Below, piece after piece: positions 1-64,000 of a stretch of 64,000 nt of DNA. This DNA comes from Mesostigma viride. Its lineage: Eukaryota; Streptophyta; Mesostigmatophyceae; Mesostigmatales; Mesostigmataceae. The DNA is taken from positions 3,260,823 to 3,324,822 of the forward strand of contig RPFO01000072.1 of assembly GCA_009746045.1 (NCBI GenBank). Reading direction: 5' to 3'. Made by a program: the position numbers and the translations under genes. The notes beneath the pieces are model-generated. The model saw only the letters and a list, made by a program, of their open reading frames with translations. It searched no databases and was not told where the DNA came from. Each line of letters starts with the position of its first letter. Positions within the stretch are counted from its first letter, which is position 1.

Positions 1-1358
1 CCTTTGAGTCACCAGCAGTGGCCGGTTACGAGTTTGCCGCTGGGAAGTATACTATAATATAACCCGGGGCGCTCTTCCGGCTCAGGTCCGGCTGGCCGCT
101 GAGGGCCACGACGAACGCATCCAGTCGGCCTTGGCGCAGCTGGTCCCGGGCCCCGACCTCCCGCCACATGCTATTCGCATTGCCTCCCTGCCTGCACGGA
201 TGGGTGGCTGTGGTCTGACTCGTGCCGCCCGGCTGGCCCCAGCAGCATTTTTGGGCTCCGTCGCTCAGTCGTGGGCGGAAAGCTGCCGGCTCCTGCCCCT
301 TTTGGCAACGGCAGCGCCTGACCTCCTGGACCCCAGCAGCCCTTTGCCCTTCGTCACCGCCATCCAGGAGGCCTATGCTGAGATCCAGCAGGCCTGTTCT
401 CCCGTCCGTGCCGCTCAGGCGGTACAGCGCCACCTCCCTCGCGGCACTCCCTCGGTCGCCTCCGTTCAATCTCCCGCCGCATTCCCTGCTCGCGTCATCG
501 ATAAACACCAGAAAACCTACGCGGGTATTCTGCACATGGCTGATTGGATTGCTCTTTTCGCGGACCTCAACGCCCAGGGACGTGCGTGGCTGTTCTCGCT
601 TTCCTTGCGGAGTGTGGGCTCGGCGTACCTTCGTGCTCTTCCCATGGCCCCCCATTCGCCTTGGCTCCCAGCCACTACTCGGTGGCGCTCCGGCACCAGC
701 TATTTGCCCCGCAGCCTCTTGTTCCGGCCGGGCGGCCTTGTGGTAGCTGTGGGCAGCCGCTGGATCCCACGGGGACTCACTACCTTGCCTGCATGGGGGG
801 CCAACAGAATCAGAATTGGTATTTGTATTTGCACACTGTCCTCCTGACGGTGGTGCTCGCCATGATTCGGTCGGTTTTCCCCCACGCGAACATCCGGTCC
901 GAGGATGCGGATGGCGCTGCCTTCTATTCCCCCAACCACCGGCCTGACATCGTGGTGCTGGACTTTGAGGGGGTGGCCGGCATCTGCTTATCGACGTTTC
1001 GGTGGCGCGGCCCTTGGCTCTTAGCCACGTGGCTGGGGCCTCCCTCACGGCAGGTTACACGGCGGACCGGGCGGAGCGGGCCAAGCTCCTGGCCTACGGC
1101 GACGTCGGGCACCATCGTGTGGTGCCCTTTGTCCTGGAGGAGTTTGGGGCCATGGGGCCCCTGACCTCCGCCTTCTTCAAGGAGTGTTGCCGGCTCCGGG
1201 AGGACCGGCTGGACCTGGAGGGCCAGCGGGCCCCATGGTCGGCGCGGACCTGGACGTCATATTGGCGTCAGCGCTTGTCGGTGGCGCTGACTCGGGCCAT
1301 GGCTGACATCATGCTCCGCCGTACGCGGGCTGATTTTGCGGTGCAGCAGGGCTATTAG
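1..1358 (+). pseudogene. Broken 3' part of a non-LTR (LINE) retrotransposon pol gene
   Basis: The first part (about 62-700) reads as the end of a LINE reverse transcriptase: a GHDERIQSAL stretch, then LPARMGGCGLTRAARLAPAAF, the motif that follows the thumb in algal and plant LINEs. After a frame change near 650-700 come a knuckle (CGSCG, later H and C, about 745-800) and RPDIVVLDFEG. A second frame change near 985 leads to IDVSVARPLALSHVAGASL and to the stop at 1356-1358. The RPDI..DVSV pattern resembles a restriction-like endonuclease, but this is by eye. At least two frameshifts make it dead; the 5' part lies outside the window. The 3' end of the same family is inserted again at 41,287-41,524 in the opposite direction, which confirms that it is mobile. 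Confidence 0.7.
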
Positions 1359-1620
1359 GTTCCTCCCGTTAGGCGTTTCCATTGGTCTTATCGTAGTATA
1401 GAGATTTTACATGGCTCTGTATAGAGGTTTATAGCTGGGCGTTTGCTTTGGTTTGAGTGATTTCACTCTGCTGTAAGTAATTATATTATTAATATATATT
1501 ATAGCTGGTTTATAGCTGGGCGTTTGCTTTGGTTTGAGTGATTTCACTCTGCTGTAAGTAATTATATTATGAATACATATATATTATATTAGTATATTTA
1601 ATTAATAATTATTTTTATAA
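1359..1620 (+). repeat. 3' UTR of the LINE, with an 81-bp tandem duplication
   Basis: After the stop codon an AT-rich tail contains two copies of a unit that begins GGTTTATAGCTGGGCG and ends CTGTAAGTAATTATATTAT (about 1,427-1,507 and 1,508-1,572). The same tail ends the truncated copy at 41,287-41,524. Confidence 0.75.
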
Positions 1621-1740
1621 TATGTTCACTCCGGTGCGCTTTTCCAGTCCTAGTGGCTGACCACCTTAGCCATTATGAGAATGCCCACCTGTGTAGGGCA
1701 AGGGGGGGTGTCTGTTTTGCCCACATCTGTACCAAATACC

Positions 1741-1860
1741 AAGGGTGCATTGGTCCTGCATAGTAGCAGGTCACCCTGTTATCATGATGTCAGTAGTACG
1801 AAGGGTGCATTGGTCCTGCACAGTAGCAGGTCACCCTGTTATCATGCTATCAGCAGTAAG
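1741..1860. repeat. 60-bp tandem duplication
   Basis: Two adjacent 60-bp units (1,741-1,800 and 1,801-1,860), both beginning AAGGGTGCATTGGTCCTGCA, differ at a few positions. They lie in otherwise non-coding sequence (1,621-1,969). Confidence 0.9.
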
Positions 1861-1969
1861 GGGGGTGTTTGGAATCATACACTGACCCCATGCATAGACG
1901 CCGTTGGCGGTAACGGGATATTTTATATGAGAATGTAATAATATATTCAGACATGGCCAACCAACCGTC

Positions 1970-2310
1970 ATGGATGTCAAGTTTTTGGTCGACACAGGCG
2001 CTTCCACGTCCTTCCTCAACGCGGCACTGGTGCGCCGGCTGGGCCTGACGCCCAGCCCCCACACCGGACGGCCGTGCATCTGACCCACTCGGATGGTCGC
2101 CAACACCAATCGCCCGGTCTGGCAGATATCAAAGGCGTGCTGCAAGGCACCCCGTTCGACCTGGCTGCGACCATCGCACCGCTGGGCACAGCGGACATCA
2201 TCATTGGGCTCGACTTTGGACGCGCAGGATGTGGACATTCGCGTGCGCCGGCGAGTAGTCTGGTTTCCCGATGGTTCCTTTTGGTGCCCTGACAGCGAGT
2301 ACGTATAGGG
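1970..2310 (+). pseudogene. Relic of a retroviral-type aspartic protease (Ty3/gypsy-like)
   Basis: From 1,970 the frame reads MDVKFLVDTGASTSFLNAAL, with the retropepsin active-site motif DTGAS, and stops at 2,081-2,083. About 110 bp later, in another frame, comes TADIIIGLDFGRA, the second conserved protease motif (hydrophobic-IIG-D-F). Spacing and order fit one protease domain of about 110 residues broken by a stop and a frameshift. The free IIGLDF ending favours a Ty3/gypsy-type pol over copia, but this is inference. It probably belongs to the same old element as the long LTR at 17,991-20,453, separated from it by retrotransposon 1. Confidence 0.65.
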
Positions 2311-3013
2311 CACATAGCATTACACACGAGCGCCCGGCGGTCCCGCATCCTTGACTCCTTGGCAGTAATTGGACATTCGCGTGAACGCGTCGTCCCCGGG
2401 GGAAGGGGAGGGGTCGCAGGGCGTATGAAACCAGATGGATATACTAATAATACCATATACTTCTTTACTATACCTACCTTTTATATACTAAGTACTTGTA
2501 CTGGTCCACTACACTTCTTTATGATACCATACTCTTCTTAATTATATCTAGCTCCTGTATGAATGGCACGGTTCGGCTTTGGATCGAGCCGGCCATCTAT
2601 GTAGGAATCCACCGCAGCCGCGCGTGGATCCGACGACCCTTCTACTGCCATGCCAGGGATCGATGCGCAGCCGCGCGTGGATCCGACGACCCTTCTACTG
2701 CGCCATGCCAGGGATCGATGCGCCAGCGTGCGGATATTATATATTTTCGATATTCTCTATTTTCTATATATTAATATATTTTCTCCATGCTATATTCTCT
2801 ATGGGATAATCTGCAAGTGGTGGTGGGCTTGAACGGGTCGTCCCGAAGAGGACCACGTCAGGCACTCAGCACCGCATGTGCACATGGTCCTGGCCTTTTT
2901 GGACATGGGCTCACCGGATGCTTGATGATTCTACTACTAAGGCGTCCATACCGAGGCATCTCCGCGCGGGATGCCGGATTCGGCAGTGAGTGCCAGCGAC
3001 CCCAGGCTACGGC
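2311..3013. other. Degenerate sequence, probable gypsy remnant
   Basis: No intact gene. It holds a tandem repeat (listed separately), an AT-rich stretch at 2,440-2,810, and at about 2,850-2,915 one frame (EDHVRH, then HVHMVLAFLDM) faintly recalling the end of a gypsy RT domain. The last five bases before 3,019 are one TSD of retrotransposon 1. Confidence 0.4.
2614..2722. repeat. Tandem duplication, about 54 bp x 2
   Basis: Two units starting GCAGCCGCGCGTGGATCCGA and ending GGGATCGATGC lie head to tail. The second has two or three extra bases. Confidence 0.85.
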
Positions 3014-3018
3014 CTGAC

Positions 3019-3396
3019 AGTTATGGGAAACACAGAGCTGGAAATGCTCAGGCAGTGCCAAATGGCGTGTGTGTGAACGACGAGACACCATGGCATTAGG
3101 ATAGAATGGCACAAATACCGCTGGTCAGCCGTCACTTGCGGCTGACCAGACTTTGCGTAAGTTAAGCCTAACTTACTGATCCTGGACGGACTAGCCTATC
3201 AGTTACAACCTGATCTAGTCAGTCCTAACATGACAACTACAGTCCCGGTACTGAGGCACCGGCTCATCACATACTGAGTATAGCCACGTGTCCATGCCAC
3301 GACTGCTCTAGTCCAGCACCGTCCCAGTACCCAATTGGGCGCCGGCGGTGCTGGCACGTGTCCACTTAGGCTACAGGCGGGAGACTTAGACTAACT
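3019..3396 (-). repeat. 3' LTR of retrotransposon 1 (uninterrupted)
   Basis: 378 bp, matched along its length by the copy at 14,110-15,153. Ends form a short inverted repeat AGTTA/TAACT. Position 3,333-3,337 (AATTG) is the empty target of the palindromic element that occupies the other LTR. Confidence 0.93.
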
Positions 3397-3418
3397 CCCA
3401 CTTTAAGTTTTCTTTGGG
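3397..3418 (-). promoter_or_regulatory. Polypurine tract of retrotransposon 1
   Basis: On the minus strand AAAGAAAACTTAAAGTGGG directly precedes the 3' LTR start AGTTAG. That is the expected position of the plus-strand primer. Confidence 0.6.
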
Positions 3419-3777
3419 TTTCAACAGAAACACACATAGCCATCAAATGGACGCAGCCATTCCCAATGCCTTAAAAAACTGTCAGATAACCTACTAGGAC
3501 CCAAAGGTCACCTCACACATGTACAAGAGATGCATTAAAAAGGCCCCATGTCTCAAGCATGGTTTCTTAACTGAGTGAGATGGGTGCTCAGGCCCCAGCA
3601 TGTCATGGTCATCCAAACAAGTGTCTCAAAAATTTTATTCAATAAATAACACATTCATCATGTCCCAACTTTCTAGACCAGTGCTTCTCACTGTCAGAAA
3701 ACTACCCAGCTGCCACTGCAGCCTTTCAGCTGCAGTATTAGGCAGGGGGTCATGGGCTAACATGTACAACGTGCCAG

Positions 3778-5904
3778 TCACTTCAGACTGTAACCAGGGT
3801 TCATCAACCCATACAAGACCTGGTATTGTGGTCCTGCTGCTTGTGGCACCTTGGTCAGTGCATCTGCAGCATTGTCTTTGTCCCTGACGTGGGCTTTAGA
3901 CTCCAGGTACTTGCATTCCTGTTTTAGCACAATCCAATCCAGGTCCGAGTGTACAGCCAAAGGATTGGCAAGGAAAGAGATGATAGATTGAGAGTCAGTC
4001 AGCAAATGTGCTTTCACTCCTGCAGAGCTACCAGCCTGGTGTTGAAGCCAGACCAGCAAGTGATTGAGATACCTTGCATGCAAGACAGAAGATACCACAG
4101 CCCTGCATTCAGCTACATTGCTACTCACAGCTTTCCTCTTGTGCAATCTACTGAACCAGGAGACTAGTGACTTCTTCCCACCTTGGTTATGCAGGAAAAA
4201 CAATCCAGCCTCTCTGGCTTGAACCTTGGTAACTACCCTGGACTCCATTGAACTATCCATCATGCACGTGATGTGAATGGGAGTAAACAGGTCCAGTGAG
4301 TGAAGCATCAAAGGTGGACCATCATGCAACAACTGCTTGATTGCCCGTGCTCCTACCTCCTGTAGTACCTCATCATCTACCCTGCTCACAAAAGCCAGGT
4401 GGGGTGCACATGTAGCACATAGCCAACCAAGCTTGCCTCTAATGGTAGGGCACATGTCAGGGGTGATGTGAACAGGCAGGACATCCAGACAAGACTTAAT
4501 GTATTCAGCAGAGGCCTGCATGGAACAAACCCAGCTGCCCTGCTGCTGCAGCAACTCAAGCATCATGCCACAGAACTTGACTGGCTCCTTGCCCAGCTCT
4601 AGCTGCTTGCCAATCTCAAAACTGGCAGACACCTGAGCTATGAAAGCATCCACTGCAGCTCTAGGACCTGAGATTAACTGATCATCCCCATGCCAGACAA
4701 ACATCATCATTCCATCAGGGTGTGGGATGACAAACAAGCAAGGGTCAATGTCATCATAGGTGGCCCCTAGCTTCATGAATACCTCCTGTGCAGACAGCCT
4801 AAAAATTTTTGGAGCTGACTGCAACCCTTCAACCCCCAGGTTTGGCCTCAACAAGGGTTGAACAATATCCCTGTGCCACACCTTAGGAGTATTCACCACG
4901 TATACCTGACCTCTCCAGACCTGCTGTGCTATGGCAGGGTCCCCCTTTAGAAAGGCTCTTTTGATATCTGTGGCTTTACACACATAATCCTTCCCTGTAT
5001 TAAGCTGATGCAAAAACAAGGAAAGCAACACCTTGAGAGACGTTTGCTGAATACCAGGAGTATAAAGCTCAGCCTCTGTCAGCTCTGTAGAGCCCCTGAA
5101 CTCAGTGACACATGGCCTAGCATGGAAAATGGGTGGTCCCCCATCAGCCTGAGGTTTATGCTTGCACACAAACTTTAACCTTAGCTTCTTGGCTCCAGCT
5201 GGCATAGCATCAAGAGGAGTCACAGGTGGTGTGTGTGTGGGACTACGTGCATCTGGAACAACCCACTCCTCCCTGGCTTTGGTAAAAGCCTCCAGCCACT
5301 TAAGAAACCCAATCTGCGTCTGGCAGTCCCGTACAATATCATCATAGGACAGGGGAGACATGGATGCAACATCCCATCTACCAAGCCCAAACGCTGAAGG
5401 GTGTAGCTTTTGAGAGTGTATGAGGTCCTCCACACACGGTTCCTGACCTGGGAGGTACTTGGGCTTAACTGCATTGATGGCAGCATCCAACCCAGTGCTA
5501 ATCTGGCTCAAAGGGATTTTAAAATGATCTAGAGGCACCTGTCCTACCCCTGCCACACTCAACCTCCCAGCTGAGATGACAACACCAGGGTAAGATACAA
5601 AAGGTTCCCCTAACAGGGCATTCCCTGAGTAACCCTCAACCACCTGAAATGGAGTGGGCATACCCAAGATTTGAATGCTCACCTGACCTTTGACCTGCAT
5701 TTTGGTTTTGCCTGAAAAATCTGACACTCTAGCCCATGGTGAGGCCTTCATTTTCAGACCAGATACAGCTGCTGCACTGATGATACTCACCTGTGCTTGG
5801 GTGTCTACAGCCAAAATACTAGGATCTTGACCTGCATCCCCTACAGCATTGACCTGTGCTGTACCTGTTGCCACAACTGCTTTAGTGTTGTGTGCCTTGT
5901 GCAA
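3778..5904 (-). CDS. Protease-like, copia-type RT and RNase H of retrotransposon 1
   Basis: A 708-codon open frame counted from 5,904; the upstream border with integrase is shifted in frame, so the true start is unknown. Residues 30-130 resemble a retropepsin, but the active-site loop is DTQA (D34) instead of DTGA; a second motif ALLGEPF follows near 96-102. RT follows: DIKRAFLKGDP at 313-323 (the copia DVKxAFLxG motif), then WHGDDQL at 404-410 in place of the usual YVDD. RNase H: MMDSS (D550), AEC (E599), TDSQS (D637), and DALTK at 681-685, the copia end motif. No stops interrupt the frame. It would copy the RNA template to DNA. The HGDD motif, shared by retrotransposon 2, is unusual. Confidence 0.85.
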   Translation of the reverse strand: MHKAHNTKAVVATGTAQVNAVGDAGQDPSILAVDTQAQVSIISAAAVSGLKMKASPWARVSDFSGKTKMQVKGQVSIQILGMPTPFQVVEGYSGNALLGEPFVSYPGVVISAGRLSVAGVGQVPLDHFKIPLSQISTGLDAAINAVKPKYLPGQEPCVEDLIHSQKLHPSAFGLGRWDVASMSPLSYDDIVRDCQTQIGFLKWLEAFTKAREEWVVPDARSPTHTPPVTPLDAMPAGAKKLRLKFVCKHKPQADGGPPIFHARPCVTEFRGSTELTEAELYTPGIQQTSLKVLLSLFLHQLNTGKDYVCKATDIKRAFLKGDPAIAQQVWRGQVYVVNTPKVWHRDIVQPLLRPNLGVEGLQSAPKIFRLSAQEVFMKLGATYDDIDPCLFVIPHPDGMMMFVWHGDDQLISGPRAAVDAFIAQVSASFEIGKQLELGKEPVKFCGMMLELLQQQGSWVCSMQASAEYIKSCLDVLPVHITPDMCPTIRGKLGWLCATCAPHLAFVSRVDDEVLQEVGARAIKQLLHDGPPLMLHSLDLFTPIHITCMMDSSMESRVVTKVQAREAGLFFLHNQGGKKSLVSWFSRLHKRKAVSSNVAECRAVVSSVLHARYLNHLLVWLQHQAGSSAGVKAHLLTDSQSIISFLANPLAVHSDLDWIVLKQECKYLESKAHVRDKDNAADALTKVPQAAGPQYQVLYGLMNPGYSLK

Positions 5905-7298
5905 GGCCTTAAGAATCTCAGCAAATGACTTCCTGGGAACGACAGGATCTGCTCTCTTTGTGACTCCTCCAGGTGTGAGGGAGGTGCTACCTGCTGCTCA
6001 CCCTGTGCACCGTCCTCCTGCCCAGGTGGACTATTGGGTTGTAGTGGGGCTGCACTACTGAGGAACACAGGAGCTTCTACTGTGGTACTAGTGCTTGCAT
6101 CAATGACGTCCTTAGCCAATTCATTGGGTGAGATCAATCCACCAGACTCCTGCTCTGAATCCATGTCCAAGAATTCTACCCCTGACACGTCTGCCAGTGG
6201 TGGGTAATAAAGCTTGAGTCTATGCTTGCTGACCACACGCTCTCTGTCATGTTGTATAGTGACTGCAGTCCCTTCTTCATGAATTTTGGTGACTACAGCT
6301 GGACCGTGCCATCTGGCAGAGTGTGCTCTTCCTCTGTCACCCTCTCTGAAAAACAACACATGGTCCCCCACTTCAAACACAGGCCTGGCATTATTTTTGT
6401 CTTTCTTTGCCAGCAACTTGGCTAAGTGCTGCCTTTGTGTGTTGTAGTGAGTGTGTACCTCTGAAGCATAGCTGCCTGACTGAAGGCCAGTTGGGGTGAT
6501 TTCCCCAAAAGGTGAGGACATTATTGGTTTGGCGTTTAGCTGGGTAGTCACCCCTGCTGCCCAAGATGCCCTGTCAGCATAGCTACCAGAGTCAGCCAAC
6601 CTGGATGGCATTTTTCTTATCACATCCCTGATGGCTCTCATGGTACGTTCTACCAACCCCTGACGTTCATGATCTTGAGCCCCAGACACTTCTATCTTGG
6701 GCAGGTCATTCCTGTCCTGGATGCAGAGAAACTGCTGATCCAGCATTACTTTTTCAATGGGGTGAAAACGTGCCAAGGCTATCTGTAAAGCTCTGTGCAG
6801 CTGCTCTTTATCCATCCCAGGCAGAGGCTCCACTACCACAAACCTTGACCAGGCATCCTTTATGACTAGGTAGTATACCGTGTCCTTCACCACGTGTATA
6901 ACATCCCCAACCAGTTTGCCTCTAGCCAGTGGTGGTGTGGCCACATGCCATTTTCTGGGCTTAGGAGCATATAGCTGACATTGCTCACAGTGCTTACGTA
7001 CGTGCCTGCACATCTGTTCCAGATCATGGCCTTGTATTTTATTGGCTAGCCTTTCAGCCACAGCCTCATGGCCCATAACCTTGTGCAGTTGCTCTGCTAG
7101 AGCACCATACGTGATTACCTTTTCTGCTGCTGCACTAAGGGAAGCTATGGTGGGGTCACGCATCATGTGTGACAGTGTCATATCATATGCCACATCCCAA
7201 TCCACATCCTCACACTCAGGCAACACTTGGCAGACAGAAGGTAACAGGAAACCATTTGTGAAAAATGGTGAGGGTAGCTTACAGGTGTCTCCCTGGTC
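5841..7298 (-). CDS. Integrase of retrotransposon 1
   Basis: The open frame runs from the palindrome fragment at 7,299-7,344 to 5,841. An HHCC zinc finger is visible (HKVMGH, then CEQCQ). The catalytic triad can be followed: D in GDVIHVVKD, D in VMLDQQF, E in QGLVERTMRAIRD. A C-terminal module RWHGPAVVTKI with basic neighbours resembles the GPY/F module of Ty3/gypsy and retroviral integrases, which copia integrases normally lack. The last ~60 bp overlap the protease-RT frame in another frame, so a frameshift (programmed or mutational) is needed. Codons at the start are contributed by the palindrome fragment. Confidence 0.82.
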   Translation of the reverse strand, partial: DQGDTCKLPSPFFTNGFLLPSVCQVLPECEDVDWDVAYDMTLSHMMRDPTIASLSAAAEKVITYGALAEQLHKVMGHEAVAERLANKIQGHDLEQMCRHVRKHCEQCQLYAPKPRKWHVATPPLARGKLVGDVIHVVKDTVYYLVIKDAWSRFVVVEPLPGMDKEQLHRALQIALARFHPIEKVMLDQQFLCIQDRNDLPKIEVSGAQDHERQGLVERTMRAIRDVIRKMPSRLADSGSYADRASWAAGVTTQLNAKPIMSSPFGEITPTGLQSGSYASEVHTHYNTQRQHLAKLLAKKDKNNARPVFEVGDHVLFFREGDRGRAHSARWHGPAVVTKIHEEGTAVTIQHDRERVVSKHRLKLYYPPLADVSGVEFLDMDSEQESGGLISPNELAKDVIDASTSTTVEAPVFLSSAAPLQPNSPPGQEDGAQGEQQVAPPSHLEESQREQILSFPGSHLLRFLRPCTRHTTLKQLWQQVQHRSML

Positions 7299-7344
7299 AG
7301 TTATATACAACGATTCCTGCGGAATCGATACTAAGCGCTTAGTA
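7299..7344. mobile_element. Half copy of the palindromic terminal repeat
   Basis: Begins AGTTATATACAACGATTCCT and matches the 76-bp palindrome of 14,432-14,507 exactly through its centre to CTTAGTA. The remaining arm is missing. In the zinc-knuckle frame it creates a TAG stop. In the integrase frame it is open and adds about 15 codons (KRLVSIPQESLYI). The break lies at nearly the same palindrome position as in the derivative at 21,416. Confidence 0.85.
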
Positions 7345-7669
7345 GCGCTGCCCCCGCGCGGTTGTAGCGCCCTGGCGTGTTCTTGTTGTGCCTGGGAGCC
7401 GTGCAGCGCGCTCCTGCTGCAATGGGGTGACGTGTTTTCCAGCATCCAGGACAAACATCAACGTCAGAACCATAGTCGGGTTTGCCCTTCCAGCAATCAT
7501 CCTTTAGGTGCCCCTTACAAAGGCACCTAGTACAATGTTTGGTGGGGTCATGAGGCAACCTCTTGTCCCCCCCTGCTGGCTTAGCACCCCCTGGCTTGCT
7601 AGCTCCCCCACTTTGTTTTCTGTTTTTGTTGTTATTATTCTCCCCCCCCCTTGTTTCCACCTCCCCCAC
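7331..7669 (-). CDS. Zinc-knuckle (nucleocapsid) part of gag, retrotransposon 1
   Basis: The frame contains CTRCLCKGHLKDDC, a perfect CX2CX4HX4C knuckle, then a second Cys/His cluster (CPGCWKTRH). The N-terminal side is Lys/Asn/Gly-rich, as in nucleocapsids. It follows the capsid frame after a shift at a run of nine C (7,642-7,650). It ends at a stop created by the palindrome fragment, so gag and integrase were probably continuous before that insertion. Confidence 0.75.
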   Translation of the reverse strand: MGEVETRGGENNNNKNRKQSGGASKPGGAKPAGGDKRLPHDPTKHCTRCLCKGHLKDDCWKGKPDYGSDVDVCPGCWKTRHPIAAGARCTAPRHNKNTPGRYNRAGAALLSA

Positions 7670-8424
7670 TTTTATTGTTTTTGTTTTTATCCCCCCGCAT
7701 TACCGCCTTTACCTGGGCCACCAGCGACTGCAACTGCTTTTTAGAGAGCCCCGTACCTGAGGCCTCCTCCCCCTTAACCTGCTTCACCTTTACATCCTTG
7801 GCTGCAGCAGCAAATGGCTCTAGGCACTGCTGCACATAAGCCATTGCTTTCCTGAAGTCCTCCCACTTATCCTTCAGACCTGCCAGTATGACTGACAGGG
7901 TGGTAGGGTCCAGTTCTGCCTTTTGTAGCCATAGGTGCACTAGGTACTTGGCATTGAGCTTCTTAAGCTCCTCATCCCCCTCTATGTACATGACATACTT
8001 CTTGTTGTCACTCACATAGTCACGCTTGTTGACCTTATACGCCTCTATCCACTGGAAGCCCTTAAGTACTTCTAAGTGCTCCCCCGTGGTGACGAGTGCC
8101 CTAAGGTCTACCATGAACTGCGCCCACAAAACATTTTCTGCCACATCTACCCCGCTGCTGGCACGCTTTTGGTACAATTGTACCAACTGCTGGATAGGCT
8201 TGGCAGATTGATGTATGGGTGTGGATGCACGCAGGGATGCAAACCAATCACGCACATTATCACTAGCATACGCATGTGAGAGCTTAAACAACCACTCCCT
8301 AGCCTCGTCCTGGGTATGGCCCTCTGGCAACCCCGGGAACACTAGCTTATCCTCTTTCTTTTTTGGATCAAACCTGGGCCTACACAAGGCCGTGGTGGTG
8401 GTGGTTGTCGTTCCTGCAGGTGGC

Positions 8425-8462
<38 letters not shown>

Positions 8463-8640
8463 CCGCTCCCCGCCCGCTCGTTGTGCCGGTGCAGACTCTT
8501 GGGTGCCGTGTCCTCCCCCGCCCTGGTTGCCCCCCCTTGCTCCGCCATCCTCCTCCTCGTCCCTCCTGCGCTTTGGCTGTGGCCGGTGCATGCCTCCTCC
8601 GGTGCCCTGCGCTTGGCTGGCTTCAGCGAAGCCACCAGCC
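7635..8640 (-). CDS. Gag capsid region, retrotransposon 1
   Basis: The frame is open from about 8,640 (first ATG at 8,591) to 7,635. It has an acidic/basic start, a polyglutamine run (8,427-8,461, CAG/CAA repeats), a Thr run, then a helical, charged region of about 200 residues (from RPRFDPKKKEDKLVFPGL to KAMAYVQQCLEPF) consistent with a retrotransposon capsid. The tail is Lys/Gly-rich. No enzyme motif is present. It joins the upstream coiled-coil part through a +1 shift near 8,600-8,640. Confidence 0.65.
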
Positions 8641-9600
8641 TCGCCACCGTGTCTGCCAGCCTGCCATGCTCGGCCGGGGTGAGTTCCCTCCCCTCGTCCA
8701 GCATCTGCTGCGCCAGCTGGAGTTGCCGCCGGATGTCCTCCCGGTGTGACAATGTCGCTGGACCGGGTTCTCCCCGGTGCGTCACCCTGGTGCGCGCCGC
8801 TGTGCCATCTCTGTTAGAGATGGTGTGCGTGGGCTGCGACAGAAAATGGTACAACTGCTCCGTGGAAATCCTTTCATCCGGTATTAAACCAAATTCAGCT
8901 CTTACCGCCTCCCCCATGCATCCTCTCACAGCAGCCTTCTTGATGTTCTTGGACATGCGACGTCGCTGCTTGAGCATACGCCGCTCCAGCCTGCCGACGC
9001 TCGCCTCCCATATGGCCAGCTTCCGGCGATAACGCTCCTCGGCTTCCCTGCGAGCCGGCCCCTGCAATGGCGCCAGCTCGGCGACCTTCCTGTACTTCCA
9101 GGACTTCATGTCGCGGGTCAGACGCTCACACCGCACCTTGGTGTGAGACATCTTCACCCTAATCCTCGCCGCGAGCGCCCCCGCCCTGTCGCGCTCCTGC
9201 TGCTCGCGCAGCTTCCTCTGCTCAATCGCGTCGCGCCTCCGCTGCTTCTTCTCCCTCTCCGCCTTGAAGACCTCCAGCCTCCGCTTCGCCTCCTTCTCGC
9301 GCTCCTGCATGGCCGGTGTCATCTCCACCAGGTCTTCCGCGTCCGACGCCGACGGTCCCGTCAGGGAAAACTCGGACTCTTGGAGAACCCCGTCGATCTC
9401 CCTCGGGATCGTCTCAGACCTGCGAAGACGTTGGAAACACGCCAGGTCGCCCCGCCTCACCACCTCGTAGGTCGGCGACGCCGGCCTCCTCAGGGCCGCG
9501 CGGACCCGTGCAGCGTCCTCCATCTGCATTGCCCTCTCACGTGACCGCAGATCCTGCCGCCTCTCCTCCGCGGACTCCTCATCAGCAAGGCGACGTGCCA
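8600..9600 (-). CDS. Gag coiled-coil part, retrotransposon 1 (interrupted 5' end)
   Basis: An open frame very rich in Arg, Glu and Lys (for example REKEAKRRLEVFKAEREKKQ), predicted to be a coiled coil of some 280 residues; I recognise no domain. At 9,600 it runs into the CACTA-like transposon. Removing that transposon and one copy of its 2-bp CA duplication joins it in frame to the frame at 13,534-13,914 (AVL followed by ARRLADEES). It is therefore the interior of one gag protein, and the GTG at its edge is not a start. Confidence 0.75.
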
Positions 9601-9626
9601 CACTAGGAACTCAGATTCTGAGAAAT

Positions 9627-9945
9627 TTCTCAAAACCCTCAATTTTCTCACCCTTTGTGAGAATTTTTTGAGAAAATTGAGAAAAATCTCAATTTTTTTC
9701 CGCAAACGCTAGGCAAAAAATCTCACCAGGGTGAGATTTTGGTGAGAAAAAGGGGGTTTAGGTGAGATTGGGGTGAGAAAAAACCCTAAAGTGAGAAAAA
9801 AGGTGAGAATGGGTGAGAAAAAGTGAGAAAAAGTGAGAAAATTGAGAAAATTGAGAAGTTTTCCAACACGAGAAAAATCACTAACACGAGAAAAATCACA
9901 AGTCAACGTGGTGAGAAATTTCTCACCAAGAGTGTAACACGAGAA
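9627..9945. repeat. Left subterminal GTGAGAAA repeats
   Basis: Dense copies of GTGAGAAAA/TTGAGAAAATT variants on the plus strand. The opposite end carries the complementary TTTTCTCAC array. Such arrays are transposase-binding regions in known CACTA elements. Confidence 0.8.
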
Positions 9946-10392
9946 AAATCATGAGCTTTATTTCATTAAGTCCTTAACGTGAAAAAAAAACTCAACACCA
10001 CTTTGATATGCATTATAGGGTGCACAAAGGTGCAATATAGGGTTGTCATACAATATAAAACAGCACATCATTCCATAAACAATGCTGTCATTGAATTGAA
10101 TTGAATTGTAACATAACTCCGTTGGGAGTATATGTAGCACATAGCCCAGAGAAGGGGCATATGGCCTATCATACATTCTAAGCTACTTCCTGCAAGGGTG
10201 GGAATGTAAACAACACTTGCTCTAGGTGCACCAGGGGCACCTACACCCTCATGATCTTCACACTATGCCCAGCTAAGGGGGAGTATGTCATGTGGGGGAA
10301 GATCAACATGGCTATACAAGAGCTAGGGCATGGCTTCTCAGCAGGGCCACTACAAGGCCACTGTCTATCTATTCTACTGCTGCTGTATTCCC

Positions 10393-11866
10393 CTAGGCTG
10401 GGGCTGCCGGAGTCGCTGGGGCCGCGGTGGTTGAGGGGGTCGCGTGCCAGGGCTTGTGGCCGACGTAGATGTCCGCCCCCTTCCAGTACACCGGCTGGCC
10501 CGCCTTGGTCTGCCGGAGCTGGAGGTAGGTCGGCCATAGCTCCCGTCGCCGTTGTTGCTGCGCCAGGGTCAAGTCGTCGTCCACGGTGAAGGGAGTGTTC
10601 TCGAGCCGCTTGCGGCGTCTGAGGAACGAAACCTTGTCCGCTGGGCTCTTAAAGATGAGAAGAAGCGGAGGCGCCCCTGCCTTACCCCGCGCGCGGGGGA
10701 GGCAGTGGGCGGTCAGCTTAATCTCACCAAGGAGGCCCATGCGTGCAAGGATTTTGCTCTCAAACGCACGTGCAAGCTTCTCGGAATTCTCACCTTCCAC
10801 CAGGTCGAAGTTCTTGAGGATGGCGTTTAGGCTGCGCTTGGAGAGCTCGGCCTCCTCGCGGAGGTCAAGTGTCTGCCGCTGGAGCTGGGCTGCGACGGCG
10901 GAGGTGGTGGAGGTGGTATGTTGCTTAAGCATGTCCGCCCAGGTGGTGATGGGAGGAGCATCGCCGGCCAGGCCAGCCGGGGCTGGCTTGGCGGCAATGT
11001 CCTTCACCGCCTGGGCGGTGAGGCCTGCGGTGCTCTGCAGAACCTCGATAGCGATGGCGTTGTCCGGACGCTGGTCGATGTCACGGAGCTGGGCGGTGAT
11101 GGCGTCGGAGGTGGAGGTGGTGGCGGTGGAGGAGGCGAGGAGGGTGGAGGTGGCGGTGGAGATGGTGGAGGTGGCGGTGGAAGGAGGGGAAGCTCGGCAG
11201 TCAGCGTGCCGCCGATGGCCGCCACATCTGCAGCAATGGGGTCCGGATCCACGTGCTCCTCGAGGGCCTCCTTAAGGAGTGAGCGGATGGAGGATTCGGT
11301 AAAGGTGGTGGTGAGAGGCTTGGGGGGCCAAAGCTCCCCGATGGAGCGTCCAAGGAGGGAAAAGAGAGCGACTTGCTGGAGGTAGGGGCGGTGGAGGCTG
11401 GGAATGGTGTCGAAACAGGAGATACGAATCCAGCGAGGGTCAAAGAGGCGACCTTGGTTGAAGAGCTGCTTGCATAGTGCAAGAAGCGAGGCGTGCGTTC
11501 CATGAAACACGCAGACCAGGATGCGTTCCGTGGTAAGCGTGTCAAGGAAGCCGGGCTGGCTGGCTTCGGCGACAAAGTCGGCCGCTATCCAACTCGAAGA
11601 CTAAAAAAGTAACATGCATTAATGGCCCGCATGCATAAAGGGCCTGAATTCTGATGCGGGCCCAACGGCAGCACCGCCAAAGCAGATAAGGGCCCGCAGT
11701 CTGATGCGGGCCCCACGGCACCACCGCCATAGCAGAGCTCGAAGGTCGTGGTGCGCGTGAAACGTACGTATGCCCTTTGTCGGTAGGTGCCGTTGGGGTC
11801 AAATTGGGTGCCGCCAAAATCGGGCCGACGCGTCAATAGACTGAGGCCGTCGATGAGAGCCATCAT
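10393..11866 (-). CDS. Unknown protein of the CACTA-like element with an L1 ORF1p-like C-terminus
   Basis: A minus-strand gene appears to start at the ATG at 11,866 (MMALIDGLSLLTRRP). An intron with repeated GGGCCCGCATCAGA motifs probably ends at TTTTTTAG just before about 11,602. The next exon (ERILVCVFHGTHASLLALCK and following) leads into a Pro-rich linker (11,110-11,200). The last 200 codons (ITAQLRDIDQ to the stop at 10,393) contain a coiled-coil stretch, then LLLIFKSPADKVSFLRRRKR and DDDLTLAQQQRRRELWPTY. That pattern resembles the RNA-binding C-terminal domain of L1 ORF1-type proteins. A frame change within the Pro-rich linker needs an indel or small intron. Function unknown. Confidence 0.5.
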
Positions 11867-12879
11867 GCGGCTTGGGGAACTTCAGCTAAGTTAACTTAAC
11901 GCAAACCACTGGTCGCCCGCGTCGGGAACCGGCCCAACGGCTCTCCCGCAACAGAAAATTACGCGGCATACTGCATAAGTCGTCGGATTGTTACATTTCG
12001 ACGGTCAAGATTTCATGATGAGGTTTGCGTTCAATTTGCCGCAGTTTGCCGCCCAGAGAAAGTAGTTGTTGGACTCGTTGCCCACGATGAAACACAATCA
12101 AGCAAGCCGTTTCCGGCCCCACCGTGTAGGTCATGTAGTCGCTCTTCACGTCAGCCAGCCGTAATTTCAATGCACAAGGCTACACATTTCCATCTCCATT
12201 CATATTCATAATCCTGCACGACTCGAAAACGCGGACAAGATAACGGCAGGCTCGAGCTACCATGGTCCGGATTCTCCCGATTTCTGGCCTGCGCTGGTTG
12301 TCTCCTTGATATTGGCAACTCTCTCCGGTAAGAGATTTTCCGCAGTTTGGCTGTTTCGAAACGTTAATTAAGTGAGATGCCTTCGGATCAGGAGACTCAC
12401 ACAGCCGCGAAATCATGCCAAAGGTCATATGTTCGATCCCTTGCTGGTAGCTTCTGAGCTTTCTTATTTTCTGTGTTCCGCGGAATCTCAGATTTGGGCC
12501 GCTAGCGTTTTCACGTTTGTTGCTTTCTGATCCGACGACAACGTTGTGCCTTGCTCGTGTGACATCTGGCGCATGGTGTGATTCATGTGTATGGTGCTGC
12601 CTTGCCACATGGGGCTGCTTTGCCATAAGAGTGAATGTTGGGTTCTACACATTTGCTGCATGGACCGTTAGGTGCTGGTGAGCTCTTCCTTGTAGAATGG
12701 TGATGTCTATGTCAAGGATCTGATTTCTTTTCCTCTTGCGTATATTGTGTCGGTTTGCTTTATTTCTTGCAGGGACCACGAGAGTAAAATGCAAGCGGTT
12801 CCACTTTCAAGTCAGCATGTGACGCCCTGTCGACCGGCCCGCTTTGTTAGCTAGCTACCATATAGTATTTGATGATAGG
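11867..12879. other. Non-coding part of the CACTA-like element
   Basis: No gene with convincing codon use on either strand. A minus-strand open stretch at 12,180-12,626 has no recognisable domain and is left unannotated. Confidence 0.4.
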
Positions 12880-13029
12880 CATTGAATGCGGAAGATGTCA
12901 TAACGCCATAACAGACTGTGTTGAACAGGCATTGAATGCCGAAGATGTCATAACGCCATAACAGACTGTGTTGAACAGGCATATTTGAATGCCGAAGATG
13001 TACATAACGCCATAACAGTGTTGAATAGT
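12880..13029. repeat. Tandem repeat, about 50 bp x 3
   Basis: Three units with the core GAAGATGTCATAACGCCATA and ending near GTGTTGAA. The third unit has small indels. Confidence 0.85.
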
Positions 13030-13184
13030 TGAATCAACGGGTTCTTGCAGCTGTAAACATTAAAATTATTCAAACATTTAATGAAAAAATCATTATTGTT
13101 CATGCTGTCTTGAACAGCGGTTGTTACTGGCACTGCATGCATGTGTCTGCTGCCAGCATATTGCATTATGGGTGTGTTTTTCAG

Positions 13185-13517
13185 CGCTGTGTTTTCTCAC
13201 TTTTCTCACTTTTCTCACGTCCTGTTTTTCTCACTTTTCTCACTTTTCTCACGTCCTGATTTTCTCACTTTTCTCACGTTTCACACCTCCCGTTTTTCTC
13301 ACTTATCTCACGTCCTGTTTTTTGAGATTTTTCTCACGTTTTTCCCCTTTTTTCACCTTTTTGGGGCAATCTCACCCGGGTGAGAAACGTGTTTTCTCAC
13401 CCATTCTCACCCCATTCTCACCCTTTTTTCTCACCTTTCTCACCCATTCTCACCCATTTCTCACCCTTTTTCTCACCTTTCTCACCCTTTTTCTCACCAT
13501 TTCTCACCCATTCTCAA
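13185..13517. repeat. Right subterminal TTTCTCAC repeats
   Basis: Complement of the left array: dense TTTTCTCAC and CACCCATTCTCAC variants next to the right terminal repeat. Confidence 0.8.
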
Positions 13518-13533
13518 AGCCGAGTTCCTAGTG

Positions 13534-13914
13534 CAGGACAGCGTCGGCTTCCACCTGCGCCGAGCGTGCCTCATCTGCCGACGAGGGCTGCATGCCAACT
13601 GACAAGCCGAGAGAGCTAGACTCTGACTCCTCGCCCGACTCCCCGCCAGTCTTCTCACCCGACGAGGTGACACCCGGCCCCGCACCACACGGTGCATATG
13701 GCGGACCCCTCGGAGCCCGTGCCACCACCGGTGTCGAACCCCTCACCCGACGCATGAGAGGGATGCGCACAACTTCCTGCACAACGTCCCGGTAAGACGG
13801 GTCCTCCTCCTCAGCGTCATCGGGGTGCATCTCATCCCGGGTGTTCCTGTCCAAAATCTCCTGGCGCAAACTCGCCAGATCCGAGTCTGATGTCCCCGAG
13901 TCGTCAGACAACAT
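13534..13914 (-). CDS. N-terminal gag segment, retrotransposon 1
   Basis: Starts MLSDDSGTSDSDLASLRQEI at 13,914, about 195 bp inside the 5' LTR border. Strongly acidic and Ser-rich, no recognised domain. At 13,534 it is cut by the CACTA-like insertion. Without that, it continues in frame into the coiled-coil part ending at 9,600. I chose this ATG because it is the first in frame after the LTR and the following 120 codons are open. Confidence 0.7.
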
Positions 13915-14535
13915 GGGGGACGAGGATGACTGATACTACGGCACCTCCTCTTCTGAAGATGCCTCCTTCAGGGCCTTGCCCTTGTTGTTCGGAGCGTTCT
14001 TGGGAGCCATTTTTCGAAAAATGTGGGTAGAAAAAGAGAGTGTGAAAAATGGGTTTGTTTTTGCTCGTCGTTTTTAACGCGTGTGTTTTTACCGGAGTTT
14101 TTTAATGCAAGTTATGGGAAACACAGAGCTGGAAATGCTCAGGCAGTGCCAAATGGCGTGTGTGTGAACGACGAGACACCTTGGCATTAGGATAGAATGG
14201 CACAAATACCGCTGGTCAGCCGTCACTTGCGGCTGACCAGACTTTGCGTAAGTTAAGCCTAACTTACTGATCCTGGACGGACTAGCCTATCAATTACAAC
14301 CTGATCTAGTCAGTCCTAATAACATGACAACTACAGTCCCGGTACTGAGGTACCGGCTCATCACATACTGAGTATAGCCATGTGTCCATGCCACGACTGC
14401 TCTAGTCCAGCACCGTCCCAGTACCCAATTGAGTTATATACAACGATTCCTGCGGAATCGATACTAAGCGCTTAGTATCGATTCCGCAGGAATCGTTGTA
14501 TATAACTAAGACTGTTGCGACACGCCGGCATCCCG

Positions 14536-14546
14536 GGTTCGAATCC
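14536..14546 (+). promoter_or_regulatory. tRNA-like B box (Pol III) inside the small element
   Basis: GGTTCGAATCC is a perfect B-box/T-loop sequence within CCCGGGTTCGAATCCCGC, which can form a T-arm-like stem. It lies 29 bp after the left palindrome. No full tRNA can be drawn. A weak A-box-like TAACTAAGACTG overlaps the palindrome end. Confidence 0.5.
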
Positions 14547-14869
14547 CGCTAGGATCGTTCCGGGGGTGGATTTTTCGCCTAGTAATACGAATAACGTTGC
14601 GGACGCTAATCGTTCGGCCTAATATGTTAATCGAAATAGGCAAGTGCTCTCCGCTTACTAGGCGGAGTACCAGCGCTAGCTATTCGACTGATATGATGTG
14701 CTCAACCGGCTAATCATCTGTGTTGTTCGACGTCGCTCCGAAAATCGGCTAAGTCCCCGAAATCGGCTAAGTTCCACGCGATGTCTCGCTATAATGGACT
14801 AGGCCTAGTTCGGTGGCTCGCTGGGCACCGAGTATGATAGGCCGCTGGCCTCTGACCCCCTGTCGAATA

Positions 14870-14968
14870 GGAAATTTCGACAATCGAATAAGGAAAATTC
14901 GATAATCGAATAGGAAAGTTCGATGGTCGAATAGGCAACTTCGATAATCGAATAGCCAATTCGATGAC
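14870..14968. repeat. Degenerate tandem repeat with TCGAATAGG units
   Basis: About five units of roughly 20-22 bp (AATCGAATAGGAAAGTTCGA-like) in the 3' half of the small element. Confidence 0.7.
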
Positions 14969-15158
14969 CCGACTAGTATCGGCCTTAGCCTTGCCGGCGC
15001 AAGCAAAAGTTTTAGTTATATACAACGATTCCTGCGGAATCGATACTAAGCGCTTAGTATCGATTCCGCAGGAATCGTTGTATATAACTAATTGGGCGCC
15101 GGCGGTGCTGGCACGTGTCCACTTAGGCTACAGACGGGAGACTTAGACTAACTCTGAC

Positions 15159-17975
15159 TGCACGTCGCGTCCCGCGTGACCAACGGACGCGGAGTCCCAT
15201 GGATGGCATGCGGCCAAGTATTATTATAGGGAGCCTTCCGGCTGGCGGCTGTGAGTCACGGCTCCCTGACTTCCTGGCGCGTGAGGGACGTGCATGGCTT
15301 CTCGTGCAACCGCACGTGATTAATTTCAATAGTGCGGCACGGTGCATGGAGACGGCACGGTGCATGGAGGCTGTTGCAACACCGATGCGACTGGGCGATC
15401 AGGCATGGTGGGGCCTGTATTGAATCGTGGTCGGCCGGCAAACAGATGTACAGCACCTTGCATGTTGAATTGTCGGTAGCCAACCAATTGGCTACCCCGG
15501 CATTGAGTCGACGCCTAGCTGGGTCAGGGAACTCCCGGGCTCGAGTACCCGTGCATGCAGGGCGCGTCCGCGTCCGCCGCGACTGTCGGGATTAAGGCCC
15601 CCCGGGGCTGCAAGCATATGCGGGCACGGTGCAGTTGCATGCATGGCGACAGCACGTACTGCCAGCAGTAGTGGTGGATGACCCAGCCGGTCGTGGTTGC
15701 ACTGGTTGCACTGGTGCCGGTCGTGGTTGCATTAGAAGCCGGTGGCAGTGTCCGGTCATTGTCTCACCGCCTCAACAGTGCGCGTGCATGGTGCCGATGC
15801 CACATGATGTGGCGCTGTCGCCCCGCAGACTGCCGGTGTCCGAGTATAACATGCACCCGGTATCACTGCATAGGGCCGGTACATCCGCTCTGAGCGGACC
15901 CGGCGCTGACGCGCGCTGAGCCATGGCAGAGCACTGAGGTACATGGGACGTGCGGGATGTGGCCGTCGAGGGCGAGTCACGGGGACTGTAGTAACGGCGA
16001 CCCGAGACTGAGAGGCAGGCAGGATCGAGCTGCCGGCCGGAGTCTGAGCGCCTAGTCACTGCCCGCGACCCTGTGCATGGCTACCATCGCGCAGTGTTCG
16101 CATCCCTCCTGTGGGCTGAGCCCGGTAGGGAGTTGTTCCTTGCACCACTGGTGGAGGCCGATCGAGCGTGATTTGCAAGTGGCTCGTGTCCGCGCGCCTA
16201 CGAGGTTGCATGGATGAGGGACTCAGAGCAGGGCGTTCCATGTGCATGGCGGGCGGGCTGTGTGGGCTTCAAAATGTACTATACCCCATGGCCATGCAAT
16301 GGTATACAACAGGGGTGGTGAGAGCCCTTCAAGCTTCGAGTGGGGGATGTGGCAATGCGCGGTGGGGACTGCATACATAGGGGCGTGTTTCTGTTGCGGG
16401 AATCGGGCTCCTGGGCAAGACAGCCAAGCGGGGTGGACAGGCGGTGATCGGTCGTGCGCGGCATTGACCCCGGCCCACGATCGCTGTATGTGCTTGAGCA
16501 CCTGTGTGCTGGGCGCGATCGAGCCCGAGGAGGAGCTCTTGTTTGGGGCTGCGGGGTTGCTTCGGCCCTACTCCATGAACAGCACGGTGTCGCGCAGGGG
16601 CAACGTTACTGATATACGGCAGTTCCTGCAAGGCGTGTCACTCCCCGACCGGTGCCCATTGCATTGTATAAGTGCGGGCATTGCGGGCCGGCTATGCAGT
16701 CCACGTCGGCGGCCTCGAGCATCACATGCATATGGGCCTGCGCAAACATCAACCGTGCTCTTGCGGTGCGAGTGTCACGGAGGGTGTGACTGCGAGCTGA
16801 GGAGTTTTCCCCCGCTTGCGGTGGAGTTCAGGCACATTGGCAGTAAGGAATGCGAGGACCGGCGACTGCTCCGGTCTATGCACGTCGGCCGGAGTGGTGT
16901 TGTGCCTAACTTACTGCAGCTTCGTGGAGGAGTTGGCAGGGCGCACTCGATCCAGTGGACACGCTGGGGCCCTGCTAGTTTTGGGCACTTAACGTGCCAT
17001 ATTATCCAAGTTTCCGGTGTTGATCGACTTTGCCTGTTTCCTGCACTGGATAGAGACGGCGGGGCGCACTCTAGTGGACACACTAGGGCCTTGAGGGCAC
17101 CTGCATGCGTTCGCAGGTGCAGGGGAGGCGCACTCTAGCGGCCTCGCTAGGGCTTCCCCCTCTATACAGCCACTCCAGCGGCGGCCAGGGACGGCCACGT
17201 TGCATGGTCGGTTGGCTCACGGCGCGCCTGTATTTGAGAGGACGCGTACAGCTGTCGGTAGTGAGGCGATGGATCAGATTCTTCTGGTGCACGCCCTCGC
17301 TTCTGAGCATGGGGCCTGCACTGCATGCTGTGCCTCACCGTCGTCGACGCTAGTAGTACTTCTTAATCGTCATGTGATTACGCGCATCAGTCGCGCTGTA
17401 AGGCTGGGTTTCGGCTGGACGGGATCAGTACATGACTGGCCACCTCGTCGGCCGGATCATCAAGTTGTATGCATGAAAAATATTCCCTCCTGCTGACAGT
17501 CCCGATTGGCTATATAAAGAGTTGCCCTTGCGTGGCAAGTCTGGGGGGACCTGGTTTCACTGGCCCGTTGGTGCACAAGGGCTGGGACATAGTACCCCTA
17601 TGGTCAACATTTCATCAAGTTTGAGGCTGCTCAGGACCTCAGGACTGGTTGCGCGGGATTACATGGACTGTGCATTATTATGTGGATGGGATAGGGCACG
17701 CGGTGGCGCCCCCTAAGGTGGCTCCAGTGGATCGGCGCGTCAACAACGGCGGTCGCTGAGATGGTTGTGAGAGTTTTATGACGGATGGCGGAATGATCCT
17801 GTCATCCTGTTTCATGCTACTACGTCAGGGTTGGTCCTGTGTATCAACCTCTAGAGGAATCGGTATTACTATAACCTGCGGGTGAACCGGGGTTGGGACA
17901 TAGTACTCTTATAGTAGCGTAGCTTACTTGTTTAATTCCTTTCTATCTCTTGTACGGTAGGGACTACCGACCCCC
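15159..17975. other. Unassigned GC-rich sequence, possibly interior of an old LTR element
   Basis: No gene I can defend. Long open stretches occur (for example 16,242-17,138) but lack domains and conserved motifs. Three partial repeats beginning GGCGCACTC lie near 16,938, 17,065 and 17,127. A TATATAAAG-like box is at about 17,511. The polypurine tract and LTR-like start that follow suggest this is the decayed interior of the gypsy-like element. Confidence 0.35.
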
Positions 17976-18472
17976 GTGGGGGGGGAGGAGTGTTACGTCC
18001 CGGCCCTTGTGGACGGACGTAACAATGGAATAAATTATGTAGTTTGACTTGTTGTCATAGTCCGTAGGACTTTGGGACTCATTTCGGGACTTAATTTGGG
18101 AATTGTCCCTTGGTCAGGACTTTTGTATGGAACTATGACAGTTTGTGTGATTCGGACCAGTTATTTTGGGCCTAGGTTGTTGTATGCGTGTATCTTCTAG
18201 GGGCCGGTGCAGTCGCGCCGCGCTGTGTACTTTATAGCTAGTTGAGATATTGTACTCATGCGTGGATTCTGTAGGCGAGGGTCGATGTCGACCCGAGGAT
18301 CTTGTGCGGACTGCATGCTTTGGAAGGTCGGCGCCATGTCGGTGCCCCTTGCCAGCGTAGTGGCAGACCTAGGTGAAATTGGTCCGAGGACGAGAGTCTC
18401 GTCCTCTTGGTTTGATGAATGTAAAGTGCGATGACGCCTTCATATTAAACCTGGGGCAACTATCCATTTGTA

Positions 18473-18735
18473 ATCGGTGTTCTCTGAACGTAGTTTCTTT
18501 ATAACAGATGAGAATGAACGCCGCTATGTGAGTGGTACTACGGGACGACGGGCCTTGGGCTGGACCGGTTCCATGAGTTAGAATTAGTTGGCCAGTTTTG
18601 TATGGCCATTTCTAGTTCGTTAAGTTAAGTAGCAATTAAGTTACTGTTGCTGACGGCTCATGAGGCGAGCCCGGGCTACGCCGCCCTAAAGTGCCATTTG
18701 CACGATGTTCTAGGTCTCTTTTTCTTGTCATCGGA
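18473..18735 (+). repeat. Segmental repeat A, copy 1
   Basis: About 256 bp (from ATCGGTGTTCTCTGAACGTA to TCTCTTTTTCTTGTC), nearly identical to 19,857-20,112. Confidence 0.92.
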
Positions 18736-19732
18736 TGTATGGGGTATGGGTATGGCGGATTACAAGAAATTTAATGCTGCCCTAATCGCGTCAGCCTATT
18801 TGGCTGGCGGTGGCCGATTAGAGATGGCGCGTGACTGACATAGCTTGAACAGTCACGTGACTGTGAAAAAGAAATTAAAATTACCCTCGTCGGTTTTCTC
18901 CCCGCAGCTGGGTTCTTGGCCGACGAGAGACTATAAAATACTTCGCGTTTGCCTGCGCGTGGCACCTGTACGGAACTCTGAAACCATGAGTAAGATTTCC
19001 GTGCCACGCTGCAGTGCCTACCGCTTTGCTGCGGAATGTCGCAGCAGGGTTGCAGTTCCTGACTGCTGACTGCCGAAGGAAGGGTGGTCGGGTTACTTCT
19101 AGTGGGCACTGTGATGGACGACAAATCTGTCGGCCCTCGCGAAAGTAGAAAAATATTTACCAGCATCCGCTCTTATGGGTGCGTGAGGTCTCGGGAATGT
19201 GGTGGGGACGAATTCCGGAATTATGCAATATTTCGATTCAGACCGAGACTTAAGGGGCCAGTTTAACAGACGGACCTGGGCCGGGCAGGACCAAATATTT
19301 TGGCCGGCCCAGTTGCGCTTGCGCTTTATCGGCCGCTGGGGTGTGTGATGAGAGCCTGCTCATCAACTAAAACCTGAAATATGGAAAGTTACTCCCCCAG
19401 GTGACAACGTTGACAGTAATCGAGATATGGTGGCATCGGGTGTCGTCCTACAAGTTGTCGTCACGTTAGGGCGGCACTGGCCTTTGAGGGAGGTCCGTGA
19501 TCGTTAAACGAGGCGTCTTCTTCCTTGTCTTTGCGTGCACATTCAACACCCTCTTTTACTGGCCGAGGGTGGAAGGCTGGGGGGGCCCTGCGAAGGGTTA
19601 TCGTGCATGAGGCTCGCTACAGCCGCCGGCGATTGTAATGGTCGTGACCGTTGCGGCAGGGCAGCCTCGAGAGCCACTGAGCGAAAGTGGTTGGCGGAGC
19701 TTTGGAGATAAAGCACCAGGAAAGGGGGGTTG

Positions 19733-20272
19733 GGTAACGAGAACTACAATCAATCATGAAATGGGTGCAGCGTGGCAGGCTCACTCATGGGTTCTGTAAT
19801 TGCCCACTTATTGTTTTAATCAAATGTTGGTGGATTGGTAATAGTGGGAATAGAATCGGTGTTCTCTGAACGTAGTTTCTTTATAACAGATGAGAATGAA
19901 CGCCGCTATGTGAGTGGTACTACGGGACGGTGGGCCTTGGGCTGGACCGGTTCCATGAGTTAGAATTAGTTGGCCAGTTTTGTATGGCCATTTCTAGTTC
20001 GTTAAGTTAAGTAGCAATTAAGTTACTGTTGCTGACGGCTCATGAGGCGAGCCCGGGCTACGCCGCCCTAAAGTGCCATTTGCACGATGTTCTAGGTCTC
20101 TTTTTCTTGTCCCGCCCCCCCTCCCTCTTCTTGTGTTTGTTTCTAGGGTAACGAGAACTACAATCAATCATGAAATGGGTGCAGCGTGGCAGGCTCACTC
20201 ATGGGTTCTGTAATTGCCCACTTATTGTTTTAATCAAATGTTGGTGGATTGGTAATAGTGGGAATAGAATTG
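19733..20272 (+). repeat. Segmental repeats B-A-B
   Basis: Repeat B (about 125 bp, starting GGTAACGAGAACTACAATCA) occurs at 19,733-19,857 and 20,148-20,272. Between the two lies the second copy of repeat A (19,857-20,112). The arrangement looks like unequal exchange or local copying. Confidence 0.9.
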
Positions 20273-20453
20273 GTATTGCTAGCCATTATAAGTGTGTATT
20301 AATTAGCTTGGCATCAAGTCGCGGTGCCAGATATCTCACGACCCCAGTCGTGAAGCGCAATCTGCATTAGGCCACCTTGAATCTTCCTAATATCCGGCAT
20401 GGTAGATCTTTCGCTACGTAGCTCAGGCTAGGTGTCTAGGCTGGGACGTAACA

Positions 20454-20784
20454 CCTGGGAACTGAACCAAATCTCAAGGCGTTCACTGCATGGGGGTGCC
20501 TGGGATGTCAGCCCGTTGCGTTTCCCGCCGTCCGGTGAGACGGTCGAGAGAGCGCCAGGCCGCCTTGTGCTGGTTGGCGGCCGTGTGGCGATTGATTTCT
20601 GCGGCAAGTGTCTCCACGTACCTCCTCCGCATGTGCGGCAGTCCTACCGGTCTAATCTATCTAGCTACATCAGCTACTGCCCTATTGGCTGCACTATGGA
20701 TGGACGTCTTGGTGAACACCCCACTTTTCTGTATGACAACACAACATGCACACAGTGGCAATTAACTCACAGGCATGCTCCAAG
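20454..20784 (+). other. Flank of retrotransposon 2, probably upstream part of an L1-like LINE
   Basis: Contiguous with 42,284 before retrotransposon 2 inserted (TSD CCAAG at 20,780-20,784). No clear RT motif is readable here. Confidence 0.4.
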
Positions 20785-21628
20785 AGTTAATATGGCTGTT
20801 ACGTCCAAGCTCTAAAAGAGAAGAAAGGGCTGGAGTTAATATTTATATATTGCCTGGCAAGCAATATTATTCTACTAAGCTACTTGGCTTGTAGAGATTC
20901 TACTTCCGGTTACTACAATCCAGAAACGGGTTCATTCTGATGAGTATTGCTCGAGATATGAGCAAGATACTGTTCTACTACATTCTACTTGGATTCGGTG
21001 ATTCTACGGTGGTTCTTCAAGTGACGCGTGGCATACGACGTCTTGTCACAGTGTACGATAGGACATTTAGTCTCCGACACTAGCTGCGGTCTATTCAATG
21101 CTATTGATTAGACGTAACAAATAGTGACAGGACTTGTGCGACAGGACACTGATGTGACAGTTTATGGATAACGAGTCGAGATCTGCTGGTCCAGAGTGAA
21201 GGACAGCAATATTGTGAGATGATCTGTCCTATCAGTCATCTGGATGTGACTGCGTCACAATTAGTATATAACGAGCAGGACGCTGCCACTTGGTAGCACC
21301 ACTTTCCCTGCACCTGTGTCCTCGCACCTTCGGCGACGGTTCTCACGTGCCTTGTGCGTTCTGTGCTGGTAGCCATAACCAGCAACGTAAACCTATTGAT
21401 TAATATAACTACTTCAGTTATATACAACGATTCCTTACGGAATCGATACTAAGCGCTTAGTACCTTGCCGGCGCAAGCAAAAGTTTTAGTTATATACAAC
21501 GATTCCTTACGGAATCGATACTAAGCGCTTAGTACCGATTCCGCAAGGAATCGTTGTATATAACTACTTCCTCTGTAGATATTAATCAGTGCAGGCTGAA
21601 CCACAGTTCAGCCACAGTTTCTTTAACT
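20785..21628 (+). repeat. 5' LTR of retrotransposon 2
   Basis: Matches 41,578-42,278 apart from the insertion at 21,416-21,565 and small indels. Ends AGTTAAT/TTTAACT. Confidence 0.93.
21416..21565 (+). mobile_element. Deletion derivative of the palindrome-ended element
   Basis: The left part (21,416-21,464) is the first two-thirds of a palindrome. It is followed by the last 23 bp of the interior (TTGCCGGCGCAAGC..., the same right end as at 14,991-15,013) and a complete 78-bp palindrome with two mismatches (21,488-21,565). The TSD ACTTC is at 21,411-21,415 and 21,566-21,570. The partner LTR has the empty site at 42,216-42,220. Confidence 0.88.
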
Positions 21629-21709
21629 CGAATTACAATCGAGTTCGTAATCTACTGATTACGGCATTGATTTCTGGTGTCGGCAAATTTTACGGTGTTT
21701 TTCCATTAT

Positions 21710-22237
21710 ATGGGAAACACGCGTGAATATCGTGAGCCATCTCCCGAGCGTGCGTCGGCTCCGTCGTCTTCAGGCTTTCATTTCAACGTTCAACGTACGG
21801 CATCGACTGCTGCGCTGCATTCGCGTGCTGTTCAACCTTCGCTGTCTCAAGCGCTCGTCAGCAGGCCGCCAGTTTCTAACGATCTGCATCAGTTCGTCGA
21901 CGACCTTACTCAAGATTTGGAAATCCTGTCGGAAAATTCCCATATTTTCCGAAGGCTTGCAGCGTCGGGATCAGACGAACAAGCTCAAGTAATTTCGGCG
22001 CTTCGCACCTACGGCTTGGGTGTTCTGGCGTTGGCGACAGCGTGGTCTGGAATTTCGGCGACTCTTCCGGCTGTCGCTGTTCCGATTAGCAACAACGGGT
22101 GGGCGTCGTCAGTCGACGGTATCATAAACGTTGCTGCTTCGATCCAGCGGCAATCAAACGCTGAGGAGCCAGGTGAAAATAACGAAGGGCTTCCTGATTT
22201 ATATCCGGGTAATAATTGTGCAGCAGATTTTGGATAA
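21710..22237 (+). CDS. Small 5' open frame of retrotransposon 2, unknown
   Basis: Starts MGNTREYREPSPERASAPSS, 82 bp after the LTR, and gives 175 codons without stops. The N-terminus is Ser/Pro-rich. Then comes a mixed helical region (VDDLTQDLEILSENSHIFRR) and a hydrophobic stretch (TYGLGVLALATAWSGI). I recognise no domain. It precedes gag and could be an extra N-terminal gag product. An intact frame in an otherwise broken element is notable. Confidence 0.5.
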   Translation: MGNTREYREPSPERASAPSSSGFHFNVQRTASTAALHSRAVQPSLSQALVSRPPVSNDLHQFVDDLTQDLEILSENSHIFRRLAASGSDEQAQVISALRTYGLGVLALATAWSGISATLPAVAVPISNNGWASSVDGIINVAASIQRQSNAEEPGENNEGLPDLYPGNNCAADFG

Positions 22238-22426
22238 CGTATTGCAGCATCCGCGCGACGATATGCGGCTGGATTAAATTTTCTGTTATAATTAACAGTA
22301 AATTAATTCAGGAAATTTTTTTCTTGGTTCCAGAGCTTAAGGGATTAATTTATTAATTCCCCAGCTGTATTCTTTCTTCGGCATCGGCATCGGCATCGGC
22401 AGTTGTCATCGGCATTTGCAGCGACC
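22238..22426 (+). other. Spacer before gag
   Basis: AT-rich leader; a GGCATC repeat (22,380-22,400) precedes the gag ATG. Nothing else seen. Confidence 0.5.
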
Positions 22427-23245
22427 ATGCAGGGTTTGGAAGACGGCGAGATACGCGACGACTGGGTGCTGCGGGGTCAGAATTTTAATCGTCCAGCAGC
22501 AGCAGCAGCAGAGCAGCCCCGCAGAGCCAAGGCCCAGGAGGGCTTTGCTATTCTTAACCAGCTTCCCAGTCTCAAGGAGCACTGGACTGTTAAGGATAAG
22601 GATATCACCATTAGGCACCATTAGGGATATAAGGGCTTGTATAATGGTAACAATCCTCTGCAGGCGCTGTGTATGTCTCAGTACCTTCTTAAGTGTCCCA
22701 AGAGGGTGCAGAAGTATGTAAATGACAAGTTTGAGGATGGAGATTCCTGGGATGTTTTTATAGCTGAGTTTGAGGTGTTCCTAGATGATAAGAGGGCTAG
22801 TGATGGGTCCTTTTGGAAGAAGGAGTACATTGATTTCAAGGCTGAGGGCCTGATTCTGCAGGCATTTGAGGATTTTCAGGAGCTGAGGCACAATTGTGCT
22901 GGCAAGGGGTATGTAGTGTCAGATGAGATTGCCATGGATAATTTTCCTAGGTAGCCTGGGATTGGATGAGGTCACCTTGGATAACCTGCAGGTGCACATG
23001 CGTACATGCACCACCTGGGCTGCTATGGTGGCCAAGATCAAGGATTATTTCAGGGGCAAGTATGTGGGAGGCAAGAAGGAGGCAGACAAGGCCAGGGAGA
23101 AGCAGAAGGAGAAGGACAAGGTGGAGGTGGCAGCCGCAGCAGGGGTCAGTGTTCCCAAGGTCAAGGGCAACCAATGGGGGGGGCAGCCCTCCAACGGTTA
23201 TGGCCCACCAAGGTCAGGGCCTTCCAAGCGTGGGGGCTTCCAGGC
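22427..23245 (+). pseudogene. Gag of retrotransposon 2, 5' part
   Basis: Begins MQGLEDGEIRDDWVLRGQNF at 22,427. An in-frame TAG at 22,622-22,624 interrupts it. The same frame continues through a capsid-like segment (LLKCPKRVQKYVNDKFEDGD; EYIDFKAEGLILQAFEDFQE). Near 22,950 it shifts by one base to LGLDEVTLDNLQVHMRTCTT and a Lys/Gln-rich region. At 23,245 the copia element is inserted. Removing it with one CAGGC copy joins GGFQA to NGFSGFKRCG in frame at 29,371. Confidence 0.75.
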
Positions 23246-23992
23246 TGTTGAAAGAACTAATGGGTTTGCCTTCTACAATGCTTGTGATTGAAACCCAAAT
23301 GTGCCTGTCCTTGCAGGTACAGGCTATGGAGGATGGGAGCAAAGAGACAGAGACTCAGTTTGAGGCAGAATGATAGTGAGGAGTGCCTTTGGCAAGGCTC
23401 CTCAGTTGTTTTATTAACTCGAGGAAAAAACACAGGCAGAAAACTGGGATGACCCAGTGATTGGCTGGCTAGGAATGTGCCTAGGAATATTCTCATGTAA
23501 TACTCAGGCCACCAATCAGGTTAGGTCAGTGTACAGGCTACCAATCAGATCTAGACAAGAATAAATCTTATCTTGTAACTGCTGTACAGCCTTATCTTGT
23601 AACTGATGTACAGTCTTAACTTGTAACTGCTGCACAGTAATCTAACTATTTAATAAAAGATCTCTCTATGTGTGATCTGATGATGATGAAGTAAATCTGG
23701 CGTGAACATATCAGCGCCACATCTGACATGCACAGTGTACATGTCAATCAGTCAGCTGTCCTGTCATAGATTCTCATCTGACATGTCATAGGTCAGCTGA
23801 CATAGACAGATTTGTCAGCTGCCTATAAGGATCCACCTGGCATAGGTACTAATCCCTGATTACTAAAACTGGCCACAACTTTCTCATTTGTAGGCCAAAT
23901 CCAACGGGATAAAAACAGTGGCTCCTGTACAAGAGCCTCTATCTATCTAGCCAGGTCAGGTGGGTACAAATACAAGGACCATGTCCTTGACA
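23246..23992 (-). repeat. 3' LTR of the copia element
   Basis: 747 bp, paired with 28,622-29,365. On the minus strand a G-rich tract (TAAGGGGGG, 23,993-24,001) directly precedes it. Confidence 0.95.
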
Positions 23993-24093
23993 CCCCCCTT
24001 ACAACACATGACCTTGCTCTAGTGCTATCCTGTCAAGTATAACACTTAGAGCAAAAAAGCTCTCAGCCCCTGTGGGCATATACAACTGCATAT

Positions 24094-24708
24094 CTAAGTA
24101 GACACCAGCAGCTTGTCCCGCAGGGTGATGAACCGTGCCCTTCCCAGGGCCTTGGTGAAGATGTCAGCCAGGTTGTCCTTGCCAGGGCAGTGACGCATGC
24201 AGATGGAGCCCCCCTCCACCTGCTCACGGATGAAGTGGTAGCGCACGTCGATGTGCTTGGTGCGCTTGGGGTGCACAGGGTCCTTGGCCAGGGCCACCGC
24301 GCCAGTGTTGTCGCACAGCACGGTCGTGGGCCCCTCCACAGGTGCACCCAGGTCTCCCAGCAGGCGCCTGAGTGGCAGCACCAGCTGGGTGACGCTGCTC
24401 GCAGCAATGTACTCTGCCTCGCAGGAAGACAGAGCAACAATGGGTTGCTTGCGGCTGCACCACTCCACGGGCGCACCCCGGAACAGGACCAGGTTGCCCG
24501 TCACAGAGCGTCTGGACTCTGGGCAGTTAGCCCAGTCAGCGTCAGTCCAGGCCTCCAGCCCCCCTTCCTGACCATACCGCAGACCCTTGTCCCTCGTGGT
24601 GTAGAGGTACCGGATCAGGCGGTCGGCAGCCTCCATGTGGGCCGCCGTGGGTGCCTGCATGTGCTGGCCAGTTGGTTGACAGCAAAAGCAATGTCTGGAC
24701 GTGTCCAC
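24094..24708 (-). CDS. RNase H of the copia element
   Basis: Contains WTDADWANCPESRRS, ALSSCEAEY, LCDNTGAVAL and NLADIFTKAL, the D, E, D and C-terminal signatures of copia RNase H. It ends LLVST at 24,094. The frame differs from the RT frame; the change lies near 24,670 (AVNQLA to QHMQAPTAAHMEAADR). Confidence 0.92.
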   Translation of the reverse strand: MDTSRHCFCCQPTGQHMQAPTAAHMEAADRLIRYLYTTRDKGLRYGQEGGLEAWTDADWANCPESRRSVTGNLVLFRGAPVEWCSRKQPIVALSSCEAEYIAASSVTQLVLPLRRLLGDLGAPVEGPTTVLCDNTGAVALAKDPVHPKRTKHIDVRYHFIREQVEGGSICMRHCPGKDNLADIFTKALGRARFITLRDKLLVST

Positions 24709-27104
24709 AGCGCGACATACAGCACGGCACCGGTTTTGGACTGATACAGCTGGGTGTCCGGGGCATTTAGCTGCATTCCCCCCTCGCGTTGGGGACTAAC
24801 ACGGGACACACTGACCGGGGTGCGTACAGGGAAGGAGGGAGAAAGCCCAAAGCGGGCAGCCAGGGCCTCAATATACACAGTTTGGTGCAAGGAAAGAGAC
24901 CGGGAAACAGGGTCGACATGGAGAGAAACACCGAGGAAAAAAGAAGGGTCATCGGACTCGGTGATCTGAAACTTGCTGGCCAAACGATGAGACCACGAGG
25001 CCAGCCAGGAAGAGGAAGGACTGCCTGCAATAATGTCGTCGACATGGACAAACACAAACGTACGAGACGTGGGATACACGTACAGGCAGGAATCCGTTGG
25101 GCTTTGTACAGCACCATCGGAGAGAAGATAGGCACTAAATGTTTTGTGCCAGTTACGTGGTGCCTGCTTGATGCCATAGAGGCTGCGTTGCAGCTTCCAC
25201 ACCAGCACATCACCAGCGGCATCACGCTGCTCAAAGCCAGCAGGAGGACGCACATAGACGTCCTCAGAAAGTGGGGCGTACAAAAACGCAGTGCGAACAT
25301 CAAGTTGCTTCAGCACATACCCAGACGAGACACCAAAAGCTAGTGCCAAACGAATGGTGGAGGAACGAACAGTAGGGCTAAAGACCTCAGTGAAATCTAT
25401 GCCTTCCCGCTGAGCAAAGCCCTTCACAACAAAACGGGCCTTGAAACGGCCATCGCTTTTGACAGCAAACACCCACCGAGATGGAAGGACCTTGGCAGTG
25501 CGAGGAAGAGACTTGGAAGAAACGAGTGAATATACTGCATGCTCGCGAATGCTAGAAAGCTCACTATCCATCGCAGCACGCCACTCAGGGCTAGCATGGG
25601 CCTCAGCAAAAGAGGAGGGGATGGACGTGGAACCTGAGCTAGTGTGGAGTGAGAAAGTATCAAACAGATCACGCACACTCATGTAGTCAGGGTAAAAACG
25701 AGCCCATTTAGGGGAAACACGATCAAGAGGGGTTGTGGGTAACACCTGAGCGAGGGGATCATGTGCAACGCCGTCGGACACCAGTGCAGCAGTGGCCATA
25801 GCGGCAGCCGGTTGCTTGCCGCGGAGGGCCTGCACTAATTTGTGTAGCTGGGACGAAGAAGGAGATTCAGCAGCAGGTGTGTCTGCCGTCGACACGTGTC
25901 CAGGTGGTGTAGAGGTAGAAGCCGACGACGCCTCCAGCGCAGGACTTGGTGCGAAAACAGGTGCAGACTCAGACTCAGCGGGTTTGGGCTCAGGACTTGG
26001 CGCTGGCGCCTCCTCCAGTGGCGAGCCCCCCTCACCACTGGCATCCCCCGACAAAGCCTCCAGTGGCGAGCCCCCCTCACCACTGGCATCCCCCAAAGCA
26101 GTGCCCCCACTGCTGGCAGCGCCCACAGCAGCGTCCTCACTGCTGGCAGCGGCGCGCCGCGCCATGGCTCTAGTCACAGGACCAGAGGGCGGTAGGGCCA
26201 GAGTAGTATCAGGCCCAGGGACAGAATTCTCAGTGACCGGTGGCAGCAGAAGCTCGGAAGCCTCCTCCCCCTCCACCAGTGCCGGCAGCAGCTGAGGTGA
26301 TGGCAGGGCGTCGTTGCGCCAGGCCTCATTGAAGGCCACGTGGCGACGTTGCACCAAAGTGCGAGTGGCGGAGTCCAGGATCAGATATGCCGGCGAGTCG
26401 GGAGCATAACCGACAAAAATGCCAGGCATGGCCTTGGCCTCCAGCTTGCCACGATGCCCTTCCACACGATGCCAGGCTGGGCAGCCGAAAATGCGCATGT
26501 GCGACAGATCAGCGTGATGACCTGTCAGCAAAAAGTGTGGCGTGGCATCACCAGGATTCGAGGAGCACGGCAGGCGGTTCAGGATATAAATAGCACACTG
26601 GAGTGCCAATGCCCAGTATGCCTTCCCCAGGCCGGCGTGTGTCAACATCGCCAGAGTCATGCCCATTGCCAGGCCCCAGAGCCGCTCCGCTACGCCGTTC
26701 TGCTCAGGGCAGTAAGGCGCGGAGAACTCCTGGTGGACGCGGTGTTCAGCACACACCGCCCGCCAGGCTTGACCGGTGAAGACCGCGTCGTTGTCGGTGC
26801 GCAGCACGACAGAGCCGGCGTAGAAGGGGCGAATATCGCGGACGAGCAGCTCTGCAAACCGCCCCACCGCCTCGTCCTTGGTCTTGAGCGCAAACCCCCA
26901 TCGCCACCGAGTGGCATCGTCAGTGATGCCCAAGAAGTAGCGGGCTCCCCCCAGCGACTCGACGCTCATCGGGCCCAGCAGGTCGCCATGAAGCTTGGCG
27001 CGCGGCACAGTGGATCGCCGCTGCCCTGGCGGAAATGGCTGGCGCTTGATGAAGCCAGCCGGGCAGGATGGGCAGCCAGGAGCAGTTGGACTCCTCGTCG
27101 TCAA
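24615..27104 (-). CDS. Integrase and reverse transcriptase of the copia element
   Basis: 829 codons. Integrase core: GDLLGPM (D), RTDNDAVF (D), PEQNGVAERLW (E), and the CPSC half of the zinc finger at the start. A Ser/Pro/Ala-rich linker follows (about residues 280-430). RT: WVFAVKSDGRFKARFVVKGF, QLDVRTAFLYAPL, SLYGIKQAPRNW and HVDDIIAGS with the catalytic DD. The order and motifs are textbook Ty1/copia. A frame change near 27,100 separates it from the pre-integrase segment. Confidence 0.93.
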   Translation of the reverse strand: MTTRSPTAPGCPSCPAGFIKRQPFPPGQRRSTVPRAKLHGDLLGPMSVESLGGARYFLGITDDATRWRWGFALKTKDEAVGRFAELLVRDIRPFYAGSVVLRTDNDAVFTGQAWRAVCAEHRVHQEFSAPYCPEQNGVAERLWGLAMGMTLAMLTHAGLGKAYWALALQCAIYILNRLPCSSNPGDATPHFLLTGHHADLSHMRIFGCPAWHRVEGHRGKLEAKAMPGIFVGYAPDSPAYLILDSATRTLVQRRHVAFNEAWRNDALPSPQLLPALVEGEEASELLLPPVTENSVPGPDTTLALPPSGPVTRAMARRAAASSEDAAVGAASSGGTALGDASGEGGSPLEALSGDASGEGGSPLEEAPAPSPEPKPAESESAPVFAPSPALEASSASTSTPPGHVSTADTPAAESPSSSQLHKLVQALRGKQPAAAMATAALVSDGVAHDPLAQVLPTTPLDRVSPKWARFYPDYMSVRDLFDTFSLHTSSGSTSIPSSFAEAHASPEWRAAMDSELSSIREHAVYSLVSSKSLPRTAKVLPSRWVFAVKSDGRFKARFVVKGFAQREGIDFTEVFSPTVRSSTIRLALAFGVSSGYVLKQLDVRTAFLYAPLSEDVYVRPPAGFEQRDAAGDVLVWKLQRSLYGIKQAPRNWHKTFSAYLLSDGAVQSPTDSCLYVYPTSRTFVFVHVDDIIAGSPSSSWLASWSHRLASKFQITESDDPSFFLGVSLHVDPVSRSLSLHQTVYIEALAARFGLSPSFPVRTPVSVSRVSPQREGGMQLNAPDTQLYQSKTGAVLYVALWTRPDIAFAVNQLASTCRHPRRPTWRLPTA

Positions 27105-27735
27105 GTTGGATGCAGGGATGGCACCAGCTTCTTGATGCGGTCGGCACCAGCATGGCCCAAACGCCAGTGCAGCAGCAGGTTAACCGGCCGCTCCACCGTC
27201 ACAGCAGCCATCGCTGGCGCTGCCTTCGCCGCAGGTAACACGTAGATGTTGTTCTGCATGGCGATCTTGTGATGCTTGTTATCCAGCACCACTGTCTCTT
27301 TGTGGAAATCCACCTTGTGACCTGCCTTTGCGAGTTGCGCGACTGAAAGGAGTCGTGCATTCAGGCCAGGTACAAGCAGCGCTCCTTGCAAGCGCACGCT
27401 GTGGCCAGGAAGCTCCACAGCGATGGTGCCCTGGCCGGTAGCGTGCAGCTGTCCGCCGGAGCCAGCGATTGCCCTGCTGTGGGGGGTCAGAGACACAAAG
27501 TCAGAACGGCACGGGGACATGTGGCTGCTCGCAGCCGAGTCCAGCACCCAGGTGAGGTTGTCGCACGTATACTGCGTGAGAGCAGCAGCCTCCAGCGGCG
27601 TCGACGGCGACTCCTCGGCGATGGTGACCATGCAGAAGCCAGGCGGCAGTTCAGCCGCCTCCTGAGTTGCGTTGGCAGCGGATCCAGCAGGTGCGTTGCG
27701 TCCCTTGTTCTGGTTCCCTCGGTTGCCGCCCTTGC
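27101..27735 (-). CDS. Protease and pre-integrase of the copia element
   Basis: WVLDSAASSHMSP is the copia protease active site (DSA where DSG is usual). It is followed by ALLVPGLNARLLSVAQL and the pre-integrase HWRLGHAGADRIKKLV with the first zinc-finger histidines. Upstream it joins gag after a shift near a run of six C at about 27,735-27,740. Confidence 0.88.
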
Positions 27736-28530
27736 CCCCCTGTGCTGGTTGGGGTACCAGCGTGGGGCCTTCTCAGGATGCTCCTTCCAGCAGTCTTTGT
27801 CCTTGTGATTTGACAGGCCACAGTGACTGCATTTCTTGGTCCCCCCGTTCCCCTTGCTGTTGGTGTGGTAGGCCTGGCCAGTGCCAGCACTCTCCTTTTT
27901 CACCACAGCACGTCCCCCCTTGAGCAGATCCTCCGCCTCCATGAGTGCCCTCTTCACCACAGGTAGTGGGTCCTCCTCGTTGAACCGTACAGACACCAGC
28001 GCAGGGCGGTACTCGTCTGTCAGTGCTCCCAGTAGAATGGCAGCAAAATCACGGTCCTGGATGACTCCCCCTGCAGCCTGGTAGTCAGCACGTAGAAGCT
28101 CCGCCCTCCTCACAAGCTGTTGCATGGTCTCGTTAGGAAGCTTCTGTAGGCGGTGCAGCTTGCTCCTCAGCTCAAACCTGTGACTCTTGGTTAGCCTGGT
28201 TTGCTCATAGTTCTCCATGAGACACTGCCATGCTTGGCTACCAGTTTTGTTGGCCACAGTGGCCATTAGGCGTGCAGCTTCACCTGTTAGACAGGTGAGC
28301 AAAGCTGCCCACAGGGCCTTATCAGCCCTGTCATTCTCCTCAGTACCCAGCAGGACAGCATCCAAACTGAAAAGACTGACAACAGCCAAAAACAAATTCT
28401 TCCACTCCTCCCACTTGCTGTAATCATCACCAGCTGCACCAACAAATTTCTTGCAGCTCTTGGCAACTGTTGAAACAAGAGAGGTGTAGTCAGGCTGTCT
28501 GGTAGCAGTTTGGGTGTCTTGATCCTCCAT
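27736..28530 (-). CDS. Gag of the copia element
   Basis: Starts MEDQDTQTATRQPDYTSLVS at 28,530. Residues 25-210 are the copia gag (UBN2-type) helical region (WEEWKNLFLAVVS; AWQCLMENYEQTRLTKSHRF). Residues 234-247 form the zinc knuckle CSHCGLSNHKDKDC (CX2CX4HX4C). I chose this ATG because the earlier in-frame ones lie close to the primer site. Confidence 0.9.
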
Positions 28531-28609
28531 GGTTGATCTGGGTCTGGGTGTTGTCTCTGGGGTAGTCAGATGAATGTCTCTGCTCCTCAAATGCAGGGTA
28601 GGCATCAAA

Positions 28610-28621
28610 CCTCCGATACCA
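28610..28621 (-). promoter_or_regulatory. Primer-binding site of the copia element
   Basis: The minus strand reads TGGTATCGGAGG directly after the 5' LTR, close to the initiator-Met-tRNA primer site (TGGTATCAGAGC) common in copia elements. Confidence 0.8.
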
Positions 28622-29365
28622 TGTTGAAAGAACTAATGGGTTTGCCTTCTACAATGCTTGTGATTGAAACCCAAATGTGCCTGTCCTTGCAGGTACAGGC
28701 TATGGAGGATGGAAGCAAAGAGACAGAGACTCAGTTTGAGGCAGAATGATAGTGAGGAGTACCTTTGGCAAGGCTCCTCAGTTGTTTTATTAACTCGAGG
28801 AAAAAACACAGGCAGAAAACTGGAATGACCTGATTGGCTGGCTAGGAATGTGCCTAGGAATATTCTCATGTAATACTCAGGCCACCAATCAGGTTAGGTC
28901 AGTGTACAGGCTACCAATCAGATCTAGACAAGAATAAATCTTATCTTGTAACTGCTGTACAGCCTTATCTTGTAACTGATGTACAGTCTTAACTTGTAAC
29001 TGCTGCACAGTAATCTAACTATTTAATAAAAGATCTCTCTGTGTGATCTGATGATGATGAAGTAAATCTGGCGTGAACATATCAGCGCCACATCTGACAT
29101 GCACAGTGTACATGTCAATCAGTCAGCTGTCCTGTCATAGATTCTCATCTGACATGTCATAGGTCAGCTGACATAGACAGATTTGTCAGCTGCCTATAAG
29201 GATCCACTTGGCATAGGTACTAATCCCTGATTACTAAAACTGGCCACAACTTTCTCATTTGTAGGCCAAATCCAACGGGATAAAAGAACAGTGGCTCCTG
29301 TACAAGAGCCTCTATCTATCTAGCCAGGTCAGGTGGGTACAAATACAAGGACCATGTCCTTGACA
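28622..29365 (-). repeat. 5' LTR of the copia element
   Basis: 744 bp, nearly identical to 23,246-23,992. Confidence 0.95.
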
Positions 29366-29370
29366 CAGGC

Positions 29371-29599
29371 CAATGGCTTCAGTGGCTTCAAGCGTTGTGG
29401 AGGTCCTTCCCAGGAGCAACCAGCGGCTCAGCGTCCCAGATTTGATTTCAACAGGGTGGGGTCCCACCAGAGGGGACCACCTGGGGTGGGGGCACCTCGT
29501 ATCACATGTTATTTCTGCCACCAGCAGGGCCACATCCGTAAGGACTGCCCTCGCTGGCGTAAGCAAAGGGGCCAAGGTGGGTATAACAACCCAACCTGA
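29371..29599 (+). pseudogene. Zinc-knuckle end of gag, retrotransposon 2
   Basis: Continues the gag frame after the copia insertion: NGFSGFKRCGGPSQEQP, then CYFCHQQGHIRKDC, a perfect CX2CX4HX4C nucleocapsid knuckle. It stops at 29,597-29,599. Confidence 0.85.
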
Positions 29600-29620
29600 C
29601 AGGCTCAGCCTTCCCTGGGC

Positions 29621-30134
29621 TTGCTAGGGTCCGCCAGGGAGGGGGCTAAGAGTGACCCCCCCATTACTCTGGATGAAGTTGATTTGCTCCCTGCACAGGT
29701 TGAGAGTCTCCCACTTGCGGTTGAGAGTCTCCCTGCACAGGTTGAGGGTGCATCCATGGAGGAAGAACACAATGGGGTAGTGACTGGGTCTTCCCACGTC
29801 ACCAATGATGGTGAAAGCAGTTACCACAAGGCAACAACGTTCCCACATGGCTCTTGGAGGTAGTTTGCGTACTCCTTCAATGTTGGAGCGTGGAAGTCCT
29901 GCCTTAGGGCAGGAGGCTCCTTTAGAGGAGGAGGAAGAGGCTGATGGCCTGAATGATGCAATGGGGAGCATGGTTGTAAGTGAGAATGCTGTTCCAAGCA
30001 CCTCACCTGTATTTAATAAAATGTCTATTGTGTCAAACATTGCATTGAGATTGCATCATATGTTTGGTCATGCTGCCCAGGCACTCCAGTTTGCAAGGAG
30101 GCCCTGGGAGGGACATCTTTGTTTAATGCAGTAA
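29621..30134 (+). pseudogene. Linker and integrase zinc-finger start, retrotransposon 2
   Basis: Two overlapping frames. The first (29,621-29,863) has VESLP repeats. The second (29,805-30,134) ends with LRLHHMFGHAAQALQFA, the first half of the HHCC finger seen in the matching place of retrotransposon 1. A stop and a frame change separate it from the catalytic core. Confidence 0.6.
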
Positions 30135-30207
30135 AGCAGGTTGCTGAGGCTTGTTCCTGTAGGCTGGTTGCTCCCAAGCCTATAAGAAGTCTCATGTCAG
30201 ACAACCT

Positions 30208-31104
30208 GTGTTGCAGCCTGGATATGTACAATGTGATATCCAAGAAATCAGGAAACTGATTTTGTTGGTGGGTGTTGACAGATACACCAAGTACAAGGTG
30301 CTGGAGCTGTTGCAAGACAAGTCTAAGCCATGTTTGGTGGCTGGGCTCCAGGCTATCAGATCCAGAATGAAACCAGTGATCCAGCTGCAGTGTGATTTAG
30401 AATTTGAGTGCTGCATGGGGCATGAAGACCTCCCTGAGTTATTTGTTGTACACAGGGAGTCCCATGGCAGTCAAGGCGTGGTGGAGAGGACAATCAGAGA
30501 ACTCAAGACTATTCTGCTGACGGAGAAGAAGATTCCAAGATTGGTTCCAGCTATTATCAAGACGGCCTGGTTGAGGTCAGTTGAGGACAGATTGAATGTC
30601 AGGGCATCCATGTATGTTGGAGAGGTCCCTGTGACTCTATTATCATTGCATCTTCGGGAGCTCCCTACTGAGGTTGAGCAAGCCTGGAAAGATAGCCTTA
30701 TGTTCAAATTTGCCAAGTTGAGGCAGAAAGACAAGGGCTGGAGTGTTCTGAAACCTGTTGTTGGCCAGAGGGTAATTGTGTGGAAAGAGCCCAAGCTTGC
30801 AGGCAAGCGTGGTAGCTGGCACCCTGGAGTAGTGACCAGGGTGGAACTAGCTGGGCACAAGTGCTGGGTGAAGATGGAGGATCCTCCCCAGAATGTGCAC
30901 CGTCTGTCGTGGTCATATGTACGTCTAAGGGGTGCTGAAGCAGAGGCAGTAGCTCCTGATGTGACAACCTTGCCAGTTGGTCATGACGTCATCCCTGATC
31001 ATCACGTTCAAGCTGGAAGTAATCCCCGGGTAAGTCCTGGCCAGACCCCTGGATCGGTTAACTCTCCATCCTTAGGACAGGCAGATGTGGTCCGGCCCCT
31101 CTAG
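30208..31104 (+). CDS. Integrase core of retrotransposon 2
   Basis: The frame reads QCDIQEIRKLILLVGVDRY (first D region), LQCDLEFECCMGHEDLPELF (second D) and GSQGVVERTIRELKTILLTE (E, matching GLVERTMRAI of retrotransposon 1). A C-terminal module GSWHPGVVTRVELAGHKCWV corresponds to the GPY/F-like module of element 1. It is shorter than a complete core because the finger lies in another frame. It overlaps the protease-like frame by about 20 bp. Confidence 0.8.
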   Translation: MLQPGYVQCDIQEIRKLILLVGVDRYTKYKVLELLQDKSKPCLVAGLQAIRSRMKPVIQLQCDLEFECCMGHEDLPELFVVHRESHGSQGVVERTIRELKTILLTEKKIPRLVPAIIKTAWLRSVEDRLNVRASMYVGEVPVTLLSLHLRELPTEVEQAWKDSLMFKFAKLRQKDKGWSVLKPVVGQRVIVWKEPKLAGKRGSWHPGVVTRVELAGHKCWVKMEDPPQNVHRLSWSYVRLRGAEAEAVAPDVTTLPVGHDVIPDHHVQAGSNPRVSPGQTPGSVNSPSLGQADVVRPL

Positions 31105-31732
31105 CCTCACTAAGCCTAGAGGTGTGGGCCTGAAAGATGTGGTGCTGGCTATGCAAAAAGCCAAGCAAGGACCTCGGGTGTCCAAGCTCAGCCAGTTGGA
31201 GGAGTCCGAGGATGCTGTCCTAGAGGTAGATACCAATGCTGAGGTTTCTGTTATGGGATCTCAACATACAGGTCAACGGCAGGTGCTTTCGCCTAGTTGT
31301 GCTTGGGTGTCTGACTTTAGTGGCAGGACACACATTATGGTATTGGGAGAGGTGCAGGTAACCTTCATGGGTGAGAATGTCACATTTCTTGTGCTTGAAG
31401 ATTATGATGGCCCTATCATCTTGGGTCAAAATTTTCTGAGCTCTCCTAGAATTGCTGTGGCATCTGATAAGCTGAGAAAGTTTGGCTGGGGTAGCATACC
31501 CTTGGTCAATTTTAAAACCTCCCTTGCCAGTGTATTTAATTCTGTGAAAGCGATCAAGAATGTGCAGTGGCCCGCTGAGGATCAGATTCCTGTGGCTTCC
31601 AGTCTTGTGATGCCAGCTGCTCTTCATCCTAGCAGTATTGGTATTACTAAGAGATCACTGGCTGCTCATTCTCCTCTTAGCTATGATCAGCTTGTCCAGG
31701 AAATGAGTTCTCCTCTGATGTTTGAGGCCTAG
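31085..31732 (+). CDS. Protease-like domain of retrotransposon 2
   Basis: VLEVDTNAEVSVMG carries the aspartate but DTNA replaces DTGA. WVSDFSGRTHIMVLGEVQV and DGPIILGQNFLSSP follow, collinear with WVSDFSGKTKMQVKGQVSI and GNALLGEPFVSYP of retrotransposon 1. A conserved tail (ALHPSSIG.., SPLSYDQLV) leads to RT. Loss of the loop glycine in both elements suggests a diverged or structural protease fold. The stop FEA* overlaps the RT frame. Confidence 0.75.
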   Translation: MWSGPSSLTKPRGVGLKDVVLAMQKAKQGPRVSKLSQLEESEDAVLEVDTNAEVSVMGSQHTGQRQVLSPSCAWVSDFSGRTHIMVLGEVQVTFMGENVTFLVLEDYDGPIILGQNFLSSPRIAVASDKLRKFGWGSIPLVNFKTSLASVFNSVKAIKNVQWPAEDQIPVASSLVMPAALHPSSIGITKRSLAAHSPLSYDQLVQEMSSPLMFEA

Positions 31733-32704
31733 CTGGAGGCTAGCATTTGCCAAGGCCCTAGAGGAGTGGTTGCAGTTTGACTGCTGTCAGCCTGTGAATG
31801 AAGTTCCCCCATATAGTACACGGTCGAAGCTCAGATTTGTCATCAAGCGGAAGGAGGTGGAGGGGGTGTCTATTCCCCATGTGCGTCCAGTTCTCAATGA
31901 ATACCGTGGTACTGGGGATCTTCTGGGCGAGGAGTTGTATACACCTGGGATGCTACATGATACATGGCGTATTTTATTGTGCCTGTATGTCGGTATGCTG
32001 AACCAGGGTGCTGATATGTCTTCAGTTCTGCTAGATTTCAAGAGAGCATTTCTGAAGGGTGATCCCAGTGTAGCTCAGCAGGTGTGGCATTGTGAAACTC
32101 CATTTCATGTGCCAGTTCCTGTAGCCTGGCAGGCAGAGCTCCAGTCTAGCTACCTGCTGATTCTGAAGGGTCTAGAAGGTCTCAGGTCCAGTCCCATCAT
32201 TTGGAGATTCACCTTGGAAGACTTCTTGACTAAGCACTGTGGGTTGAAAGTGTCATCTGTGGACCCATGTCTATTGCTGGGTAGGTGGCATGATTTACCT
32301 GTGTATGCTAGCCTGCATGGTGATGACTTGCACTTGATTGCTCCCACTAAGTGGTTGAGTCAGTTTGTGCCCATCATTAATGATGCATTTCCTTTGGGAA
32401 AAGAATTGTGGCAGAAGCCTGGAGAGGCTGTCACGTTCTGTGGAATGCAGGCTACATTGGTTCAGGAGGGGAGTCAGTGGCTGATTAAGCTGCAGGCGGG
32501 CAATGACTACAAGAGTACCATTCTTCAATCTGTTCCAGAGGTCATGACGTCATCCATTGCACCTGAGCTGAAAGGCAAGTTGGCCTGGTATGGCAGCATT
32601 TGTGGGCCTGACATGATGGTCCATAGCAGATCCCCTGATGATGTGCTAATATCGGAGGAGCCTTCCCAGATTATTGCACATGTTAACAAGTCTCCTGGTA
32701 TTAC
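31722..32704 (+). pseudogene. Reverse transcriptase of retrotransposon 2
   Basis: LDFKRAFLKGDPSVAQQVW is the first catalytic Asp motif. LHGDDLHLIAP carries HGDD in place of YVDD, as in retrotransposon 1; AVTFCGMQATLVQEGSQW matches VKFCGMMLEL there. The domain is open to 32,704, where a 480-bp transposon separates it from RNase H. Last native residues: NKSPGI. Confidence 0.85.
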
Positions 32705-33184
32705 CACTACAATACGCTTCCGCGGACACCTTTTTCAGCGGGGAAAGTGCCCCCGGGCTTCCGGGGCAAATTCAGCAAGCGCTGCGGAACTTAGATACTA
32801 AATTTTCGTTTTTGGTTCGTACCGTACAGCCAATCATTTTGCGCCCGGATCAAATTGTGATCTGGTCACTGAACACGAAAATTTCAGCGGAACGTACGAA
32901 ACACCAACGCAACTAGAGAAAATTTTCAGTGACGAAACTGTAGTACCGTGTACCCAAGCAAAATGTAGTAGGACTTCGCTAAATTCACGTTCGGAATTTT
33001 TCCCCGCAAGATTCCCCTGCAAGATTCCCCCGCATGATTCCCCCCGCTAGGTTCAGGCTCCAGTCGATGCTCGCCAAATGGCGCAAAAAAAGAAACATAT
33101 GTTAAAATCAACGGTGCGAATCCTCGTTACCGCTCGGGTAACATTCTCACTCATTTCGCGTCTCCTACGAACCGTATTGTAGTG
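32705..33184. mobile_element. 480-bp CACTA-ended MITE
   Basis: Inverted ends CACTACAATACG (32,705) and CGTATTGTAGTG (to 33,184). No coding content. It interrupts the RT-RNase H frame. A target duplication is not evident (at most one base C), so the ends may be slightly degraded. Not similar in its ends to the 9,601 element beyond CACTA. Confidence 0.75.
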
Positions 33185-33696
33185 CTTTAGCTGGGATTGA
33201 TTTGTCTTTGCCATTTTCCTTGGATATCTATGTTGATAGCTCCATGGATAGCAGGCAAGTTTCTAAGGTCAGAGGCAGGTCAGCTGGCTTGTTTGTGCTT
33301 CAGCAACATAGGCCTAGTCTTGTGGCCTGGTACAGTCGTCTTCAAAGAAGGGTTGCTGTGAGTTCAGATGTCTCTGAGTGCAGAGCCATTTGTGAAGGGA
33401 TTCAGTCCAGTTTGTACATCAAGGAGCTGTTGCTAGCTATGGCTTCAGTGACTCCTCATACTCTTCAGCTGGAGACCTTGATCCTTTCAGATAACATGGG
33501 TATGGTCCAGTTTGTGCACAAGCAATTGGCCAGAAGCAGAGATCTGGATTATCTCCTGTTGAAGGAGTTGGCAGGTCTGGTGGATATTCAACATCTTCCA
33601 GGTTCTGAGAATCCTGCTGATGCCTTGACTAAGTTGCCTCACAAGTCTGCTGAGCAATACAAGCTTCTTTACAAGCTGATGAGCTCCTCTGTGTGA
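33185..33696 (+). pseudogene. RNase H of retrotransposon 2
   Basis: IYVDSSMDSRQVSKVRGRSA (D), VAWYSRLQRRVAVSSDVSEC (E), LILSDNMGMVQF (D) and NPADALTKLP align with the same motifs of retrotransposon 1. The stop is at 33,694-33,696. It is separated from RT by the MITE. Confidence 0.85.
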
Positions 33697-34039
33697 GTTG
33701 AGCAATTCCAATTGGAGCTTTGAGTTTGGTGACTGTTGGGTGAGAAGAGCTAACATTGAGCTGGGCTCTGTTATGCTGAGAGCTGTGATGCTCTGAGGGC
33801 CGTAATGCTCTGTGTACATATGTGTATAATACTGTATTCTATGTAATGCTCAGTCATGGAGCATGGTGTTGGTTGGGGGTTTGTCCTCAGTTTGAGGTTT
33901 GTCTCAACCAAAGGGATTTTATAGGGCAGGGTTCGATTCCCTGGGGCTGCTTAGGCGGATTTTCCCGGATTGGCTGACCCATCAACCTTGCTGGTGAGGT
34001 GGCGACAGGTCCCCCTAGTTTTGTCCCAGACAGAGGAAG
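33697..34039 (+). other. 3' non-coding part of retrotransposon 2
   Basis: No gene. A T-arm-like motif CAGGGTTCGATTCCCTG (33,929-33,945) contains a B-box sequence GGTTCGATTCC, but no tRNA fold could be built around it. The last five bases, GGAAG, are the TSD of the next element. Confidence 0.5.
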
Positions 34040-34769
34040 TGTAACAGTATTTTCTGACAGTGTGTATACTGTTACATCCAAGTGGACGTGAACTTGGAGT
34101 TCAGCGTTCAGTGTAAATGGCTGAGTCTTTTGTACGGCCAAAGTGTAATGATTCCTGGCCTGACTTGACTTTTTGGGACTTATATGCGGAGTGCCCTTTT
34201 GATGGTCCTTTGTGTTGGGCCCTGGACGGTACGGGACAGTACCTTGGAATCTATGTGTAATCTGACTGATGTCAGTTAGTATCTTTCGTAAGTTAGGGGT
34301 GTAAAGCATACAGAGAGAGAACCTTACCGGTTCGTCTGCGTTCTGATTAGCTGAGACCTGTAGGATTGCGTTGGACTCCTCTGTGTCGGCGGGGACATAA
34401 GCTTTGCCTGTTTGTCACCATAGCCATCACGCGGATACCCCCAATTATGTGAAGCTATTTCTAATAACCAAACATGCTCACTTCAGGCCCTGTTATTGGA
34501 CAGCCATATCCGATAGACAGGAAGTCTTGTGTCTGTATGAACAAGCAGAGAGACGCCCGACCAAAAGGGGACCACCGCTCTCTACCGCGTAAGTACCGTC
34601 TCGTAGGAATGGCCTCTAGACGGGAAACGACCACCCTCTACGATTCCTGGAGAGTGCTAGGAATCTCCCCTGTCTCTTGGGGTTTGATAAGTCCGTTCTG
34701 TCTTTAATGACAGGAGGTAAAAGATCTGTGCATTTAGTGGAGCAGAGACCACCATTTTATTCTGTTACA
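34040..34769 (+). repeat. 5' LTR of the LARD-like element
   Basis: 730 bp; matches 40,207-40,938 with few differences. Confidence 0.95.
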
Positions 34770-37700
34770 TTGGTAATCGGAGGTTTGACCTCTGAACAGA
34801 CTTATCAAAGCATGGGACGAGTTTCCGTGTACTGACTCTTTCAGCTTACATCAACCATTTCCGCCTACCAACGTTTTTTCTACCGATGGAAGAACAAGAA
34901 CGATAGCATTCGTCCTGGTTGAGACATTTAGCAGAAAGCTTTCTATCTAGCTCAGCGGCCAGTCACCTGGCGGTTTCACTAACCCTGCTGAACTGTATAG
35001 AGTGCATTCTTCACTGGGCAGCGAATTTCTTTTTGCAGTCTGTGTTGCGGAATAGGCTAGGCGTCTGGCGTGGGACGTTCTCACGAACAAGCCGAGCCAG
35101 ACCACATTTTCCTGAGCCCAAGCTAACGCACCAGACCAGCCAACTCAAGTGATTCTGCTGCTGTCGCCTATTCGACACTGCGTCAATCTGCCCGACCCGC
35201 TGAAACGGCAACGAGCTCTACACAACAACAACAATCAGCCGACACAGTGTGGTGGTGGCAACGACTTCTTCCAGTCGTGCCAATGCCTTCTTTTTCAACG
35301 ACTACATCTGCCAGTTTTAGTGACAACATCTTAATGTTTCTGCAACAACCTTTCGCTCTAGCGCCGACGTTTTGCTGTAGCAGCGACATCTGGTTGTGGC
35401 GACAGCGTCGTCTGCTGCAACGGCATCTGCTAGGCCAACATCTCGAAAAGCAGGTGGGCACCTGGTGATCTCTTTTAGTTGCAGAAGAGATGCCTATAGG
35501 GTATGAGACATTTTTCTTACTGCTCACCACCATGATGCTAGAATGAAGAAGACCCAGTCCTGTAAGCAGTTTGGAGGAAGGTCTTTTCCCTGTTCTAGTC
35601 ATGGCTTGTAAAAAGGGTGACAGTCCCATGTCTCTCAAGGTGTGCTGTCATACTGCTGACACCTTGACGGTGTTGTGCCTAACACCTGCGTGCGTAGTTA
35701 GGGAGTGCTGGCTTCTTCCCCCATAGGGTGGGAGGAGAACAACCTAGTTGTTCCCATCATTACATTATTCCATGCCTGTGATGCTGTTTTAGCATGCATT
35801 ACTGTGTGAGTCTGAGTTTACCTTTTAGCACTCACCATAGGCTTGCGTGGAGTATATGTTTTGATTAGTGCCTGTCACTGCCCTCAAGTAGTGTATCTGG
35901 TATCATTGTAGGGTCTCACCCACCGTAAAAATTTTCTGGGAGGGTGTGGATCTGACCAGACACCTCGTGCATGGTTCTGGCACGTACCAGCACACAGCCA
36001 GATAGTTAGTCATAGAAAGGCTATCCATTCCAGGATGGTTTTGATAGTCTGACAGTAGTTTATTTAGAATACAACCAGGACTTGGGTCAGCCAGCATTCA
36101 ATGTTATTTCTTGGTGCAGGCTGAAACTTGTACCCCTGTCCTGGGTAGTCACGGGCACTTGTATTATCTATGGATGGTGTGCTCTATTGCATCTATGGCT
36201 TGGCTTGCCTCTGTAGATGTGATAGAGTACTGCACTCTATAGATAGTATGACGTGCACCTCTTCAGTTGCATAGACATCTTGCAGCTGTAGGTAGCTACT
36301 GCGGTGCCTCTTTTGAGTGCATGCTTCTGCAGTGCCTCCTTGGGTGCATCCCTGCCATGTTCTCTGGTCTTGCACACATAGAGGTGCCTTGATTGCGTGA
36401 ACTAGCTATTTTGTTCACTGCTGAGAACATTGTAATGGGCAGTGTCAAGTCTTTCCTTTTCTTCTTTTTTTAGTAGAAAGGATGCTTGTTCACTGGGTCC
36501 CATAAGGAGTATGGTCATCACGTTCGCTGCATAGGACGTACTTTACGTCTGCCCTTGATGACTCAGGTTGGCAATAGTGCCTTTTAGCAATCAGCTATAG
36601 TCATAGTTTTACAGCTGGCTTGTCCTAGACACGTGGGCTGTGACGTGTTGACTCTTGTCACCCTGTGTCTTGGTTAAGACCTGCTGCTTAGGGGAGCCAC
36701 TAACACTCGATCCCTGTCACCTGATTTAGGCCATACAGTATTATATAGCATTATAGGCCACCTGTTGGGAGAAACAGTTTGTTTGTCTCCTGACCCTGCC
36801 AAGGTTGCCTGTACTGTTTAGTTCTAGTTTTAGGTCGCCTGTTGGGAGAAGCCAGCTTTGTTTGTCTCCTAACCCTGCCAAGGCCGCCTATATTCTGCTG
36901 TACCAGTTTTGGGCTGCCTGTTGGGAGAAAATAGTTAATGTGTTTCTCTCCTAACCCTGCCAGGGCTGCCTGTAGATCCCAAGTGCCTAACTCTTACGTC
37001 AGTCACTCAGGCTTACATCTTTCTTGTGGCCATTGGGATGGTGAAGACGTTGTGCTTATTATGGATGACGTCTATACAGTTGCCCCTGGTTGCATGCCTT
37101 ATTATGGAAAGATGTACAGTTGGTTGATAGATGCGTGACAGTTGTTTTTCAGTCATGAAAGCAGTCACTAGCATCTCTGTCCCAGTGTTGGATATACCAG
37201 AATCCCCACGAGGTTTTGGTTGTTTGCAGTCTTATAAGAGCTTGCCTGAGGGTAAATGATGTGCCAGTACGCCATGGCTGAGTTTTACTTATTTTGCTTT
37301 TTCCTCAGTGACCTGGACTTCAATCACTTGGGCTTTCTCTGCATGTAAGCCTTTCTTGTTAGCTGTCTGCTGACTACTGATGAAGTTCATATGGTCAGAA
37401 ACAGTGGGAGTCATACTTCTCATGTGATTCCCTGTTTTCAAGCTCTCTCTCTCCGCGTGCAGTCTGTGACTCCAGTGCACCAGGTATACAGACTGTGTGC
37501 ATACCTAGAGTACTCATCTTCTTCAGTTCTCACCGTTATGAGAGCTTTGAGTATTCGCACGGCCTATGGAGTGGCCTAATGGTGTGCATCTTTTGGAGCA
37601 GTGGACATCATGAACAGAGTTGCTAGGGTGTGTCAAGGACGTTTTGTGGCTATCATAACAGGGATGCAGACGAGCATTCATTAAGTGTGGAGTTTACCGG

Positions 37701-40206
37701 TGGCTTTTGTTGCTCAAACTCCGCACTGCTTGTCAATTGCTTGCCTTTGTTATTGATCCTTGTCACTGTCCTCTTGACCCCCTTCTGATCTTTCCTTGCT
37801 TGCTAATCCTTGTCTTGGGAAGATCTCACCTCTCACCTCTGTTCATTTCTTTGTCTATCTTGCTGCCTCCCATGAGTGGACTTTGTGGTATCCTCTCATG
37901 TCTGTCTGAGAGCCTCTCTCTGATAGAGTTTTAATTGGGTACAACAGTATGCTGGCATCTGTACCCTGAGTGCCTACTCACTCACCTTCAGTTGTACATG
38001 ATGCAAGGGGTCTTGCTACAGCTCTTGAGTATTTCTCTATGCTGACGGACCCTTCCGCCCTTGAGCTGCCCACAGTACAACAGCGTTCTGGATCAATGGA
38101 CAATTTTTGTACCTAGGATGGGTTGTGATACTGTTGCTGAGAGTCTTAACCTAGGAGCTGTGAGCTCTCTTTGTGTTGACCTCGTCAGCCTTACCCGCTG
38201 CTTGACATCAATCTGCAACCTTATGGCTGTCAAGGATTAATCCATGTTGTGTGGTCTCACAGGAACATCTTATGGAGGGAGCCTGTCTGACCTTGTTGTC
38301 TTGTGGGTTTGAGATGCCCTCACCCCTACACCTTGACAGGGTTGGCTGGCCCCATCCCCCTTCCTGTGACTAACCCATGACTGTCCTGTGACCACGCCGT
38401 TGGCAGATTGTTGGCAGTTGCCTGCTGATTGCATCCAGTTAATCAGTGGCAGATTTGGGAACGAGTTTGTCTGCTGGTGGTATCCAGTTCACCATGCAGA
38501 GACAGTACCTCTGTTTGGCCAGTGCCTTCTGGTTGTTTCCAGTTTACCCGAGGCGGCCAGATGAATGAATACGCTTACGTGCTGGTTGTCTCCAGTTTAC
38601 CAGCTGTTGAGTAATTGGACCATGGCTCTGCATGATCAATCATGTGCTGAATTGCCTTGGTCTAAGGTGTCACTCACCCTTGGCACTGAGTGATGCATTG
38701 AGCCTTGATGATGGTCGCGGTCTTGGGTTACCTGAGTCGTTCCAAGACCGTTGGTTGCTTTCACCATTCCAGTTGCGAGAGACTGATGAGTGTGCCTTGT
38801 TCATTTAGGGCCACTTGTTTGTGGGTTGAGATGTGGCTGCAGGCTTTCCCTCACCCTCGATCCCTGAGTCTTGTCTTAGAGGGGAGGAGATCTATGAGGT
38901 CTGTGGCAGATGGACATCACTAATTGCCTGTGAAACTGATTGGGATTTTCAGTTTCTTCTTTTGTTACCTCATAGATCCCATTCGGTCCTGGTGACCTGT
39001 GCCTTCTTGGCGGATTTGCTGTGGTCACCTGAATGAGGGCCTTAGGACATTTTCTGTCTTCCAGTTCTGGGCCTATGGTCTACATGACAATTGTGGTCAA
39101 CATGCTTTGGTCAACAAGTTATGCTTCCAGTGGTTGACATCCGGAGTCTTCCTGAGCACTGCAGTGTTCCTTCTTGGAGCGATCCAGTGTTGACATGCAA
39201 TCCAGTATGTGGACCTTGCTCAATGGATGGAGAATCTGGAGTGGCCAGATTTGCATGGGATGGAGAATCTGGGGTGGCCAGATTTTGGAGATCAGTTTTT
39301 ACTACGTGCTTGCACTGATCCAGTTGTGGGAGACCTTGTCTTGGACGCGTGGACTTGGTGCAGCCTACCTACTTTCTATGGATCCAGTTTGGGATGTGCA
39401 GATATGGCACAGTCTTTGTTGCTAGTGGGATAGGCAGAGAGAATCTGTTATGATGCTTACTGTGATGGGCATGGCGGATTCCATGAGTGAGCCCTCTCAA
39501 CACTGTGGTTCCTTATTCTCTGCTTATGTGTCTTTTGAGGCCATACTTGCCTTTCTTTAGAAGACACTTCCTGTACCAGCAAATCCAGTTCCAGTTGTTT
39601 TTCCAATTCCAGATCTGCTTCCTGTCGCTATTTCCAGTTCCAAGTTCCAGTTCCAGTCCTGTTTCCAGACTTTTTCAGTCTTCAACTTTAAGGCGGCTGT
39701 TCCTTTCACCTGCCTTGTTTGATACCAGTTGTGATGACGTTGTACTTGGATAGTACTAGGGTCTTTTCTCTGTCGTGAGTTGCAGGATGAGCCCAGTACC
39801 AGTTCGTCTTTTCTCTGGCTGGAGTCCCAGGAGAAGACAGTAGTTGGTTTTAAGTTTATTTTGGGTTTTATTTTGTGTTTTTTCTGTGTTTTTGAGTTTT
39901 GTGGTAGTGTGACAACTTCCTCCCCAGATAGGATGTGTGTTATGTGTTCAGGCTGTGAGTCTTGCCCATGAACTCAGTTCCCAAGAGGGTTGATGACGCC
40001 TTTGTGGTCGAGACTTAAGGCCTGGAGGGATAACTGGGTCATGCGGCCAGCCTGTGATTTGCAGACCATTTCCTTTGTCCATAGACTCAGATCCTTGCAG
40101 GGTCAATGATGCCGTGTTGGCGGAGACTTGAGGCCTGTGGGGATGCTGGCAGTCATGCGACTGGTCTGTTTGGCAGAGCTGGTAGCTCTGTTCTTGGGGG
40201 GAGGAA
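34770..40206 (+). other. Interior of the LARD-like element
   Basis: No coding sequence recognised on either strand. It contains a threefold repeat of about 75 bp (36,755-36,975, core CCTGTTGGGAGAA and CCTAACCCTGCCA) and scattered CCAGTT-rich repeats (38,430-38,620 and 39,580-39,670). Confidence 0.7.
36755..36975. repeat. Threefold repeat of about 75 bp in the LARD interior
   Basis: Each unit has GCCTGTTGGGAGAA, then TGTCTCCTAACCCTGCCA or a close variant. Confidence 0.85.
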
Positions 40207-40938
40207 TGTAACAGTATTTTCTGACAGTGTGTATACTGTTACATCCAAGTGGACGTGAACTTGGAGTTCAGCGTTCAGTGTAAATGGCTGAGTCTTTTGT
40301 ACGGCCAAAGTGTAATGATTCCTGGCCTGACTTGACTTTTTGGGACTTATATGCGGAGTGCCCTTTTGATGGTCCTTTGTGTTGGGCCCTGGACGGTACG
40401 GGACAGTACCTTGGAATCTATGTGTAATCTGACTGATGTGTCAGTTAGTATCTTTCGTAAGTTAGGGGTGTAAAGCATACAGAGAGAGAACCTTACCGGT
40501 TCATCTGTGTTCTGATTGGCTGAGACCTGTAGGATTGCGTTGGACTCCTCTGTGTCGGCGGGGACATAAGCTTTGCCTGTTTGTCACCATAGCCATCACG
40601 CGGATACCCCCAATTATGTGAAGTTATTTCTAATAACCAAACATGCTCACTTCAGGCCCTGTTATTGGACAGCCATATCCGATAGACAGGAAGTCTTGTG
40701 TCTGTATGAACAAGCAGAGAGACGCCCGACCAAAAGGGGACCACCGCTCTCTACCGCGTAAGTACCGTCTCGTAGGAATGGCCTCTAGACGGGAAACGAC
40801 CACCCTCTACGATTCCTGGAGAGTGCTAGGAATCTCCCCTGTCTCTTGGGGTTTGATAAGTCCGTTCTGTCTTTAATGACAGGAGGTAAAAGATCTGTGC
40901 ATTTAGTGGAGCAGAGACCACCATTTTATTCTGTTACA
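40207..40938 (+). repeat. 3' LTR of the LARD-like element
   Basis: 732 bp; carries an extra TG (GATGTGTCAG) relative to the 5' copy. Confidence 0.95.
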
Positions 40939-40943
40939 GGAAG

Positions 40944-41273
40944 GTAGTTTGTCATGTGCTTAATATATTTTGTGATGTGCTATTTCTCAGTCCATGGTGG
41001 GCGCCAGTTCTGATAACTATCAATGTCTACCTGATAAGGTCTTGTGGGTAACTTGTGGGGTTCCAATCAGGAGCCATTATGGTGATGATTCCATTTTGGT
41101 CATTATTCTGGTTAGCCACAAGCGGCTATTCCAAACACTTGGCTTTCTACTTCCAGTGGATAGGGAATTCATTGTAATTCGTCATGGCTGAGATGTGTTG
41201 TGATCTGGTGCTTGATTAATCCCGAGCAGAGACTACAGAGAGCTGGGAGGGATGTCAAGTGCTATGCATGTTG
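40944..41273 (+). other. Remaining 3' non-coding part of retrotransposon 2
   Basis: Continues the sequence interrupted at 34,039. No gene seen. Confidence 0.5.
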
Positions 41274-41286
41274 TTTCTATATATGT

Positions 41287-41524
41287 TAAAAATATAATTA
41301 TACTTACAGCAGAGTGAAATCACTCAAACCAAAGCAAACGCCCAGCTATAAACCTATATACAGAGCCATGTCAAAACTCTATACTACGATAAGACCAATG
41401 GAAACGCCTAACGGGAGGAACCTAATAGCCCTGCTGCACCGCAAAATCAGCCCGCGTACGGCGGAGCATGATGTCAGCCATGGCCCGAGTCAGCGCCACC
41501 GACAAGCGCTGACGCCAATATGAC
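41287..41524 (-). mobile_element. 5'-truncated LINE insertion
   Basis: Reverse complement of about 1,256-1,560, that is, the end of the LINE coding region plus its 3' tail. A 13-bp duplication TTTCTATATATGT flanks it (41,274-41,286 and 41,525-41,537), the signature of target-primed reverse transcription. The 5' truncation is typical of LINEs. Confidence 0.88.
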
Positions 41525-41557
41525 TTTCTATATATGTGTTGCCAAGCCTAACAGCTC

Positions 41558-41577
41558 TAAAAGAAAGAAAGGGCTGG
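41558..41577 (+). promoter_or_regulatory. Polypurine tract of retrotransposon 2
   Basis: AAAAGAAAGAAAGGGCTGG abuts the 3' LTR start AGTTAATATGG. Confidence 0.7.
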
Positions 41578-42278
41578 AGTTAATATGGCTGTTACGTCCA
41601 AGCTCTAATACTAAAAGAGAAGAAAGGGCTGGAGTTAATATAATTTATATATTGCCTGGCAAGCAATATTATTCTACTAAGCTACTTGGCTTGTAGAGAT
41701 TCTACTTCCGGTTACTGCAATCCAGAAACGGGTTCATTCTGATGAGTATTGCTCGAGATATGAGCAAGATACTGTTCTACTACATTCTACTTGGATTCGG
41801 TGATTCTACGGTGGTTCTTCAAGTGACGCGTGGCATACGACGTCTTGTCACAGTGTACGATAGGACATTTAGTCTCCGACACTAGCTGCGGTCTATTCAA
41901 TGCTATTGATTAGACGTAACAAATAGTGACAGGACTTGTGAGACAGGATACTGATGTGACTATTTATTATGGATAGCGAGTCGAGATCTGCTGGTCCAGA
42001 GTGAAGGACAGCAATATTGTGAGATGATCTGTCCTATCAGTCATCTGGATGTGACTGCGTCACAATTAGTATATAACGAGCAGGACGCTGCCACTTGGTA
42101 GCACCACTTTCCCTGCACCTGTGTCCTCGCACCTTCGGCGACGGTTCTCACGTGCCTTGTGCGTTCTGTGCTGGTAGCCATAACCAGCAACGTAAACCTA
42201 TTGATTAATATAACTACTTCCTCTGTAGATATTAATCAGTGCAGGCTGAACCACAGTTCAGCCACAGTTTCTTTAACT
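41578..42278 (+). repeat. 3' LTR of retrotransposon 2
   Basis: 701 bp, uninterrupted partner of 20,785-21,628. Holds the empty target ACTTC at 42,216-42,220. Confidence 0.93.
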
Positions 42279-42283
42279 CCAAG

Positions 42284-44295
42284 CGACATCAAGATGGGCG
42301 GCGGTTCCCCGTCTCAGCGTCCGGGGCAGGGTCCTCATCACCAACCGGATGTTATTCTCCATGCAAAGTGCTCTACTACTGCCAAGGTCACCCACCCAAC
42401 GAGTACATCATCAAGATCATCCAACGGATCGGAAGCAATTTTGTCTGGAAGCAACAGGGTATCATAACACACACGGTGCAGGGATGGATCGATCGAGGGA
42501 CATGTCATATATGCCATGGGTTCAAGGAGGCTTGGGTTTACATAATATATGGAGTGGCGTTTATGGTCAGTGTACACCAAACAGATCCTAACCGCTTTCA
42601 TACTAGTAGCTAGGCGTAAAGGCACACCCTGGTTGTATGTTGGCACAAGAAGCTTTCGCCTCAACCTATATACCCACACCAATGGTACGTCATGGCACTT
42701 GGGGGCAGCAATACTCACATATGTGCGCTCACATCGTACAAAGGCTTATTATCATGGTACTGGGCACGTATGTGGAAGCTGGGTTATAAGAACCTAAAAC
42801 CGGACAAGATTGCTCACCCCACCACGCGGGAAGAGGTGGCACGCCAACCATTATATTTCAATGATTTGTTACGCGATAGTGAGCATAATGTGTTTGGTGT
42901 TTTAAGCGGCCGCAACCCGTATGAGGGCTTTTTGACGGCCACCCCTCCGGTTACGCGAATCATCGGTTTATACGCGGCTGACGGTGACGGATATTGCCCT
43001 CTGACATACACGGAAATTCGCTCGCGGATCGCAAACATGCCCAGCCGACCAGCCTGGGACAACCTTCTCCAATTAAGCAATATCCCCGCAGATCGATGGC
43101 ATACCCTCATGACAACCCCGCGCAAACCCCTACAAATCGGGGAATGGGTGAGCTATTACCCTGACAACGATACGTCTACACATAAGGGCTGCATCGTTAC
43201 GGTCGCGCCGACGGGCGTTATACCATACAATTGCTCCAGGAGACACCCGGCGGTCAAGGACTACTGGGCAAATTCATTACATCGTACGCCTACGTTCCAT
43301 CATGTCAATGTCACCGCATTCGAGTGGTCCCGTGGTCATGACTGTCACAGGCGTGCATGTTACCCCTGGACCCCACCACAGTGATACGCGACACCACATG
43401 GCTCATGCATGTTGGCAAGGGGCGCCTTGACACGCTCGCTCTGGACCCGCTAGAGTTTGGGTGGGTCCTCACAACTGGCGGCACCCCAATGACGAAGTGC
43501 CTTTTCTAGTACACGGCAGATTGGGGATACCGGCTTCAATTCTACATAAACATCATGACAGGATGCACCCGGGTCGCCTAGTGCGCTGGCACCCCGAGTG
43601 GCCGGGCTACACCTGGATCAAGAACATTACCTTGGCAGTGGATCACCCATTGGTTGACAAACGGGCCACCGACGTCCATTACCTGCTAATGCGCGCATCG
43701 GGCCATCGGGGTCAACTCCCAACTGCACCGTACTCATCCCACGCGGCGGCTTGCTTATGCAGCTTTCCACATGAAACAATTGAGCACAGATTTCTGGACT
43801 GCCAACTCGCAGGGGTTTGGCAATGGCTCATGCTGGGTATATATATGGGCAAAGTGGATGGCTCAGTATTACATCACCACCCACCGTCACACTATCTACG
43901 GTTATTTTCGGCATCACGGGATTACGGGACGGGAGCCTCACACTCCAACCAGATGGCATGGATATTGCAACGCGCGACGATGCTTCACACCATATGGCAA
44001 GTACGCAACGAGACCCGTCTTCACGTTACGTGCCGAGTACACTAGAGGTGCCGTGGTCCGCCGGTTTATATCGGCCTCTTGGAACCTGGCCATGCGTCGC
44101 TACTCGGGCTCCTGGCGACGGAACAACACAAAGCCGGTATGGGACCCGGGCCCTAACAATGATGCCCCCAGCCCACTGGAAGTCTTCCATGCACTCATGG
44201 GGATGAATAAGGTCTTTACACTCATGCCGGACGCCAATATATCTTCCCGAGTACAATCATGGCTACGATGGTCGCAGGCGGGCGCGCCTTATTAA
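42284..44295 (+). pseudogene. L1-like LINE reverse transcriptase, C-terminal part
   Basis: Several frames in series. About 42,320-42,400 reads RLSVRGRVLITNRMLFSMQS, the L1 thumb motif. KIIQRIGSNFVWKQQG and MPWVQGGLGLHNIWSG follow (the F-W and GGLGL motifs). 42,692-43,384 is a 230-codon linker. 43,461-44,045 contains CLCSFPHETIEHRFLDC, a zf-RVT-type finger, and TIWQVRNETRLH, typical of the LINE C-terminus. The end is at 44,295. Frame breaks make it inactive. Retrotransposon 2 inserted upstream of the thumb. Confidence 0.8.
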
Positions 44296-44390
44296 TGCGG
44301 GCACCCCAATCTAGGCACAACTAGGTAGCTTTTGGCTATTTGTGGCATACCTGGGTTAACATAACTGGTATATGGAAATAAAAAAACACC
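44296..44390 (+). other. 3' UTR and A-rich tail of the L1-like LINE
   Basis: Ends near GGAAATAAAAAAACACC (44,375-44,391), a poly(A)-like tail. Confidence 0.5.
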
Positions 44391-45006
44391 CATTTCACCG
44401 GAAAAAAAGTAATATTCACATACAGGTAGGGTGCTAGGGTGATTTTCGCAACCGTGATTAGGCGTCACCGTGACATAGCTGCTGATTGCTGAACACCGGT
44501 AGGCTCAACTCTCAAGCATGATCGTCCCGCGTAGGTTGACCGCGGGTAGAGAATCTTCCAGTGCTGACAAAAAAATTCTTGCTCATTTCACCTCCTGACA
44601 TCCCCTGCCGTCGTCAACCTGGAATGGAAAAGCAGCACGACCGGCTGTAACAAAGGGCGATCTCTGTTGCGGATGCGGAAGCAACGGTTCAGGATTCCGT
44701 TACATTCACGTGCGTCCAACCAGGTGTGAGAGTGGCTTTGGGAAGAAAAAATGGTCAACCACTCGACAGTCGACAGCGACAGCCATTACAGCTCTGTCAG
44801 ACCATAATGTTAGTATTACAACCAAAAGCCATCACATACCTGGGCTGGGAGCGCTGGTTCCTTGCCTAAATGGCGCAGAGTTTAGGTTGCGTCGACAACA
44901 GCAATGGCTAGTGTAGAACTAGAAGTTCCAAGAATTGTCAGCAGCGACGGGGAAGGGGTTGTAGGCCTGTAGCTGAAGCCCGTGTTTCTGGGGGAGGTTT
45001 CTGCAA
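44391..45006 (+). other. Intergenic region upstream of the membrane-protein gene
   Basis: No gene or transposon recognised. It presumably holds the promoter and 5' UTR. No clear TATA box near the start. Confidence 0.4.
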
Positions 45007-45435
45007 ATGGCGGGCCATGTTGTTTCCGGTTGCGACATGGAAATGTTGACGATAAATGACAGGCAAGACAGCGGGTATGCTTCGCACAACGGAATGTTCA
45101 TTCATCCCGTGTTTGATGACAACCCCGATCACTTACAAGTAGCTGCAACTTCAACTTCCAAACCCGCGCCGGGCGTGGAGGCTGCGGCGCAGGGACGATC
45201 ACCCAAGAATTCGACTGATGGCAACGACTCAGACGAAGAGGAGAATTATCACTCTAGAAAGTATGGGGCTTCGTATGACGGAGTTCCTGCTGCCTTGTCA
45301 AACTCCATTAAAATCGAAACCGCCAGCCCGAAAGCGCAAGCAGCGGAACCAGCCAGAACCGATTCCCCGATGAAGCGAATGGAGACGACCAATTGCTTGC
45401 AGCGCTGGGATAAGGATGGTGATGGCGAGCTCACG
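45007..45435 (+). CDS. Exon 1: N-terminal cytosolic region and first half of EF-hand
   Basis: 143 codons from MAGHVVSGCDMEM, Ser/Asp/Glu-rich and probably disordered, ending LQRWDKDGDGELT at donor GTATGT. The ATG context GCAAATGGC is acceptable and it is the first long open start. Confidence 0.85.
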
Positions 45436-47622
45436 GTATGTTCTACAGCTGGAAAACATGCTTGGCGGCACCTTAACTAAGCGCAGCGCAGACCTCGCCG
45501 TTTATCTTTTCCTTCTCGCGTTGGGTTGCTATCAAAGAGCCCAAGTTTGGAGCACGCGCGGTGTCCTCGTTCCAGACGTGCCTATTATTACCGGCGGTGT
45601 CTCTTCTCGCGCACATCCCCCTTGCTCGCATCCCCTTGCTTGCTTTTGTCCCCCTGGTGTGTGCTTGCATCCCCCTGGCGTGTGCTTTTGCCCTCTTGTT
45701 TGTGCCAACTTGTGTGTGCTCCACCTCCCCTTGCGTGTGCTTTTGTCCCCTTGGGCGTATGTGTGCTTGCATCCCCCTTGCGTGTGCGCTGACCTCCCCC
45801 CTCGTGTGCGTCGACCCCTCCTCCTGCCTGCGTGCACCCGCAGGAGGAGGAGCTCAAGGCGATGGCGCGCGACTATGTGCGGCAAACCGAGGCGTCCAAG
45901 CGGCACATCTGGGTAGGTGGATGGTGGGCGCGCACACAGGCGACACATCCGGATAGGTTGAACACCGGATGGGTTTAGGGCACATCGGGGTAGGTGAGGC
46001 GGTAGAGGCAGGTAGGCGGAGGCCACGACCCACTGGGTAGGTGACAGCGGAGGGTCTCATGGCAGATATGGGTAGGGTAAGGCATGTATGGATTTGTCAC
46101 GGGAGTATGGGGTAGGTCATGGCACCTTGGGTACATCGATAGAGGTCATGGCTCCTTGGGTAGGTCACATTGAAAGAGGTCATGGCTCCTTGGGTAGGTC
46201 ACATTGAAAGAGGTCATGGCACAATGGGTAGGTCACATCGAAAGAGGTCATGGCACACATTGGGTAGGTCATGTCGAACGAGGTCATGGCACACATTGGG
46301 TAGGTCATGTCAACCGAGGTCATGGCATGTTGGTACAGGTGGGAACTGATTTGGAATCCGTTGGCGTGCTATCAGCTTGCATGCCCATGAACTCGTCAAT
46401 CATTATTCCTGCTCGCTGCTGTCATACGGTCCCTGTGTTGCCGTTGCGACTACCGTTTGTGTTTTCACAATCCTGCCCACCACCATCGCTGTTGCTGCTC
46501 TCTCCGGTACTCTTGTCCCTGGCCACCCACCCCTCATGCCCTTTTTTTTTCTTTTCTTGCTTGCTTGTCGCCCCCCCTTGCTATACCGCCAGCTGGCGAT
46601 CCTCGCGTTTGGCCTCGCCTGCGTGGCGCTGGCGTCCATCCTCGCCATCTCCTTCCTGGGTACGTGCGGCAGGAGTGGGCGCGTATAGTGCGGCAGAAGT
46701 ACAACAGTACCTCCCACCACCACCACCACCACCACCACCACCTACACACACAGGCACATACAGAAACTCCAAACATCCTGGCCATGTCCTTTCTGGGTAC
46801 ATGTGGCAGAGTTGCGGCATTAGCTCTCTCCCCCCCCCCCCCCCCCCCCTCCACATACACACACAGGCACATACCCCACGGGCTAACCCTGCTGTCCTAC
46901 CCCCCACTCCCCACCCCTACACGCCACCCCCCCACACCCCTACTATGCTGCCTCCTTTGTCCTCCCCGCCCCCCTACATTTCCCCCATGTCCTCCCTCAC
47001 AGCCAACGAGCTGAGCAAAGAGCAGAAGGTGTCCAACGGCGGCATTATGGTTACCACAGGATACCGAGGTGGGTGCCTGGGTGGGTGGGTGGGTGGGTGG
47101 GTGGGTGGGTGGGTGGGTGGGTGGGTGGGTGGGTGGGTGGGTGGGTGGGTGGGTGGGTGGGTGGGCGGGCAGGCGGGCGGGCGGGCGGGCGGGCCGGCGG
47201 GCGGGCGGGCGGGCGGGCGGGCGGGCGGGCGGGCGGGCGGGCGGGCGGGCGGCGGGCGGGCGGGCGGGCGGGCGGGCGGGCGGGCGGGCGGCGGGCGGGC
47301 GGGCGGGCGGGCGGACGGGCGGGCGGCGGGCGGCGGGCGGGCGGGCGGGCGGCGGGCGGGCGGGCGGGCGGGCGGGCGGGCGGCGGGCGGCGGCGGGCGG
47401 GCGGGCGGGCGGGCGGGCGGGCGGGGGGGGCGGGGGGCGGGCAGGGGGGCGGGGGGGCGGGCAGGGGGGCGGGGGGGCGGGGGGCGAGGGGGCAGGGGGG
47501 CGGGCGGGCGGGGGCGGGGGGGCGGGGGGGCGGGGGGGCGGGGGGCGGGGGGGGGGGCGGGGGGGGCGGGGGCGGGGGGCGGGGGGGCGGGGGGGCGGGG
47601 GGGCGGGGGGGGGCGGGGGGGG

Positions 47623-47655
<33 letters not shown>

Positions 47656-50600
47656 CGGGGGGGGGCGGGGGGGCGGGGGGCGGGGGGGGCGGGGGGGCGG
47701 GGGGGGCGGGGGGCGGGGGGCGCGGGGGGGGGGGGGGGCGGGGGGGCGGCGGGGGCGGGCGGGCGGGCGGGCGGGCGGGGGGGGCGGGGGGGCGGGGGGG
47801 GCGGGGGGCGGGGGGGCCGGGGGGGGGGGGCCGGGGGGGGGGGGCGGGGGGGGCCGGGGGCGGGGGGGTGGGGGGGGGGGGGGGGGGGGAGGGGGGGGGC
47901 GGGGGGGCGGGGCGCGGGGGGGCGGGGGTGGGGGGCGGGGGCCGCGGGCGGGGAGGCGCGGGGGCGGGGGGCCGGGGGGGGGGGCGGGGGGGGGGCGGGG
48001 GCGGGGCGGGGGGCCGGGGGCGGGGGGGGCGGGGGGGCGGGGGGGCGGGGGGGCGGGGGGGGGGGCGGGGGCGGGGGGCGGCGGGGAGGGGAGGGGGAGG
48101 GGGGAGGGGGAGGGGGGAGGGGGGGGGGGAGGGGGGAGGGGGGAGGGGGGGAGGGGGAGGGGGGAGGGGGGAGGGGGGGGGGAGGGGGNNNNNNNNNNNN
48201 NNNNNNNNNNNNNNNNNNNNNNNNNNNNNNNNNNNNNNNNNNNNNNNNNNNNNNNNNNNNNNNNNNNNNNNNNNNNNNNNNNNNNNNNNNNNNNNNNNNN
48301 NNNNNNNNNNNNNNNNNNNNNNNNNNNNNNNNNNNNNNNNNNNNNNNNNNNNNNNNNNNNNNNNNNNNNNNNNNNNNNNNNNNNNNNNNNNNNNNNNNNN
48401 NNNNNNNNNNNNNNACTTGGTAGCTCGAAAGGGGAAGGGGGAAGGGGAAGGGAGGGGGGAAGGGGGAGGGGGGGAAGGGAGGGGGGAGGGGGAGAGGGAG
48501 GGGGAAGGGGGGGAAGGGGGAGGGGGGAGAGGGGGGGAAGGGGGAAAGAAACTATTTTCAGAGAACCACGACTCACTTGCCCATCCAGCTGATTAACTTG
48601 TACGCTTCACCCGTACTATCTGCGCCGCCTGCACTGCTACCTTGCCCACCTGCGGATGTCGCACCCCCGGCGCCCATCGTGCCCCCTCCGCCCTCCACCC
48701 TCCAACCAACACCCTTCAACCGCCCCCTCCAGCCCCCACCATCCCCCTTCATCATCAAGCACACCCTCCCCCTTTGGAGTCAACAGAAGAACCCTGCACT
48801 GTTCCGCTTCCCTCCTCCTTGTCCACCCCTCCCTGCCCCTCTCCTCATCCCTCCCCGTTTTCCTTATCCGGTGTCGCGCCCCCACCGCCAACCACCCATC
48901 CCCAGGCAACAGCGAGGGGGCACTGCGTGGCCCACACTACCTGTTACCTGCCATGCAGGCCCCCCTTTGTTACCCCTAATTGCCCATCATCCTCGTCCCC
49001 CCCCCCCTTGCAGGCAACAGCGAGGGCACCGTGGTCAAGGTGGGCGAGGCGTCGTACGAGTACACGCTTGAGACGCTGCGGCTCTTACCCAAGGAGGTGC
49101 TGCCAAAGCTCAAGGTATGGACGGTGGAGGAGTACTGTAACAGATATGGTAGAGAGAGGGCCGCGGCTGGCCGCGAGGGTGTTGGCTGCTCAAGGAGGTG
49201 CTGCCAAAACTCAAGGTAGGGGTGGTAGGGGTGCTGACGAACTCTTATTTATACTATTCGATTACCCAATAGGTACTTTTGAGTCTGAATTGGGTTGCCT
49301 GCGTCTGCAGCTCAAGCTCAGGGGGGGCGTATTGGGATGGATCACTGTGGCAAGTTATGGATGGTACAGTAAGGGCACAGTCAACAGTTCAAGCACCGTC
49401 ACAGGCCACATGGTGTTGGGTGCGGCAGCGGCCCGTTGCCCCCCCTGCTCTTCCCTTCCCTGCCCCGCCATCGGCTTATCTTCCCCAGCACGCCGCCTCG
49501 CATCTCGCCCTAACATATGATTGGAAGAGGCGTTGCCTTGCCAAGCCGTAGGCCGATCTCGTGCTGCACGGTTCTGGCGGGGTAGCTGCTCACAGGTATG
49601 TGTGTTCTAAAGTGCCTTATGGCGGCCTGTTCTGCTACTGCACACGCCTGTTGCCGCACGTGCAGGCGGTGGCCCTCATCCTGCCGGACAACTCGTGGCT
49701 GCATATGGAGGTGGGTAGGCAACACAGCGCGCGGCCTGCTGGCTGCTGCCATCTGTGAGGGAGGAGTGGATCGGAGCCGCATGGCGTGGGTGGCTGTCTG
49801 TGGTTCCCACAGGTTGTACCAACATTTCCACGGTTCCGTTCCAATCTCTTTACGATCTGTATGCCGCGTACTCAGCGTTAGAGAGCTTGATCTTTGCGTG
49901 GTTGTTGATGCATAGTTAGTGATTAGCTTCTGGTGACTCATGTTCGAGATGCTCTTTCACGTTAACTCGTCGTCTGTCCCAACTCAGTCCTCACAGGAGG
50001 ACTGAGTTGACAATTTTCAACCGCGTGTAGCGACTATGTGGGGGGTCCATCCCAAATGTTTTGATGTGGATCGGGGGTGTACTAGATGTCATTTTGTTGG
50101 CAAAAATACTGCATATGTGAAAACTTGACCCGAACACCTGAAAATTATACGGACGTTGGGCACCCCTCGCGAATTTGCATTTTTCGGGATAAGAACGAGT
50201 GGGAAAAATTCAATCAAATCCTGGTGCATGAAGAAAAAATATAGGCATGTAAACAATATAGTTCTTGAAACGTGGCAAAAAACTGGGCTCACTTTGGCCA
50301 CTGCAACTGCCTGAAACAATTAAAAAACTCTCAGTCCTCAGGAGAGGAATGGGGCTTTTGCTAACTTTGCTAGCATGTAAGCGCGGTCATACTACACAAT
50401 ACCGTGGCCACCAACCATCCCAATCAACTCATTTCCCTTCAAGCATTACAGGACAACACACTTGCATCATCATACTTCAGGTATATCATACCTTATCATG
50501 TAGTGAGAGCCTATGCATGCATGTAGGGAATGGGCTTGGATACCTACCAACAAAGGGTTATGTTATAAGTGTCAACCACCAATATAATGGGTAGGTTAAG

Positions 50601-53600
50601 CATATTTCCATTGTTTCTAACAACAATAGATATGGCTATAACTGTTTTGCCTTGCCATGATGTGGCCAACATAGTTGCTGGCACATGATGGCAGTGGTTT
50701 GTCACCAAGACTTTTCACTCACCCGTAAAAGCTTGAATGCACCCTTGACGCAGCCCGTGGCCACACAATCATGCAGTATGAACGTAGCAAGAGAATAACT
50801 AACATCTACGAAGGTGTTTAAACCTGCACAGCTCCTAAAACCCTGCACAACTACACTGGGTTAAGGCAAATGCCTGCTAACATCATCTGAAAAGGGGGTT
50901 TTAGAGAGGGGCAGGCAACGGTCAAGAAAGAGCATCAAGACTTGAACCTGACAACGCCTCGCAAGCTTAAACTCATGTACGAACATCAAGAAACGAAGAG
51001 GCAACGATTATCCGGCTTTACCTGGCACGGCTGGCGTTACCTTGGCCCAGGCGGTGCCCGCAAAAGTGGCACTTTGCGGCACATAGACCATGACGTGACA
51101 GAATGGTCGAAATCATCAAATCTATACTGTCACTCAATTTATTCTAATACAATGCATGTTAAAATGTAGAAAGAAACCTATCAGCCATTGAAATTGCGCC
51201 GGAAAGCAAGCGCAGTCATCAATTCCGTCGACCTGCCTTATCGCAGTTTTTTCCAGCAAGAACAGTGCCGACACCGGGTAAATCGCATCCCCGCGAGCTA
51301 AAAATTGATTTTTATCATCTTTAGGGCATGTTAAATCTATTTCCTGAGTTTGGACAGCTAACTCGTCCGCAAACGTAAACTGCATGCATGGGCGCGAGCC
51401 GCCATGGCTAGGTCGTGCATTTCCGGAACTCGCGTTTCACGTGGAAAAGTACCCTTACCACCTGTACTTTGACCGTACATTTAGCCGCTCATACCCAATC
51501 CAAAAAAATCCCAAAAATATGTCCAAGAAAGATCTTTTCACGTAGTATTTGAATAAATTTTGAGAGGATTTTTTTGACAAACATTCTGACCGGGGCGAAT
51601 TTTCTACGAAACCCAAAAACTCGGTCCTCTAGAGAGGACTGAGTTCAACTCAGTCCTCCGTAGAGGACCAGGGACAGACGACGAGTTAAGGTAACCACAT
51701 GAATACACCCATGCTGCGCGTGTGCTTGCCTGGCGCGTTTTAAATTTGGAACCGCAACATGAGTGCAAAGCTGTACCAGTATTAATACGTTTACGTGCCC
51801 CTGCATTCGCACTTGGCGTTTCTTCACGCGTCAATACACGTCTGTTCACTATCGCCGATGCGCACTATCACGCATCACTACAGTCTTTTCACTATCTCCA
51901 ACGCTCTGCTGGCGCGGCCGCACATTCTCTATTGCCTGCATGTCGCCACGCTCGTTTCGACCGCCAATGATAGCTTCTCACGCTCCCCTTTGTGCTACCT
52001 CCTTGGTGTGTCTGTCTATGCTTGCGTTCTGCTCTTGGCGTGTCCGTTTCTCCAGGCCCACACGTTCATCCATAACTCTGACAGCGTCACGCTCGTCTCG
52101 GGGGGCACGGAGCGTCTTGACATTCGCTTCAATGACTCCCTGGTGGGTGTGCGCCGATCACTTTGTTTTCGGCAGGCTCTCTCTCAACATTTTTTTTTTT
52201 CTTTTGGGGGTTGGTGCATTACGCACTTACCGTTCGGCAGCGAGGACGGTTTTTACTACGCCAAGCTTGCTTGCTCGTGTAGCACTTCCTTGCTTGCTCG
52301 CTCGTGTCGCACTGTGTAGGGTTTATGGTGTAGGGTTTGGGCAGGGTATGTCATTCCTTCAGCCATGGGTCGTACGAAGCCATGATTCGCTAACATAGCC
52401 TGTGAACCATTCATGCCTCGGCCTTCTGGTTTTGGTCAGACGTTGCTTTGCATCCTGGCGTTTGTCCACGCCGTGCCAAAAGGGAGGAGCTATTTACAAA
52501 ACTTTGCGTGCAGGTTCTGCAAGTTATTCCTGCCTTTGGGCACCTGCTTTCGCCTCAGCTAGGTTCACTTCTCGGTTACCATTCACTTAGTTGTTAGTTA
52601 CTATTTTCCTGCTGTTAACAATATCGTCCCTGTAATATGTCCTTGTTGATTGTGACATGCCCTGCCCCTCCCCCCTCCCCCCTCCCCCCCCCCTCCCCCT
52701 CCCCCCTCCCCCTCCCCCTCCCCCCCTCCCCCCTCCCCCTCCCCCCTCCCCCCTCCCCTCCCCTCCCCCTCCCCCCTCCCCCTCCCCCCTCCCCTCCCCC
52801 TCCCCCTCCCCTCCCCCCCTCCCCCCTCCCCCTCCCCCCTCCCCTCCCCTCCCCTCCCCCTCCCCCCTCCCCCCCTCCCCCCCCCCTCCCCCCTCCCCCC
52901 TCCCCTCCCCCTCCCCCCCCCCCTCCCCCCTCCCCCCTCGCCCCTCGCCCCTCGCCCCGCCAGATCACCTACACGGACGCGCTGACAGACGAGACGCTGA
53001 CCTTCTACGCCAACGTCAACTTCAGCGCTTCCACGATGCGGCGGCGAGTACTACGGGGCGAGCCCGGCGCGTTGATGGTGGACCCAGAGCAAGGCCACCA
53101 TCTGCCCGTTCAGCACACACTGGATCGTATCGAGCACCGCCGTTTCTTGGCGTCAAAGGAACCCCCGCCGCCACCTTCACCGTCTCCGCCGCCACCGCCA
53201 CCATCACCACCGCCGCCGCCGTCACCACCACCACCGCCACGTCCCTCACCGCCCCCGTCGCCACCACCCCCACGACCTCCGCCACCATCACCGCCGCCAC
53301 CCCCATCACCGCCACCACCCCCATCACCGCCACCACCCCCATCACCGCCGCCGCCGCCGTCACCACCACCACCGCCACGTCCCTCACCGCCCCCGTCGCC
53401 ACCACCCCCACGACCTCCGCCACCACCACCGCCGCCACCCCCATCACCGCCACCACCCCCATCACCGCCACCACCCCCATCACCGCCACCACCCCCATCA
53501 CCGCCACCACCACCACGACGCCCCCCACCGTCACCGCCACCACCATCTCCCCCTCCCTCGCCACCACCATCGCCACCCCCGCCGCCATCACCACGTCCAC

Positions 53601-56600
53601 CGCCACCATCCCCGCCACCACCACCATCACCACGGCCGCCACCATCCCCGCCACCATCCCCGCCACCACCACCATCACCACGGCCGCCACCATCCCCGCC
53701 ACCATCCCCGCCACCATCCCCGCCACCACCACCATCACCACAGCCGCCACCATCCCCGCCACCATCCCCGCCACCATCCCCGCCACCTCCGCCCGCAGAC
53801 CCCGTTGTTAAGCTTGCCGCGGTCTCAGGCTCTGGCGTCATGACCACCAGTCAGGCGATCACCGATGATGTTTTCGCGGGTGTGCAATGTGAGTGACGAT
53901 GGCTGCCTCCTCTGAAAAACGGATGCGAACTACGGCAGGAAGGGGAAGTGACACAATGTGTATGAATGATACAGTGAAAATCGACAACCACAATTTGTAT
54001 CTGTATCGGTGTATACATATATGTGCATGTCCTTGTAGATACCCTAACTAAATGTATCGTATTTGTATCCAATATATCTTCTACCTAGTACTAGGATACT
54101 GCATGGATGAATATACGATGTTTATGTAGTACTAGTCCGCTCGCGTGCGCAACGATGGAGCTGCTGATGGAGGCTGCAAGTACTCTTTGCACAGCCTAAA
54201 GCCAAGTGCCTAGTTTACGCGTAGACTGCGTTACGAGCCTACCAAGTGTCTCACCGGCCCTACAAAATACCGGCCCTATAAAAAGGGATCCGACCACAAC
54301 GCGGTCCCTTTGGGAAACACATGCCTCGTTTGATTGGCGCTGTCTATTCTCTCCGTTTCCCTTTTCCCCCTCTCTCCAGCCTCTGTCTTTCAAATATGAC
54401 CTCCCCCATGCTGGCCCCACCATCCCCCCCTTTATCCACTATGATCAAGTACCACCCCCCATGCTCACCGGCTCAAATCTGCCCGTATGTGTTCCTTGGC
54501 CCTTGCTTGCCCATCCATCCCCGCAGGCATCGTGTCCAAGCACTACCCGCTGCCGCCCACTGGCTCATCCTTGCCCACCCTCTTATCCTTTTTTTCTTTT
54601 CCATTTATCTCTGCGCCCCCCCCTCCCCTTCCCCCTCCCCTTTCATGCAGCTGTCGTGATCAGATCCTACCCTATCGTGCTGAGCGTGGTGCGCACGGCC
54701 GAGACGCCGCGCACGACCGACTTCACGTGCAAGCTGTATAACGCCGAGTTTTCCTCGCGTCCGCTGCCCACAGGTGATGTGTCAAGAGCTCAGATGATAG
54801 CGCGACATGTTACGGTAATGCCAGCACAAATGATTGCACGCGGAATGACACCTTCCTACGGTAATCCTAGCACAGATGATAGCATGCGGCCGCCGCCCCC
54901 GGGTGACGTGCTCTTGTCGTGCTTGTAAGCACGTCTGTGATTCCGGCTGCTCACAAGTGCCTCTTCATGTTTACCTTCTGCCTCTTTGTTTACACATTTA
55001 TGCCTCTTTATGTTTACCTTCTCTATCCCCCCCTCCCCCCTTTTAACTTGTTTGGTTAGCCCAGCACTTCCAGCTGCCTGCCCGGCGCGTCAGGTTTTTC
55101 ACCCCAGGTAGTTCCTTTGTTTTCGGTGCCCCTGGCTTCCATCACTCGCATGGCCAGGCCTGCGCTTCCAGCTGCCCGTCGGCACATAGTTACTGGTTCA
55201 CTTAATGTACATATCTGGCCCCCTTTCCCCCTTGTTCTTTGCTCATGTGGGGCGGCGAGCAGGCCTGCGCTTCCAGCTGCCCGCTTGCGGCTCGATCCGC
55301 GCAATCTCAGGCATCACTGTCCAGCAGACATCCAACAGCTACTTTGTGGCGCTCACCAACAACGCGCCCGTGCCCGCGCGAGCCAACGGGACGGCCAACA
55401 CGGTGCCCATGCCTGCCGTGTACACATTCACGATATCCACCAGGCCCGCGGGGCTGGGCGACCTCAGCTGGTACTTTGGTACGTGGCTGTGCTGGTTTTA
55501 CTTCTGAAATAGAGAAGGCGTCATCTGGTACTTTGGTACGTGGCAGTTATAAACATCGATTCCTGCGGAATCGATACTAAGCGCTTAGTGTCGATTCCGC
55601 AGGAATCGATGTTTATAACTGTGGCAGCTTTCACCCTATTTCTACAAATATTTCGAGGAGAAGACATCAGCTGGAACATTTGTACGCGGCGGTGTTTCGG
55701 TACCTTGTATTCTATTAACCGTGCAACAAGACTATGGCTTGGGAAGACGGCGGCTGGCTACTTTTTGGTATCTGGCAATGCTGATTATTTTCTCCATTCA
55801 GGTTGACGTGAGATGAGTTGGTAGTCTGGTCGGTGGCTATATGTAGCTACCCTCATGTATGGCTAATGAGCCATACATGTATAGCTCATTTCCTTAATTA
55901 TGTCTATTACATTGGAAATGTTCGCTGGTATCTCAGGATGTGGTGGCATACTTAGCGCAGCAAAGCTTATTACTTCGCTTGGCAAGGCAACCACACTTGG
56001 TTGGATCTGATTTGTATGTGTCTGGCTAGTGCTTTTGCCTGCTGCTGGCACTTTGGTGCATGGCACGTCAAACATATCTCGTACATGACACTGAACAGAT
56101 CTTTACGGGTACCTTGGTGAATAGGGGTAGCGGAAAGCTTGTTGGCCGGGCCGTTTTCCCACCCTATCTTCCGTGTTAATTAACACTTTCATTGATATAA
56201 TATCTATTGTCCATGCATTATCAATGATTTTCACCATGCCTTGCCGTCCTGTGTTCCTGGGGACGCAGCTCAACTTGTTTCTGGGGACCAGCTCAACTCA
56301 ACCCAGGCGGTCCCATTTCCAACGTTTTGTCATTTGGGCTCTATTGGCCCCCGGTTTGATTCGTGGCTCGCGGTTCCATGTGCTCCAATGAGTACAATGC
56401 CATGTGATTTCTAAGTCTGTTGTTGTGGGCTTGTGCGTTTGTTGGTTCCATACGTGGTTCTCTTGATGCTGGGCCGATATCTTGCTTTTGGTCGTGGTGG
56501 CGCGTCTACGCAGACATCTCGTCGCGCTTCAGCGCGAAACTGGAGCTTATCCCCCCCAATTCCATCCCGGTCGGCATCCGCATCGTGTTTGGAGAGGTGG

Positions 56601-59600
56601 CGGTTGCCCTCGATGAGAGCAAGGTAAGCGGCCGTTCTTGGCCTTTTCACCCCCCTCACTGCCCCCAAGCGCCTCAGTGCCCCCAACCCCCTCAGTTCCC
56701 CCACCCCCTGAGTGCCCCCAGACAAGCGATGTGTTCTTTACTTTGACCGCCCTAATGGCCCACGTGACCCCCTGCTGCCCCCCGATTGTCACGGGTGCTC
56801 ACATCCTTGAGACCTTGTTGCCTTGTCACAACTTCCATTTCAAGAAGCCCCCTTTACTGCCCATACGCCTCCACTCATCTCCCATGGATGGTTGCAGGGT
56901 ACATCAATCTCTCACGTCACGTCTTGCCAGATCATCACCCAGGCGCTCATCCCTTTGCCCATGCTTTGCCCATGCTTTGCCCATGCTTTGCCCATGCTTT
57001 GCCCATGCTTTGCCCATGCTTTGCCCATGCTTTGCCCATGCTTTGCCCATGCTTTGCCCATGCTTTGCCCATGCTTTGCCCATGCTTTGCCCATGCTTTG
57101 CCCATGGACCCCACGTCATCACGACCGCTTTCATGTGCTCCGTACCCTCCCACTATTGTAATACTACAATACAGCTGTAAGCTCTTTACCTCTCGTGCTC
57201 GCTCGATTGTCACCTCCTCTCGCCACTACCTCTCGCCACTCTATATCCATACAAGGCAAACCCCTTTGCCACTACTTTCCCACCAGTTGCCGCTCGTCTG
57301 CATCCCTTCATTCCTCAAAAGTCATCACCCAGGCGTGCATCCTGTGAGCTCTTATTGCCTTTTCCCACGCACTATCCACCTGGAGCGCCCATGCTGCGCT
57401 TACTCCCTTTCGCGCTCTTGCTTTCCTCAACCATCAGCCCCCTTGCATGGTCGGCCTTCCATCATCCTCTCTGGTCCAACAGATCATCACCCAGGCGTGC
57501 ACGGCCCCTGCTTACTGGAGGGATTCTACGGCTTCGCAAGAGAATGTTGCCCTCCCCCCCCCCTCCCCTGCTTACTTGAGATGATGGCATGGACCTATCC
57601 CTACCCGTACCCCCTCTTTGCCCTGTCACGTTCATCCCTCTCTAGTCGCACCCCCAGATCATCCCCCGGGCGCGCAACTGCTGGCTATGGATGGCCCATT
57701 CTCACCGCCGCCGCCCTCTTGGGGCCCTGTACCCTTTCCCTACCCCGACAAACATTGTCACGGAACTCTCGCGCCCCCCAGATCATCACCCAGGCGCGCA
57801 TCCTGAACGCGAACCTCATCCGCGGCGGCACCGAGGCCCACATTGTGATCAAGCCGGATGCCACGTGCGGCACGTTCACCATCGCATTTCTGCAAGGGTT
57901 TGGCAAATCAGCCACCGATGGCCTGTCCAACGAGATCCCAACGACAACCATCCCCTACGGTGTGTGGCCTACGGCTTCCCTGTGGTGCTTCTCTTTGGTG
58001 GGCAGGGTCCATGCACCTGCTCCGGCTTCGCCATGCAGACCCCCTTTGTTGTTGGAGACTGGAATGTGAAAATGTTGCCAGCACTGTGTGCGGTGCGTGG
58101 CAGATGCAAGGATTCGCATGGCTTAGTTGATAAGCATGCGCACCTAGCTGCTGCTGCGTTCCCCATGTATGGTTCGTTCAAGGTAAGGCATCTGTGGTGG
58201 CGTGGATTAGTGCAATGCGGGTAAGCGGAGTGCTGGATCGATTATGACCAGGCTTGGCGAGGGCAACCCCTTCAGGGAGTTGGTTGGCCCAGACCTCTAG
58301 AGGATGATGGATCAATAAAGACTGATTTGTAGAAGTACGTTGACTGGCGTAAAATAATACGTTTTAATGGGTTGAGCATCAAGATGTGAAGTAACTGGCT
58401 GAGTTGCTTGTATTATAAAAGCTTTCCCTCATTGCCTCTCGGGGGTGATCAGCCGCCCTAACCCTATTCGAGCGGACCCACCTGGAAGCCGAGTGACTTG
58501 ACTGGGGCATCCCTTGACTTCTCGCTGGATTGCCCGGGTCGCGTGGTTTGCTTGGGTTGCTGGGTTCAGTCTAGCCCCTGGAGCCCCCAGAATTGGACTT
58601 ACGTATCCGATATCTTCTCATTGCATCGTGTGGCTTGCTGTGTTTACCTGGACCGGTTCGGCAATCGGGTGCCTGCATTTGCGCGGGGGCATCCAGACGG
58701 CGTTCCGGCGCGCCGCGTGCTAACGCGCGCCAAGGAGAACTTCCGGCCCAATGGCCTGCCCTTCCGCATGTCCAACTGGGTCGACTGCGGCGAGGAGTGC
58801 TCGTACACAGGCGTCACATGCCAGGGTCAGAAGGTCATCAAGCTGTAAGTGGGCTGGGGTGGGCGGTCTGCTTGTGACTAGCCGGCGCGAGAACTTGATT
58901 GTGAGGGGATGGTGATTTGCACGGGGAGTGGGCAGTGGCGGATAGATTTGTCGTCACCGCGCTCGGTGTCTTCTGTGTGGGCGAGGATGGTCCCTTTGAC
59001 ACGATCTATTCGCAGCATAAGGAAAGGTATACTAGCATGACAAGTAGCATGACAAGGTGCTACTGCTATATGTTATTTTTGGATGTGACATGATCCTGGC
59101 TGTGATCGGGAAGGGGTGGGCGGTTGTCTCGTTAGCCGTGGGCATCCCAGGTATCAACATCACCCTGATTGTACGAGTTGCCTCTGCCCGTGTGCAGCGA
59201 CCTGTCGACATGGCTCGCCCGCGCTTATGCAGTACCGTTCTTATTCCGTACTACCGCCTGTGGGCCGCAGTACTTATGCCGGTGGGCCGCAGTACTTATG
59301 CCGGTGGGCTGCAGTACTTATGCCGGTGGGCCGCAGTACTTATGCCGGTGGGCCGCAGTACTTATGCCGGTGGGCCGCAGTACTTATGCCTGTGGGCCGC
59401 AGTACTTATGCCGGTGGGCCGCAGTACTTATGCCGGTGGGCCGTACCTTGTGCTACCTATATGCGGCGACATGTCCAACATGGGCGCATGTGAATGCTCC
59501 TCTTTAGAATTTCAACAAGTCACCTTCCTGTATGCATCTGCCTGTGCCCATGTGCGGCGACCTCTTCTCTTGGCTCACCCATGCCGTGTGCTGATCCCTG

Positions 59601-62600
59601 TCGACTGTAACGTTTGTCCTCGTTCGGCCGTGCCTGTGCGCAGCGACCTGTCTAACATGGGCCTGAACGGCAGCCTGCCCGATGACCTGTGGGAGCTGAC
59701 CGACCTCATCTCCCTCAACATCTCCTACAACAACTTTTCGAGCGGCATCCCGGGGCAGCTGCTCAAGAACCTCACGTCGCTCAAGGACCTGTGCGTATAT
59801 ATGTACTACCTTACCTATACTACTGTATCGTAAAGAAAAGGAAAAAAGGTTCCTTGGTTATTTAAGAGGGCGCGTGCAAGAATCTCACGTCGCTCAAGGA
59901 CCTGTGCGTTGGCCACTTTCGATAGATAACAGGAGTTTGCGTGTTTTCAACTGTGAGCGTAGCTTCTAAACGTGTTCCGAATTGCAGCATCCACTGCTTG
60001 TATGTAAGCTCGTCTTATTTAATGAAGCACGTGACCGTGTCACATGGTTACGAATAATGGAGCCTTCCCGGGTGTAAGCTCGTCTTGCCGTACGTTACCC
60101 CTCTCCTTGCGAACCTGTGCCCTCTTGGTATTCTATATTATTATAGTAGTATATATATTCGGTATTATCCCGCATCCTGTGTATGAAAATGCCCAAATTG
60201 GACCAACATCGGCGGCCCCGCGGTGACCTGTCGGGCAACCCCTTCAGTGGCACGCTGTGTACACAAGTCCCTCTCATTTTTTGTAAACTCAGGTCCCTCT
60301 ATGCATACAGTTATTATCTCCTTCTATGCATACAATGATTATTTCCTTCTATGCATACAATTATTATTTCCTTCTATTCATACTCCTCTCCCTGAATCGA
60401 CGGGACAACCAGCACAACGTCCCCATCGTGCGGATCCGTACCTTAAACATCTACCATAAACATTTATCGACCCTGCCTTTGTTATATGCCTCCTGTACGC
60501 CTGTCAACCCCTCCCTAGCAGCTCCCTTGTACATCCCCACTTGCGTGCACAGTCCTCGTCTCTTATCCTTTCTCTGTGGACGCCATCTCAAATCGTATTT
60601 TAGCATTGCTTATGAGTATTGCTCTCCCTGTGCGCTCGCTCTCTCTACGGGTGGTGGCTTGTATGCTCTTCCGAACGGAACCACCATCGGCAACCTCGCA
60701 GCGATCTGTCGGGCAACCCCTTCACGGGCACGCTCCCGTGTGAGCTGTCGTCGCTCGCGCTCACCCGCCTGCACCTGGGCAACCTGCAGCGCCTTGAGAA
60801 GGCCGACCTGCCCGCGTGCATCGGATCAGTGACTACCCTCGTGGAGTTGGACATGTCAGGGACAGGGTACACAGGGAATATCCCGTCCACCTGGAACAAC
60901 TTAACCAATTTACAGGTACATTCTTGGAACAGGTACTCCGGTACTTTGGCTGGTTGCCCTTTGCATTGCCTTTTTGGTTGCCTTTTGCATTGCCTTTGAG
61001 TGAGTAGGACAAGTAGTGCATGTTAGTACTGTGCTGGATATGTGAGGGATGGGTTAAACTACAGAGGCAACATCCCACCTGTCTGGAACAATTCAACCTA
61101 TTGAAAGGTACATCGCTGGTTACTTTCTATTGAATGTAGAGCTAGTGCATGCATATGTGTGTCTTGCTAGCGCATGTGGTCGTGAGGAGCTTGGTGTCTT
61201 CCTTGTGCATGTGGTCGTGAGGAGCTGGGTGTCATTCTAGTGCATGTGGTCGTGAGGAGCTGGGTGTCTTGCTAGTGCATGTGTTTTTCTTAGGAGCTGG
61301 ATGTGTCGGGGCACGAGTACCTTGGGACCAACCTGCCAACTTGGAACATCGAACCAATTCACAGCTGCATGGTAGGAACAGGTACATCGGATAGACATGT
61401 GCAGGAATACTACTAAGTAGTCGTTGGCGATATCTGAAAACGTGGTAGAAGAAAGCACGTGCGCTGCCTGCTGGATTCCAGCGTGCTTCCGCGTGCCGCA
61501 GCGGTGTCGTCGATGCCCACTGCCCCAAACTTTCCCTAACCCAAACTTTCCCTAATCCAACCTCCTTCCTAAAGAGTTTGCCTTGCGAAACCGTAGCCAG
61601 GGTCTGTAGAATCGTGATGCAGGGATTTGTATTTAGGGATCCGTGCCCTATGTCGTACATCGACGATGAACCGACAATCAATACAGAGGGTGGAGACGGA
61701 AACAATGGGGCCCATCTTGCCCTGAAACACCGGTGGGGGGTAAGAATTTTTCCGTGGTCTGAATCTACTGCCTTGCCCTTTTCCATCTGCGGCCCTTGAT
61801 TTTCCGGTTCCAACATTTTTTTCACCCCTTTTCACCCCTTTTCACCCCTTTTCACCCCTTTTCACCCCTTTTCACCCCTTTCCACCCCTTTTCACCCCTT
61901 TTCACCCCTTTTCACCCCTTTTCACCCCTTTCCACCCCTTTTCACCCCTTTTCACCCCTTTTCACCCCTTTTCACCCCTTTTCACCCCTTTCACCCCTTT
62001 CCACCCCTTTTCACCCCTTTCCACCCCTTTTCACCCCTTTTCACCCCTTTTCACCCCTTTTCACCCCTTTCCACCCCTTTCCACCCCTTTTCACCCCTTT
62101 TCACCCCTTTTCACCCCTTTCACCCCTTTCCACCCCTTTTCACCCCTTTCCACCCCTTTTCACCCCTTTTCACCCCTTTTCACCCCTTTCCACCCCTTTT
62201 CACCCCTTTCCACCCCTTTTCACCCCTTTTCACCCCTTTTCACCCCTTTTCACCCCTTTTCACCCCTTTTCACCCCTTTCCACCCCTTTTCACCCCTTTC
62301 CACCCCTTTTCACCCCTTTCCACCCCTTTTCACCCCTTTTCACCCCTTTTCACCCCTTTTCACCCCTTTTCACCCCTTTTCACCCCTTTTCACCCCTTTC
62401 CACCCCTTTTCACCCCTTTTCACCCCTTTCCACCCCTTTTCACCCCTTTTCACCCCTTTTCACCCCTTTTGACCCCTTTTCACCCCTTTTCACCCCTTTT
62501 CACCCCTTTTCACCCCTTTTCACCCCTTTTCACCCCTTTTCACCCCTTTTCACCCCTTTCCACCCCTTTTCACCCCTTTTCACCCCTTTCCACCCCTTTC

Positions 62601-63646
62601 CACCCCTTTCCACCCCTTTCCACCCCTTTTCACCCCTTTTCACCCCTTTTCACCCCTTTTCACCCCTTTTCACCCCTTTTCACCCCTTTTCACCCCTTTT
62701 CACCCCTTTCCACCCCTTTCCACCCCTTTCCACCCCTTTTCACCCCTTTTCACCCCTTTTCACCCCTTTTCACCCCTTTTCACCCCTTTTCACCCCTTTT
62801 CACCCCTTTTCACCCCTTTTCACCCCTTTTCACCCCTTTTTACCCCTTTTCACCCCTTTTCACCCCTTTTCACCCCTTTTCACCCCTTTCCACCCCTTTC
62901 CACCCCTTTTCACCCCTTTTCACCCCTTTTCACCCCTTTTCACCCCTTTTCACCCCTTTCCACCCCTTTTCACCCCTTTTCACCCCTTTTCACCCCTTTT
63001 CACCCCTTTTCACCCCTTTTCACCCCCTTTTCACCCCTTTTCACCCCTTTTCACCCCTTTTCACCCCTTTTCACCCCTTTTCACCCCTTTCCACCCCTTC
63101 TCACCCCTTTTCACCCCTGTCCACCCCTTTTCACCCCTTTTCACCGGTTCTCAATTCTTCCCCCCCCGCCCTCCCCCCTTCCCCCCCCCCCAGGAACTTG
63201 ACCTCTCCAGCAACGACCTCACCGGAACCATCCCCTCCACGACGGTCGAGTCCTGGTCCAGCCTCCAAGTGCTCGACGTGAGTGACAACTCCGGCCTGTG
63301 CGGGACCCTCTCCACCGACGCGGTCACGATCATCTCCGGTACTGACATGGGCGCGGGGTCCTGCATCTCGCGCATCACCGACCCTGCCCCCGAGGTCGCA
63401 GGGATGACGTCCACCGTGAACACCGACCCTTCGCTGGGCATGCCGCTCGGGCCAGAGGGCAAGGTGGGCAAGCTTCACTTCATCCAGGCGGTGAACGTGC
63501 TCAAGCCGGGCAGCAACACCACATGGAGCGTCATGTTCACCGTGTACTCCAAGTCTCTCGGGTCGGTGCTCCAGAACGCGACGCGGATGAGCGCGTATGC
63601 CAACTCCACCTTGTGCGATGCGACGGGGGCAAGGGGCGAGCCGCAG
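45007..63646 (+). CDS. Large gene: EF-hand, transmembrane, Pro-rich and LRR protein (3' end outside window)
   Basis: Sixteen exons: 45007-45435, 45844-45912, 46593-46659, 47003-47068, 49014-49114, 49666-49710, 52056-52142, 52964-53888, 54651-54773, 55263-55478, 56514-56623, 57782-57959, 58697-58844, 59644-59790, 60702-60915, 63194-63646. Every intron is GT..AG and the phases agree across all 15 joins, giving 1,126 codons with no stop. The predicted protein has a cytosolic EF-hand (residues about 150-166), one membrane helix (167-188), extracellular beta-rich segments, a Pro/Ser stretch (354-565), more beta-rich segments (597-805) and an LRR region (806-1126). The last exon ends at a GTGAGT donor, so more exons follow. 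Type II topology is inferred. Ligand and role are unknown; a wall- or matrix-contacting receptor is a guess. Exon 8 has a suspicious frame (see findings). Confidence 0.8.
45844..45912 (+). CDS. Exon 2: second half of EF-hand
   Basis: Reads EEELKAMARDYVRQTEASKR. Spliced to exon 1 it completes the loop DKDGDGELTEEE with acidic residues at 1, 3, 5 and 12 of a Ca2+-binding EF-hand, strong support for this join. Confidence 0.88.
46080..46330. repeat. Intron 2 tandem repeat, about 31-34 bp x 7
   Basis: Units of the form GGTAGGTCACATTGAAAGAG followed by GTCATGGC. Confidence 0.85.
46593..46659 (+). CDS. Exon 3: transmembrane helix
   Basis: 22 hydrophobic residues (LAILAFGLACVALASILAIS...), a single membrane helix flanked by basic residues on the exon 2 side. 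Donor GTACGT. A near copy of its 3' border lies at 46,783-46,810. Confidence 0.88.
47003..47068 (+). CDS. Exon 4
   Basis: Codes ANELSKEQKVSNGGIMVTTG plus two residues, juxtamembrane. Phases 1 and 1 match exons 3 and 5. Confidence 0.75.
47069..49013 (+). repeat. Intron 4: GGGT/GGGC/poly-G tract with assembly gap
   Basis: About 23 GGGT units (47,072-47,163), then GGGC units (to about 47,420), then near-pure G with scattered C (to about 48,075), then GGGGGA repeats (to 48,188), a gap of 226 N (48,189-48,414), and again A/G-rich sequence to 48,545. The flanking exons are in phase, so this is intronic. Strong G-quadruplex potential on the sense strand. Length is uncertain because of the gap. Confidence 0.85.
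48189..48414. other. Assembly gap (226 N)
   Basis: Undetermined bases within the G-rich tract. Confidence 1.
49014..49114 (+). CDS. Exon 5
   Basis: GNSEGTVVKVGEASYEYTLE then TLRLLPKEVLPKLK. Acceptor C-rich, donor GTATGG. Border copies occur at 48,903-48,918 (start) and 49,191-49,218 (end). Confidence 0.8.
49666..49710 (+). CDS. Exon 6
   Basis: 15 codons, AVALILPDNSWLHME, between GTGCAG and GTGGGT. In phase 0. Confidence 0.7.
49966..51685. mobile_element. TTAA-flanked non-autonomous DNA transposon in intron 6
   Basis: Inverted ends CTCGTCGTCTGTCCC and GGGACAGACGACGAG, flanked by TTAA at 49,962-49,965 and 51,686-51,689. Subterminal stretches pair further (AACTCAGTCCTC, GAGGACTGAGTT) and are themselves palindromic. 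No transposase is present in the 1,720 bp. TTAA duplication points to piggyBac (or Kolobok) type mobilisation. Confidence 0.88.
52056..52142 (+). CDS. Exon 7
   Basis: AHTFIHNSDSVTLVSGGTER then LDIRFNDSL, a beta-strand-like pattern. Acceptor TCTCCAG, donor GTGGGT. Confidence 0.8.
52660..52960. repeat. CCCCCT-rich tract before exon 8
   Basis: About 290 bp of CCCCTC and CCCCCCT repeats ending at the acceptor CCGCCAG of exon 8; an expanded polypyrimidine tract. Confidence 0.9.
52964..53888 (+). CDS. Exon 8: extracellular segment and Pro/Ser-rich stretch
   Basis: The first 24 codons (ITYTDALTDETLTFYANVNF...) look native. From 53,159 to about 53,794 the frame is almost only Pro with Ser and some Arg (SPPPPP, RPSPPPS), typical of algal hydroxyproline-rich glycoproteins that are heavily glycosylated outside the cell. 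It ends GVQ plus one base at donor GTGAGT. Between 53,043 and 53,150 another frame has better codon use but a TGA (53,073-53,075), so small indels are possible here. Confidence 0.75.
54651..54773 (+). CDS. Exon 9
   Basis: VVIRSYPIVLSVVRTAETPR then TTDFTCKLYNAEFSSRPLPT; beta-rich extracellular segment. Phase 1 at both ends. Confidence 0.85.
54790..54892. repeat. Intron 9 degenerate repeat
   Basis: Two to three units around CAGATGATAGC and TACGGTAAT(G/C)C(C/T)AGCACA. Confidence 0.7.
55263..55478 (+). CDS. Exon 10
   Basis: GLRFQLPACGSIRAISGITV through STRPAGLGDLSWYF. Acceptor GAGCAG, donor GTACGT. Its start is copied at 55,155-55,178 and its end at 55,525-55,544. Confidence 0.85.
55545..55620. 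mobile_element. Solo 76-bp palindromic repeat in intron 10
   Basis: AGTTATAAACATCGATTCCT to AGGAATCGATGTTTATAACT, a near-perfect palindrome with the same centre as the family. The TSD GTGGC is at 55,540-55,544 and 55,621-55,625. It corresponds to one terminal repeat alone, as a solo LTR would. Confidence 0.9.
56514..56623 (+). CDS. Exon 11
   Basis: DISSRFSAKLELIPPNSIPV then GIRIVFGEVAVALDESK. Acceptor TACGCAG, donor GTAAGC. Confidence 0.85.
56928..57676 (+). repeat. Four intronic echoes of the exon 12 border
   Basis: Copies of CCAGATCATCACCCAGGCG, the acceptor and start of exon 12 (true site 57,778-57,796), at 56,928-56,953, 57,321-57,344, 57,480-57,502 and 57,654-57,676. Confidence 0.88.
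56957..57105. repeat. 11-bp minisatellite CCCATGCTTTG
   Basis: About 13 perfect 11-bp units in intron 11. Confidence 0.95.
57782..57959 (+). CDS. Exon 12
   Basis: IITQARILNANLIRGGTEAH through SNEIPTTTIPY. Beta-rich, before the LRR part. Donor GTGTGT. Confidence 0.85.
58697..58844 (+). CDS. Exon 13: LRR N-terminal cap
   Basis: RMSNWVDCGEECSYTGVTCQ fits the plant LRR N-terminal cap (W...C..TGVTC), followed by KVIKL at the first LRR strand. Donor GTAAGT. Confidence 0.85.
59189..59567 (+). repeat. Echoes of the exon 14 border plus 22-bp minisatellite
   Basis: Variants of GTGCAGCGACCTGTC (true site 59,637-59,652) occur near 59,192, 59,461 and 59,551. Between them are about eight 22-bp units GTGGGCCGCAGTACTTATGC (59,258-59,442). 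Confidence 0.85.
59644..59790 (+). CDS. Exon 14: LRRs
   Basis: LDLSNMGLNGSLPDDLWELT, LISLNISYNNFSSGIPGQLL and LKNLTSLKDL: two plant-type repeats (LxxLxLSxNxxxGxIP). Confidence 0.92.
60210..60256 (+). repeat. Echo of the exon 15 start
   Basis: CCTGTCGGGCAACCCCTTCA and flanks match the exon 15 border (60,690-60,733), but its AG acceptor reads GCGGTG instead of GCAGCG. Confidence 0.85.
60293..60380. repeat. Tandem repeat CCTTCTATGCATACAATTATT-like
   Basis: About three to four units of 25-29 bp in intron 14. Confidence 0.8.
60702..60915 (+). CDS. Exon 15: LRRs
   Basis: DLSGNPFTGTLPCELSSLAL, LTRLHLGNLQRLEKADLPAC and LVELDMSGTGYTGNIPSTWN: further LRRs. Donor GTACAT. Confidence 0.9.
61056..61396 (+). 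repeat. Two echoes of the exon 15 3' border
   Basis: 61,056-61,112 and 61,293-61,396 resemble GGAACAACTTAACCAATTTA and its donor AGGTACA with the preceding codons. Both are diverged and out of frame. Confidence 0.8.
61815..63146. repeat. 10-bp minisatellite TTTTCACCCC
   Basis: About 133 units, with TTTCCACCCC as the common variant and rare indels, in intron 15 just before the exon 16 acceptor. The open frame through it (PFHPFSPLFT repeats) is an artefact of the 10-bp period. Confidence 0.95.
63194..63646 (+). CDS. Exon 16: last LRR and C-terminal extracellular region (internal exon)
   Basis: ELDLSSNDLTGTIPSTTVES and LQVLDVSDNSGLCGTLS complete the LRRs. Then come 110 residues of unknown fold (KLHFIQAVNVLKPGSNTTWS). 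It ends at GTGAGT; a diverged copy of this border is at 63,856-63,885. Confidence 0.88.
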
Positions 63647-63898
63647 GTGAGTGAAATGAAAAATAGCCTGTAAAAAAACTTTTTCAACTGTAAAAAAGCT
63701 TTTTTCAAAAACAAAAAAACTTGCCTTGCGTGTCAAGAATGCTTAAGTGACTCAGGGCTTTTTGTTCATTATTCAAGGAAGCAGGTTGTGTCCCGCCACA
63801 CCCTCGTTGGAGCAGTAGGAACATCTGGCGGTGCATCGCCAGGTCACGGTGGGGCATGAGGGGCAAGCCGCAGGTGAGCAAGAGGCCGAATGGTTTAG

Positions 63899-64000
63899 AA
63901 GAATGAGAGTCCTTGAAGAACAAGAAGTAGAAGAATAAGAGTCCTTGAAGAAGAAGAGGTAGAAGAATAAGAGTCCTTGAAGAAGAAGATGTAGTAGAAT
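63899..64000. repeat. Tandem repeat with AGAGTCCTTGAAGAA, about 33-36 bp x 3
   Basis: Purine-rich units in the intron after exon 16, running to the window edge. Confidence 0.85.

Follow-up and report, generated by a model that had tools for sequence, protein, structure and literature searches.

TRIM and SMART elements are small and non-coding, carry terminal direct repeats, make 4-6 bp TSDs and leave solo forms; among green algae they occur in Chlamydomonas and Volvox, for example (PMC4717578). A survey of plant TRIMs describes a working definition: less than 1,500 bp, a complete copy and a solo LTR with different TSDs, and no retrotransposon proteins (PMC4717578). A structural definition given elsewhere names a primer site, a polypurine tract and repeats of 100-250 bp (PMC6934838). 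Helenus, Ajax and Cassandra are described as TRIMs with Pol III promoters that have a PBS, a PPT and tRNA or 5S sequence in the LTR. They make 5-bp TSDs, occur in plants and fungi and ride autonomous LTR elements (PMC10886601). The same source mentions truncated tRNA primers in some Copia lineages. LTR retrotransposons with non-canonical (non-TGCA) ends have atypical terminal dinucleotides and 4-6 bp TSDs, and the ends named in PMC5659011 include TG-GA, TA-CA, TG-TT and AA-CA.

Among the DNA transposons, we consider KolobokP, as described in PMC9587614, to be closest in architecture to the element reported here. Its interior is bounded by direct repeats of about 450 or 660 bp, each with a pair of inverted ends of up to 18 bp. 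The solo repeats are mobile, with 3-5 bp TSDs and 5'-RR...YY-3' ends (PMC9587614). Ginger, according to PMC2836005, links integrases with DNA transposons and ends in TGTNR. Foldback elements and MITEs have hairpin-forming inverted ends and no coding capacity. Mesostigma viride is an early-branching streptophyte alga. Two papers on its genome report LTR elements as the largest repeat class, at 27.9% in PMC6947507.

We analyzed a 64-kb stretch of M. viride DNA (the window) that contains an element whose terminal direct repeat is a perfect 76-bp palindrome. All statements on this element are based on four copies in that one window. Our preferred reading, to which we give a probability of about one half, is that the element is a non-autonomous, TRIM-like rider of a lineage of LTR retrotransposons represented in the window by two members, A and D. 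A palindromic terminal repeat of this kind, tied to an LTR lineage with non-canonical ends, is unusual.

Results

A miniature element with palindromic terminal repeats

The element and its copies have the following parts (no strand is assigned to any of them).

14427..14431: left TSD AATTG of the full copy (right copy 15090-15094, empty site 3333-3337)
14432..15089: full copy (repeat-interior-repeat, 658 bp), TSD AATTG
14432..14507: left terminal repeat, a perfect 76-bp palindrome
14508..15013: non-coding interior, 506 bp, with outer 23 and 22 bases forming an imperfect inverted repeat
15014..15089: right terminal repeat, a perfect 76-bp palindrome identical to the left repeat
21416..21565: deletion derivative, made of a left repeat remnant, the last 25 interior bases and a right repeat of 78 bp
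55545..55620: solo repeat, TSD GTGGC
7299..7344: half copy, palindrome positions 1-46, without TSD, within an open frame of LTR retrotransposon A (see below)

A preliminary description of this DNA had reported two identical, perfectly palindromic 76-bp repeats around a 506-bp non-coding interior, and our comparison of 14432-14507 with 15014-15089 bears this out. The palindrome arms are 38 bp each, and no other perfect palindrome with arms longer than 13 bp was found in the window (spacers of 0-6, 8 and 10). With DNA parameters, the repeat folds with a z of -17.8, and none of 200 shuffles was as stable. The palindrome could also adopt a branched fold, which is weaker than the rod (-21.9 versus -40.5 kcal/mol). 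One frame is open throughout the palindrome on both strands (25 codons). The interior has no long open frame, the longest being 81 codons from stop to stop. The element ends in AGTTA...TAACT, not in TG...CA. The preliminary description also knew of no TRIM with palindromic LTRs, and our search of the open-licence literature (titles and abstract openings) returned none among the matches listed.

Perfect palindromes are limited to the full copy and its two ends; between the arms, one pair is unmatched in the solo repeat and two in the right repeat of the derivative. The TSD GTGGC assigned earlier to 55545-55620 stands. By eye, the copies differ by two substitutions (solo versus full) and one inserted base (derivative versus full) that are mirrored in both arms, and by three more differences that are not mirrored. 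Because of the three mirrored differences, the palindrome may be either tolerated or kept by arm-to-arm copying. The half copy, which had also been described earlier, is read in frame inside the integrase-bearing frame of A. The two truncated repeats, 7299-7344 and 21416-21464, break almost alike, after palindrome position 46 in one case and between positions 46 and 49 in the other.

Terminal sequence shared with two resident LTR retrotransposons

The full copy and the derivative each lie in an LTR of a larger element. Two further LTR elements of the window served as controls.

3019..15153, minus strand: LTR retrotransposon A, ends AGTTA...TAACT, TSD CTGAC
3019-3396 and 14110-15153: LTRs of A, the second containing the full copy
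20785..42278, plus strand: LTR retrotransposon D, ends AGTTA...TAACT, TSD CCAAG
20785-21628 and 41578-42278: LTRs of D, the first containing the derivative
30163-32801: pol pieces of D, related to A
23246..29365, minus strand: control B, an ordinary copia-type LTR element, TG...CA, TSD CAGGC
34040..40938, strand not assigned: control C, an LTR element, TG...CA, TSD GGAAG

Both controls are nested within D. The element shares its ends and its TSD length with A and D, whereas B and C have TG...CA ends. For instance, the LTR that contains the full copy itself begins with AGTTAT and finishes with TAACT. Searching the window for AGTTA...TAACT between identical 5-bp flanks yielded six pairs: A, D, three copies of the element, and one pair joining the left end of the derivative to its empty site. 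When these letters were put in any of the 29 other orders, the search yielded between 0 and 3 pairs. The borders of the A and D LTRs, which came from a self-comparison that preceded the motif idea, agree to within one base.

A has Pfam matches to reverse transcriptase (4e-7) and integrase (1.2e-5), both below the Pfam curated cut-offs, and the matches of D are weaker (reverse transcriptase 0.078). Between D and A, identity is 28% in the integrase region, 33% in a protease-like stretch and 35% in the reverse transcriptase. Because their ends are common and their pol pieces match, we place A and D in one lineage with unusual ends. Like the non-TGCA elements, A, D and the palindromic element combine atypical ends with a TSD in the 4-6 bp range; their AG...CT differs from the four pairs of ends named in PMC5659011. 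The integrase frame of A had no relative at E 0.001 among 7,995 candidates scored, and the half-copy stretch of A had none at E 10 among 3 candidates. The open frame 24615-27179 (minus strand) matches the predicted protein jgi/Mesvir1/28068, whose name we read as that of M. viride, with 99% identity over 97% of the query.

Gene order in A and D is apparently integrase, protease-like, reverse transcriptase, the protease-like stretch being a weak Pfam match (E 0.083). In copia elements the protease precedes the integrase; in A and D the protease-like stretch comes after the integrase frame. With this apparent order, their AGTTA...TAACT ends and no TGG primer site, A and D may represent an undescribed lineage of LTR retrotransposons. 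The sequence of D just before its 3' LTR (41279-41524) recurs near the left edge of the window, at 1256-1499, as an inverted match of 246 bp and 97%. AGTTA was not seen in 1140-1260.

The common ends and TSD length suggest that insertion of the element probably depends on an integrase of the A/D type, which would recognise the AGTTA ends. This match was absent from the preliminary description, and it adds to the TRIM-like reading proposed there. Taken by itself, agreement in this pentamer has a probability near 1 in 1,000 per family, which counts against the rider and leaves room for an accidental likeness.

Insertion as one unit with 5-bp target duplications

The element is inserted as one unit, with 5-bp target duplications and the same terminal pentamer as A and D. 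All three intact insertions have an exact 5-bp TSD (AATTG, ACTTC and GTGGC, chance about 0.001 each), while the half copy 7299-7344 has none. The preliminary description had made its reading depend on 5-bp TSDs in most copies, and no intact copy lacks one. For two insertions it had also named empty sites, and the joined flanks confirm both. For the full copy (TSD AATTG, empty site 3333-3337), they align to the partner LTR of A with 137 identical positions, 3 mismatches and 2 gap positions, the gaps stemming from unequal left ends. For the derivative (TSD ACTTC, empty site 42216-42220), they align to the partner LTR of D with 0 mismatches before the end of the LTR; the 12 mismatches all fall past that point. 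The GTGGC site of the solo repeat has no empty counterpart in the window except a loosely similar upstream stretch, judged by eye.

Two palindromes that had inserted separately on either side of unrelated DNA would be another explanation, which we rejected. In the full copy, neither repeat is flanked by a TSD of its own, and the right junction recurs in the derivative, which matches the full copy at 25 of 25 of the last interior bases. Since the derivative retains these bases exactly, the junction between interior and right repeat is a family trait.

Measured to the right edge of the host LTR, the distance is 59 bp for the empty site 3333-3337 and 58 bp for 42216-42220. The post hoc chance of this shared distance is 0.008, and A and D are oppositely oriented. 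In folds of 40-mers around the target sites, 3316-3355 and 42199-42238 are among the lowest 1.8% and 7% of the window, and the third site is at 67%.

Because a palindrome reads alike on both strands, identical palindromic repeats are always both direct and inverted repeats. One may therefore ask whether the element belongs with the ordinary foldback elements or MITEs, its ends being inverted, its LTR look coming from the palindromes and its AGTTA match to A and D being accidental. The derivative bears on this question. Its left remnant and right repeat are identical at 49 of 49 positions in the direct register and have 3 mismatches in the inverted register, although one of the three diagnostic positions may stem from the interior, given a two-base overlap at the deletion joint. 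These asymmetric positions fit the direct register only; in this copy the terminal repeats also behave as direct repeats, unlike those of foldback elements and MITEs, but the interior ends are inverted (below). The direct-register pattern, seen in a single copy, is the one expected of copying off a single template in the manner of LTRs. The ends also match those of two LTR elements of one lineage. In favor of a foldback or MITE origin are the inverted ends and the folding of the interior (below) and the chance, about 1 in 1,000 per family, of a pentamer coincidence. We regard such an origin as very improbable.

Priming sites and structure of the interior

The controls show the expected priming sites. 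B has a TGG primer site and a purine run at the LTR, and C, read on the plus strand, has both as well; in each, TGG starts at the first or second base past the LTR and the purine run is at the opposite LTR. All four LTR elements, A to D, show a purine run of 8 or more that lies within 11 bases of the LTR (for C, the examined sequence ended three bases before the LTR). In the palindromic element, neither orientation shows a TGG among the first 33 interior bases or a purine run of at least 6 among the last 50. The element therefore lacks the polypurine tract before the 3' LTR that A, B, C and D have. In this respect it resembles non-LTR DNA, since 72% of random 50-mers of the window also have no purine run of at least 6. 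The TGG test does not discriminate, because A and D likewise have no TGG primer site adjoining the LTR.

The outer 23 and 22 interior bases, as imperfect inverted repeats, reach a score equalled by 2 of 20,000 random pairs drawn from the window and by none of 16,071 drawn from the interior. In an end-anchored test the score was 14, against a best of 5 in 300 shuffles. Unanchored local tests of the interior showed no significance: 116 of 2,000 shuffles did as well, as did 349 of 5,000 pairs from the window. The interior also folds better than its shuffles (z -4.85, 0 of 100). Inverted interior ends, a stable interior fold and the missing purine run suit a DNA transposon or a foldback element.

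A tRNA or SINE origin was rejected, as ARAGORN found no tRNA. The interior has a B-box-like pattern, GGTTCGANNCC, which occurs in the window twice on the plus strand and once on the minus strand and so is not unusual there; this sets the element apart from Helenus, Ajax and Cassandra. In Rfam, 14300-15220 gave 9 matches, none of which reached its gathering score; seven were to microRNA-precursor models and fell on the hairpins (best E 4.6e-5), and two were to other models. A 33-mer core had 0 exact matches in viral_contigs, and a 23-mer core had 0 in genome_contigs and 0 in viral_contigs, collections that would rarely include this alga.

Element class and mode of movement

The element has much of what defines a TRIM. 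It is 658 bp long (below the limit of 1,000-1,500 bp) and encodes no retrotransposon proteins. There is a complete copy together with a solo and a second copy, each with its own TSD in the 4-6 bp range (AATTG, ACTTC, GTGGC), and the ends are compatible with those of the resident LTR retrotransposons A and D. It thus qualifies as a TRIM by the working definition, as given in PMC4717578. Its repeat is a 76-bp palindrome where 100-250 bp is usual (PMC6934838), its ends are AG...CT, and neither a TGG primer site nor a polypurine tract was found. Because the structural definition, as given in PMC6934838, does not apply, we call the element TRIM-like in the way it works rather than a TRIM. Of the miniature LTR element that had been proposed earlier, the direct terminal repeats, the 5-bp TSDs and the full, solo and deleted forms remain; no TGG primer site or polypurine tract was found, and the interior ends are imperfect inverted repeats.

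If the element is a rider, the copy step would run through RNA and reverse transcription, which would make both repeats alike; this step is less clear than insertion, as movement at the DNA level competes with it. A repeat that folds into a hairpin would be an awkward template for reverse transcription. Solo repeats may arise by recombination between the two repeats or by movement of the repeat itself, which could move because every palindrome bears a complete pair of ends.

The architecture and solo forms also recall KolobokP. The element would then be a composite DNA transposon in which the interior lies between two direct repeats, each made of nothing more than two 38-bp inverted ends back to back; an unknown transposase would produce the 5-bp duplications. 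As each repeat has its own inverted ends, a solo repeat would move as an independent transposon. We do find an interior between direct repeats with their own inverted ends and a mobile solo repeat, AG...CT fits RR...YY, the interior ends are inverted, and no TGG primer site or polypurine tract was found. However, no transposase gene was recognised in the window (Pfam, 16 distinct open frames, a non-exhaustive set). KolobokP itself codes for a transposase, has repeats of hundreds of bases with short inverted ends, and appears in animals only in the account of PMC9587614; in the Mesostigma element the whole repeat is a palindrome. The preliminary description had named a linked transposase with inverted ends matching the palindrome as the mark of an ordinary foldback transposon. 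None was seen in the window, and the ends that match are those of an LTR retrotransposon lineage, which lowers the weight of a DNA-transposon reading, since the ends common to A and D would have to be accidental. We consider a KolobokP-like origin less likely than the rider but a serious rival to it.

The A/D integrase might instead act as a transposase and move the element at the DNA level, without an RNA step. Each palindrome would be a pair of integrase end sites, and full, deleted and solo forms would move alike. This would explain why the element has the ends and TSD length of A and D, and no reverse-transcription priming sites were seen. It offers no ready cause for the direct-register identity of the derivative's repeats. 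Retrotransposon integrases are not known to mobilize DNA elements in trans, which also counts against it. Ginger shows that integrase-like enzymes can serve DNA transposons, but as described in PMC2836005 it encodes its own enzyme and ends in TGTNR, not in AGTTA...TAACT. We judge this mode of movement clearly unlikely.

The TRIM-like rider thus remains our preferred reading. If the element is a TRIM, an LTR can be a perfect 76-bp hairpin, which limits what an LTR must contain. DNA-level movement by the A/D integrase would instead mean that an enzyme of retrotransposons acts as a transposase, and such parasitism would naturally link LTR retrotransposons with DNA transposons in one genome. Under either reading, the rare ends common to the element and A/D pair a rider with a candidate helper, which makes their relation directly testable. 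Lists of TRIMs based solely on terminal repeats and TSDs could contain composite DNA transposons.

The window holds another palindrome-bearing element at 49962-51689. It is 1,720 bp long and has a TTAA duplication and inverted ends, CTCGTCGTCTGTCC, with a short palindrome just inside either end.
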